A stretch of 40,482 bases of DNA, from IMG/VR virus record IMGVR_UViG_3300047375_000099, positions 1 through 40,482 of that record. The stretch is one strand, 5' to 3'. The stretch is from a virus. Below, one piece after another: positions 1 through 40,482 of this stretch. The position numbers were made by a program, and so were the translations under genes. How positions within the stretch are numbered: the first letter of the stretch is position 1; every line of letters begins with the position of its first letter. The notes below the pieces were generated by a model. That model was given only the letters and a program-made list of their open reading frames with translations. It was not told the DNA's origin and searched no databases.

Positions 1-127
1 TTAGGAGAAATAGATGACCTAAACTTACTCCAAGCAGCGTTGTCAAATTCTTCTGAATAAGGTATTAAATTTGTAGATTGTGGCTCTAATAATAAACTAG
101 GGCATCCACTTACAACACCATCAATCA
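1..127. repeat. Direct repeat, copy 1 (contig-closing overlap; copy 2 at 29724-29850)
   Basis: Bases 1-108 are identical to 29724-29831. There is one mismatch (C at 109, T at 29832), then identity to 127/29850 and abrupt divergence. Offset between copies is 29723. The repeat lies inside two homologous fibre genes in the same orientation. Its position at the first base of the window suggests an assembly overlap or a circular closure point rather than a genetic element. Confidence 0.9.
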
Positions 128-305
128 TTGGGTAGTTTAGTCTTGATTGTCCGTTTGCTACTGTTTCTATTAGTCCTTGTGAATTTATTCTTGTTGCTGA
201 ACCACTACGAGTAAAGTCAAAATCCCCACTACCATCTGATGGTAATACAGAGAAAACTTTTGAGCCTTGTGAAGCTGGTATTAATGCTAATTTTGGTTTT
301 GCCAT
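1..305 (-). CDS. LamG-like tail fibre / receptor-binding protein, type A copy (3' end cut by window edge)
   Basis: The gene starts at 305 and runs off the left edge, so only about 101 N-terminal residues are visible. They match the start of the protein at 28751-30031: a hydrophobic SKVFSVLP stretch, GDFDFTR, ATRINSQGLIE, then IDGVV.GCPSLLLEPQSTN. Proteins with this start in Bacteroidetes phages carry concanavalin/LamG-like sugar-binding domains and act as distal tail fibres; that role is inferred. The gene follows a 60-residue protein by 4 nt. Bases 1-108 are identical to 29724-29831, while 128-305 has diverged, so identity ends abruptly inside the gene. Confidence 0.75.
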   Translation of the reverse strand, partial: MAKPKLALIPASQGSKVFSVLPSDGSGDFDFTRSGSATRINSQGLIETVANGQSRLNYPMIDGVVSGCPSLLLEPQSTNLIPYSEEFDNAAWSKFRSSISP

Positions 306-309
306 TGTT

Positions 310-492
310 TTAGTTTTGTATGTCTTGTATTCCTATTGTATGTATTGCATCAGCTAAACACTTAACTGCTTCAACCTCTTGTCTATCGTTCATATTAAAC
401 TGTCCTTGTATCATTTCAGTAGATGTACCAATAGAAGATGCAGTTTGGATTGTGTTACCCCACCAAGTGCTATCGTATATTTCGTTTGCCAT
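310..492 (-). CDS. Small virion-associated protein of unknown function, type A copy
   Basis: A 60-residue protein starting MANEIYDSTWWGNTI. The equivalent type B protein (30075-30248) starts MANEIYNTSWWGSPE and sits at the same place, between the small basic gene and the fibre, which supports a real gene. The C-terminus (VEAVKCLADAI) resembles the tail of the RVIADGGTxE mini-domain found in type B proteins but lacks the DGG core. Function is unknown; location suggests a neck or fibre-attachment part. Confidence 0.7.
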   Translation of the reverse strand: MANEIYDSTWWGNTIQTASSIGTSTEMIQGQFNMNDRQEVEAVKCLADAIHTIGIQDIQN

Positions 493-568
493 TATCTTTT
501 TCTTTTTTTGTTAGATACTTTTTTAACTTAACAACATTCGTATTTTTTGGTTTGTACATTACTTTCAT
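470..568 (-). CDS. Tiny basic protein, type A copy
   Basis: A 32-residue lysine-rich protein (MKVMYKPKNTNVVKLKKYL...). The stop codon of the adaptor gene overlaps its ATG (TAATG), and its end overlaps the next gene. Type B has a homologue of 29 residues (MTYKPKKKNIEKLKVFL...) in the identical position at 30238-30327. Conservation of position, length and the YKPK..N..KLK pattern is the evidence that it is translated. Function unknown. Confidence 0.6.
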   Translation of the reverse strand: MKVMYKPKNTNVVKLKKYLTKKEKDNGKRNIR

Positions 569-1068
569 TATAATACCCAATTACTTGAATTTACATCTTT
601 GTCTGGATATACATCAGAATCTGTGTTACTTGTATATTCTGGAAACAAAGTACTATTAAAACAAATGTAATCTACAAATCTTCTTGTGTAATATTCTGCA
701 AAATCTCTTTGTTTTTGTACTAAAAAATCAACTTCATCTTTTGTTGCACTTTCAGAATTTTCTGATGTGTGTTTAAATACTCCACCATTCTTTACTTGAT
801 ATGCTGCAAATGGTAAATAATCAACCATTGCGTAATGTATCAACATTGGTTGTATGTAATCTGTAACTAAAGATAAATAATTACCAGTTAAACTATCTGC
901 AATTATATCTGCTGATATTTTATTATATAACTTACTTCCTAAATAGTTTTGTATATGTATCTCTTGTGCAATCTTAACAAATTGTATGAATTTATCTGTA
1001 TCAACGTTTCCATCAATAATACTATTCTTTACTAAATCTGTTCTACTTATAAATAATGCAGTTGCCAT
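568..1068 (-). CDS. Head-tail adaptor (connector) protein, type A copy
   Basis: A 166-residue protein directly downstream of the portal gene. The N-terminus (FISRTDLVKNSIIDGNVDTDKFIQFVKIAQEIHIQ) is helical and close to the type B copy at 30324-30830. Size, position after the portal and the central YAAYQVK-type segment fit the DUF6712-like adaptor family of Bacteroidetes phages, which forms the ring under the portal. The exact family name is from memory; the connector role rests mainly on context. Confidence 0.6.
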   Translation of the reverse strand: MATALFISRTDLVKNSIIDGNVDTDKFIQFVKIAQEIHIQNYLGSKLYNKISADIIADSLTGNYLSLVTDYIQPMLIHYAMVDYLPFAAYQVKNGGVFKHTSENSESATKDEVDFLVQKQRDFAEYYTRRFVDYICFNSTLFPEYTSNTDSDVYPDKDVNSSNWVL

Positions 1069-1071
1069 TTA

Positions 1072-2898
1072 TTATCTCTTTTTATTTACAAATCCGTTAT
1101 TTGGCATATCCGTTGGTCTTTTAGCAACTTCTTTTGCATTTACCTCTGGTTTAAAACCCTCTTTCTTTGCCTTATTTACACTTACTTCTGCATTTGGATT
1201 ACCCACATCTGGTTTAGTACTTGGTGTTTTTGCTTTGTAAGTTTTTCTCATCCAAAAATGATGACAATCTCCTCCACCTTTATAAAGCCATATATCATAA
1301 GTATCAGCACCATTCAATCCCCAACCAGCATTAACTGCTCTTTGGCTCATTTGCTGAATATCTTCTTTTCTGTATATCTTTTTTGCTGCAACCATTTTTG
1401 AACAAAACTCTCTACTATTGTTATTTACTCTTAATGGTGCGTATTGATATCTTACTTTGAATTGTACTCCTTCTTCATTTTCTCCATCTTGTTCACTCTT
1501 TGCATTTGGTCTAGCAGTTCCAGTTGTTGCTAAATTCCAAACTTTTGACAATACAGATAATTTAGGATTGTTTAATTTATTTAGTTCTTCGTCTAACTCA
1601 TCTTCAGCATCGTAATCAACTTTTCTTTCATCAATCAATTCCCAGTTTTCTAAATCTTCATCTTCTCCAAATTCTTCTAAATCAGAAAATACCTTTGACA
1701 TCTTAACACCAGTTTCTTCTTCTCTTGTTTCCTCGTCTTTTACGTTGTCTAAATCCAAGAATTGTAATGGTTGTAACGTCTTAAAGTATAGATTTAAGGC
1801 AATATTATTAAAAGCAAGTATTTTATCAAACGCATCAGTTAAAAGTTCTTGAAAAGGCACTATAACTGTGTTATGCATTAAAATAGATGCAGTTTTTAAC
1901 TCGTCGGCATTGTTTCCAAGTCCACTTGAATCTTTTATACCTAATAACATAGGAGATACAATTCTATGAGATACCATTATCTTCTTTTGTGATTCGTCAC
2001 TTAAGAATTGGTATTGGTTATGTGCATCACTTAATTGTACTGGTGTAATATCAGCAGCTGATTCTTTATCATCGTTAAAAGCAAGTATAAATTTACCAGC
2101 ATTTGAACTACCTTGAAATTTAGCTTTTATTTTGTTTTCTACTAAAGTTTGTTTTTCTTCGTCTGGTACTCCGTTGTTAAAATTGATTAACATTGATGGA
2201 GCAAGACCATTCATTATATTGTTTAAGTGATAGTTACTTATTTCTTCTTCTAACTCTGCATATTGTAAACCACCTTGATAATCTGGCGTACTATAATAAT
2301 ACATACCAGCAACATAAGGTTTTACATATAATATCTCAATTGGTTGTGGTGTACTTGAAACACCAAAAGCTGGTATTCTTAAAGGTTTATCACTTGGTTT
2401 TATATTTGCCCAATCTGGATGATAGTAATATGCTTGTACTTGTTTATCTCCTTCAATACACTTCTCTGCTCTTAAAGTTTCTATTGGCAAGTGTTCTACT
2501 TTAGCAATAGATTGTTTATCTTTTGAATAAATTACTTGTATTGCACATTGTCCAGTTAGTTTTAAATCGTATGATAATTGTCTAACAACATCTTTTTTAA
2601 ATAAAGATATCATTCTTGCATAACTCTCTGGTTTCTTTGCACTATCAGTTGCATCTAAACCTTTTCCATATATCATTTGAGATATACCATTTACACAAGC
2701 ATTATTTGTAGCACTTCCGTTAAATCTGTCTATTAAGAACTGAAAGTAATTATTGTCTGCTCCAAATTCAACCCATTCTTTTGATTTAGATTCTACAACT
2801 TGTGGAGATGTGTAAGTAGATAAATTTACAAAACTAACTTTAGAATTGTTTTTATTTGCCACCTTTGGCTTTCTGTATTTATTTATGTGTTTACTCAT
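1072..2898 (-). CDS. Portal protein with C-terminal accessory domain, type A copy
   Basis: A 608-residue protein. Residues about 30-400 are the portal body: YGADNNYFQ-type start, RNG/NGISQMIYGKG, LKLTGQCAIQVIY, LPIETLRAEKC and SHRIVSPMLLGIKDSSGLGNNADE, typical of portals in flavobacterial phages. An acidic linker follows. The last 150 residues hold an extra domain (FKVRYQYAPL, MVAAKKIYRKEDI, GAD.Y.IWLYKGGG.CHHFW) also present in type B (30831-32903). Type B has about 70 more residues in the linker. The portal forms the dodecameric DNA gate at the capsid vertex. The 4-nt overlap with the upstream connector gene indicates co-translation. Confidence 0.85.
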   Translation of the reverse strand: MSKHINKYRKPKVANKNNSKVSFVNLSTYTSPQVVESKSKEWVEFGADNNYFQFLIDRFNGSATNNACVNGISQMIYGKGLDATDSAKKPESYARMISLFKKDVVRQLSYDLKLTGQCAIQVIYSKDKQSIAKVEHLPIETLRAEKCIEGDKQVQAYYYHPDWANIKPSDKPLRIPAFGVSSTPQPIEILYVKPYVAGMYYYSTPDYQGGLQYAELEEEISNYHLNNIMNGLAPSMLINFNNGVPDEEKQTLVENKIKAKFQGSSNAGKFILAFNDDKESAADITPVQLSDAHNQYQFLSDESQKKIMVSHRIVSPMLLGIKDSSGLGNNADELKTASILMHNTVIVPFQELLTDAFDKILAFNNIALNLYFKTLQPLQFLDLDNVKDEETREEETGVKMSKVFSDLEEFGEDEDLENWELIDERKVDYDAEDELDEELNKLNNPKLSVLSKVWNLATTGTARPNAKSEQDGENEEGVQFKVRYQYAPLRVNNNSREFCSKMVAAKKIYRKEDIQQMSQRAVNAGWGLNGADTYDIWLYKGGGDCHHFWMRKTYKAKTPSTKPDVGNPNAEVSVNKAKKEGFKPEVNAKEVAKRPTDMPNNGFVNKKR

Positions 2899-3257
2899 AA
2901 TATTATAAAGTCATTGTTACCACTCTTTTCTTTGTACACATCTTTATTTACTGTATAGTGTTCGTTATTAGATTGGTTTGTTGATTGTGCAGTACAAAAT
3001 ATTTTATCTCTGTAAATAATATCTGCTTCTGTTACAGAGCCTTGACCATTATAAACTTTTAAATCATAAAATCTACCTTCAACCAATGTAAATACATTTG
3101 TTAGTTCAACATAGTTTTTATTAATTATAGCTGATGGTAAAATTGTTACTTCATTATTCGTACTGTCATCCCTTAATTTTATTGTAACACTTGTTGAATA
3201 TACTCTTGGTATAATCTTTATTGTTTGTGCGTTTGTTGTAGGTAACAAATGTTTCAT
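2895..3257 (-). CDS. Small structural/connector protein, type A copy
   Basis: A 120-residue protein with a beta-rich start (IKIIPRVYSTSVTIKLRDDSTNN) shared with the type B protein at 32900-33364. It ends ADIIYRDKIFCT. Type B carries about 28 extra residues before that motif (an RVISSGGTFE mini-domain insertion). Overlaps the portal start by 4 nt. A terminator lies just upstream and an AT-rich TATTATATA element sits exactly 3 nt before its ATG, so it probably opens a transcript containing portal and adaptor. Function beyond 'virion-associated' is not recognised. Confidence 0.65.
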   Translation of the reverse strand: MKHLLPTTNAQTIKIIPRVYSTSVTIKLRDDSTNNEVTILPSAIINKNYVELTNVFTLVEGRFYDLKVYNGQGSVTEADIIYRDKIFCTAQSTNQSNNEHYTVNKDVYKEKSGNNDFIIL

Positions 3258-3260
3258 ATA

Positions 3261-3269
3261 TATATAATA
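3261..3269 (-). promoter_or_regulatory. TATTATATA element 3 nt before a start codon (type A motif)
   Basis: On the minus strand this reads GTATTATATA, then 3 nt, then the ATG at 3257. Copies with identical 3-nt spacing occur before the starts at 5499, 6674 and 14008. A terminator hairpin lies just upstream at 3301-3332. It could be a -10-like promoter giving a nearly leaderless mRNA. That role is inferred. Confidence 0.45.
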
Positions 3270-3300
3270 CTAAAAGTTTGTATTTTTATTTATTACACAT

Positions 3301-3332
3301 AAAAAAAAAGGTAATCAATTAAGACTACCTTT
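3301..3332 (-). terminator. Rho-independent terminator after the tube-like gene
   Basis: On the minus strand AAAGGTAGTC, a TTAATT loop, then GATTACCTTT and a run of nine T. It lies between the tube-like gene (ends 3358) and the next gene (starts 3257). Confidence 0.8.
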
Positions 3333-3357
3333 CTTTAAAAACAAATTATGAAAAAAA

Positions 3358-3885
3358 CTATGCGTTAGGGTCTATTTGAGATGCACTTTCATTAGCAGTT
3401 ATAACAGTTGATGTTACAAAAAATGCTGGGTCAGTTTCTTGACCTTCTAACGTTAAAGTAAACCCACTTAAATCTCCCATTGCAGCACCAGATACAATTG
3501 TACCTCCAGTTACTTCTGCTCCGTGTTCTAATCCTACCATAAAGAAATTACCATTGTAATCTTCTATTGCAACGTGTGGACGTGCAGTAGCCAATAATTT
3601 TATTTCTTCTTGTGTAGCTTTATCTAAAACTGGTAAAGTTAAATTTAAAGTTTGTGTGTAAAATGTAGTTCCGTTTTCTCTTGAACTATTAATTGTGGTT
3701 TCTAGTGAAGAATTACCTTTGATATCAAATTTGAAAAAGTCTGGTGTTCCAGCAATTGCAGTAATCTCTCCAGATGCTATTGTAGTTGCTCCCAACGTAC
3801 CATAATCTGCGAAATAAACTGCTTTTAAGCCACCAACACTACTTTTACAAGGTAAAGCTCTACCAGATGTAAGTAAACAAGCCAT
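3358..3885 (-). CDS. Probable major tail tube-like structural protein, type A copy
   Basis: A 175-residue protein starting MACLLTSGRALPCKSSVGG with KAVYFADYGTLG, GNSSLETTINSSRENGTTFY, LTLPVLD and GDLSGFTLTLEG. The type B copy (33463-33993) shares all these blocks. This family is common in flavobacterial phages and appears as an abundant virion protein; a tube-like beta-sandwich is the likely fold, but whether it is tail tube or head decoration is not settled from sequence. It follows the major capsid gene, separated by a terminator hairpin, and has its own terminator. Confidence 0.55.
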   Translation of the reverse strand: MACLLTSGRALPCKSSVGGLKAVYFADYGTLGATTIASGEITAIAGTPDFFKFDIKGNSSLETTINSSRENGTTFYTQTLNLTLPVLDKATQEEIKLLATARPHVAIEDYNGNFFMVGLEHGAEVTGGTIVSGAAMGDLSGFTLTLEGQETDPAFFVTSTVITANESASQIDPNA

Positions 3886-3910
3886 TGATTTTTATTTTTT
3901 TAAGTTATTA

Positions 3911-3941
3911 AAAAAGGGTAAGCAGATGAACTACCTACCCT
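3911..3941 (-). terminator. Terminator or attenuator between capsid and tube-like genes, type A
   Basis: On the minus strand GGGTA, a 15-nt spacer, TACCC and then TTTTTT. It sits in the gap between the major capsid gene (ends 3964) and the tube-like gene (starts 3885). Type B has a longer hairpin at the same place (34011-34046). Partial termination here could set the ratio of the two proteins. Confidence 0.65.
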
Positions 3942-3963
3942 CATTATTATTATTGTTATTAGA

Positions 3964-4872
3964 TTATAGTCCTAATCCGTAAGATACGATATCTTCAACA
4001 ACTGCATATTGTACTCCAGCAGTATATCTCATAATGAAACGTACATTTTGAGAACCATCTAAATCAGCCATATCTAATACTTTTACTTCGTTGTGGTCTG
4101 ATAAAAGTCCAGTTCCAAAGAATAAGTTAGATTTTTGTGCTGCTATTGCATTGTTGTCAGAAAGTCCGTTACAAGCTACAACTTTTACACCATCAAAGTA
4201 CTCAACATCCATATCTTGGTTATGTCCAGCTCCAGCAGTTTGGAATCCTCCTAAAGCTCTTTTGTAAGCTCTAAAGATGTTTTGTGCAACATAGATATAT
4301 AAATCTTCTTTTCCATATACTTCACTTGGAATAGCATCTACGATATCTCCTAGTTTTTCAACTACGTTTGAAGATGTTACGGCAGCACCAGCAATTTTCT
4401 TTGCTCCAGTATGTCCAGCATCAGCATTCAATAAAGTTTTGAAACCATCAAAAGTTCCAGCACCAGCTACACCAGCCCAGATATCTTTTTCAGTTTGGTC
4501 TGCAATTGATTCAGCCATTAATCCGATAAAGTAATCAGAAAAGTTAGCTGGTAAACTATCACTAGCAGAATATCCCATTGATACTGCTTCCCAATCAGAT
4601 TTGAAAGGAGTTTTACACAATTCTAAATTTACTTGTAATTCTTTTGGCTCAATAATCTTTTCTGTTAAAGCAACAGTTCCAGCATCTGTAAAATCACAAG
4701 ATGCATTTGCAATAGCACCAGAAAGACTTACTCTTTTTAATACTTCTTTAAACTTTACGTTTGGCTTAACTTCAATTAAGTTGTTAGCGATTGTATTTCC
4801 AGATAAAAGTGCTGCTGATACATATTTACCAGCAAATTCTCCAGCATACGTTGTTGTAATTGATAAACTCAT
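3964..4872 (-). CDS. Major capsid protein, type A copy
   Basis: A 302-residue protein with YAGEFAGKYVSAALLS, IEPKELQVNLELCKTPF..DWE, a central EDLYIYVAQNIFRAYKRAL segment and the end VRFIMRYTAGVQYAVVEDIVSYG. Its order after the acidic scaffold-like gene, its length, and its close type B partner (34069-35043) support an HK97-fold major capsid protein. No separate N-terminal delta domain is obvious, which fits a separate scaffold gene. The gap to the scaffold-like gene is 3 nt. Confidence 0.8.
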   Translation of the reverse strand: MSLSITTTYAGEFAGKYVSAALLSGNTIANNLIEVKPNVKFKEVLKRVSLSGAIANASCDFTDAGTVALTEKIIEPKELQVNLELCKTPFKSDWEAVSMGYSASDSLPANFSDYFIGLMAESIADQTEKDIWAGVAGAGTFDGFKTLLNADAGHTGAKKIAGAAVTSSNVVEKLGDIVDAIPSEVYGKEDLYIYVAQNIFRAYKRALGGFQTAGAGHNQDMDVEYFDGVKVVACNGLSDNNAIAAQKSNLFFGTGLLSDHNEVKVLDMADLDGSQNVRFIMRYTAGVQYAVVEDIVSYGLGL

Positions 4873-4875
4873 TTT

Positions 4876-5499
4876 TTATTTGTTTATTTTGTTAAATATT
4901 CTACTTCTTAATGTGTTTTTATTCCCTTTTTGAGAATAAAGGATTGTTTCTTTTTTGTCAGATACATTCTCTGGATTGTGAGAAATACCTTCAACTTCTT
5001 CAGCAGATAACTCTACTTTTTCTTCTTTTACTTCTTCTGATAATTCAACAACTACTTCTTCTGCAACAACTTCTGTTTTAGATAATTTTAGTTCGTTGAT
5101 TTCAGTTCTTAATTTTTCAATTTCAGAGAAAAACATTTCTTCTGATATTGATTTAACTATTTTCTTTGGAGATGCAGTTTCTGTTGCTAATTCTTCTTCA
5201 ACAACTTCTTCTGCTTCTGTTTCTTCAACTGCTTCTTCTTCAACTTCAGCTTCTGCTTCAGCTTCTTTGATTTCAGCAATGATACCTTCTTCAGAAACTA
5301 CTATAACCATACCATCTTCAGTTTCGTATTCTCCAACTGGTACTGCAACTCTTTCTTCGTCTGCAATAACAAAGATTTCTGCACCAGCTTCAAATTTTTC
5401 AGCTTCTAGGATAGCACCATTATCAAGTTTCATTTGTTCTAGCTTTACTTCAATACCAAGTACTGCTCTAACCTTGTTAAGTGTGTCTTTCGTGTTCAT
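4876..5499 (-). CDS. Acidic scaffold-like protein, type A copy
   Basis: A 207-residue protein. Residues about 1-80 contain MNTKDTLNKVRAVLGIEVKLEQMKLDNG and VPVGEYETEDGMVIVVSEEG, a small beta-rich domain. A very acidic glutamate-rich stretch (about 80-115), a predicted coiled coil (FFSEIEKLRTEINELK) and a basic C-terminus follow. The type B copy (35050-35703) has the same plan. Position between protease and major capsid gene and the charged helical middle suggest a head scaffold cleaved during maturation. This is inferred from context. Confidence 0.6.
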   Translation of the reverse strand: MNTKDTLNKVRAVLGIEVKLEQMKLDNGAILEAEKFEAGAEIFVIADEERVAVPVGEYETEDGMVIVVSEEGIIAEIKEAEAEAEVEEEAVEETEAEEVVEEELATETASPKKIVKSISEEMFFSEIEKLRTEINELKLSKTEVVAEEVVVELSEEVKEEKVELSAEEVEGISHNPENVSDKKETILYSQKGNKNTLRSRIFNKINK

Positions 5500-5502
5500 A
5501 TT

Positions 5503-5511
5503 TATATAATA
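5503..5511 (-). promoter_or_regulatory. TATTATATA element 3 nt before the scaffold-like start
   Basis: TATTATATA on the minus strand, then AAT, then the ATG at 5499. Spacing is identical to the copies before 3257, 6674 and 14008. The orthologous type B position has CGTTATA instead. Confidence 0.45.
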
Positions 5512-5541
5512 AAATTTAGTTAATATTTTGTATTTTCAACT

Positions 5542-5676
5542 TTATTCTTCTTCCTCTGATGCACTTATTCTACCAATACCTTGTTTCCAATAGTATGGTG
5601 TCTTGCAATTTTTATCATTTTTATTTTTGCAATCTATTGAATAAGTATTTTTACATTTACAATATACTGCTCTCAT
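5542..5676 (-). CDS. Small Cys-rich virion-module protein, type A copy
   Basis: A 44-residue protein, MRAVYCKCKNTYSIDC.. ending QGIGRISASEEEE. Its ATG overlaps the protease stop (TAATG). The type B homologue at 35743-35910 has RACLCWDTNTYSRDCCDGS..AQGIGNI, so CxC, TYSxxC and QGIGxI are conserved. The Cys spacing suggests a metal-binding knuckle. Such small genes are common next to the protease in flavobacterial phages; function unknown. Confidence 0.65.
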   Translation of the reverse strand: MRAVYCKCKNTYSIDCKNKNDKNCKTPYYWKQGIGRISASEEEE

Positions 5677-6674
5677 TATGATAATAGTTTTTTAAGTTCT
5701 TCTAATTGCTCTAACTCGTCAAGTTTTCTTGATGCCCAATTAACACCAGCAGTACCACCCCAAGCATCCCACATAAGACCACCACATCCTTCTGAATATG
5801 GTACATCTTTGTGTTGTTGATGTCTTTTAAATGATGCCATTCTAGCAATCGTATCTCTGCTTATTGGTTGTCTTTTTGCTAATTGATTTGCTCTTGCTTT
5901 TCCAGTTGCTTCTCCACAACTTCCCCATCCATTTTTCTCTACCCAAGCTAATGCTCTTTTTGCATTGTTTGTTGCTCCTTGTGGATAGTCTGTATAAGAT
6001 GCTAATTCTTCTTCGTATTGTTTTGACTTACTATGTGTCCAACCTTTCTTTGTGTACTTGTCGTGTTCTTCTTTTGTCATTATCTTAACACTTGCACCAG
6101 TTTTAGGATTGTACATAGTGTGAGGATATTTCATCAAATGTTCTTTTAGCTCTTCGTTTGGTCTTTCCATCTTGTCAGCAAAGTAACCTTCTATTGAAAA
6201 ACCTTTTACTTTACCAGTCTTTACATAGTCATTCCAAATCTCATCATTCTCTACTTTTACACTACCCATCCAAGTTCCAACTGGAACATCTAAACCATAT
6301 AAAGCAGTCTTGTCTTTTTGTTTATCTTCTACTATCCAACTTTCAACAAGCGTTAAGTCTTTTAATTGTGCATCGTGTTCTAATGTTGAATTAGATTGAT
6401 TACCATTCTGTAAATACATTTGAGATGCTTTTGCAACAGTCTTTTCAGAAAAGAAAATATAGTACTCATCTTCTCCAGACTTTCTGTAAATAGGTTTTTT
6501 AGGTATTAATAAAGCACCCATTAACAAACGTTTCTCTTTATCTATTTCAGCAAGTTTAATTTCTTGTTTATTAAGTGCAATAAAGTCAGATTCAATTGCT
6601 GGATTCTCAACAACAGAAATAGCTTCTACTCCTATTGCTTCTTCATCATCTAAAATAAGTTCTATTATTTTCAT
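5676..6674 (-). CDS. XkdF-like head maturation protease with extra C-terminal domain, type A copy
   Basis: 332 residues. Residues 1-170 match the XkdF-like phage serine protease family: NSTLEH (His100), LVESWIVED, VGTWMG.VKV and KGFSIEG (Ser160), the His and Ser being likely catalytic. It should process scaffold and capsid during head assembly. Residues 170-332 form an additional module (YPQGATNNAKRALAWVEKNG, ANQLAKRQPISRDTIARMASF, GCGGLMWDAWGG) that is missing from the type B protein (35897-36505, 202 residues). The module is familiar from other Bacteroidetes phage structural proteins, but I do not know its function. The gene follows tape measure. Confidence 0.75.
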   Translation of the reverse strand: MKIIELILDDEEAIGVEAISVVENPAIESDFIALNKQEIKLAEIDKEKRLLMGALLIPKKPIYRKSGEDEYYIFFSEKTVAKASQMYLQNGNQSNSTLEHDAQLKDLTLVESWIVEDKQKDKTALYGLDVPVGTWMGSVKVENDEIWNDYVKTGKVKGFSIEGYFADKMERPNEELKEHLMKYPHTMYNPKTGASVKIMTKEEHDKYTKKGWTHSKSKQYEEELASYTDYPQGATNNAKRALAWVEKNGWGSCGEATGKARANQLAKRQPISRDTIARMASFKRHQQHKDVPYSEGCGGLMWDAWGGTAGVNWASRKLDELEQLEELKKLLS

Positions 6675-6677
6675 AAT

Positions 6678-6686
6678 TATATAATA
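6678..6686 (-). promoter_or_regulatory. TATTATATA element 3 nt before the protease start
   Basis: TATTATATA on the minus strand, then ATT, then the ATG at 6674. One of four copies with exact 3-nt spacing to a start codon. Confidence 0.45.
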
Positions 6687-6710
6687 TTTTTTTAGTGTTA
6701 TTTTATATTT

Positions 6711-8585
6711 TTAACCTCCTATACTCGCATCGTCAATTATATTTCTATCTAATTCTTGTGCAGATGTAACTTGACCAGAAACTACAAATGCTTGTATTGG
6801 TATTTGTGATTGTCCACCAATAGCTGATGCCAATTGATTTGTCCCACTTGCACCAACTATATTAAATGCTGGAGGTGTAGATGGAGCAGTTGGAACAGAT
6901 GGAATAGGTGGTTTTGATGTATCTACATTACCACCAGATACTCCACTTGCTTGACCAATTGCAGTAGCACCAATACCAGCTATTGCTAATCCAGCACCAA
7001 TCTTGGTCATTGCTATTGATTTTGCAGTAGCAGCTAAAGATGCTGGTTTTAATGGATTAAAAAGAGGAATACCAGTTGGTGTTGGAATAAAGAATGGTAT
7101 TTTAGATTCATTAAATTTTGCAGATGCAATAGATTGACTTGCACCTATTACTACGTTAGCAATAGCAGCACCCTTTTCTAATATTAAACCAGCAGTAGCA
7201 ATTGCTTTATTTTTACCAGCTATTTGTTGCAATAACCCACTTAAACCAGCAGCAAAACCAATATACTGCATATTTATTTCTCTTTTTCTTTGTGCTATAT
7301 TTTCTTCTAGTGCAATTTGTTCAGCAGCAAATTGTCTTGCTTTTTCTGCATCTGCAATTTCTTTTTCATTTTTAATCACTTCTTGCTCATCATCATATTC
7401 TTTCATTCTATCAACGTGGGCTTTTCTAGCTTCAAATAATAATCTATTCTTTTCTTCTTCGTTTTCAATAGTCTTATTAATAAGTAAAATTTGAGCATCA
7501 AGTGTTTGTTGAGATTCTATTTCTGCTAAATCTCTACCTTCTTTACCAATTTTTAATAATTCTTTTTTATTTTCTAATTGTTCTTTATCAAGAGAATTTA
7601 TATTTATTTTTTGTTCGGACATTTGACCAGTAACTCTTGCAGTAACTGCTGCTTGTTCGTTTAATGCTCTTTGTAATTCTAATTGATTTTCGTCATTATC
7701 ATTTTGTTTTACTTTAGCTCTTGCTAAATCAACTGCTACTTGGGCATTGGCTTTCATTACTCTGCCTTGTTCTGTAAGTATTTCGCCTAATTTTTCATTT
7801 GCTTCCCTTCTTACTTTAAATGTTAAAGTTTCATCATCTCTTATTTGTCTTTGTTTTTCAGCTTGTACATCATAAAATTCAATAAGACCCTTGTTTACCT
7901 CTTCAAGTAAAGCTGATTTTTTAGCTAATTCAGTAATATTAACGGCAGTTTCTATAACTTCGGTAGCGTAGTCTTTTATAGCTTTTGCATTTTCTTTTAT
8001 AGATTCTCCAAATGGAATTTGAGAGAGTAAAACATCTTTAAATGATTTACCAAAAGATTCCATAGCTCCTTCAAAATCTCTATTAAATAACTTTTTAAAT
8101 CCAGCACCAGCATTTGTAAACCTACCAACAAGACTATCAAATTTATCTGTAACATTATCTTTAAAACTTTCCCCAAAAGATTTCATTGATTCTTGAGGGT
8201 CATCAAAAACAGATTTCATTTTTTTTCCTACATCGTCAAAATTATCTAAAACTAATTTTACAAAATCATTTGTAACTATTGAGATAGCCTCCATTGTTAC
8301 ATTAAATGCGTCTAAAAACTTTTGATTTTGAGAAAGAACTTCTTTTATTTTAGCAAATGCAGCAATTAGTAATCCAATACCAGCAGCCTTTAAAGCATTA
8401 CCAATACTCTTTATACCTAAAGATGCTTTTTTAGAAGATGCTTCAACATTCTTTAAAGAATCAGCAGTATCTTTATTTGAATCTACTATTTGTTTATTTA
8501 AACCTTCAATAGATTTTTTTAAATCTTCAATTTCACTTGTTGCTTTATCTGTTTTTGCTACTAAATCAATTACTATTTTTTCCAT
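6711..8585 (-). CDS. Tail tape measure protein, type A copy
   Basis: A 624-residue protein. Residues 1-60 form a coiled coil (SEIEDLKKSIEGLNKQI), a hydrophobic Ala/Gly/Ile-rich helix follows (ALKAAGIGLLIAAF), the middle is a long charged helical region with many QRQIR/EEKNR-type repeats, and Gly/Ala-rich hydrophobic segments lie near residues 440-560. It ends with the conserved FNIVGASGTNQLASAIGGQSQIP and ELDRNIIDDASIG shared with type B (713 residues, 36542-38683). Tape measure proteins set tail length, so the length difference predicts a slightly longer tail in B. It overlaps the tiny upstream gene by 13 nt. Confidence 0.85.
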   Translation of the reverse strand: MEKIVIDLVAKTDKATSEIEDLKKSIEGLNKQIVDSNKDTADSLKNVEASSKKASLGIKSIGNALKAAGIGLLIAAFAKIKEVLSQNQKFLDAFNVTMEAISIVTNDFVKLVLDNFDDVGKKMKSVFDDPQESMKSFGESFKDNVTDKFDSLVGRFTNAGAGFKKLFNRDFEGAMESFGKSFKDVLLSQIPFGESIKENAKAIKDYATEVIETAVNITELAKKSALLEEVNKGLIEFYDVQAEKQRQIRDDETLTFKVRREANEKLGEILTEQGRVMKANAQVAVDLARAKVKQNDNDENQLELQRALNEQAAVTARVTGQMSEQKININSLDKEQLENKKELLKIGKEGRDLAEIESQQTLDAQILLINKTIENEEEKNRLLFEARKAHVDRMKEYDDEQEVIKNEKEIADAEKARQFAAEQIALEENIAQRKREINMQYIGFAAGLSGLLQQIAGKNKAIATAGLILEKGAAIANVVIGASQSIASAKFNESKIPFFIPTPTGIPLFNPLKPASLAATAKSIAMTKIGAGLAIAGIGATAIGQASGVSGGNVDTSKPPIPSVPTAPSTPPAFNIVGASGTNQLASAIGGQSQIPIQAFVVSGQVTSAQELDRNIIDDASIGG

Positions 8586-8716
8586 TTTAATTCTTGTTTT
8601 TGTCTTTTAAATACTTCTTTAAAACTATCTGGAAATTTATTCTTTCCTTTTGCTAATTGTACAATCTCTGCATTACAATCTGTGTCCTTCAACAATTCTA
8701 ATATTTCTTTTATCAT
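8573..8716 (-). CDS. Tiny tail-module protein, type A copy
   Basis: 47 residues (MIKEILELLKDTDCNAEIVQLAKGKNKFP...). Its ATG overlaps the stop of the FN3 tail gene (TAATG) and its 3' end overlaps the tape measure start. Type B has a 46-residue homologue (MIKNIVDLLQIAKG...AQGKNALP) at 38674-38814 with the same overlaps. The conserved pattern (MIK.I..LL, QLAKGKN..P, K.K near the end) supports translation. Function unknown. Confidence 0.6.
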   Translation of the reverse strand: MIKEILELLKDTDCNAEIVQLAKGKNKFPDSFKEVFKRQKQELKWKK

Positions 8717-11157
8717 TATGGTAATGTATTAATTACTAATGCACCAGATGGTATTGATTCATTTAATAAAATATCATAAGCAACTACTGTTATTGAATAT
8801 GATGTTGCTGGACTTAATCCAGTAATAGTATCTGAATAAGTTGTTTGTAAAGGTTGTGCCATTGCTCCACCAACTGCTACACCATTTGCGTAAACAACAT
8901 AATAAGACATTGTAATATTATCTGGAGATGTGCTTGGATTCCAAGTAACAGTAAATGATGTACTTGTTATATTTGATGCAACTAATCCAGTAACTTGTGT
9001 TGGAATATTACCACTTGATGTTAATATTGATGTAACATCATTTAATAATTCAAATTCAGATTTACCAGTTTTTAAATTAGTTTTTATTGAGTTTATTTTA
9101 TAAGCATTTTCTCCAAATTTTACTAAATCATTCAGCTTTAAATTATAATAAAGACCAAATGGTAAATAAGCACTTACTTTTGTTATTCTTCTTCTTGCAT
9201 TAAAAACATCTTGAATATAAGTCTTGTAATTAGTTTCAAATAAACTATCTGTAAAAGCCAAAGGGTCTACTGCTGGTTGATTTGCTTGATACTCGTTTAT
9301 CTCATTACCAAAATGTATATTAGATTTACTTGCAGTTGATGTTAAAGCTAAAGCATTTGATGGGATATAGTAATCTGTAATATCTTCAACACTACTTGTT
9401 TCTGTATCTCTTATTCTTATTGATGTTGATGATGATTGTCTTATAGGGTAAAATAATAAAGGAGAGCCAAAATAAGGCTCTTGGTTGTCATCTACAAAGT
9501 AACCCCATTGAACACTTGTTGCACTTCCACCATCTACATCATAAAGCCTTTCATATTGCATATGCTCAAAAGGTAATTCTAGTTTATAAGATTTACTTGG
9601 TGCATCAAATATATCTGAATTTAAACTATAAGATAAAGACCCCCATTTTTGATTGTTTAACTGCTCAAATTGTTTAGCTAAAAAAGTTCCTAAACCTTTG
9701 TATGTAAAATCAATGTGTTTAAAAGGTAATGCTACATCAACAGTTGAATTTTCTGTATCTATGTATTTAGTTATATCAATTGGTGTTGTTGAGCCAGATG
9801 CATAATAACTATCTAAAGTTTTTACAACAATAACCCCATCATTATCTACATAAGCAGTTAAATTAAACATTTTAAAAAGACCAGTTAAAAATTCTATAAT
9901 AGTCATTTTAGGCATCTGCTCTTGAATATTAAATTCAGTAAATGCAGTTGTAGCAAATGCAGATGAATTTGAATAAACCATTTGTCCATTTTGTCCAAAG
10001 CCTAAACCTCCTTGTGTCCAACTTACAGTCCATTGAATACTACCAGCTGCAAAAGTCATATTAGTTGATGATGCAATTTGTATTGTGTATGTACTATTAT
10101 TAAAAGGTACTATTATTAATTGCTTTGCTCCAGTACCAGTTGTTTCTCCTACTATTGTTGAGCCATCTCTGATAACTCTAATTGTATATGCATCTGTTGT
10201 ATTTGGAGGTGTTACATTTAGATTTAAAAAAGATATGCTATAAGGAGATTGAGCAGTTAATGCTAAAACACCATTTAAAACATTTGATGTTGATGGCTGA
10301 CAATTAGTAGTTGGTACACAAACTGTTGTTCCTAATTCTGTTACTTGTGTAAAGTTTTGTAATACTTGTGCTGGTGCATCAACGTGACCTTTTTTTCTAT
10401 GCAACCATAAAAACAAATTATCAAATTCGTCATTTGTATTATCATTAAAAAAGTCATCTGAAAAAGTTAATGTTTGACCACCAATAAAAGACTCTGATTG
10501 TATAGCATCAATAATAGTTTGTACTTTAATTGCATATTTAAACTGATTCCATTCAACACCATTTTGATTGTGTGTACCAGTTCCGTGATGTGATATATTT
10601 CTTATTCCTAAATCTGGATTAGGAGGAAAATTAACGTGGCTAGAACTATCGTAAATTAATCTGTTTGTATGTGTGATTAAAGGCACTATAATATTACCAC
10701 TATTTTCAGCATTCTGCATTGCATCAGTAACATCATCAAAACTATAAATTTTATTATAGTCATTTAATTTTTGTAAAGATGATAACTGACTATCAGCAAG
10801 AACGTCTTTTATATTTATAGTGTTTCCAAAAAAAGTAATATTGTATGTGTGAGGTACGTTATTTTTTAACTTAACACCATTTAGTTTTATCAAGCCTTCT
10901 TTAAAAGAAAGATTGTTTAGTTCTAGTGTTGATTGTTTTTTAATTCTTGCATCGTAGCCTTCTTCAATACTAAAATCATAATAGTGTTTAAATATCTTGT
11001 TATTTGTTTTTGATGCTGGTATTGCAAACGTTCTTGTAAATTCAGTAAATATTTTACTGATGTCTTTTACGTTTTGAATAGATTGCGTTAATACAACACT
11101 TTCATCTTCAAATAAATCTACTCTTTGACCTTCTATGTATAGTTGTATTTTTTGCAT
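8716..11157 (-). CDS. Large tail protein with C-terminal fibronectin type III domain, type A copy
   Basis: 813 residues. The N-terminal 150 (VDLFEDESVVLTQSIQNVKD, FTEFTRTFAIPASKTNNKIF) resemble a tail hub/baseplate start common in flavobacterial phages. Middle blocks (FNIQEQMPKMTIIEFLTGLFKMFNL, PLLFYPIRQ, IHFGNEINEYQ) are shared with type B. Residues about 722-813 are one FN3 domain (VTWNPSTSPDNITMSYYVVY, TITGLSPATSYSITVVAYD). The gene lies between the distal tail protein and tape measure. It probably forms part of the tail tip; FN3 domains often bind surface sugars. Starts 1 nt after the previous gene ends. Confidence 0.65.
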   Translation of the reverse strand: MQKIQLYIEGQRVDLFEDESVVLTQSIQNVKDISKIFTEFTRTFAIPASKTNNKIFKHYYDFSIEEGYDARIKKQSTLELNNLSFKEGLIKLNGVKLKNNVPHTYNITFFGNTINIKDVLADSQLSSLQKLNDYNKIYSFDDVTDAMQNAENSGNIIVPLITHTNRLIYDSSSHVNFPPNPDLGIRNISHHGTGTHNQNGVEWNQFKYAIKVQTIIDAIQSESFIGGQTLTFSDDFFNDNTNDEFDNLFLWLHRKKGHVDAPAQVLQNFTQVTELGTTVCVPTTNCQPSTSNVLNGVLALTAQSPYSISFLNLNVTPPNTTDAYTIRVIRDGSTIVGETTGTGAKQLIIVPFNNSTYTIQIASSTNMTFAAGSIQWTVSWTQGGLGFGQNGQMVYSNSSAFATTAFTEFNIQEQMPKMTIIEFLTGLFKMFNLTAYVDNDGVIVVKTLDSYYASGSTTPIDITKYIDTENSTVDVALPFKHIDFTYKGLGTFLAKQFEQLNNQKWGSLSYSLNSDIFDAPSKSYKLELPFEHMQYERLYDVDGGSATSVQWGYFVDDNQEPYFGSPLLFYPIRQSSSTSIRIRDTETSSVEDITDYYIPSNALALTSTASKSNIHFGNEINEYQANQPAVDPLAFTDSLFETNYKTYIQDVFNARRRITKVSAYLPFGLYYNLKLNDLVKFGENAYKINSIKTNLKTGKSEFELLNDVTSILTSSGNIPTQVTGLVASNITSTSFTVTWNPSTSPDNITMSYYVVYANGVAVGGAMAQPLQTTYSDTITGLSPATSYSITVVAYDILLNESIPSGALVINTLP

Positions 11158-12327
11158 TTATCTTATGTCATTTAAAACATTGTAAGAATTTTCAAACTCA
11201 ATTGTGTATTCAACTAACTTGTCATTTAAGCTAGTCTTATATGTAATATCACTTGTCTTTATATTGATTGGTAATACTTGTTCGTCTGTATTTGTTAAGT
11301 TTGTTATCCATACTTTTTCAGATAACATTAATTGTTTAAATACTTCGTTATAAGATTCACTTAAAAAACCACTACTTAACGTCATTGATTCGTTTGCAGT
11401 AATGTTAAAATCTTTTTTTGTATGTACACTCGTATCGTAATTATTAGCATAAGTTAAAGTATTGGCTTTATAACTTTCTCTTTTAGTAGTCATTTGCTCA
11501 ACTTTCTTTTTAAAGAAATATATATCTTGTAATACACCAAACTTGTTTACAAAGGTTATTTTCTTTGGCTCATATTTACATTCATCAATAGTTTTTACAT
11601 TAATGATATCAAGTGTGCCATCAGTATTACCAATATGTATAGCATCTACTTTTCCAATACTTAAAGTGTTTAAATATTGTGAGATACATTTATTATCTTC
11701 AAATACACCTAGATAATTTTTAGCTACTCTTGACTTAAAAGAATCGTATGGGCTTATTCCGTTTATACTAATATGTGCTATTTGTTCTGTGGTTAGTATA
11801 GAGCCACCAGCATTGGTATAAGTACCAACAATTTCTCCATCTCTTAAAAAAGCAATATTAACTTTTTCTCCGATATAAAGAGGTATTCTATAAATATTAT
11901 CATCTAAAGCAAACACTTCTCTGTTTGTCATTAAGAGATTTTTACCAGTATAAGAATAGAAACTACCTTCTTCAAAATAAGAATAACCATCCAATGCTAA
12001 ATCAATCGATGTTGCTTGTTGTAATTGACCACCATTTGAATCAAAAGATGTCTTTACAATTCGCACCCACTTACAAGTATAGTATTCATCAGCAGCAAAA
12101 TAAAAACCACCAAATTGCATATCTAAATAATCTCTAATGAGTTCTGATATTTCAAAATTTATTCCAGTAGCATTTGGTAATATTTGTTTTCTTAAAGAAT
12201 ATTGAGGTGTGCCAGTATAACCAGTATTTTTATTTCCAGTATATATTTCAATATCCAATGTAGCATAAGCTATATTTACTATTGCAGTTCTTACAAAGTA
12301 AGGACTTCTTGTATTAATTATTGCCAT
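11158..12327 (-). CDS. Tail structural protein, probably distal tail / baseplate
   Basis: 389 residues, starting MAIINTRSPYFVRTAIVNIAYATLDIEIYTGN. It is beta-rich with a LRKQILPNATGINFEISELIRDYL block and a later TIDECKYEPKKITFVNKFGVLQDIYFFKKK. This start is frequent in Bacteroidetes phage genomes directly before the large hub protein. Position suggests a distal tail or baseplate component. It overlaps the previous gene by 14 nt. No type B counterpart is inside the window. Confidence 0.5.
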   Translation of the reverse strand: MAIINTRSPYFVRTAIVNIAYATLDIEIYTGNKNTGYTGTPQYSLRKQILPNATGINFEISELIRDYLDMQFGGFYFAADEYYTCKWVRIVKTSFDSNGGQLQQATSIDLALDGYSYFEEGSFYSYTGKNLLMTNREVFALDDNIYRIPLYIGEKVNIAFLRDGEIVGTYTNAGGSILTTEQIAHISINGISPYDSFKSRVAKNYLGVFEDNKCISQYLNTLSIGKVDAIHIGNTDGTLDIINVKTIDECKYEPKKITFVNKFGVLQDIYFFKKKVEQMTTKRESYKANTLTYANNYDTSVHTKKDFNITANESMTLSSGFLSESYNEVFKQLMLSEKVWITNLTNTDEQVLPINIKTSDITYKTSLNDKLVEYTIEFENSYNVLNDIR

Positions 12328-12823
12328 TTGTTGTAAATTTTAGTAGTTCTTCAACATCTAATTGATATGCTTTTATTATGTCTTTGTCTAAATTAGTAAA
12401 TGCTTTTTGAAATGGCTTTGTAAAAAACAAACTTGGTTTAATACCATTATTATAAATACTTCTTGCTATCATAAATTGTAAAGACTTTCTTGTTATGAAT
12501 TTACCATCTTTACCTCTTACACCTTTCAAACCTTTTCTTACAATCCATTTATCCATTTTACTTGGAGGTGGCATTTTGTTTGTATAACTATAAGGTGTGT
12601 TATATTTCTTCTTTATACCACTTACACCTTTGTCTTGAAATATACCATAATCTTCCATTAGAAAACTCATAGAAAAACTATTTGGACTTACGTTTAAGTC
12701 ATAGTCTAAACTATTATAAAGTGTTTTAGAACTGTTCTTTTTGCCTTTTGTTAGATTCGTTCTTGATTGTTTTATAACATACTTTGCAAATCTATTCAGC
12801 TCTTGTTGTACATTCTTTAACAT
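12314..12823 (-). CDS. Neck/tail-completion protein (HK97 gp10-like size and position)
   Basis: 169 residues, basic and helical at the N-terminus (LNRFAKYVIKQSRTNLTKGKKNSSKTLYNSL), then MEDYGIFQDKGVSG and KMPPPSKMDKWIVRKGLKG. The 'QDKGVSG' and 'PPSKMDKWI' elements are typical of minor neck proteins of the HK97 gp10 type, which join head and tail. It overlaps its neighbours by 7 and 14 nt. Assignment is by motif memory and context. Confidence 0.55.
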   Translation of the reverse strand: MLKNVQQELNRFAKYVIKQSRTNLTKGKKNSSKTLYNSLDYDLNVSPNSFSMSFLMEDYGIFQDKGVSGIKKKYNTPYSYTNKMPPPSKMDKWIVRKGLKGVRGKDGKFITRKSLQFMIARSIYNNGIKPSLFFTKPFQKAFTNLDKDIIKAYQLDVEELLKFTTNGNN

Positions 12824-13272
12824 ATATTGATATCGTTATTTACAAGAACATCAAATGTCATTGCCCAACCAGCTAATTCATTTTCAAACCTATCATAGAA
12901 AGGCTCTAAACTAGGTGTGCTATCTAATTGATATAAGTCTTGGTGTAATGTACCTCCTCTTAATACTTGTGCTAGTTTGTTAAGTACTGCTAATTGTGTG
13001 TTAAGTATATCTTGCTCATTATCGTTACCTCTAAAAATATCTACAACTGCTTCTTTCGATACATCAACAATATCCATAGACAAAACAGATAAACTGAAAC
13101 GTAATACATTATCTTCGTTATTTACATTATTTACAATGATGTGTGATAAAGGAAACATTGTTTGTTTACTTAAATCAATCTTTGTGATATCTCCAGTTGT
13201 TACATTATTAACGTTTACATCTGATAATAATTGATTCTTTATTGTTTCCGTTACTTGATAAAAACCCTTCAT
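12817..13272 (-). CDS. Tail terminator-like protein
   Basis: 151 residues. The start (MKGFYQVTETIKNQLLSDVNVNNVTTGDITKIDL) and alternating beta pattern with FPLSHIIVNNV and FSLSVLSMDIVD match a class of short phage proteins in the tail-terminator position. The end AGWAMTFDVLVNNDINIC is typical. Its ATG overlaps the stop of the frameshifted chaperone (TAATG), which supports the frameshift product as the real upstream gene. Confidence 0.55.
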   Translation of the reverse strand: MKGFYQVTETIKNQLLSDVNVNNVTTGDITKIDLSKQTMFPLSHIIVNNVNNEDNVLRFSLSVLSMDIVDVSKEAVVDIFRGNDNEQDILNTQLAVLNKLAQVLRGGTLHQDLYQLDSTPSLEPFYDRFENELAGWAMTFDVLVNNDINIC

Positions 13273-14008
13273 TAGAATTTACTTTTTATTTGTTTTGCTT
13301 CCAACTCTGCTTTCTCTTTCATAAATGATAACATTGTAAAGCATTGATGAATATTTAATTTAGTGATATCTTCAAATCTTGTAATATCTCCGTTAGCGAG
13401 ACCATAAATTGATTGATACCAACCCCATTTGTTTCCGAAATTAGCTGCTCTTGATAAACCTCCATCTCCGTTTGATTGCTGGAAGAGAGTATCGTATGCT
13501 TCGACAGTTCCATTCCTAAATTGTAAAAAAAAAACAAAGACCCAATTGCAGCATCTAAAGGCATATCTTTCATCTTCTCTGGATTTTCTACATTGTAATC
13601 AACTATATTGTATTTACCAGATTTCCTTATTTTTATTCTTCTGTATAATACATTCATTGCAATGTGCATATTATCCCAGTTACTTGCACTACCATCCAAG
13701 TCTACATATTCTCCTAAACTCATTTCGTCCAAGTCTGGTATGAATCCATATTCAACACCATTCATTGTAAATTGTTCTACTCTTTTTGGTGTTTGGCTTA
13801 ACAACTCATTCAATATATCTATAATAGCAACAACACTACTCATCTTTAATTTGTAGCTATCACTTAAAGGTATTCCACAAAATATTTCTATCATTTTAGC
13901 ATTTAAGAAATTACCCTCTGGATTATCTTCTGCTATCTTTAAGAACTTTTGATATTGTCCTAATGTAACTTCACTTAACGATGTTGGTACGTTTATTTCT
14001 ATCTTCAT
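13272..14008 (-). CDS. Tail assembly chaperone, -1 frameshift product (GT-like)
   Basis: The first 161 residues are read in the frame of the short form. A slip back by one at the T10 run (13525-13534) then opens an 84-residue extension that has no start codon at its beginning: QQSNGDGGLSRAANFGNKWG, WYQSIYGLANGDITRFEDIT, CFTMLSFMKEKAELEAK. The extension contains a pattern familiar from phage chaperones (FG.KWGWY.SIY.LA.GDI.RF...TKL), and its stop TAA overlaps the next ATG. Predicted product is 245 residues. Tail chaperones of long-tailed phages commonly make a short and a frameshifted long form to load tube subunits on tape measure. Confidence 0.7.
13355..14008 (-). CDS. Tail assembly chaperone, unshifted form (G-like)
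   Basis: 217 residues. The N-terminus (INVPTSLSEVTLGQYQKFLKIAEDNPEGNF) and MNGVEYGFIPDLDEMSLGEYVDLD are characteristic of a chaperone-like family in Bacteroidetes phages. The unshifted frame continues after the T10 run for about 56 residues (ELSKHTILSSSNQTEMEVYQ ... GINQFMVSLTEILQDLK), part of which also looks conserved, so both ends may be made. A terminator (14041-14071) and a TATTATATA element lie just upstream. Confidence 0.7.
   Translation of the reverse strand: MKIEINVPTSLSEVTLGQYQKFLKIAEDNPEGNFLNAKMIEIFCGIPLSDSYKLKMSSVVAIIDILNELLSQTPKRVEQFTMNGVEYGFIPDLDEMSLGEYVDLDGSASNWDNMHIAMNVLYRRIKIRKSGKYNIVDYNVENPEKMKDMPLDAAIGSLFFFYNLGMELSKHTILSSSNQTEMEVYQEQLISETNGVGINQFMVSLTEILQDLKISLN
13525..13534 (-). 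other. Slippery T10 run for -1 ribosomal frameshift
   Basis: Ten A on the plus strand give T10 in the coding strand (codons TTT TTT TTT TAC). Slipping back one base gives TTT TTT TTT TTA CAA and opens the conserved extension. A homopolymer could also arise from polymerase slippage or sequencing error, but the downstream frame ends exactly on the next start codon. Confidence 0.65.
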
Positions 14009-14011
14009 ATA

Positions 14012-14020
14012 TATATAATA
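14012..14020 (-). promoter_or_regulatory. TATTATATA element 3 nt before the chaperone start
   Basis: GTATTATATA on the minus strand, 3 nt, then the ATG at 14008. A terminator hairpin is immediately upstream, so a new transcript for the tail genes probably begins here. Confidence 0.5.
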
Positions 14021-14028
14021 CTATTATG

Positions 14029-14181
14029 TTAATGTTTTATAAAAAAGCCTATACATTTTTCATATAGACTTGTAAGTAATAAAAACTGACTTGGTGTTTT
14101 TGGTTTCAATATTCTTATTTGCTTATTTGTTTTATGATGTATAAAGCATTGAATAGTAGAAATCATTTCCTCATTACTCAT
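14029..14181 (-). CDS. Small protein after terminase, unknown
   Basis: 50 residues (MSNEEMISTIQCFIHHKTNKQ...). The ATG overlaps the terminase stop (TAATG). The last third of the frame overlaps the terminator hairpin at 14041-14071, which is unusual but possible. No family recognised. The overlap pattern, identical to other gene pairs here, is the main support. Confidence 0.45.
   Translation of the reverse strand: MSNEEMISTIQCFIHHKTNKQIRILKPKTPSQFLLLTSLYEKCIGFFIKH
14041..14071 (-). terminator. Rho-independent terminator after the terminase region
   Basis: On the minus strand AGTCTATA, loop TGAAAAATG, TATAGGCT, then TTTTTT. It separates terminase from the tail module. Confidence 0.75.
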
Positions 14182-15347
14182 TATCTTATATTGTATTTAC
14201 CTTTGTTTGGATTACTTAATTGTGATGTAATTGCATAACGTGCTGCATCAATACAATGGTTAAATGCATCAATTGGTTTATTTATAGTATTACCCTCTCT
14301 GTCTTTCATCCAAGTATAAGACTGCAACTCTTTAATTAAATTCTTGCTTCTGCTTGTAACAAATATTTTGTTTTGATTTATTAAGTTGATACCATATACA
14401 ATTGAATCTCTACCTTTTTTAACTGGCATTACTTTATGTCTATACGTTCTTAATTCTGCAATTGATTTTGGCTCTGCTGAATCTGCATATATTATATCAT
14501 CTATATTAAGTTGTTTAAGTATGTTTGATATATCTACGTTTAGTAATTTAGTTTGATGTATAACCTCATCTAAAATATAAGTGTTATTGTATTTGTATAA
14601 ACCAACTAATGTTGTTGGGTCATTTGTATAACCAAAGTCCATTCCGTAACATAATAATCTTGCTTCTGTTGGTAGTTGTTTAATCTCTTTCCAATCTGGA
14701 ATACATACACCATCTAAACTACCTATTTGTCCAAGACCATATACTTTCCACCAGTTGCTCCAATAAGTACTTGTCTTTGCTTTATGTTGTGCAGCTTCTA
14801 TATCTGCTACAATAGTTTCTGGCAACGCTTCATTGTCTTTGTATGTTAATGTAATAAAGTCTGCATCATCGTTACCTACAACTTCTTTATGTGCCCAAAA
14901 GTTTGCAGTTGGATTAAAGTCAATCCATATATCGCCACTTGTTCTAATACTTAATTGTGTGTATGCTTCAAATGGTACATTGTTTGCTTCATTGACATAC
15001 AATACACTTCTTCTTGCACCTCTTAATTTATCTGGTTGTTCAACACTAAAAAATTCTATGTAGCTACCATTTGTAAATGTGTACTTTAAAGCAGACCTAT
15101 TCCATTGACTATCCCTAAACCTATTGGTGGCTATCATAATCTTTAAAAAGTCCTTCATAGCACCTCTACGAAGATGTGGTATTGATTCTGATACTACACT
15201 TGTTTCTGTATTTGGTGTTCTTATACATCTATCAATAAGTATAGGCAATATACCAAATGTTTTACCAGCTGATGTACCACCTTGTATTACTTTCTTTCTT
15301 TTCTTTAACTTGTAAAGTTTTTTTATTGCAGTTGTAACTTGAAACAC
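14181..15347 (-). CDS. terL: Terminase large subunit
   Basis: 388 residues. The ATPase domain has Walker A GGTSAGKT (residues 23-30) and Walker B VLYVNEANN (about 115-123). The C-terminal nuclease domain has MDFGYTNDPTT (Asp237), YADSAEP (Asp289) and IDAFNHCIDAARY (Asp360, Asp367), the usual metal-binding acids of an RNase H-like fold. The length is slightly short for the family but all motifs are present. It packages DNA into the prohead. Its start overlaps the small subunit stop. Confidence 0.92.
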   Translation of the reverse strand: MFQVTTAIKKLYKLKKRKKVIQGGTSAGKTFGILPILIDRCIRTPNTETSVVSESIPHLRRGAMKDFLKIMIATNRFRDSQWNRSALKYTFTNGSYIEFFSVEQPDKLRGARRSVLYVNEANNVPFEAYTQLSIRTSGDIWIDFNPTANFWAHKEVVGNDDADFITLTYKDNEALPETIVADIEAAQHKAKTSTYWSNWWKVYGLGQIGSLDGVCIPDWKEIKQLPTEARLLCYGMDFGYTNDPTTLVGLYKYNNTYILDEVIHQTKLLNVDISNILKQLNIDDIIYADSAEPKSIAELRTYRHKVMPVKKGRDSIVYGINLINQNKIFVTSRSKNLIKELQSYTWMKDREGNTINKPIDAFNHCIDAARYAITSQLSNPNKGKYNIR

Positions 15348-15595
15348 TAATCTAAATCAAATAAAGGTTGTTCTGATGTTATTGATATATCTTTTGTTTC
15401 TTTTGGTTTACCAGCATAATAGTTATAGAACATTTGCACATATTTGAAATTACCTTCTTCAACACCTTTTTCAAGTGCTTTAAATGCTTTTGGCTCTAAT
15501 GGTGTAAGTCTTTCAATCATCTTAACTTCTTCAGCTTTAGATGGTCTACCTCCTTTATTACCTTTTGTTCCTTTGTTATTTGTTCTTCCGTCCAT
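15347..15595 (-). CDS. terS: Terminase small subunit
   Basis: 82 residues with a basic Gly/Lys-rich N-terminus (NNKGTKGNKGGRPSKAEEV) and helical middle (KMIERLTPLEPKAFKALEKG) ending in YYAGKPKETKDISI. This GGRPSK..E start is typical of small terminases in flavobacterial phages; the protein recognises the packaging site. It overlaps terL by 1 nt. A terminator and a TATTATATA element lie 26-67 nt upstream. Confidence 0.75.
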   Translation of the reverse strand: MDGRTNNKGTKGNKGGRPSKAEEVKMIERLTPLEPKAFKALEKGVEEGNFKYVQMFYNYYAGKPKETKDISITSEQPLFDLD

Positions 15596-15620
15596 AATCA
15601 GTTTAAATTAGTTTACTAAT

Positions 15621-15629
15621 TATATAATA
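15621..15629 (-). promoter_or_regulatory. TATTATATA element upstream of terminase
   Basis: Same nonamer as before the late genes, but here 25 nt before the ATG at 15595 and abutting a terminator hairpin on its upstream side. The arrangement terminator then motif then gene matches 3261 and 14012 and favours a promoter role over a purely translational one. Confidence 0.45.
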
Positions 15630-15663
15630 AAAAAAACCTAACATTTTACTGCTAGGCTTTAAA
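15630..15663 (-). terminator. Rho-independent terminator after the early operon
   Basis: On the minus strand AGCCTA, 12-nt loop, TAGGTT and a T run. It follows the small gene ending at 15668 and precedes terminase. Confidence 0.7.
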
Positions 15664-15667
15664 TTAA

Positions 15668-15856
15668 TTAAATTAACTTTTCATCAAGTTGTTGAATCCA
15701 ATTCCTTAACATCTTTTTGTTACAAGTGCAAGGCTCACTATACTTATGATTAAAATACTTTGAATGTAGTTTACACATTATTTTAAAATCTTCATTTGAC
15801 ATTGTTGATGTTGTTCTTTGTTTTACACCTTGCCAAATAATTTTATCTTCTACCAT
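15668..15856 (-). CDS. Small conserved phage protein with CTC motif, unknown
   Basis: 62 residues: MVEDKIIWQGVKQRTTSTMS ... FKIMCKLHSKYFNHKY, EPCTCNKKMLRNWIQQLDE. The pattern (short DFKIMC.LHS.YF.H.Y..PCTC) is frequent just before terminase in flavobacterial phages. Three cysteines and two histidines could bind metal. It overlaps its upstream neighbour by 7 nt. Function unknown. Confidence 0.6.
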   Translation of the reverse strand: MVEDKIIWQGVKQRTTSTMSNEDFKIMCKLHSKYFNHKYSEPCTCNKKMLRNWIQQLDEKLI

Positions 15857-15981
15857 AGTTCAATATCATTTAGTTTTTCTTGTCTTTCATCACACCCACA
15901 GTCATCTCCCCATATCTTTTTAACTATCCATTTGATACCAGTATAGTATGTTATACGTTCAATTAAATCTCCTAGTTTCAT
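15850..15981 (-). CDS. Small conserved phage protein, unknown
   Basis: 43 residues (MKLGDLIERITYYTGIKWIV...DDCGCDERQEKLND...). ATGA overlap with the stop of the sigma-like gene. The DCGCDERxEKLN end is a recurring pattern in phages of this kind. Function unknown. Confidence 0.55.
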   Translation of the reverse strand: MKLGDLIERITYYTGIKWIVKKIWGDDCGCDERQEKLNDIELW

Positions 15982-16451
15982 TCCTTTATTTTTTCTTTTA
16001 ATCTATCTTTTACTTTTCTATATGTATTGTATAAAGAATGGTATGTAATATTTGTTTTCTTTGATAGTTCTGTTATACTATATTCATCTTGTATAAGGTT
16101 ATATACTTTTTTATCGTACCAATGTAACTTTTGCAGTTCTTTTTCAACAGTATCATTTGCATCATAAAAATCAATATATTCTCCACTTTCTAAATCTAAT
16201 ACTAAATCTAAAGATATATTGTTTTGTTTCTTCTGCTTATTCTTCATTTGTAAAAAGGTAGAACGTAAAGTTAGATAGATATAATAATAGTTTACTTCAT
16301 CTCCGTAGGCTATGTTTAAACCCTTTTTAAGCATCTTTCCAATAACAAGGTACATATGTGAAACAATGTCCTCTGCTTCTTCTCTATTGCATCCAAATTT
16401 AAGTGTGGTATTTATCCACTTATTATGAGATTCAAATATCTTCTCTAACAT
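15978..16451 (-). CDS. Sigma-like RNA polymerase factor
   Basis: 157 residues. Residues 15-45 (FGCNREEAEDIVSHMYLVIG) look like sigma region 2, and residues 112-155 (YDKKVYNLIQDEYSITELSK, THHS-like turn, YRKVKDRLKEKI) like the region 4 helix-turn-helix that contacts the -35 element. The size fits an ECF-type phage factor. As the last regulatory gene before terminase it is a candidate activator of late genes, perhaps through the TATTATATA elements. A long noncoding leader (16452-16727) precedes it, suggesting its own control. Confidence 0.65.
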   Translation of the reverse strand: MLEKIFESHNKWINTTLKFGCNREEAEDIVSHMYLVIGKMLKKGLNIAYGDEVNYYYIYLTLRSTFLQMKNKQKKQNNISLDLVLDLESGEYIDFYDANDTVEKELQKLHWYDKKVYNLIQDEYSITELSKKTNITYHSLYNTYRKVKDRLKEKIKE

Positions 16452-16727
16452 AGTATTGTGTTTGCAACAAAGTAATATAAATAAGTTAAAGTTTATTAAG
16501 TAGTTATACTATTTTATTAACACTTTTGAAAAGGGTATAGTTACCCCAAGTACATAGAAATATATTTTTATTTGATTATCTCTCAACGTTTATGTATAAA
16601 TGCATACACAATGATAAATAGTTACTAAATAAACATATAATTATATAATACTTTTAAAACGACATTTTACAAATAATCAACTATATTATTTTCTTATACA
16701 AAACTTAATTACTATAAATTTTATTTA
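16452..16727 (-). other. Noncoding region upstream of sigma-like gene (276 nt)
   Basis: No credible gene. It holds a TATTATATA element at 16642-16650, an inverted repeat (TGTAT..ATACA, about 16595-16610), and a hairpin GGGTA-ACTA-TACCC followed by TTTTC at 16529-16547 on the minus strand. It may be a leader with an attenuator, a small RNA gene, or an origin region. I cannot decide between these. Confidence 0.4.
16642..16650 (-). promoter_or_regulatory. TATTATATA element in the sigma leader
   Basis: GTATTATATAATTATATG on the minus strand. No gene begins there, so this copy would start a noncoding leader of about 190 nt before the sigma-like gene. Confidence 0.35.
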
Positions 16728-17276
16728 TTAATAAGCAAAATCACTTATACCACTTGATGCTTGTATTACTTCGCACTTGTCTTTACTTTTCCAATCCCAA
16801 CTCTTTTTAATTATGTTTATACGTTCAATAACCTCATCTATTTTATCTTCTGGTATATCTTGTAAAACTTCAAGAATAGGATTTGTTTTTATATTGTCTT
16901 TTAAATCTTTATGCTTTTGTTTTAACTCATCGTACTTGTATGTTAAGTATTGATTTCTTATATAAGAATCTTGATTAAATTCTAAACTGTTTAGTTCTTC
17001 AAAACTATCTTCTATTTCTGCTAACCTAGAATTGTATCTTTTGTACATTGGATATTGATTAACAAGGTGTATTACTGTTGCGTGATGCATTGTCTTTCCT
17101 TCTGATTGAAAGTATAAAGCAATGTTTGTTAAACCTATTCTTAATTTCTTTCTTAAAACATAACATACTAATGCTCTCATCTCTACATAATCTCTCCTTC
17201 TTGTGTTGTCAAATATATCAAGTCCAGATACTTCTTTTACACTATCTCCTATTTTCTTTATATCTTCTATATTCAT
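16728..17276 (-). CDS. DnaA domain IV-like DNA-binding protein
   Basis: About 182 residues from the ATG at 17276; a start at 17297 is also possible, but 17276 follows the previous stop by 1 nt. Residues 30-70 (MRALVCYVLRKKLRIGLTNI, GKTMHHATVIHLV) match the helix-turn-helix of DnaA domain IV, which reads DnaA boxes. No AAA domain is present, so it is a stand-alone DNA-binding module, followed by a long helical region. It could act as a replication initiator aid or a regulator. It is adjacent to the noncoding region 16452-16727, a possible target. Confidence 0.55.
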   Translation of the reverse strand: MNIEDIKKIGDSVKEVSGLDIFDNTRRRDYVEMRALVCYVLRKKLRIGLTNIALYFQSEGKTMHHATVIHLVNQYPMYKRYNSRLAEIEDSFEELNSLEFNQDSYIRNQYLTYKYDELKQKHKDLKDNIKTNPILEVLQDIPEDKIDEVIERINIIKKSWDWKSKDKCEVIQASSGISDFAY

Positions 17277-17277
17277 T

Positions 17278-17649
17278 TTATTCTGCTCCGTTATCAATTA
17301 ATATTTTGTCTGTTACTTTTGTTACTTCTTCTTTGTTTAATGTATATGCTTTGCACACTTCTTGTATCTTACAGAAATCATTAAAGTCAAATTCATTTAG
17401 TACCCATTTAACAAACTCTAATTTATTTGCAATTAGTTTATCTCCTAAACCTTTATCGTCTACATCTTCAATCTTATTATAGTATTCAGATTCTATGTGC
17501 ATTAACTCTTTTATAGTTCTGTTTACATTATTCTTTACTCTGTGCCTAAATAAACCAGTTCGCATTGCTTCTTCTAAAAAGTGTTGGTTTACAAATGATG
17601 TTATTATTGCACCACTAATTTTTTCTAAATTCTTTTTTGTTAGCTCCAT
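17278..17649 (-). CDS. Conserved early phage protein, unknown
   Basis: 123 residues, mostly helical: MELTKKNLEKISGAIITSFV, FRHRVKNNVNRTIKEL, LEFVKWVLNEFDFNDFCKI. Proteins of this pattern occur in early operons of flavobacterial phages. No catalytic motif seen. It starts 1 nt after the previous gene ends. Confidence 0.55.
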   Translation of the reverse strand: MELTKKNLEKISGAIITSFVNQHFLEEAMRTGLFRHRVKNNVNRTIKELMHIESEYYNKIEDVDDKGLGDKLIANKLEFVKWVLNEFDFNDFCKIQEVCKAYTLNKEEVTKVTDKILIDNGAE

Positions 17650-17650
17650 A

Positions 17651-17953
17651 TTAACTATTAAATATTTGGTAATTGTAATTGTGTTCGTTGTAGTATTGTT
17701 TTGTTTCTTCTACCTTGTCTGTTAATAGTTGTTCAAGATAGTTATAGATGTAGTCTATCTCATCATCTGATGCTTTGTATATTTCTTCTCCTTGATAGAA
17801 ATTAGTTTCTAATATGTCATCCTTTAAACTTACTTCTATTAAGTATTGTTCAGTATCTGAAATTAAAGTTACTTCATTTGGTAATGCATTTATACAAAAA
17901 TCTCTATTATGATACTCTGGTCTTATTGTATTTATTAGTTTAATTAATTCCAT
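17651..17953 (-). CDS. Small acidic early protein, unknown
   Basis: 100 residues, acidic and Tyr-rich (DDEIDYIYNYLEQLL, EETKQYYNEHNYNYQIF), with a beta-rich middle. Overlaps the previous gene by 14 nt. No family recognised. Confidence 0.5.
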   Translation of the reverse strand: MELIKLINTIRPEYHNRDFCINALPNEVTLISDTEQYLIEVSLKDDILETNFYQGEEIYKASDDEIDYIYNYLEQLLTDKVEETKQYYNEHNYNYQIFNS

Positions 17954-18125
17954 TATTTAGTTTTTTATACACTTCTGTTTGTGCGTTGTTTTTCTCAATT
18001 ATTATTTGTACTTCTAAAATTTCTATTTTATTTTCAAGCCACCAGTTATCACTATTTTTAGCATAGATTTTAATTAGTTCTAATGTTTCTAAAGTTTCTG
18101 GTGTTAAGTTGTTTTGTTTTTCCAT
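17940..18125 (-). CDS. Small helical early protein, unknown
   Basis: 61 residues (LTPETLETLELIKIYAKNSD, WWLENKIEILEVQIIIEKNN), a predicted helix-loop-helix. Overlaps the next gene by 14 nt. No family recognised. Confidence 0.45.
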   Translation of the reverse strand: MEKQNNLTPETLETLELIKIYAKNSDNWWLENKIEILEVQIIIEKNNAQTEVYKKLNNGIN

Positions 18126-18136
18126 TTGTTTTGTTT

Positions 18137-18253
18137 TTAACTGTTAAATAATATTAATATCATTGATATAAACCATAAGCACATATAAGCAACTATCATA
18201 ATCATAAGTAGTACAAATAAGAACTCTCCGAACCTTGTAAGCATCTTCTTCAT
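18137..18253 (-). CDS. Tiny membrane protein
   Basis: 38 residues with one hydrophobic segment (GEFLFVLLMIMIVAYMCLWF) after a basic MKKMLTRF start. Too short for confident calling. Position between a second tiny membrane frame and real genes, and an intact frame, are the only support. Confidence 0.3.
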   Translation of the reverse strand: MKKMLTRFGEFLFVLLMIMIVAYMCLWFISMILILFNS

Positions 18254-18255
18254 AA

Positions 18256-18342
18256 TTATACGTTAAAAATTAAACCTAATAACATTCTTGCTATAAAGTA
18301 GCTTGGTGCTAAAATCAATACTAAAGTTTGTAATTTTTTCAT
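18256..18342 (-). CDS. Tiny hydrophobic peptide
   Basis: 28 residues, MKKLQTLVLILAPSYFIARM.. with one hydrophobic segment. It lies just downstream of a terminator and 2 nt before the next tiny membrane frame. Tentative. Confidence 0.25.
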   Translation of the reverse strand: MKKLQTLVLILAPSYFIARMLLGLIFNV

Positions 18343-18354
18343 CTTGTTTTGTTT

Positions 18355-18378
18355 TAAAAGGGAGGTTTTACCCTCCCA
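18355..18378 (-). terminator. Strong rho-independent terminator
   Basis: On the minus strand GGGAGG, GTAAAA loop, CCTCCC and TTTT. It closes the single-gene unit 18389-18544. Confidence 0.85.
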
Positions 18379-18388
18379 TTGTTTTTAA

Positions 18389-18544
18389 TTATTTAGATAC
18401 TATGTATATTTTTTTTAAATCCCTTGCTATTCTTTCGTATAAAGCAACTTCTTGTTTTAAAGTAGCACCCTTGATATACCAAGAATAACCTTGTATTGCT
18501 TTGCTTTCTAAACTTCTAAACTCTTGTCTTGTTACTATTGTCAT
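18389..18544 (-). CDS. Single-gene transcription unit encoding a 51-residue protein
   Basis: 51 residues: MTIVTRQEFRSLESKAIQGY, SWYIKGATLKQEVALYERIA, RDLKKIYIVSK. It has its own promoter (18567-18596) and strong terminator (18355-18378), unlike its polycistronic neighbours. The leader ends AAAAACAAATATT before the ATG, almost the same as the leader of the gene starting at 25175. No family recognised. A small regulatory or anti-host protein would fit such a unit, but this is a guess. Confidence 0.6.
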   Translation of the reverse strand: MTIVTRQEFRSLESKAIQGYSWYIKGATLKQEVALYERIARDLKKIYIVSK

Positions 18545-18566
18545 AATATTTGTTTTTAATTATACT

Positions 18567-18596
18567 CAAATATAAAACAAATTATTTAATTAACAA
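18567..18596 (-). promoter_or_regulatory. Bacteroidetes-type promoter
   Basis: On the minus strand TTG (18596-18594), a 19-nt spacer, then TATATTTG (18574-18567), a full match to the -33 TTG / -7 TAnnTTTG consensus. The predicted start of RNA is near 18560, about 16 nt before the ATG at 18544. Confidence 0.7.
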
Positions 18597-18608
18597 CTAT
18601 GTTAATAC

Positions 18609-18630
18609 ATTTTAACATTTCTTTAACATT
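18609..18630 (-). repeat. TGTTAAA direct-repeat element, copy 1
   Basis: On the minus strand TGTTAAAGAAATGTTAAA, i.e. TGTTAAA twice at 11-nt pitch, just upstream of the promoter at 18596. The same sequence occurs on the plus strand at about 25236-25254. It could be an operator. It overlaps the end of the gene at 18623-18784. Confidence 0.4.
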
Positions 18631-18784
18631 TATCTTTATATTTATCTTTTAATGATATGTAATGGTAATCTGATTCGCTTAACTTTAAATCTATTAAGTC
18701 ATCCATTGCTTCTTGCCTTCTAATGGGATTTGGTAACTTGTCAATTAGTTGTTGTAGTTTCTGTATTAATTTTCTTTTGTACAT
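18623..18784 (-). CDS. Small early protein, unknown
   Basis: 53 residues (MYKRKLIQKLQQLIDKLPNP, IRRQEAMDDLIDLKLSESDY...), basic and helical. Overlaps the end of the MazG-like gene. No family recognised. Confidence 0.45.
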   Translation of the reverse strand: MYKRKLIQKLQQLIDKLPNPIRRQEAMDDLIDLKLSESDYHYISLKDKYKDKC

Positions 18785-18999
18785 AATGTTTGTTTTAGTT
18801 TTTCAATATATAATGTTGCATCCATTAATTCTTCTTGTAGGTGTTGTAGCCATTCAGAGGCGCTTAAATCGTTTCTATCCATTGTCTTGTTGTATTTCTC
18901 TATACCAACTCTTGAACATTCTTTATATGAACTTACAACTGATTTAACAATACTATCTTGTTCTTCTTGCATCTCTGCCCATTTTTCTCTTGTATTCAT
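18766..18999 (-). CDS. Small MazG-like helical protein, paralogue 1
   Basis: 77 residues. The C-terminal half (GIEKYNKTMDRNDLSASEWL, QHLQEELMDATLYIEKLK) matches the protein at 21874-22095 (KYGTTLKDDPADFDSWLNHL, QEELMDAVNYIE). The EEL.DA..Y..R/K pattern recurs in short phage proteins often annotated as nucleotide pyrophosphohydrolase-like (all-alpha NTP-PPase). The metal-binding set is incomplete, so catalysis is uncertain. ATG overlaps the previous stop (TAATG). Confidence 0.5.
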   Translation of the reverse strand: MNTREKWAEMQEEQDSIVKSVVSSYKECSRVGIEKYNKTMDRNDLSASEWLQHLQEELMDATLYIEKLKQTLCTKEN

Positions 19000-19157
19000 T
19001 ATTTCTCGTATATTTTAGTTACTATTATTTGAAAGATACCAATGTACAAAACTATATCTTCTTCATACATTTCAATATCATCAAATGTATAATGTCTTAC
19101 ACCGAGCAGTAAACCTTTAAAAAATCCAGCTTTAATCTCGTATCTTATTAATGTCAT
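18999..19157 (-). CDS. Small early protein, unknown
   Basis: 52 residues (MTLIRYEIKAGFFKGLLLGV RHYTFDDIEMY...), with a stop overlapping the next ATG. The pattern 'FKGLLLGVRHY.F....' with a charged end is seen in small phage proteins of unknown role. Confidence 0.45.
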   Translation of the reverse strand: MTLIRYEIKAGFFKGLLLGVRHYTFDDIEMYEEDIVLYIGIFQIIVTKIYEK

Positions 19158-19377
19158 AATTATATATCTTTGTGTATAAATCCCAAATAGCTTGGAATGA
19201 TTCTTGTTTATTAAATTCTTTTCCTTTCATATAGTAATTATTTTTTATTCTATTGCAGTAAACTTTATACATATTACCATATACAACTGGGTAAATAATA
19301 AAACCTTTTTTAAAACAATACTGCTGATGCTCATAATTACAATTTTTTAAATGTATCTTCTTTTTAATCTTTGGCAT
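19132..19377 (-). CDS. Small basic early protein, unknown
   Basis: 81 residues, lysine- and tyrosine-rich (MPKIKKKIHLKNCNYEHQQY CFKKGFIIYPVVYGNMYKVY, GKEFNKQESFQAIWDLYTKI). The GFIIYPV..G..YKV element followed by KEFNKQE..QAI.DLY is shared by a family of small phage proteins with unknown function. Overlaps the upstream gene by 14 nt. Confidence 0.5.
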   Translation of the reverse strand: MPKIKKKIHLKNCNYEHQQYCFKKGFIIYPVVYGNMYKVYCNRIKNNYYMKGKEFNKQESFQAIWDLYTKIYNYDINKIRD

Positions 19378-19567
19378 TTAAGTCTTCGTATATATCAATT
19401 AGTTCAAGTGCTTTTTCTACTCCCTTTGCTTCACAAAATCTTTTCTGTTCAAATAGTTGTAGCCAATATTCCATAATATCTTTTTTATCTTTATTACAAA
19501 AGTAACTATCAATACAACTTCTATAAGCAACAACCTCTTTATTTTTACAAAGTTTATCTATTAACAT
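19364..19567 (-). CDS. Small early protein, unknown
   Basis: 67 residues (MLIDKLCKNKEVVAYRSCID, MEYWLQLFEQKRFCEAKGVE KALELIDIYEDL), helical. Starts 2 nt after the nuclease gene ends. No family recognised. Confidence 0.45.
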   Translation of the reverse strand: MLIDKLCKNKEVVAYRSCIDSYFCNKDKKDIMEYWLQLFEQKRFCEAKGVEKALELIDIYEDLNAKD

Positions 19568-19569
19568 AA

Positions 19570-20331
19570 TTAAATGTTTAAATCATAAAAACTTTTATCT
19601 TTTAAATAATTAAAATAACTATCTGTAGCTATATTTAATTTTTCATACCCTCCTTGTATAAAGTCATCACTAAATTCAAAAAATTTAACTTCTTGAGTTT
19701 TTTTATCTACAACAACATATTTAAATTCAAATGCATTAAACAATTTTAAATACAATGCAGCTTGCAAATCATAATTCCAGTGTAATGCTGATTCATCAAA
19801 TCTGCTAATATCACTTGTTGTTTTTAAATCTATAACTATTCCTGGTAAACATATATCTGCTTTACCTCTAAAAGGTAGACCGTTATAATAACCTATTTCA
19901 GGTTTTTCAAAGTGAGCAAATCTAACCATTTCTCTAAACTCATCATTTTCTAAAACAGAATCTGCAATATTTTTACATCTATTAAGTTCTGAATTAGTAT
20001 AAACTGTTTGGGGTAATTGTTCTTGTACTGCTAATTTATAAGCCTTACTACCTTTTGTTGAATCAATTATAGTTAATTCATCTATTCTATGTGGTTCTAA
20101 AGAAAGTAAATGTATTAACCTACCATCTCTTAATGCTTGAGACTCTTTTGCTTTATTATTTTTATTAAGCATTTCAACATAAGATTCAGGTCCTTCAAGT
20201 AAACTTTTACAAGTTGAACTTGATAATGCATTTTTACCAAGATAACCATAGTAAAATTCATCATTCATCATTTTTTTTAAGATATCTTCTTTTTTAAATA
20301 TCTCATTATTAAGTAGTTTTATTTCTTCCAT
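19570..20331 (-). CDS. RecE/Cas4-like PD-(D/E)XK exonuclease
   Basis: 253 residues of the PDDEXK-like phage exonuclease group related to RecE C-terminal domain. Visible elements: GKNALSSSTCKSLLEGPESY start, ALRDGRLIHLLSLEP, EIGYYNGLPFRGKADI followed by IVIDLKTTSDIS (the D..x..D-x-K catalytic pattern) and HWNYDLQAALYL (QxxxY). It should resect DNA for annealing by the ERF protein at 24264-24797. It lies in the compositional island 19.6-22.1 kb. Start overlaps the stop of the GIY-YIG/MazG gene. Confidence 0.8.
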   Translation of the reverse strand: MEEIKLLNNEIFKKEDILKKMMNDEFYYGYLGKNALSSSTCKSLLEGPESYVEMLNKNNKAKESQALRDGRLIHLLSLEPHRIDELTIIDSTKGSKAYKLAVQEQLPQTVYTNSELNRCKNIADSVLENDEFREMVRFAHFEKPEIGYYNGLPFRGKADICLPGIVIDLKTTSDISRFDESALHWNYDLQAALYLKLFNAFEFKYVVVDKKTQEVKFFEFSDDFIQGGYEKLNIATDSYFNYLKDKSFYDLNI

Positions 20332-21095
20332 TAGTTGTTTTTTACAAATGTTCCGTTAATCATTTTACCTTGTCTTGATTTAATTACATCATAAGCTGAA
20401 TTAATACAATCTTCTATGTTATGTCCTCTTAACTTTGCTAAGTTAGTTAATACAACAACTATATCCCCAATAGCATCTATAACTTCAGGCTCATCATTTT
20501 TCAATATAGCTTGCGCTAATTCGCCCGCTTCTTCTATAAATTTTACATATTGAGTTTTAGCATCTCCTGATTTATATATACCTTTATCTTCTGCCCATTG
20601 TCTAATTAAATCAAATATATTTAAATTTTCTAATTCTTTATTTTCAATTAAAAAATCGTATGCATTTATTAATGATTGATTATATATAAACATTTCATTA
20701 TTAAATTGTGATTTTTTTAAATTTTTTAAAATCCAATCAGATAATTCTTCACATATAATTATATCTCTTCCATTTAAATCATTTATAACACCAAGATTTA
20801 ATAAAAACTCTTTATCAATATTACTCTTTTGCACTTTAAATGTTACTGTGTGGTTTGTTTTTTTAATCATTTTTTTTGTTTTTGTTTTATTATTAGTTAA
20901 ATTTTCATAAGTGTTTAAATCAACTTTATAACCAAGCTGCTCTTGAAAATATCTTTCTGCATTTGATGCTTTTTTAATATCTTTACTTTTGAATAAAATA
21001 GTATAATCTTTATAACCTTGTTCTTGCTCAACTCTTTTCTTTAGATTTTTTGTGCAACCTATTTTTATTCCTTTAATATAATACACATAATACAT
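20331..21095 (-). CDS. GIY-YIG nuclease domain fused to a MazG-like NTP pyrophosphohydrolase
   Basis: 254 residues in one open frame. Residues 1-60 are a compact GIY-YIG-type domain: MYYVYYIKGIKIGCTKNLKKR with a following Glu47 (NAERYFQEQLG). Residues 75-150 are a linker of no clear family. Residues 155-245 are MazG-like: EEAGELAQA (Glu188, Glu189, Glu192) and EVIDAIGDIVVVL (Asp207, Asp211) give the metal-binding EExxE and D-x3-D set. MazG-fold enzymes hydrolyse (d)NTPs, including dCTP. The pairing with the dCMP methylase-like gene just upstream suggests removal of ordinary dCTP and attack on unmodified DNA; this is inferred. Confidence 0.7.
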   Translation of the reverse strand: MYYVYYIKGIKIGCTKNLKKRVEQEQGYKDYTILFKSKDIKKASNAERYFQEQLGYKVDLNTYENLTNNKTKTKKMIKKTNHTVTFKVQKSNIDKEFLLNLGVINDLNGRDIIICEELSDWILKNLKKSQFNNEMFIYNQSLINAYDFLIENKELENLNIFDLIRQWAEDKGIYKSGDAKTQYVKFIEEAGELAQAILKNDEPEVIDAIGDIVVVLTNLAKLRGHNIEDCINSAYDVIKSRQGKMINGTFVKNN

Positions 21096-21110
21096 AATTT
21101 ATCTTAATTT

Positions 21111-21881
21111 TTATATTGCTACTGGAGCAGTTATTAATTTATCAAATTTATAATTTTCAATTATTAATTTTTTGTTATTGTATTTATAAGAAGGTAATTT
21201 ATATACTTTAGTTTTTAAATACTTTAAAATTGATTCAGTTTGATTGTTATATATATGAGCATCTACAATTTGTAAATCAATCCTATTCGCTTTTAATTTA
21301 GTTTTTTCGCTTATATATAAAAGTAATTTTGAAAATAATGCAATATCATAAGGTATTCCTAAAAATAAATCTCCTGACCGTTGCAATACAAACATATTTA
21401 AATTATCATCAATATCAACAAAAAATTGAAAATATAAATAACAAGGAGGTAATGCCATCTCTTCTAATTCACTTGGATTCCATAAAGATATAATATGTCT
21501 TCTACTATCTTTATTATTGTTTAAAGAGCTTATAACAGCCTCTAATTGATTAATTGATTGACTATTAAAGTTTAACATTTGATAACCATAAACTTTTCCT
21601 AACTCTCCTTTTTCATCTGCCCAAGCATCCCATATTTTTACATTATTATCTTTAAATCTTTTAATGTTTGTTTCACCATTAATAAACCAATCAAACTCTG
21701 TATTAAATACTTTTTGATATATTTTACGACCAGTAATCATTGGAAAACCATCGTTTAAATTCCAAGAAAGTGATTGATTAAATAAAGATTTACTTCCTAC
21801 TTTAGTTCGGTCGTTTCTATTTGTACCATTTTTAAAAGCATTTAATAATATACTTTTATATTTTTTTTCAAAATTATTCAT
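21111..21881 (-). CDS. Thymidylate synthase-fold enzyme, predicted dCMP (hydroxy)methylase
   Basis: 256 residues from the ATG at 21881; a longer frame to 21941 exists but the family starts at MNNFEKKYKSIL. Conserved ThyA features: Glu62 (EFDWFINGETN), IWDAWADEKGELG, SRRHIISLWN (Arg127/128), catalytic Cys147 in LPPC, QRSGDLFLGIP, DAHIYNN and terminal APVAI. The decisive residue is Asp179 in PYDIALF. True thymidylate synthases have Asn there, and Asn-to-Asp is the known switch from dUMP to dCMP; T4 dCMP hydroxymethylase uses Asp179 and Cys148. Tyr follows the catalytic Cys where ThyA has His. Whether it adds methyl or hydroxymethyl cannot be read from sequence. Confidence 0.75.
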   Translation of the reverse strand: MNNFEKKYKSILLNAFKNGTNRNDRTKVGSKSLFNQSLSWNLNDGFPMITGRKIYQKVFNTEFDWFINGETNIKRFKDNNVKIWDAWADEKGELGKVYGYQMLNFNSQSINQLEAVISSLNNNKDSRRHIISLWNPSELEEMALPPCYLYFQFFVDIDDNLNMFVLQRSGDLFLGIPYDIALFSKLLLYISEKTKLKANRIDLQIVDAHIYNNQTESILKYLKTKVYKLPSYKYNNKKLIIENYKFDKLITAPVAI

Positions 21882-22095
21882 CGCATTTACATTTTTTTTC
21901 TTTAAGTTCAAATCTAGCTCTTTCAATATAATTAACTGCATCCATTAATTCTTCCTGTAAATGATTTAACCAACTATCAAAATCAGCAGGGTCGTCTTTT
22001 AATGTTGTACCATATTTTTTAAAACCTACTTCTGAACGCCCAATAATTTTATTAATTACTTTTTTAATAATAGGGTCTTTTATTTTTTTTATCAT
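21874..22095 (-). CDS. Small MazG-like helical protein, paralogue 2
   Basis: 73 residues: SEVGFKKYGTTLKDDPADFD, WLNHLQEELMDAVNYIERAR. Paralogue of 18766-18999 but with different compositional markers (it contains CCTG and CAGG). It overlaps the start of the dCMP methylase-like gene by 8 nt and would be made with it. Probably a nucleotide-binding or pyrophosphohydrolase-like helper; weakly supported. Confidence 0.5.
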   Translation of the reverse strand: MIKKIKDPIIKKVINKIIGRSEVGFKKYGTTLKDDPADFDSWLNHLQEELMDAVNYIERARFELKEKKCKCDE

Positions 22096-22133
22096 TATTT
22101 TAAATATTTTTTTTACAATATAATAATTTTTAT

Positions 22134-22985
22134 TTACAAATCATAATCGTTGTCTACAAATTCTGGTAATCCATTTTCATTTATAGTAAAACTAAAAGTT
22201 TCAAAACCTCTGTTTCTACTTCTTTTACATTCAACAGATATCCATCCTTGATTAACTCCATTCTTTTCTAACTTAATTTGTGTTTCTGCTTTTTTCTCAA
22301 GAAAACTCCCTAAATGTCCAGTTGGTTTGTCTGACCCATAATTACTATGTATAATTGTAACAATATGACATTGCAATTCATCTGTCCAACTCATTAACTT
22401 TTGTATAGCTTCATTACATTGTTCTAAATTATTTACATCAGCAACTAAATCTGCAATACCATCAATGATAACTAAACCAATATCTTTACCTTCAAGTTTG
22501 TCATTTAAGATGTAATCAATAAAATCAACTCTATCTTTATAACTCATTGTTCTTAAAGCATAAGTATAATAATTATCATCATCTGGCATATCATTCATTA
22601 GTATTGGTCTACGAAATACTTTTTGACAATGAAACTTACCTTGTTCTGTATCAAAATGAATTATCTTTCTGCCTTTTCTATGTCCTTTTAATAAGCCACT
22701 ATATTTATTTGAATCACTTTGATATGCTGATACAAGTAAACTAGAAAAAAAAGATTTCATTGATTTTGGTGGAGCTTGTATAAAAGAAAAATTACCATAA
22801 GTACCAATTGGTATATGGTATTCTACAACATCTCCATTATGATTTATATCATTGTAAGTACCACAACTTATTGCAACTGGTGGATATTTAACATCTTTAC
22901 TAATATCAACATAGGCATCATCCTCCATAAGTTGCATAAACATTCTTTTTGTATCATCATCTTGTATTTTTGTTTTGTTCGTCAT
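22134..22985 (-). CDS. RecA/RepA-like ATPase (helicase or recombinase-type AAA_25)
   Basis: 283 residues. The Walker A-like loop at 71-78 reads APPKSMKS, where the usual Gly before Lys is Met, as in some RepA-like proteins that tolerate variation. Walker B is LVIIDGIADL (171-180); IHFDTEQ and a later IIHSNYGSDKPTGHLGS fit the RecA-like core of hexameric helicases. Position beside SSB and ERF genes suggests a replicative helicase or loader role. Overlaps the GIY-YIG gene by 29 nt. Confidence 0.7.
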   Translation of the reverse strand: MTNKTKIQDDDTKRMFMQLMEDDAYVDISKDVKYPPVAISCGTYNDINHNGDVVEYHIPIGTYGNFSFIQAPPKSMKSFFSSLLVSAYQSDSNKYSGLLKGHRKGRKIIHFDTEQGKFHCQKVFRRPILMNDMPDDDNYYTYALRTMSYKDRVDFIDYILNDKLEGKDIGLVIIDGIADLVADVNNLEQCNEAIQKLMSWTDELQCHIVTIIHSNYGSDKPTGHLGSFLEKKAETQIKLEKNGVNQGWISVECKRSRNRGFETFSFTINENGLPEFVDNDYDL

Positions 22986-23388
22986 CTATATATTTTTGTA
23001 TTTTTTTCTTGTAATATTTACCAAGTATATTATCATTTAAGAATTTATCATTTTCTAAAACGTTTTCGGTAAATTGTAGTTTTGTTTCATAATAACTCAT
23101 CATAGTTTTGTTGTAACAAATATATATAATTTCCCTATAACAATTTTCTATTTCCCATTTTTTACTTTCTTTATTGCTACCAGTATATTTTAACCAATTA
23201 CTTTCAACGTAGTCAATTCTCTTTCTTTTATATCCCTTTAGAGGTGGTCTTGTACGTTTATTAAGCAATATCTTTTTACCAATGTAAACTTGTTCTGTTC
23301 GTCTGTTAAGTATTCTGTAAACAAACCCAACTGCATCTACTGGTAAATCTTCTCTTGATTTTATTCTTTGTCCTTTATAGTTCCACAT
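22957..23388 (-). CDS. SegE-like GIY-YIG endonuclease
   Basis: 143 residues with GFVYRILNRRTEQVYIGKK (GIY-YIG equivalent, residues 22-40), RPPLKGYKRKR, ESNWLKYTGSNKES and SYYETKLQFTENVL. This matches the SegE-like GIY-YIG group, related to nucleases of T4. It may be a homing endonuclease or a structural-specific nuclease for host or phage DNA. Its 3' end overlaps the ATPase gene. The terminator at 23397-23421 separates it from the SSB gene. Confidence 0.7.
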   Translation of the reverse strand: MWNYKGQRIKSREDLPVDAVGFVYRILNRRTEQVYIGKKILLNKRTRPPLKGYKRKRIDYVESNWLKYTGSNKESKKWEIENCYREIIYICYNKTMMSYYETKLQFTENVLENDKFLNDNILGKYYKKKIQKYIDDEQNKNTR

Positions 23389-23396
23389 AGTGAAAA

Positions 23397-23421
23397 AAAA
23401 AGGAGGCTTTTAAACCTCCCT
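23397..23421 (-). terminator. Rho-independent terminator after the SSB gene
   Basis: On the minus strand GGGAGG, TTTAAAAG loop, CCTCC then a run of at least eight T. It follows the SSB stop by about 6 nt. Confidence 0.85.
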
Positions 23422-23427
23422 TATAAT

Positions 23428-23802
23428 TTAAAATGGCAAATCATCTGCTGCAACTGGTGTTGCTTTCTGTGTCTTTGCTTCTGACTTTTGAACAAAAGAT
23501 TGTAAGTTGTCTGATGCATAGTAAATTTTACCATTGGCAACATACCTTTTCTTTTCTCCATTATCTCTTTGTTCCTTTGTTTGTGGAATAGTAAAAGAAA
23601 CATTTTGTCCGTAGTTGCCTTCTTCAAAAATAGAAAAGTTAAGTTTCAATTTCTTTAACTCTTTTCCATCTTCTCCTTTCTTTGCAACTAATTCTCTTTT
23701 CGCGTTGTAAGTTAAAACGTTTTCAAAATACTGTTTAAGGCTTTTAATTTCATCTAATCTTAATTCAACATCTCCTAATAAATAACTTTTGTTTGTACTC
23801 AT
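23428..23802 (-). CDS. Single-stranded DNA-binding protein (phage SSB)
   Basis: 124 residues from the ATG at 23802 (MSTNKSYLLGDVEL); the longer frame to 23856 lacks support because 23802 has the same A-rich leader as other genes here. A beta-rich core (LKKLKLNFSIFEEGNYGQNV, KRYVANGKIYY) ends in the acidic DDLPF tail typical of SSB proteins, which recruits partner enzymes. Sits between ERF and helicase genes and is followed by a strong terminator, fitting high expression. Confidence 0.7.
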   Translation of the reverse strand: MSTNKSYLLGDVELRLDEIKSLKQYFENVLTYNAKRELVAKKGEDGKELKKLKLNFSIFEEGNYGQNVSFTIPQTKEQRDNGEKKRYVANGKIYYASDNLQSFVQKSEAKTQKATPVAADDLPF

Positions 23803-23821
23803 AATTTTACTTGTTTTTAAT

Positions 23822-23968
23822 TTATAATCCAGTTGTAATTCCGTTATCAATAACACCTATAATGTGTCTAAATACACTTCTTTCTTGTTCGCCAGTTACA
23901 TCTACTCCATTTAAAAGTAGTCTGTAATAGTCTTTCTTGTCTGTTGGTTTTAATTCTATACTATTCAT
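23822..23968 (-). CDS. Small early protein, unknown
   Basis: 48 residues (MNSIELKPTDKKDYYRLLLN GVDVTGEQERSVFRHIIGVI...). Overlaps the previous gene by 8 nt and ends 19 nt before the SSB start. The GVDVTGEQERSVFRHIIGVI block looks structured. Function unknown. Confidence 0.45.
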   Translation of the reverse strand: MNSIELKPTDKKDYYRLLLNGVDVTGEQERSVFRHIIGVIDNGITTGL

Positions 23969-24254
23969 AAGTTTTAAAATATATTTCTGTTTTTGTATTT
24001 GTTGATTCGTTTATAGCACTTACTGTATGTATTTGATATTTCAATAAAAAGTTTGAAAAAGTATCATAAGCAAAGAAATCAAGTGATTTATCTGGATTAC
24101 TAAAAAACTCTATCTCATAAAATATTATATCATCTTTTTGATTTGGTATTACTGTTTTAAAAGTAAATATACCATCTGATATAAATTCAAATTTTAAAGG
24201 TGTTTCAAAACCAATTAAATTTATTACATCTGCTTCTGTTGTTAATTCTATCAT
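23961..24254 (-). CDS. Early protein of unknown function
   Basis: 97 residues, beta-rich (FEFISDGIFTFKTVIPNQKD, YEIEFFSNPDKSLDFFAYDT). Located between ERF and SSB genes, so likely made with the recombination genes. No family recognised. Confidence 0.5.
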   Translation of the reverse strand: MIELTTEADVINLIGFETPLKFEFISDGIFTFKTVIPNQKDDIIFYEIEFFSNPDKSLDFFAYDTFSNFLLKYQIHTVSAINESTNTKTEIYFKTYE

Positions 24255-24263
24255 AATTTATGT

Positions 24264-24797
24264 TTATTTAGTTAATAGTTCTTTTACTTCTTTTGATATT
24301 CTGTACTTTTCTTCAACTTTAGAAATGTTACCTCCACCTTTTAAGTATGTATGTACTTTCTTAAATTCAGCAGTTCCTTTGTTTAACCAGCTTTTTTCAG
24401 TTGTTTTAGCGCCTTTTCCGTGTGTATTTGTAGAATCAGCATCTTTTGTATCATCAATCAAAAATAAGCCATTTAAAGCATACTTTCTTGCATAAGATGA
24501 ACTACTACCAAAACTTTGTGCTATGTCCATACCTTTTCTGTTTGGGTCTATACCAGCTTGTGCTTTTGTATGTACTGAATCTTTACCATCAGATATAAAT
24601 GCTATTGCTTCAACAAACAATACACCACACACTTCTCTTACTTCATCAGAGATTGTTAATGTACATTTGTGTTTATCCAGTAGAGGTTTAACTGCTTCAA
24701 GGATATCTTCACAACTACGATAGTTGTACTTTCCAAAATTGTTTCTTTGGTTTTTTGGTGCTTTTAATTCGGCTTGAATCTTTCTTAATTTTTCCAT
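24264..24797 (-). CDS. erf: ERF-type single-strand annealing recombinase
   Basis: 177 residues. Clear ERF family marks: NNFGKYNYRSCEDILEAVKPLL near residue 20, and QSFGSSSSYARKYALNGLFL IDDTKDAD near residue 95-120. It anneals complementary single strands, working with the RecE-like exonuclease (19570-20331) and SSB (23428-23802) for replication-linked recombination or circularisation. The C-terminus (KVHTYLKGGGNISKVEEKYR) may be a small helical DNA-binding tail. Confidence 0.85.
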   Translation of the reverse strand: MEKLRKIQAELKAPKNQRNNFGKYNYRSCEDILEAVKPLLDKHKCTLTISDEVREVCGVLFVEAIAFISDGKDSVHTKAQAGIDPNRKGMDIAQSFGSSSSYARKYALNGLFLIDDTKDADSTNTHGKGAKTTEKSWLNKGTAEFKKVHTYLKGGGNISKVEEKYRISKEVKELLTK

Positions 24798-24798
24798 T

Positions 24799-24954
24799 TT
24801 AATCTATTGTTACATTTAATTTAATAATATTTTTAATTCCATTGTTCTCTTTAACTTGATAGTTAATCAACACATCTGTTATGTTGTGGTCTTGATTTGT
24901 ATGCATTTCTATTGTAGATTTTAATGCATCCCAAAGTGATTCATTTACTTTCAT
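24799..24954 (-). CDS. Small early protein, unknown
   Basis: 51 residues (MKVNESLWDALKSTIEMHTN...). ATG overlaps the previous stop (TAATG) and the stop precedes the ERF start by 1 nt. The frame is tightly set between two good genes. Function unknown. Confidence 0.5.
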   Translation of the reverse strand: MKVNESLWDALKSTIEMHTNQDHNITDVLINYQVKENNGIKNIIKLNVTID

Positions 24955-25175
24955 TAGAATAAATCTTCTAAATCAAAAGCTTCTGATAATTCGTCTATAG
25001 CGTCTCCTATTTGCATTATAGCACTATCTATTGCAGCCATTTTATCATCGTGTACTTGAGCAGCTTCGCTTTCGTGCCATCTTTCAGACCTTTCATCCAT
25101 TGCCCATTCCATTGCATCAAATTTATCTTGCAATTTTTCTTTAATGTTGTTTAATTTAATTAGATTAGATTTCAT
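24954..25175 (-). CDS. Small acidic helical early protein
   Basis: 73 residues (NIKEKLQDKFDAMEWAMDER, IMQIGDAIDELSEAFDLED), strongly helical and acidic at the end. First gene of the early operon after a noncoding gap. Its leader AAAACAAATATT before the ATG nearly repeats that of the gene starting at 18544. Related small proteins occur widely in phages; function unknown. Confidence 0.55.
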   Translation of the reverse strand: MKSNLIKLNNIKEKLQDKFDAMEWAMDERSERWHESEAAQVHDDKMAAIDSAIMQIGDAIDELSEAFDLEDLF

Positions 25176-25235
25176 AATATTTGTTTTAATTATTAATTGA
25201 TGAGGTAAAAGTAAGTAATAAAAACATATAAAAGT

Positions 25236-25254
25236 GTTAAAGAAATGTTAAAAT
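25236..25254 (+). repeat. TGTTAAA direct-repeat element, copy 2
   Basis: Plus strand TGTTAAAGAAATGTTAAA, the same as the minus-strand element at 18609-18630, so the copies are inverted relative to each other. It lies between the terminator at 25257-25283 and the early gene at 25175. Confidence 0.4.
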
Positions 25255-25256
25255 TT

Positions 25257-25283
25257 AAAAAGGAGAGCTTTTAGACCCTCCTT
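25257..25283 (-). terminator. Terminator-like hairpin before the early operon
   Basis: On the minus strand AGGAG, loop with GGTCTAAAAGCT, CTCCT and TTTTT. It could end the lysis transcript or attenuate a promoter located at 25349. Confidence 0.6.
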
Positions 25284-25348
25284 CTTAATGCAAATGATAA
25301 TTAAAACAAAACTAAAAAATACTTTATGGGAAAAAATAATCTAGTACT

Positions 25349-25356
25349 CAAATATA
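25349..25356 (-). promoter_or_regulatory. Possible Bacteroidetes -7 box
   Basis: TATATTTG on the minus strand, a full TAnnTTTG match, in the noncoding gap upstream of early genes. A TTG at the expected distance is missing (TTC is nearby), so this is weaker than the promoter at 18567-18596. Confidence 0.35.
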
Positions 25357-25429
25357 CTATTTATTTATGTATTGAAGAAATATAGTTATTAACACAAATT
25401 AACAAATACAAGTATTCCAAACACTTATA

Positions 25430-25469
25430 TTTATTTTTAATCTATTTATTGTTTTATTTTTAATCTATT
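25430..25469. repeat. Two direct copies of a 17-bp AT-rich repeat
   Basis: TTTATTTTTAATCTATT at 25430-25446 and again at 25453-25469, 23 bp from start to start. A weaker related stretch occurs near 25540. AT-rich iteron-like repeats in the largest noncoding gap are suggestive of an origin or regulator site. Confidence 0.5.
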
Positions 25470-25565
25470 AATATAATTATATGTATGACCTACATAAATA
25501 TAAATACTTAAATAGTTACTTAAAAAAATGTAAAGTTATATATTTATTTTTAAATAAAAAAGTGG

Positions 25566-26033
25566 TTACTTATTTTTTCTTATTTTTTCTAATGTTCTTG
25601 CACCGAAATATCCTCCATAAACAAGCATTAGTAAGTTACCAAGCAAAGATATCCATTGCTGGTCTATTTTAAAGGCATCTAAAGAACTATCAAGTATTAT
25701 ATAAGTAAACATACTTAATGTTAAAAAAGCAAGGCTTAATGGTCTTATATTTTTAGTAATATATGAATCTGCTTTATTGTCTGATTCCCAACGTTTAGTT
25801 ACTTCTTGCATTTCAATTACGTCTTGCTCTAAATCAGCCAACATCATTTCTTTATCTTTTGCTGGTATATCTTTGTCTTTTGATATAGCTTTTATAACCT
25901 CTATTGGATTACCTCCATCAATAGCAGCAACAATTGTTTCTCCCATTGGAATGTTGTTTTTTACAACACCTCTCCAAAGGTTACCAAAAAATGTACCTTT
26001 ACCTCCGTTCTTTCTTAATTTAGTATCACTCAT
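25566..26033 (-). CDS. Three-TM holin-like protein
   Basis: 155 residues. The central RWESDNKADSYITKNIRPLS is characteristic of the three-TM holin family. Hydrophobic segments follow: LAFLTLSMFTYIILDSS and WISLLGNLLMLVYGGYFGA; a weaker one may lie earlier. It should permeabilise the inner membrane at lysis. The neighbouring M15 peptidase starts 1 nt upstream, forming the usual pair. Confidence 0.75.
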   Translation of the reverse strand: MSDTKLRKNGGKGTFFGNLWRGVVKNNIPMGETIVAAIDGGNPIEVIKAISKDKDIPAKDKEMMLADLEQDVIEMQEVTKRWESDNKADSYITKNIRPLSLAFLTLSMFTYIILDSSLDAFKIDQQWISLLGNLLMLVYGGYFGARTLEKIRKNK

Positions 26034-26034
26034 A

Positions 26035-26358
26035 TTAGTATGTCCAAATTACTTGTTGTGATTTATCTTTATCGTCATCAACGTGAATAAATGTATCTGC
26101 AATACCAATACGATTAAAACCAACTTGTATAAGTGCATTTAAGACTTTGTATCTAGTTCTACTATCAGTTGTTCTTATGTCTACTGCTAGACCTTTAATA
26201 TGACTTGATGTAGGATTTTTTATAGACTCTGGATGCTCTGGACTTCTATAAGCAGAATTAATTACAAAAGGAACTTTAGCGAACTCTCTTGCCTTGTCTA
26301 GTTTAGCAAGAAAATCTACATCCATTTTATATTCTACTTCTTTAAAGTATTTAGTCAT
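26035..26358 (-). CDS. M15 family peptidase endolysin
   Basis: 107 residues of the M15_3 D-Ala-D-Ala carboxypeptidase-like group: INSAYRSPEHP, SSHIKGLAVDI (His53, Asp60) and FIHVDDD (His92), the zinc-binding His/Asp/His triad. No signal peptide, so release depends on the holin. It cleaves the peptide cross-links of peptidoglycan. Overlaps the thioredoxin-like gene by 8 nt. Confidence 0.85.
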   Translation of the reverse strand: MTKYFKEVEYKMDVDFLAKLDKAREFAKVPFVINSAYRSPEHPESIKNPTSSHIKGLAVDIRTTDSRTRYKVLNALIQVGFNRIGIADTFIHVDDDKDKSQQVIWTY

Positions 26359-26674
26359 TGCTTATTTTATTTATCATTGTTTGTATCTCCTTTGGGTCTA
26401 CATCTAACCTCATTGATAAACCACCTTGCCATACTCTTTTTAATTTATTGGTTTCATCAAACAATATTATTGCTGGTACAGATTTTACTTGTTCTTTAAA
26501 CTTCTTTGGTTGGTCGTCATAATCAACTTCTAAAACCTTTACGTTTTTAAGTGTGCTTAAATGTTTATAATCGTTTCTTTTATTCCAACTTGAATTTACA
26601 TACAATAAAGTAACCTTTTGAGAATATAGACTTACAGAAAATAAAAGTGATATTACAAGTAAAATAGTTTTCAT
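26351..26674 (-). CDS. Secreted thioredoxin-like protein without CxxC
   Basis: 107 residues. A signal peptide (MKTILLVISLLFSVSLYSQ) leads into a thioredoxin-like fold: VTLLYVNSSWNKRND where the redox motif normally lies, then VKVLEVDYDDQP and VPAIILFDETN with the usual cis-Pro. The CxxC pair is replaced by Ser/Asn/Arg residues, so redox activity is not expected. It sits in the lysis cassette, between a membrane coiled-coil protein and the endolysin; a role in the envelope during lysis is possible. Confidence 0.65.
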   Translation of the reverse strand: MKTILLVISLLFSVSLYSQKVTLLYVNSSWNKRNDYKHLSTLKNVKVLEVDYDDQPKKFKEQVKSVPAIILFDETNKLKRVWQGGLSMRLDVDPKEIQTMINKISND

Positions 26675-26676
26675 AA

Positions 26677-26958
26677 TTATTTTTTTATTATTTGAAATAG
26701 TTTCTCGTCTATTCTATCTAGCTTTTGACTATTCTTATTCACTTTTTCATCGATATTTATTATCGTTGTACGAACTAATTCATCTTTTAATTCATACTCT
26801 GATTTCTTTATTTCTGGCTCTGGTAATTGCTTTGCTAATTCTATATCTGATTGTAAAGCGAAATAAACAGATGCTAATGAAACTGCACCAGTAACAATAA
26901 TACCAATAGTTTTTAAGTCTAGTTGTACTTGTGTATCTTCTGATATTTTATTAGCCAT
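26677..26958 (-). CDS. Membrane-anchored coiled-coil protein of the lysis module
   Basis: 93 residues. One TM segment near residues 17-36 (TIGIIVTGAVSLASVYFALQ), then a helical charged part ending DEKVNKNSQKLDRIDEKLFQ. The topology resembles a small inner-membrane spanin-like or anti-holin protein, but no family is firmly recognised. Overlaps the small TM gene by 8 nt. Confidence 0.5.
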   Translation of the reverse strand: MANKISEDTQVQLDLKTIGIIVTGAVSLASVYFALQSDIELAKQLPEPEIKKSEYELKDELVRTTIINIDEKVNKNSQKLDRIDEKLFQIIKK

Positions 26959-27106
26959 TTTTATTTTTTTTACTCATATTAATAATTTTCATAATTGTGT
27001 ATACAATAGATACTAAAAGTAAGGTTAGTTTCAGCCATTGTTCTATGTTTGAAAAACTAACCATAAAGGTTATTAAGTTTAAAGCACCCAATTTAATATC
27101 TTGCAT
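26951..27106 (-). CDS. Small single-TM protein of the lysis module
   Basis: 51 residues, MQDIKLGALNLITFMVSFSN, TM-like LKLTLLLVSIVYTIMKII and a basic end KKNKNG. First of the chain of overlapping lysis genes. Holin-like size and topology. A GGTGG-containing leader precedes its ATG. Confidence 0.5.
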   Translation of the reverse strand: MQDIKLGALNLITFMVSFSNIEQWLKLTLLLVSIVYTIMKIINMSKKNKNG

Positions 27107-27116
27107 ATCCACCTTA

Positions 27117-27470
27117 TTAGATTTTGTGTGATTCGTAGTTCAAGCCAAAGAAAGAATGTACACCATTACCTTCAACATCAACTGCATAAGATTTCCAACC
27201 ATAAGGATGGTCAATTTCTCCATCTTCATTTGTAATATCTGCATCGTTCCAACATACGTCAATATGCCAACCTTCTGATAATACTGGAGCAGTTACTTCT
27301 TCTCCTTCTTCGTCATATTCTCCTTGTTCAAGAACAATATTTCCTAGTTGTACAATGGCACTTTTGTGAGTTGGATATTCGTTTCCATCTTCATCAGTTG
27401 CAGTTCCAAGAGCATCAATTTTACTTTGTGCTTGTTCTCTTGAATCAAATTCGTATTTTGCTATTCTCAT
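27117..27470 (-). CDS. Small acidic protein after the fibre genes
   Basis: 117 residues: MRIAKYEFDSREQAQSKIDA, LSEGWHIDVCWNDAD, HPYGWKSYAVDVEGNGVHSFFGL. This pattern is common directly behind tail fibre genes of Bacteroidetes phages. It belongs to type A by its tetranucleotide pattern (CTGG at 27285, no CCTG), so the A/B border lies between this gene and the fibre at 27523. Function unknown; perhaps a fibre chaperone or virion protein. Confidence 0.6.
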   Translation of the reverse strand: MRIAKYEFDSREQAQSKIDALGTATDEDGNEYPTHKSAIVQLGNIVLEQGEYDEEGEEVTAPVLSEGWHIDVCWNDADITNEDGEIDHPYGWKSYAVDVEGNGVHSFFGLNYESHKI

Positions 27471-27522
27471 TACTTATTTATTTTATTTACTCTTGTTATT
27501 ATTATAGGTGTAATTGTTACTA

Positions 27523-28749
27523 TTAACTTGTTAATGCTGCTAATTCTGTGTCTGTTAATGCAGTGTTGAAATATTTAGCTTCTTTAACCTGTCCTAACCA
27601 ATATCCGCTTGCACTACCTCTTAATTTAAAATCAAATGTATTTAATCCTACAAAAGCTGAATTTGTTGGAGTTGAATATATAGGATATGATATTCCATTT
27701 ACATATAATTTAAAATCAGTAATATTTTCATATTGCAGAGCAATTTTTAAATTTTCAGACATATCAATATTTTGAAGAAAAATAATAGTAGAAAAATTAC
27801 CTGCATAAACTCTTAATTGTCCACTGTTTCTATGTTGAATAGTTATAAAATTACCTCCTGTTGTATTATCGCTTAATGAAATATACACACTTGTAAAATC
27901 TCCATCTATAAAAGGTTGTGTTTCTACATAGATAACCCCCTCACTATCATTAAACACTTGGTCATTACCTGCACCATTACAAATATCAGCTAACCTTGTT
28001 ACTGCACTACCTTGTGTTGGTATGTGCGAAGTAGCATAGCTTGCTTGTTCTACTTGTGCGCCCCATATATAACTAAAATCTGTTGTGTTAGTAAAGGTTG
28101 CGTTATTAGAATTTGGGGATAGGTTATAATATAAAGTCGTATAAGCCGCTATAAAGGTAGCTGAACATCTATACCAACCATTACCATAGTTTTCTATTTT
28201 AGAAGAATCTACGCTTGAACCTGTTGATATTATTGTGCCATTTTCAATATCGAAAACTGTTCTATAAGCACTTGCACCTGCGTTACTTATATAAAAGTAC
28301 TTTACACTATCATACTTAACAAACAAAGATGTAGTGTATTGAGTGCCTACACTATATAGAATCCTTGTCATTTGCGACCTATTACTTGTACAATTTAATA
28401 TATATTTATCAGCTGTTTGGTTTCCATTAGGTGATACAGTTTGATTTGCTGTAACTACTGTCCTTGTTTTAGTCCAATAGCTGTTATCAAATTCCTCTGT
28501 TCTTTGTGCTATGTTTGTTCTACTCGGTTCTAACAACAAAGCACCTTTAACATCATTACTAAAGTCAATTCTTGGTTCTCCACTACCAACTGTTTCAATT
28601 AAACCATCTTTATTTACAACAGTAGCTCTTGAATCTCTTTCAAAGTTAAAAGGTAAAGGTTTAAAGTTATTATTTTCATCGTTATAAGCTAAAGTACTTC
28701 CTTCCTTTACTGCCCATTGTCCGTTACCGAATTTTAAAGTATTCGCCAT
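27523..28749 (-). CDS. LamG/concanavalin-like tail fibre or receptor-binding protein 2
   Basis: 408 residues. Plan: N-terminal attachment block (LKFGNGQWAVKEGSTLAYND, FERDSRATVVNKDGLIE), RTNIAQRTEEFDNSYW, a sugar-binding-like domain (YWTKTRTVVTANQTVSPNGN...NGWYRCSATF) and a C-terminal LamG-like jelly roll ending LGQVKEAKYFNTALTDTELA. The same plan occurs in the upstream gene. It starts 1 nt after that gene ends. Tetranucleotide pattern is type B. Likely recognises host surface glycans. Confidence 0.65.
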   Translation of the reverse strand: MANTLKFGNGQWAVKEGSTLAYNDENNNFKPLPFNFERDSRATVVNKDGLIETVGSGEPRIDFSNDVKGALLLEPSRTNIAQRTEEFDNSYWTKTRTVVTANQTVSPNGNQTADKYILNCTSNRSQMTRILYSVGTQYTTSLFVKYDSVKYFYISNAGASAYRTVFDIENGTIISTGSSVDSSKIENYGNGWYRCSATFIAAYTTLYYNLSPNSNNATFTNTTDFSYIWGAQVEQASYATSHIPTQGSAVTRLADICNGAGNDQVFNDSEGVIYVETQPFIDGDFTSVYISLSDNTTGGNFITIQHRNSGQLRVYAGNFSTIIFLQNIDMSENLKIALQYENITDFKLYVNGISYPIYSTPTNSAFVGLNTFDFKLRGSASGYWLGQVKEAKYFNTALTDTELAALTS

Positions 28750-28750
28750 A

Positions 28751-30031
28751 TTATTTAATTGTATAATTTTGTCCGTTAGCCATTTCTATAAATGACTCCC
28801 AAGATGTTAATTCTTCTATTTCGCTATCTGTTAATGCAGTGTTGAAGTATTGTATTTGTTTAGTTTTTCCGTAGAAATCATTACCTCCACTTCCACTATC
28901 AAAATTCATATTTGTTAAAGTTGCTTCTGAAAATGTTGCACCACTTATATCTGTAGCAACTTCAATACCATTAACCCATAAAGCAAAATCATTTTCTTTA
29001 TATTTAAGTGCAATTTTATTAAATTCCGTTATATTTGAGTCATTATAAACTAAAACTGCTTGATTACTTCCATTATACACAACTGCAACAATTCTATCAG
29101 ACGCACCTGTGTACCCAATTCTAATAACGTTGCTAGCCGTTCCATCATTTAAGGATAATCTTCTTTCAGACAAATCATCACTCAAAGCACTAATCTCTGC
29201 CATCAAAACACCTTCTGAATCATTAAACGTATCTGAACTACCTGCATCATTACATACATCTGCTAGTCTAGTTGCTGTTTGTCCGTTAGTTGGGATGTAG
29301 GATGTTGGGTAAGATTGTTCTTCTAGTTGTGCTCCCCAAAGGTAAACTCCACTTGTTCCATCTCCTGTAAAAGTAATATTGTTGTTTTTGCTTAAATAAA
29401 TACTTGTTTTAACAGATGTGGCATTTAATGTTATTGTTATAGAGCATCTATACCACCCATTACCATAATCTTCAATTTTAGAAGCATCAGGCGCTGCAAT
29501 AAATTCATCTAATATAGTTCCATTTTCTAAATCAAATATCCTTCCTTGAGTTGCAAGTAGTAAACCAACCTGTTTTATTTCATCTGCTTTTGCAAAAATA
29601 GAATAAGTATATTTAGAACCTGAAGAAATACTTGAAATTGTATCTTCCATTCCGTGTGTTCCACTAACTGACGTATCTATTAATTTATCAGCATTTAAAG
29701 TTCCATCAAGCGAAATTGAAGTATTAGGAGAAATAGATGACCTAAACTTACTCCAAGCAGCGTTGTCAAATTCTTCTGAATAAGGTATTAAATTTGTAGA
29801 TTGTGGCTCTAATAATAAACTAGGGCATCCATTTACAACACCATCAATCAAAGGATATTCAAGTCTAGGAACATTAATTGCCATTTCTTCTATTAACCCA
29901 CTACTATTTATTCTTGTCGCAGTTGTTGCCCTTGTAAAGTCAAAGTCCCCAACCCCACTTTCAGGTAGTACACTATAAACCTTACTTGCTTTATACCCTG
30001 ATGGTATCATTGCTAAACTTGGTGTTGCCAT
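28751..30031 (-). CDS. LamG/concanavalin-like tail fibre or receptor-binding protein 1
   Basis: 426 residues: GDFDFTRATTATRINSSGLI, LLLEPQSTNLIPYSEEFDNA, a jelly-roll-like middle (YGNGWYRCSITITL, YLWGAQLEEQSYPTSYIPTN) and C-terminal LamG-like domain (FALWVNGIEVATDISG, IQYFNTALTDSEIEELTSWE). The start is equivalent to the partial gene at 1-305. Bases 29724-29831 are identical to the first 108 bases of the window. Type B tetranucleotide pattern. Confidence 0.7.
   Translation of the reverse strand: MATPSLAMIPSGYKASKVYSVLPESGVGDFDFTRATTATRINSSGLIEEMAINVPRLEYPLIDGVVNGCPSLLLEPQSTNLIPYSEEFDNAAWSKFRSSISPNTSISLDGTLNADKLIDTSVSGTHGMEDTISSISSGSKYTYSIFAKADEIKQVGLLLATQGRIFDLENGTILDEFIAAPDASKIEDYGNGWYRCSITITLNATSVKTSIYLSKNNNITFTGDGTSGVYLWGAQLEEQSYPTSYIPTNGQTATRLADVCNDAGSSDTFNDSEGVLMAEISALSDDLSERRLSLNDGTASNVIRIGYTGASDRIVAVVYNGSNQAVLVYNDSNITEFNKIALKYKENDFALWVNGIEVATDISGATFSEATLTNMNFDSGSGGNDFYGKTKQIQYFNTALTDSEIEELTSWESFIEMANGQNYTIK
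29724..29850. repeat. Direct repeat, copy 2 (matches 1-127)
   Basis: Identical to 1-108 over its first 108 bases and to 1-127 except one base. See copy 1. If the window represents a circular type A genome, this is the point where the circle closes, giving about 29.7 kb. Confidence 0.9.
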
Positions 30032-30074
30032 TTTAAATATCTTTAATTATTTTTATTTTTATTATCACAGAATA

Positions 30075-30248
30075 TTAATTGAAATCTGCATTATTAACAC
30101 ATCCAATGGCTTCAATAGTACCACCATCTGCGATAACTCTAGCTTCATATTCTCTTGTCAAAGGGTTATCGAAATCATAATAGATGCTTCCCCACCCTAC
30201 TTTTTCAGGGCTACCCCACCAACTTGTATTATAGATTTCATTTGCCAT
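30075..30248 (-). CDS. Small virion-module protein with RVIADGGTxE mini-domain, type B copy
   Basis: 57 residues: MANEIYNTSWWGSPEKVGWG at the start, matching 310-492, and REYEARVIADGGTIEAIGCV near the end. The second half is the recurring mini-domain also inserted in 32900-33364 and 38811-40482. Overlaps the end of the tiny basic gene. Confidence 0.6.
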   Translation of the reverse strand: MANEIYNTSWWGSPEKVGWGSIYYDFDNPLTREYEARVIADGGTIEAIGCVNNADFN

Positions 30249-30327
30249 TGCTTACTTTTTTTTTGTTTTTTTTCTTCAGAAAAACTTTTAACTTTTCAAT
30301 ATTCTTTTTCTTAGGTTTGTACGTCAT
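30238..30327 (-). CDS. Tiny basic protein, type B copy
   Basis: 29 residues (MTYKPKKKNIEKLKVFLKKK...). ATGA overlap with the adaptor stop; homologue of 470-568. Very lysine-rich. Conservation in both modules is the support. Confidence 0.55.
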   Translation of the reverse strand: MTYKPKKKNIEKLKVFLKKKNKKKVSNGK

Positions 30328-30830
30328 AAAACCCATCCGTTAAATGTTGAATCATAACTAGGGTAAATATCATCATTCGTATTACTTGTATATTCAGGAT
30401 ATGTTGCCTGATTAAAACTCATAAAATCAATAAATCTTCTAGAATACCATTCTGCATTAGTTCTTGCTTTTTCAACTAAAAAATCTATTTCGTTTTTATC
30501 TACTGAAACTGAGTTTTCTGATGTATGTTTAAATACCCCTCCTTGTTTTACCTGATATGCAGCAAAAGGATAGTAATTAGCCTGTGAATACCATATTAAC
30601 ATAGGTACAATATAGTCATCTAAAATTGTTTTCCATCTTGCATTAGCAGAATCATCTATATTTGGTATTGCAGCAGCTAAACCATTATACAAATCTGTTC
30701 CCATTATTTGCTGAACATCTATTTCCTGTGCAATCTTTACAAATTGTATGAACTTGTCAGTCGAAATATTCCCATCCATTATGGAATTTCTGATAAGGTC
30801 TGTTCTGTTTATGAATAATTGTGTAGCCAT
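30324..30830 (-). CDS. Head-tail adaptor (connector) protein, type B copy
   Basis: 168 residues, MATQLFINRTDLIRNSIMDG, STDKFIQFVKIAQEIDVQQI, FAAYQVKQGGVFKHTSENS. Homologue of 568-1068 with the same neighbours. Starts 1 nt after the portal gene ends. Confidence 0.6.
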   Translation of the reverse strand: MATQLFINRTDLIRNSIMDGNISTDKFIQFVKIAQEIDVQQIMGTDLYNGLAAAIPNIDDSANARWKTILDDYIVPMLIWYSQANYYPFAAYQVKQGGVFKHTSENSVSVDKNEIDFLVEKARTNAEWYSRRFIDFMSFNQATYPEYTSNTNDDIYPSYDSTFNGWVL

Positions 30831-32903
30831 CTATCTTCTTTTATTTGTTGGTAAAAATCCCTCGTTTGGCATATCAATAGGTCGTTTAGCAACCAACTCA
30901 CTATTCTTTTCAGGTTTAAATCCTGCCTTTCTAGCTTGATTTACACTAATTGTAGGTGCAAGTGGGCTATTTATATCAATACTCCCTTTTCCTTTCTTCA
31001 TATAAGTCTTACGCATCCAAAAATGGTGACAAGCCCCTCCGCCTTTGTAAAACCAAATAGAATAGGTATCAGCACCTCTTGGTCCCCACCCTGCATTAAC
31101 TGCCTGTTTACTCATCATTTCAATATCTTCTTTTCGATATATCTTTTTAGCTGCTACCATTTTCTGACAAAAATCTCTAGTAACATTTTTACCCTCTTTA
31201 TCAAATGTATCTTTTAATGGTGCATATTGATAACGAACTTTAAATTGTGTTCCATCAACTGTTTCATCTTGACTACTTTTTGCATTTGGTCTTGCAGTTC
31301 CTGTTGATACAAATTCCCATAGTTTAGAAAGTAAACTTTTTCCTTTTGTGTTTAGTTGGTTTATTTGGTAATCCAAAGCATCTTCTGCTTCATAATCAAC
31401 TTTTCTTTCATCAATTAATTCCCATTCACTTAAATCTTCATCTTCACCAAAAGATTCCAAAGTAACTTCTTCTAACTTAATACAATTAGGTACTTTCTTT
31501 CCATCTTTTTCTTTCATACCTCTTTGCTCGTAACCATCCCAACAAGGTGCTTTAAGTTCTTCGTGACTTACGCAAGGCATAAAATAAGTAACACCCTCTA
31601 CCTCGTGTTCGTGATATCCACCACACCCCATTTCTTCAGCTACCTTTTCAGCTTCTTCTTTAGTTTCATAAGCCTGTTTTCCATCTATCTTTTTTAAGCT
31701 AAACTTCTGCATCTCAACTCCTGTTTCTTCTTCAATAGTTTCCTTATCTTGAATAGATTGGTCTACTTCAGTAAATTCTAAAGGTTGTAAGGTCGTAAAG
31801 TATAGATTTAAGCTAATATCATTGTAAGCTAATATCTTATCAAAGCTATCTATTAAAAGTTCCTGAAATGGTCTAATAACAGTGTTATCCATTAATAAAC
31901 TAGCAGTCTTTATTTCATCTGCATTGTTTCCTAATCCTGATTGGTCTTTTATACCTAATAACATAGGACTTACAATCCTGTGAGCAACCATTATTTTCTT
32001 AGTTGATTCTTCAGAAAGGAATTGATATTGGTTATGTGCATCAGATAACTGCACAGGGGTTATTTCTGCTTGACTTTCTTTATTGTCGTTAAAAGCGAGT
32101 ATGAATTTCCCTGCATTGCTAGACCCTGAAAACTTTTCAGCAATCTTATTTTCTATTAATTGCCTTTCCTGTTGGTTAGGAGTACCATTGTTAAAGTTAA
32201 TTAACATACTAGGGCTGAGTCCGTTAAGGATATTATTTAAGTGATAGTTTGATACTTCTTCTTCAAGTTCTGCGTATTGCAACCCACCTTGATAATCCAC
32301 AGGGGAATAGTAATAAAATCCTGCCTTATAAGGTTGTATGTATAATATCTCAATATTTTCCCTTGACATACCAAAAGCAGGTATTCTTAAAGGAACATCA
32401 TTTCTTTTTATGTTTGCCCAATCTTTAAAATAATAATAAGCAGGAACATCACCCTCATCATTACATTTTTCTGCTCTTAAAGTTTCAATAGGTAAGTGTT
32501 CTATCTGTGCAATAGTTTTTCTATCCTTAGAATAGATAATTTGGACTGCACATTGCCCCATCAATTTTAAATCGTAGCATAATTTTCTAACTACGTCTTT
32601 TTTAAACAAAGAAACCATTTGAGCATACTCATTTGGCTTAGCACTAGAATTAGTAGCATTTAATCCTTTTCCATAAATAGCTTGACTGATTCCATTTATA
32701 GCAGCATTATTTGTTGGACTACCATTATACCTATCAATTAAGTATTGAAAATAGTTATTATCAGCACCATATTCAATATAGTCTTTTCCTGATACCTCTT
32801 TAATTACAGGACTTGTATAAGTACTTAAATTTACAAAACCAAACTCTGATGTTTTTGTTTTTTTTATAAATTGTCCTTTATTATTTCTTAATCTTGTTTT
32901 CAT
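30831..32903 (-). CDS. Portal protein with accessory domains, type B copy
   Basis: 690 residues. The portal body (residues about 25-395) is close to that of 1072-2898. Between body and C-terminal domain it has about 70 residues missing in A: a MGCGGYHEHEVEGVTYFMPC segment followed by APCWDGYEQRGMKEKDGKKV PNC. Both pieces are small Cys-containing modules often found in Bacteroidetes phage structural proteins. The C-terminal domain (FKVRYQYAPL ... GGGACHHFW) is shared. Overlaps the connector gene by 4 nt. Confidence 0.85.
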   Translation of the reverse strand: MKTRLRNNKGQFIKKTKTSEFGFVNLSTYTSPVIKEVSGKDYIEYGADNNYFQYLIDRYNGSPTNNAAINGISQAIYGKGLNATNSSAKPNEYAQMVSLFKKDVVRKLCYDLKLMGQCAVQIIYSKDRKTIAQIEHLPIETLRAEKCNDEGDVPAYYYFKDWANIKRNDVPLRIPAFGMSRENIEILYIQPYKAGFYYYSPVDYQGGLQYAELEEEVSNYHLNNILNGLSPSMLINFNNGTPNQQERQLIENKIAEKFSGSSNAGKFILAFNDNKESQAEITPVQLSDAHNQYQFLSEESTKKIMVAHRIVSPMLLGIKDQSGLGNNADEIKTASLLMDNTVIRPFQELLIDSFDKILAYNDISLNLYFTTLQPLEFTEVDQSIQDKETIEEETGVEMQKFSLKKIDGKQAYETKEEAEKVAEEMGCGGYHEHEVEGVTYFMPCVSHEELKAPCWDGYEQRGMKEKDGKKVPNCIKLEEVTLESFGEDEDLSEWELIDERKVDYEAEDALDYQINQLNTKGKSLLSKLWEFVSTGTARPNAKSSQDETVDGTQFKVRYQYAPLKDTFDKEGKNVTRDFCQKMVAAKKIYRKEDIEMMSKQAVNAGWGPRGADTYSIWFYKGGGACHHFWMRKTYMKKGKGSIDINSPLAPTISVNQARKAGFKPEKNSELVAKRPIDMPNEGFLPTNKRR

Positions 32904-33364
32904 ATTACTAAATAAGTATTATCATAACCATTATAATCTGAATATTCACCCAAGTTCAAATCGTAGTAATTATTATTTAATTGGTCAATATCTTGATTTG
33001 TGCAAAATATTCTGTCCTTGTAAATTATTTCTAAATCTGATGTTTTTACTAAATTCTCTGCTTCTAAAAAACTTAATAAACAAGCACTATTTTCAAAAGT
33101 ACCACCTGAAGAAATTACCCTTTTTTTAAATTCATCATAGCTACCTTTTATGTGATATACCTCTAAATCATAAAACCTATTCTCTGTTAAATTAAAAATA
33201 GAAGATAAATCTAAATAATTTCCATTTACTGATGCACTTGGCAATATAATAGAAACTACATCATTTGTACTATCATCTCTTAATTTTATAGTAACACTCG
33301 TTTCATATACTCTAGGTATAATCTGTATGGTTTGCTCTATTGTAGACTTTGCTAATATAATCAT
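32900..33364 (-). CDS. Small structural/connector protein with mini-domain insertion, type B copy
   Basis: 154 residues from the ATG at 33364; the frame to 33424 reads through the terminator and is not used. The start QTIQIIPRVYETSVTIKLRD matches 2895-3257. A stretch of about 28 residues containing FKKRVISSGGTFENSACLLSF is inserted before LEIIYKDRIFCT. A CGTTATA element lies 6 nt before the start, with a terminator further upstream. Confidence 0.65.
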   Translation of the reverse strand: MIILAKSTIEQTIQIIPRVYETSVTIKLRDDSTNDVVSIILPSASVNGNYLDLSSIFNLTENRFYDLEVYHIKGSYDEFKKRVISSGGTFENSACLLSFLEAENLVKTSDLEIIYKDRIFCTNQDIDQLNNNYYDLNLGEYSDYNGYDNTYLVI

Positions 33365-33370
33365 TATTAA

Positions 33371-33377
33371 TATAACG
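33371..33377 (-). promoter_or_regulatory. CGTTATA element (type B motif)
   Basis: ACGTTATA on the minus strand, 6 nt before the ATG at 33364. The orthologous type A site has TATTATATA. Type B copies also precede the starts at 35703 (8 nt) and 36505 (5 nt). Confidence 0.4.
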
Positions 33378-33411
33378 TAAAAAAATAAGTTATTTGTAAA
33401 ATCATTAAAGC

Positions 33412-33441
33412 AAAAAAAAAGCACCCAATAAAGGATGCTTA
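33412..33441 (-). terminator. Rho-independent terminator after the tube-like gene, type B
   Basis: On the minus strand AGCATCC, TTTATT loop, GGGTGCT and nine T. Equivalent in position to 3301-3332 but with a different stem sequence, so the hairpin itself is conserved rather than the bases. Confidence 0.8.
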
Positions 33442-33462
33442 ATTTTTAACTAAATAATAAGA

Positions 33463-33993
33463 TTATGCAGTTGGGTCAATTTGTGTTGCATCAGCACTTA
33501 CTGCTGCATCTAAGAAATAAGGTGCAGTTTCTTCTAATCCTTCAAAGGTTAAAGTAAAACCTGAAAGGTCTCCTGCTGCTGCTCCTGTAACTACAGTCCC
33601 TCCTGTGCATTCCATTCCATTTTCAAATCCACATAGGAAGTTGTTACCATAGTAATCTACTACTACGATATAAGGTCTAGATACTGCAAGTGTTTGCAAT
33701 TCTGCCTGAGTCTTAGCATCTAAATATGTTAAAGTTAAATTTAAAGTCTGAGTATAAAAGGTTGTCCCGTTTTCTCTAGATGAGGTTACGGTTGTTTCTA
33801 AACTAGAATTTCCTTTTACATCATATTCAAACCAACTTGGTGCAGGGCTACCATCTGTGATAGTTGCTTCCTTAGTTGTGCTATCTACTGCTATCGAAGC
33901 TATTGTTCCATAGTCTGCAAATAATACTTTCTTTATGCCTCCAAAGGCACTTTTACAAGGTATTTTTCTCCCTGTTGTTAATGTACAAGCCAT
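33463..33993 (-). CDS. Probable major tail tube-like structural protein, type B copy
   Basis: 176 residues: MACTLTTGRKIPCKSAFGGI, VLFADYGTIA, GNSSLETTVTSSRENGTTFY, GDLSGFTLTFEGLE. Homologue of 3358-3885 with the same flanking terminators. Same caution about tail tube versus head decoration. Confidence 0.55.
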   Translation of the reverse strand: MACTLTTGRKIPCKSAFGGIKKVLFADYGTIASIAVDSTTKEATITDGSPAPSWFEYDVKGNSSLETTVTSSRENGTTFYTQTLNLTLTYLDAKTQAELQTLAVSRPYIVVVDYYGNNFLCGFENGMECTGGTVVTGAAAGDLSGFTLTFEGLEETAPYFLDAAVSADATQIDPTA

Positions 33994-34010
33994 TGTTTTT
34001 TATGATTTTA

Positions 34011-34046
34011 AAAAAAAAGGGTAAGTAGATAAATTCTACCTACCCT
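34011..34046 (-). terminator. Terminator or attenuator between capsid and tube-like genes, type B
   Basis: On the minus strand GGGTAGGTAGA, ATTTA loop, TCTACTTACCC (one mismatch), then TTTTTTTT. Corresponds to 3911-3941. Confidence 0.75.
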
Positions 34047-34068
34047 ATTTTATTGGTTAATTAATTAA

Positions 34069-35043
34069 TTATGCGTAAGATACGATATCAGAAGCGATTC
34101 CGAATTGTACCCCTGAAGTAAAACGCATTACCATTCTAACATTGTTAGAAGCGTCTAAATCTGCCATATCTAAAACCTTAACTTCTTGAGTTGAGTTTAG
34201 TAATCCCGTACCAAAGTATAGGTTGCTTTTCTGTGCAGCATACATTTTGTCATCAGATAATCCCGGGCAAACAAATATCTTAACTCCGTTTACAGTTAAA
34301 GACCCATTGTTCCACCATTGAGTACCCATATTCTGTACACCATTTGCTCCAAGTCCGTTAGCACCAAATCCTCCTAATGCTTGAACATAAAGTTTTGCAG
34401 CTTTAGATGAAATGTATAAGAATAAATCTTCTTTTCCATATAATGCAGCAGGAATAGCTTCAACAACGTCAGATAATTTCTCTACGATGTTAGCAGCAGT
34501 TAATGCAACAGATGTTAAAGCCTGACCTGCAGGTACATCTCCTGCAGTTACAGCAGCAGCGATTAATTTTTCAAATCCATCAAATGAATTTTTAGATGCA
34601 GCAGCAGTATCTCCTTGCCAAATGTTAAACTCAGTATTTTGTGCAACCTCAGCAGCAACGTGAGCAATCATAAAGTCTGCAAATTTTGGAGGTAAAGACT
34701 GACCTAAACCATATCCCATTTGCTGAGATTCCCAATCGTTTACGAAGTCATACTTACATAATTGTAAATTTACTTGTAATTCAGTTGGTTGTAAAATTCT
34801 TTCAGTTAATGTTACAGTTGATGTTGGGTTACAATCACACCCTGCAGCAGTTACGATTGCATCTGTTGCTAATTTCTTGATTACTTCTTTAAAAGCAATG
34901 TTAGATTTTACTGTGATTCCTCCATCATCAATAGTTGATGCACTCAATAAAGCAGCAGCGATATACTCGCCTGCAAATTGTCCTGCATAAGTCGTAGTGA
35001 TGTTTGTTGTAGTAGCTAATTCTACGTTTTTTAAATTACTCAT
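34069..35043 (-). CDS. Major capsid protein, type B copy
   Basis: 324 residues with TYAGQFAGEYIAAALLS, LQPTELQVNLQLCKYDFVND WE, KEDLFLYISSKAAKLYVQAL and VRMVMRFTSGVQFGIASDIV. Slightly longer than the type A protein, mostly from a Gly/Asn-rich loop near residues 225-245 (NGLGANGVQNMG). HK97-fold capsid by context. Confidence 0.8.
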   Translation of the reverse strand: MSNLKNVELATTTNITTTYAGQFAGEYIAAALLSASTIDDGGITVKSNIAFKEVIKKLATDAIVTAAGCDCNPTSTVTLTERILQPTELQVNLQLCKYDFVNDWESQQMGYGLGQSLPPKFADFMIAHVAAEVAQNTEFNIWQGDTAAASKNSFDGFEKLIAAAVTAGDVPAGQALTSVALTAANIVEKLSDVVEAIPAALYGKEDLFLYISSKAAKLYVQALGGFGANGLGANGVQNMGTQWWNNGSLTVNGVKIFVCPGLSDDKMYAAQKSNLYFGTGLLNSTQEVKVLDMADLDASNNVRMVMRFTSGVQFGIASDIVSYA

Positions 35044-35049
35044 TGTATT

Positions 35050-35703
35050 TTATTTATTTAATTTATTTAATACTCTATCTAATGTTGATGTAAATTTACC
35101 TTTAGCAAATTCTACTTTTTTAATTGTTTTGCTTTTAGATTCAGGATTGTGTTTAATTGGTTTTGCAGATGCTTCTGATAATTCAGCTTTAACTTCTTCA
35201 GGAATTTCTTCTGAAAATTCTTCTTTTACAGTTCTTGACTTTAAAGGTGCTTGTACTTCATTTGACATTTCTTCTTCTTGCATTTTGCTTTCCTTGTCAG
35301 CCTTTAAGTCTGCAATCGCATCTTCTAGGTTTTGAATTCTTTTTTCCATTCCCTCCCAATCTGCAACATCTGCCATTTCTTCTTCTTTTTTTTCTTCTTC
35401 TTCAGCTAGGTCTTCAGTAATTTCTTCTCCCTCTTTTGTTTCCTTTGCAGGAACTTCGTCAGATACTTCTCTAACATCTCCTATAACACCTTCTTCTTCA
35501 ACTACAACTAATCTACCATCTTCAAGTAAATATTCTCCGACAGGCATTGCTACCTTTTCATCATCTGTTACTATAAAGATTTCTTTTCCTTTTTCAAATG
35601 ATTCTGCACTTACTATTGTGCCATTCTCTAACTTGGTTTCTTCAAGTTTAACTTCAATATTTAGAAGTGTTTTAATTTGATTTAACATTTCGGTTGATTT
35701 CAT
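35050..35703 (-). CDS. Acidic scaffold-like protein, type B copy
   Basis: 217 residues: KSTEMLNQIKTLLNIEVKLE, MPVGEYLLEDGRLVVVEEEG, acidic EEEEKKEEEMADVADWEGME, coiled coil (KRIQNLEDAIADLKADKESK) and basic end (SKTIKKVEFAKGKFTSTLDR). Homologue of 4876-5499. Scaffold role by context. Confidence 0.6.
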   Translation of the reverse strand: MKSTEMLNQIKTLLNIEVKLEETKLENGTIVSAESFEKGKEIFIVTDDEKVAMPVGEYLLEDGRLVVVEEEGVIGDVREVSDEVPAKETKEGEEITEDLAEEEEKKEEEMADVADWEGMEKRIQNLEDAIADLKADKESKMQEEEMSNEVQAPLKSRTVKEEFSEEIPEEVKAELSEASAKPIKHNPESKSKTIKKVEFAKGKFTSTLDRVLNKLNK

Positions 35704-35711
35704 ATTATTTA

Positions 35712-35718
35712 TATAACG
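35712..35718 (-). promoter_or_regulatory. CGTTATA element before the scaffold-like start, type B
   Basis: ATCGTTATATAA on the minus strand, 8 nt before the ATG at 35703. Same gene position as the type A element at 5503. Confidence 0.35.
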
Positions 35719-35742
35719 ATTATTAATTTAAATTTTGCATTT

Positions 35743-35910
35743 TCAGTTTGAGCCTGTAATATTTCCTATTCCCTGTGCACCAATAGACCCATCACAACAA
35801 TCTCTAGAATATGTATTAGTGTCCCAACATAAACAAGCACGTGAACTTCCCTGTGGGCTTGTTCTACTACCTATGTAAATGCCTTTGTTTTTTGGTCTAT
35901 TTCTGTTCAT
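35743..35910 (-). CDS. Small Cys-rich virion-module protein, type B copy
   Basis: 55 residues: RTSPQGSSRACLCWDTNTYS, RDCCDGSIGAQGIGNITGS. The CLCWDTNTYSxxCCDGS pattern is well known among flavobacterial phage small proteins. It overlaps the protease stop by 14 nt. Function unknown. Confidence 0.7.
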   Translation of the reverse strand: MNRNRPKNKGIYIGSRTSPQGSSRACLCWDTNTYSRDCCDGSIGAQGIGNITGSN

Positions 35911-36505
35911 CAGTTAAGATTTCAATTATTTTTAGTAATGTCTCTTTATCACTTTGACTTGACATATCTTCTTTAATTTCTTCTTTAGGTGATTCCATTT
36001 TGTCTGCAAAATAACCCTCAATAGAAAAACCTTTAACTTTATTTGTTCTAACATATTCATTCCAAATTTCTTCATTATTAACTTTTACTGCTCCCATCCA
36101 AGTTCCAACAGGAACATTCAATCCGTACTTTCTTGACTTGTCTTGCACCTCATCTTCAACTATCCAACTTTCTACCAATGTCAAACCTTTTAAGTCTTTT
36201 GAGTGTTCTAAGGTTGAATTGTTTTGATACCCATTTCTTAAATACATTTGTGATGCTTTTGAAATAGTATCTTTTGAGAAAAATATGTAATAATCCCCTT
36301 GTTCGTTTTTTCTGTATATTGGTTTATTAGGTATTAATAAAGCGCCTAGTAATATTCTTTTTTCTTTGTCTATTTCTGCTAACTTAACTTCCTCACCTTT
36401 TAAGGCTACAAAATCAGATTCTATTGCAGGACTTTCTACGATTGAAATTGCTTCAATTCCACTTTCTTCTTGTTCCTCGTCTAATATTAATTCAACTATT
36501 CTCAT
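35897..36505 (-). CDS. XkdF-like head maturation protease, type B copy
   Basis: 202 residues. All protease marks are present: NNSTLEH, LTLVESWIVED, VGTWMGAVKV and KGFSIEGYF. It ends shortly after the protease domain (ILTDEQK), lacking the roughly 160-residue extra module of the type A protein. So the module is not needed for proteolysis. Confidence 0.8.
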   Translation of the reverse strand: MRIVELILDEEQEESGIEAISIVESPAIESDFVALKGEEVKLAEIDKEKRILLGALLIPNKPIYRKNEQGDYYIFFSKDTISKASQMYLRNGYQNNSTLEHSKDLKGLTLVESWIVEDEVQDKSRKYGLNVPVGTWMGAVKVNNEEIWNEYVRTNKVKGFSIEGYFADKMESPKEEIKEDMSSQSDKETLLKIIEILTDEQK

Positions 36506-36510
36506 AATGT

Positions 36511-36517
36511 TATAACG
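36511..36517 (-). promoter_or_regulatory. CGTTATA element before the protease start, type B
   Basis: ATACGTTATAAC on the minus strand, 5 nt before the ATG at 36505. Same gene position as the type A element at 6678. Confidence 0.35.
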
Positions 36518-36541
36518 TATTAAATTTTAAATTTTGCTTTT

Positions 36542-38683
36542 TTAACCTATTGAAGCATCATCAATAATATTTCTATCTAATTCTTGTGCAGTTGTTACCT
36601 CACTAGAAACTACATAAGTCTGTATAGGTATTTGTGATTGACCACCTATCGCACTTGCTAATTGATTTGTACCACTTGCTCCAACTATGTTAAATGCAGG
36701 GGATTGACTTTCTATTTCTGTTGGTGCAGGTATTTGTTTTGGTGGTCTTACTTGGTCAGGTTTTGGTGCACCACCTTTTCCTAATGCAGATAATGCTTTT
36801 GCAGTTGCAGCTACGTTTGCAGCTATTCCTATTCCTGCCCCAATAGTATTTGCAGTAACTAATTTTGCAGCTATACCTACTGATGCTCCTGCTGTTGGAA
36901 TTGCTAATGCTGCCCCTTGTGCAGTTATGGCTGCATTTGATGCTTGTGTTTCTATTACTGTTCTAGCAACATTTACTGCAGATTCTCCAATTATTGCTGC
37001 TGCCTGTAACCCTTTATTTTTTCCTGCTAATTGGCTCAGCAAATTAAAACCTGCTGATATATTGTTAAGGTTTTGAGTTTGTAGTTTTTTCTTAAAATTA
37101 ACTAATTCCTGCTCAATTTGTTTTTGTTTTTCAGCATCTGTTATTTTTGCCTCTGTTATTTTATTATCATAAAATGCTATAATTTCTGCCTCTTGTTCTT
37201 TAGTTAATGTTAAATCTTCAAGTTCTTTTAATTTTCTTTCTTTTAATAATTCAGCTTTTTGTACTTCTGTTTCTGCTTGTTCATTTTCCCTTTGCTTTGT
37301 AATATCATCTAATACTTTATTTACTTCTTCAGTATTTTTAATTACCTTTTCAAGTGCTTCTTTTTTAACAAAACCAACTCCTGCTACAAATGTATATTCA
37401 TTTTCAAATTCATCTGCGTTTGCTTTTTTTTGTGCTGCTTCTTCAGCATTTAATGCTATAATTTGACTTGTAACTTCTTTTGCTTTTGTTAGTTTTGCAG
37501 TTTCTAGGTTTATAAGTTCTGCTTCTAGCCTTGCTTCTTCTTCCTTATCTTCTATTTTAGATTTTCCTAAAGCATTTTCCTTTTGTTTAGCTTCAAACCT
37601 TAATCTAGCTGCTTCAATTTCTTTATTTGTTATTTCCTCCTCTATTGCTCCTGCTTGTTTTAAAAATTCAATTCTTTCAAGTGTACTAAACTTTTCTTTA
37701 TCAATAGCTTTTTCTAATAACTCTGCCCTATCCCTATTTGCTTTTGCTCTATCTACAATATTTTTTCTTTCTATCTTATCTGCCTTTGCTCTTTGGTCAG
37801 CTATTTGACCTGCAATTATAGCTTCTTCTTTTAATTCTTTTACAAATCCTTTAGTTGATTCTGTTACTTTATCTATTGTATTTTTAACTCCTGTTAAACT
37901 ATCTACGTAACTACTTCCTGCTGACTTTGCATCTTCTAAAGCACCTTTAAAATCCCTACTAAATACTTTTTTTATTGCCTTTCCTAAAAAACCAAAAGTA
38001 TCAATAAGACTTTCAATCCTATTAGTTATATTTTCTTTGATTGAATTTTTTAAATCAATTATAGCTTGTTTAGGATTCTCAAATGCTGAAATAATAGCCT
38101 CACCAAAGTCTGCCAATAAATCAACTAGGTTTCCTACAACTGAGCCAATTATACCCAATAATTTTGCATACTTATTTTGACCTTCTTCTGATGATTTAAA
38201 AGCAGTTGTTACTGCAGTAATAGCAATCAATAATGCACCTATTCCTGTTCCTATTATAGCAACCTTTAAAAGATTCATTCCTTTAGTTGCACCACCTAAA
38301 CCACCTTGAAGGTTTTTTAATCCTGATACTAAGCCTCCTGTTTGCTTATCTACTAAACCTAAAGCACCACTATAATCTGCAGCATTTTCTGTTGCTTCCT
38401 TTAGTTCTTCATTTGCTTTTTTCCTATCTTTATTTAAGTCTTTTAAGGCAATCTTTTCATCTTTTAATGCTTCCTTTTTTTCCTTTAAAGCATCCTTTAT
38501 TTTCTTCTGTGCAGCTAAGTCTGTTTTAGATGTTTGGTTTAATTGCTTTTCATATTGACGAATTTCTTTTTCTAAATCATCAATTAAACTTTCCTGTAGT
38601 TTTAATGATTGATTTAATTCATCAACGTTTTTCTGTGCATCTTCGGTTGATAGCTTTAAAGTATATTCTTTTTCTATTGCCAT
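36542..38683 (-). CDS. Tail tape measure protein, type B copy
   Basis: 713 residues. N-terminal coiled coil (VDELNQSLKLQESLIDDLEK), a hydrophobic segment (LLKVAIIGTGIGALLIAITA), further long charged helices, Ala/Gly-rich hydrophobic segments near residues 560-640, and the shared FNIVGASGTNQLASAIGGQ and ELDRNIIDDASIG end. 89 residues longer than the type A protein, which predicts a longer tail. Confidence 0.85.
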   Translation of the reverse strand: MAIEKEYTLKLSTEDAQKNVDELNQSLKLQESLIDDLEKEIRQYEKQLNQTSKTDLAAQKKIKDALKEKKEALKDEKIALKDLNKDRKKANEELKEATENAADYSGALGLVDKQTGGLVSGLKNLQGGLGGATKGMNLLKVAIIGTGIGALLIAITAVTTAFKSSEEGQNKYAKLLGIIGSVVGNLVDLLADFGEAIISAFENPKQAIIDLKNSIKENITNRIESLIDTFGFLGKAIKKVFSRDFKGALEDAKSAGSSYVDSLTGVKNTIDKVTESTKGFVKELKEEAIIAGQIADQRAKADKIERKNIVDRAKANRDRAELLEKAIDKEKFSTLERIEFLKQAGAIEEEITNKEIEAARLRFEAKQKENALGKSKIEDKEEEARLEAELINLETAKLTKAKEVTSQIIALNAEEAAQKKANADEFENEYTFVAGVGFVKKEALEKVIKNTEEVNKVLDDITKQRENEQAETEVQKAELLKERKLKELEDLTLTKEQEAEIIAFYDNKITEAKITDAEKQKQIEQELVNFKKKLQTQNLNNISAGFNLLSQLAGKNKGLQAAAIIGESAVNVARTVIETQASNAAITAQGAALAIPTAGASVGIAAKLVTANTIGAGIGIAANVAATAKALSALGKGGAPKPDQVRPPKQIPAPTEIESQSPAFNIVGASGTNQLASAIGGQSQIPIQTYVVSSEVTTAQELDRNIIDDASIG

Positions 38684-38814
38684 TTGATAGTATTTTTAAT
38701 ATGTTTTAATCCTGACTTTAAGTTTTTAGGCAAAGCATTTTTACCCTGTGCAATTTTTATGTTTTCCGTTTCTCCTTTTGCTATCTGCAATAAGTCTACT
38801 ATATTTTTTATCAT
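38674..38814 (-). CDS. Tiny tail-module protein, type B copy
   Basis: 46 residues (MIKNIVDLLQIAKGETENIK, IAQGKNALPKNLK). ATGA overlap with the tail protein and 10-nt overlap with tape measure, as in the type A copy at 8573-8716. Confidence 0.6.
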   Translation of the reverse strand: MIKNIVDLLQIAKGETENIKIAQGKNALPKNLKSGLKHIKNTIKWQ

Positions 38815-40482
38815 AATGTTGTGAATGAATATGGTGCTGATGGTGATGATGCATTTAATAGAATATCATAAGCAACAATAGTTACAGAATAAGTTGTTCC
38901 TGATGTTAAGCCTGTAATCGTATCTGAATAGGTTGTTTGTAATGGTTGTGCTAAAGACCCACCAACAGGGCTTCCATTGAAAGATATAACATAATAGGAC
39001 ATAGTAGTTCCATCAGGCGATACAGATGGATTCCAATTTATAGTTACAGATGTTTGACCTATATTAGTAGCATTAACCCCTCCTACTGTACTAGGTGGTG
39101 CTTGTGATGTTGTAGTTAATGTACTTTTAACATCATTCAATAATTCAAATTCTGTTTTCCCTGTTGTTAAATTAGTTGTTAGAGAATTTATCTTATAATT
39201 ATTTTGACCTATTTGTATAAGGTTATTTAACTGCAAATTATAATAAATCTTCATAGGTAGGTATGCAGTAACCTTTGTTAATCTTCTTCTATTATTAAAT
39301 ACGTTACTTATGTATGTTCTATAATCAGTATAAAATAATGTATCTGTAAAATCTAAAGAATTAACCCCTGCTTCATTTGCCTGATATTCATTTATCTCAT
39401 TTCCAAAATGTATATTTTCTTTACTTGTAGATGATGATAAAGCCAAAGCATTTGATGGAATGTAGTAATCATCAATATCTAATTTTACTCCTGCAACAAA
39501 ATCCCTTATTCTTATGCTTGTTCCATTCGATTGCCTAATAGGATAAAATAATAAAGGCGAGCCAAAGTAAGGCTCTTGGTTATCATCTACAAAATAACCC
39601 CATTGAACAGTAGTTGCAGTTCCACCCTGCACATCATAAAGCCTTTCATATTGCAAATGCTCAAAAGGTACTTCTAGATTATAAGGTTTTGATGGTGCAT
39701 CAAATATATCTCCATTTAAAGTATATTGTAAGCTACCCCATTGTGTATTATTTAACTGCTCAAATTGTTTTGCTAAAAATGTTCCTAGTCCTTTGTATTT
39801 AAATTCTACACTTGAAAAAGGTAACGCAACATTAACTGCTGATTTTGTAGTATCTAAATACTTGTCAATATTTATAGGCTCTGATACAATATTTGAAAAT
39901 TCAACACATTCAACTGACTCAACAGTTCCTCCATCTGCAATTACTCTTTTCACATATTGATTCCCTGTTCCTGCGTCATAATAACTATCTAAAGTTCTAA
40001 CAACAATAGTTCCTGTATTATCTACATAAGCAGTTAAATTAAACATCTTAAAAAGACCTGTTAAGAATTCTATGATAGTCATCTTAGGCATTTGCTCCTG
40101 TATATTAAACTCCTTAAAAGCAGTTGTAGTAAATGTTGAAGCATTAGAAAAAATCATTTGCCCATTATTACCAAAACCACCGATAGTTCCTGTTGTCCAA
40201 CTTACAGTCATTGTTATGCTACTTGCTGCAAAAGTCATAGTAGTAGATGATGCAATTTGAATAGAATAAGTACTATTATTCCAAGGCACTAATATAAGTT
40301 GCTGATTGCCTGTTCCTGTTTTTTCTCCTACAACTATTGACCCATTTCTAATAACCCTAACAGTATAAGCATCTGTCGTATTTGGTGGTACAACATCTAA
40401 ACTTAAAAAAGAAATGCTATAAGGTGGTGTAGCAGTTGTAGATACAATCCCATTAGTTGCATTGGCTACTGATGGTTGACAA
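38811..40482 (-). CDS. Large tail protein with FN3 domain and mini-domain insertion, type B copy (5' end cut)
   Basis: At least 556 residues; the frame stays open to the right edge, and a GTG at 40289 that could be taken as a start lies inside sequence aligned with the type A protein (LIIVPFNNSTYT versus LILVPWNNSTYS). Shared blocks as in 8716-11157, with one FN3 domain at the end (VTINWNPSVSPDGTTMSYYV, TGLTSGTTYSVTIVAYD). Against type A it has a clean insertion of about 27 residues (QYVKRVIADGGTVESVECVE) between DSYY.AG and PI.I.KY.DT. Confidence 0.7.
   Translation of the reverse strand, partial: CQPSVANATNGIVSTTATPPYSISFLSLDVVPPNTTDAYTVRVIRNGSIVVGEKTGTGNQQLILVPWNNSTYSIQIASSTTMTFAASSITMTVSWTTGTIGGFGNNGQMIFSNASTFTTTAFKEFNIQEQMPKMTIIEFLTGLFKMFNLTAYVDNTGTIVVRTLDSYYDAGTGNQYVKRVIADGGTVESVECVEFSNIVSEPINIDKYLDTTKSAVNVALPFSSVEFKYKGLGTFLAKQFEQLNNTQWGSLQYTLNGDIFDAPSKPYNLEVPFEHLQYERLYDVQGGTATTVQWGYFVDDNQEPYFGSPLLFYPIRQSNGTSIRIRDFVAGVKLDIDDYYIPSNALALSSSTSKENIHFGNEINEYQANEAGVNSLDFTDTLFYTDYRTYISNVFNNRRRLTKVTAYLPMKIYYNLQLNNLIQIGQNNYKINSLTTNLTTGKTEFELLNDVKSTLTTTSQAPPSTVGGVNATNIGQTSVTINWNPSVSPDGTTMSYYVISFNGSPVGGSLAQPLQTTYSDTITGLTSGTTYSVTIVAYDILLNASSPSAPYSFTTL

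What the first reader, a model, noticed from the sequence alone, without database searches (positions are those of the whole stretch)
21111..21881. Thymidylate-synthase homologue with Asp at the base-recognition position: likely dCMP (hydroxy)methylase
The position equivalent to E. coli ThyA Asn177 (PFNIAS) is Asp179 (PYDIAL), with Cys147 and Glu62 kept. In thymidylate synthase this Asn-to-Asp change converts the enzyme to dCMP, and T4 dCMP hydroxymethylase has Asp at this place. This predicts 5-methyl- or 5-hydroxymethylcytosine in the DNA of a small flavobacterial siphovirus.
Basis: partly seen in the sequence, partly recalled or inferred. Interest (0 to 1): 0.8.

Follow-up and report, generated by a model that had tools for sequence, protein, structure and literature searches.

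The report
Phage dCMP-methylase gene beside nucleotide recycler
A small marine phage, probably infecting flavobacteria, carries a thymidylate-synthase relative whose active site appears re-tuned from uracil to cytosine nucleotides and which nearly always travels with a nucleotide-trimming gene, so these phages may make 5-methylcytosine for their DNA before it is copied, although no DNA has been measured.

Summary
The gene lies on the minus strand (21881/21941 to 21111). Its ThyA-like protein has Asp at E. coli position 177, with Cys146 and Glu58 kept. This is not chance: in 74 distinct related viral contigs Asp177 and Tyr176 are invariant, and Tyr147 and Leu180 are near-invariant. All 108 Asn177 enzymes in my sample have His147, bar one. 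The clade keeps the thymidylate-synthase (reductive methyl) features: Val93, Leu143, Trp83 and the C-terminal tail. It lacks the published dCMP-hydroxymethylase signature. I therefore favour a dCMP C5-methylase over a hydroxymethylase. The gene is locked to a same-strand MazG-type NTP pyrophosphohydrolase in 71 of 74 contigs, a plausible dCTP-to-dCMP supplier. By PF03819, 47 of 50 Asp-type records have MazG against 5 of 50 Asn-type records. The same kind of pairing occurs in relatives of Xp12, whose DNA is fully 5mC. Caveats: no activity or virion base was measured; this clade shows no family-A polymerase and essentially no nucleotide kinase; and the window lacks GATC and CATG sites entirely, as expected of DNA that is not fully shielded. 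Reader partly supported: dCMP yes, 'hydroxy' unlikely, modified DNA plausible but unproven.

The parts
21111..21941 (-). Asp-type thymidylate-synthase homologue, predicted dCMP C5-methylase (276 aa; 256 aa from the likelier start at 21881)
   Evidence: Pfam PF00303 2.7e-72; AlphaFold model pLDDT 90.4, best PDB match E. coli ThyA, TM 0.86-0.90
21345..21347 (-). codon of Asp179 (ThyA Asn177), pyrimidine-recognition residue
   Evidence: alignment with EcThyA; invariant in 74 contigs
21438..21443 (-). codons of catalytic Cys147 and Tyr148 (ThyA Cys146 and His147)
   Evidence: C146 in 74 of 74, Y147 in 72 of 74 contigs
21696..21698 (-). codon of Glu62 (ThyA Glu58)
   Evidence: invariant in 74 of 74 contigs
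20331..21095 (-). partner gene immediately downstream: N-terminal T5orf172 (GIY-YIG clan) domain plus C-terminal MazG/PRA-PH all-alpha NTP pyrophosphohydrolase; predicted dCTP to dCMP supplier
   Evidence: PF03819 1.8e-6, PF01503 1.6e-4, PF10544 9.9e-4; linked to the gene in 71 of 74 contigs; C-terminal fold matches MazG structures
21874..22095 (-). small upstream ORF of a phage family of unknown function, overlapping the start; role uncertain
   Evidence: phrog_11184 2.3e-11; no Pfam match
18766..18999 (-). paralogue of the small ORF above, same phage families; role uncertain
   Evidence: phrog_23240 5.7e-15; family present near the gene in 35 loci

Best explanation
The gene encodes a thymidylate-synthase-fold enzyme that transfers a one-carbon unit from methylenetetrahydrofolate to C5 of dCMP and reduces it in place, giving 5-methyl-dCMP and dihydrofolate. 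Asp179 binds and protonates N3 of cytosine, Cys147 attacks C6 and Glu62 activates the cofactor; these steps are inferred from ThyA and T4 dCH. The adjacent MazG-type protein hydrolyses dCTP to dCMP, feeding the enzyme and lowering competing dCTP (inferred). Host kinases and the host DNA polymerase would then place 5-methylcytosine, fully or partly, in phage DNA (inferred, weakest step). Shown here: the residue set, its conservation, the gene linkage and the fold. Approximate step probabilities: dCMP as substrate 0.8; methyl rather than hydroxymethyl product 0.8; 5mC present in virion DNA 0.5; complete replacement of cytosine 0.3.
For: Asn177Asp alone is reported to switch ThyA from dUMP to dCMP, giving 5-methyl-dCMP (PMC8670742). 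In that study 177 and 147 are the top two positions separating thymidylate synthases on cytosine-modified contigs from others; here both change together. Val93, Leu143, Trp83 (73 of 74) and the C-terminal tail are kept, and the fold is closest to E. coli ThyA. The Arg and Ser that specify deoxyribose (MilA study, PMC5175136) are kept. MazG is on the same strand in 71 of 74 contigs (67 downstream, 4 upstream), with or without the fused N-terminal domain. PF03819 occurs in 47 of 50 Asp-type against 5 of 50 Asn-type records. Similar pairs with PF01503 enzymes occur in AXL1 (same genus as Xp12), PaMx74, S28-C10 and Kolga. Xp12 DNA is 5mC (PMC7653180), and AXL1 DNA resists most restriction enzymes tested (PMC9206674). 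No dCMP deaminase in 37 window-clade records, so 5-methyl-dCMP is not obviously routed to dTMP by a phage enzyme.
Against: No enzyme assay and no base analysis. The window has 0 GATC (about 96 expected), 0 CATG (about 95), 0 GGCC (about 11) and 1 CCWGG (about 19), so unprotected cytosine-containing sites seem to have been costly; other small flavophages without this gene show a similar CATG purge. No phage family-A polymerase in 33 window-clade records and no clear thymidylate-kinase-like gene in 32 of them. Human DCTPP1 and E. coli Orf135 are cited as hydrolysing 5-methyl-dCTP (PMC10742078), so a MazG partner could be counter-productive unless selective. Xp12-type enzymes (AXL1, PaMx74) form a separate long branch and lack the tail and Leu143, so the analogy is not close homology.
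Confidence: 0.5

Rival explanations
1. It is a dCMP hydroxymethylase of the T4 gp42 kind and the DNA carries 5-hydroxymethylcytosine, possibly decorated further.
For: Asp at the specificity position is shared with T4 gp42. Position 147 is changed in both (Tyr here, Thr in T4).
Against: The published signature is absent: Leu, not Asp/Glu, three residues before Cys; Pro or Lys, not Ser/Thr, two before Tyr94; Trp83 and the tail are kept. T4 gp42 lies on a separate branch.
Confidence: 0.12
2. It makes 5-methyl-dCMP, but for the nucleotide pool rather than for lasting DNA modification: as a dTMP route through host deaminase, or as a dCTP surrogate.
For: Phage restriction sites are purged as if cytosine were unprotected. 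No phage kinase or polymerase was found to favour 5-methyl-dCTP. Mycobacterial dCTP deaminase digests dCTP but spares 5-methyl-dCTP (PMC10742078).
Against: No phage dCMP deaminase in the clade. Xp12 relatives combine the same two enzyme types with restriction-resistant DNA.
Confidence: 0.22
3. It is an ordinary thymidylate synthase acting on dUMP, with Asp tolerated.
For: All other catalytic residues and the tail are those of ThyA, and the fold is nearest ThyA.
Against: Asp177 is fixed with Tyr176, Tyr147 and Leu180 fixed or near-fixed across the clade, whereas 107 of 108 Asn177 enzymes keep His147; Asn to Asp is reported to change substrate to dCMP.
Confidence: 0.06

Closest known systems
Thymidylate synthase ThyA (PF00303), including the engineered Asn-to-Asp mutant
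   Same: Fold, catalytic Cys, Glu58, Arg166, Asp169, Trp83, Leu143 and C-terminal tail; the mutant makes 5-methyl-dCMP (PMC8670742).
   Different: Natural Asp177 with Tyr147, Tyr176 and Leu180; linked to MazG.
dCMP methylase of phage Xp12 and the Asp-type enzymes of its relatives (AXL1, PaMx74)
   Same: Asp at 177; NTP pyrophosphohydrolase gene next door; 5mC is the base in Xp12 DNA.
   Different: Separate long branch; Xp12 relatives lack the ThyA tail and Leu143 and carry dCMP deaminase and dihydrofolate reductase beside the gene; PaMx74 has its own DNA polymerase. The Xp12 sequence itself was not held.
T4 dCMP hydroxymethylase gp42
   Same: Asp at the cytosine-recognition position.
   Different: T4 has Asp three residues before Cys, Val at the Trp83 position and no tail; product is 5-hydroxymethyl-dCMP.
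MilA/BcmA CMP hydroxymethylases
   Same: Asp at the cytosine-recognition position.
   Different: Window keeps Arg and Ser where MilA has Lys133 and Ala176, so a deoxyribonucleotide substrate is expected.
Asp177 thymidylate synthases on cytosine-modified viral contigs (MetaGPA)
   Same: Asp177 and change at 147; PF01503 domains co-occur with thymidylate synthase there.
   Different: Those contigs were selected experimentally; the window clade was not tested for modification.

Membership tests
Thymidylate synthase superfamily (PF00303) | Profile match, catalytic Cys/Glu/Arg/Asp and ThyA fold | tested here: met
   2.7e-72; residues; TM 0.86-0.90 to E. coli ThyA
Ordinary dUMP thymidylate synthase | Asn at 177 | tested here: not met
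   Asp in the window and 74 contigs
T4-type dCMP hydroxymethylase | Asp or Glu three residues before catalytic Cys | tested here: not met
   Leu in 74 of 74; signature from PMC6400193
T4-type dCMP hydroxymethylase | Ser/Thr-x-Tyr water-binding motif | tested here: not met
   Pro (61) or Lys (13) at position 92
T4-type dCMP hydroxymethylase | No C-terminal tail | tested here: not met
   Tail (APVAI in the window) kept in nearly all members
dCMP C5-methylase (Xp12 type, Asn229Asp mutant) | Asp at 177 in an otherwise TS-like site | tested here: met
dCMP C5-methylase (Xp12 type, Asn229Asp mutant) | Activity on dCMP giving 5-methyl-dCMP | not testable with these tools
   needs an enzyme assay
dCMP C5-methylase (Xp12 type, Asn229Asp mutant) | Common descent with the Xp12 enzymes | tested here: inconclusive
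   AXL1 and PaMx74 sit on a separate long branch; Xp12 record not held
CMP hydroxymethylase MilA | Lys and Ala replacing ribose-site Arg and Ser | tested here: not met
   Arg pair and Ser kept
MazG/PRA-PH NTP pyrophosphohydrolase (partner gene) | Profile match with EExGE and ExxD-type metal motif | tested here: met
   PF03819 over cut-off; motif conserved in the complete homologues
MazG/PRA-PH NTP pyrophosphohydrolase (partner gene) | dCTP preference | not testable with these tools
   needs an enzyme assay

The most novel reading that the evidence does not exclude
In these small Bacteroidota phages, which show no family-A polymerase and almost no nucleotide kinase gene, the enzyme pair turns the dCTP pool into 5-methyl-dCTP mainly as a surrogate that host dCTP deaminases or dCTP-depleting defences cannot use, rather than as a shield against restriction enzymes, which the phage escapes by deleting the sites.
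Probability: 0.08. Interest if true: 0.8.

Novelty: new member of a known kind. Interest (0 to 1): 0.52.

Why it matters
Pre-replicative 5-methylcytosine is documented in very few phages (Xp12 is the textbook case). A broad clade of environmental phages with a natural Asp-type, ThyA-like enzyme tied to a pyrophosphohydrolase would make that chemistry much more widespread and gives a sequence rule (Asp177 and Tyr147 with Leu143, Val93 and the tail kept) for predicting methyl rather than hydroxymethyl products. The coexistence with near-total purge of some restriction sites makes the purpose of the modification testable.

Tried and rejected
T4-type hydroxymethylase: rejected as best explanation on the published residue signature. 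Ordinary ThyA: rejected on Asp177 and co-substitutions. MilA-type ribonucleotide enzyme: ribose-site residues are of the deoxy type. Phage dCMP deaminase route to dTMP: no PF00383 match in 37 window-clade records. A genome-wide palindrome-avoidance contrast between Asp-type and Asn-type phages gave no difference (Mann-Whitney p 0.88), because small Asp-type phages avoid sites and large ones do not. The tree excluding the trait columns puts the window clade plus Kolga, S28-C10 and L020 in one supported group, but long branches leave open whether Asp177 arose once or several times. The paper by Iyer et al. 2013 and the Xp12 record were not available.

Full report
Observation. The window is a 40,482-base viral contig. 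The gene is on the minus strand, 21111-21941, 276 aa. Pfam PF00303 matches at 2.7e-72. An AlphaFold model from 29 clade sequences has mean pLDDT 90.4, and the nearest solved structures are E. coli ThyA, TM 0.86-0.90.

Conservation. Homologues were collected from viral contigs and bacterial genomes. In 74 distinct contigs of the window's clade, positions 58E, 80W, 93V, 94Y, 143L, 146C, 166R, 167S, 169D, 176Y and 177D are invariant, while 147 is Tyr in 72 and 180 is Leu in 72. Among 108 Asn177 enzymes, 107 have His147. Near strains show median dN/dS 0.08. The Asp is therefore a fixed, selected feature. With the trait columns removed, the clade groups with Pelagibacter phage Kolga, the marine phage S28-C10 and L020 at SH-aLRT 98; T4 gp42 and the Xp12-type enzymes lie elsewhere on long branches.

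Substrate and product. Literature read here states that Asn177Asp shifts ThyA from dUMP to dCMP with 5-methyl-dCMP as product, and that 177 and 147 are the two positions that best separate enzymes on cytosine-modified from unmodified viral contigs (PMC8670742). For hydroxymethylation the proposed signature is Asp/Glu three residues before Cys plus Ser/Thr-x-Tyr, and the T4 enzyme lacks the C-terminal tail (PMC6400193). The window clade has Leu, has Pro or Lys in place of Ser/Thr, and keeps the tail, so reductive methylation is favoured. The ribose-site Arg and Ser that distinguish deoxy from ribo substrates in the MilA study (PMC5175136) are kept. One caution: the Xp12 relatives AXL1 and PaMx74 lack the tail and Leu143, so these features are not required for a 5mC phenotype.

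Partner gene. Immediately downstream (20331-21095, minus) is a T5orf172 plus MazG/PRA-PH protein. Its homologue is on the same strand in 71 of 74 contigs, 67 downstream and 4 upstream. In 10 of these 71 the MazG protein is short, without the fused N-terminal domain, so the constant element is MazG. Of the 3 without it, one (L047) is cut off by the end of the stretch. Searching whole records with PF03819 gave 47 of 50 for Asp-type and 5 of 50 for Asn-type. The Asp-type records are related, so this is not 47 independent events, but linkage survives divergence to about 44% identity, a changed gene order, and recurs with PF01503 enzymes in AXL1, PaMx74, S28-C10 and Kolga. MetaGPA also reported PF01503 domains co-occurring with thymidylate synthase on modified contigs. 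I infer a dCTP-to-dCMP role by analogy with T4 dCTPase (own knowledge).

Does the DNA carry 5mC? Xp12 DNA does (PMC7653180), and AXL1, of the same genus, resists most enzymes tested (PMC9206674, PMC11946847). For the window it is unproven. Against it: no phage DNA polymerase A in 33 window-clade records and essentially no thymidylate-kinase-like gene, and a striking purge of GATC, CATG, GGCC and CCWGG. The purge is shared in part by small flavophages without this gene (Fpv5: 1 CATG against 134 expected; P2559S: 0 against 64), and is absent from larger Asp-type phages and from PaMx74. Some enzymes cut 5mC DNA (BstNI digests Xp12 DNA), so the purge weakens but does not refute modification.

Host and genome. 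The portal matches only Nonlabens phages P12024S/L, at 40%, and the terminase is closest to Flavobacterium phages, at 50%, so a flavobacterial host is likely. The contig holds two diverged copies of the morphogenesis module about 29.7 kb apart, probably an assembly joining two related phages; the TS-MazG region is covered by several independent near-identical contigs, so it is not an artefact.

Verdict. A real, conserved Asp-type thymidylate-synthase homologue, most likely a dCMP C5-methylase with a dedicated nucleotide supplier: a new clade of a known kind of enzyme. The virion-DNA prediction remains open.

Noticed in passing
window 1-12300 and 29724-40482: Two diverged copies (66-79% DNA identity) of the portal-capsid-protease-tape-measure-tail module lie about 29.7 kb apart; probably a chimeric assembly of two related phages with genomes near 30 kb.
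   Followed up: partly
window 1-40482: Complete absence of GATC (about 96 expected), CATG (about 95) and GGCC (about 11), and strong depletion of CCWGG, CTNAG, AAGCTT and GTTAAC.
   Followed up: partly
L049, L052, L055, L057, L019, L088, L090, L102, L105, L020: CATG count is zero in most small Asp-type flavophage contigs, and near zero in cultured Flavobacterium phage Fpv5 and Croceibacter phage P2559S, suggesting widespread CATG-directed restriction in their hosts.
   Followed up: partly
L022 5893-6798 and 11859-12605; L150 5001-5846 and 6881-8224: Contigs carrying two thymidylate-synthase homologues, one Asn-type and one T4-like Asp-type.
   Followed up: no
L166, L167, L174, L176, L179: A subset of Asn-type viral enzymes, most on contigs of 240 kb or more, also has a MazG-family match directly upstream of thymidylate synthase.
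   Followed up: no
L113 2553-4207 (Pelagibacter phage Kolga): A cultured phage with an Asp-type enzyme flanked by a weak DUF1599 (nucleotide modification associated domain 1) match and a PRA-PH pyrophosphohydrolase; a good candidate for base analysis.
   Followed up: partly
L110 3182-5203 (uncultured phage S28-C10): Asp-type enzyme in a run with PRA-PH pyrophosphohydrolase, thymidylate-kinase-like gene and dCMP deaminase.
   Followed up: partly
L057 7754-8023 and equivalents: A DUF6378 gene sits directly upstream of the enzyme gene in many small Asp-type phages (34 loci); Pfam confirms it in 10 of 33 records searched, but not in the window.
   Followed up: partly
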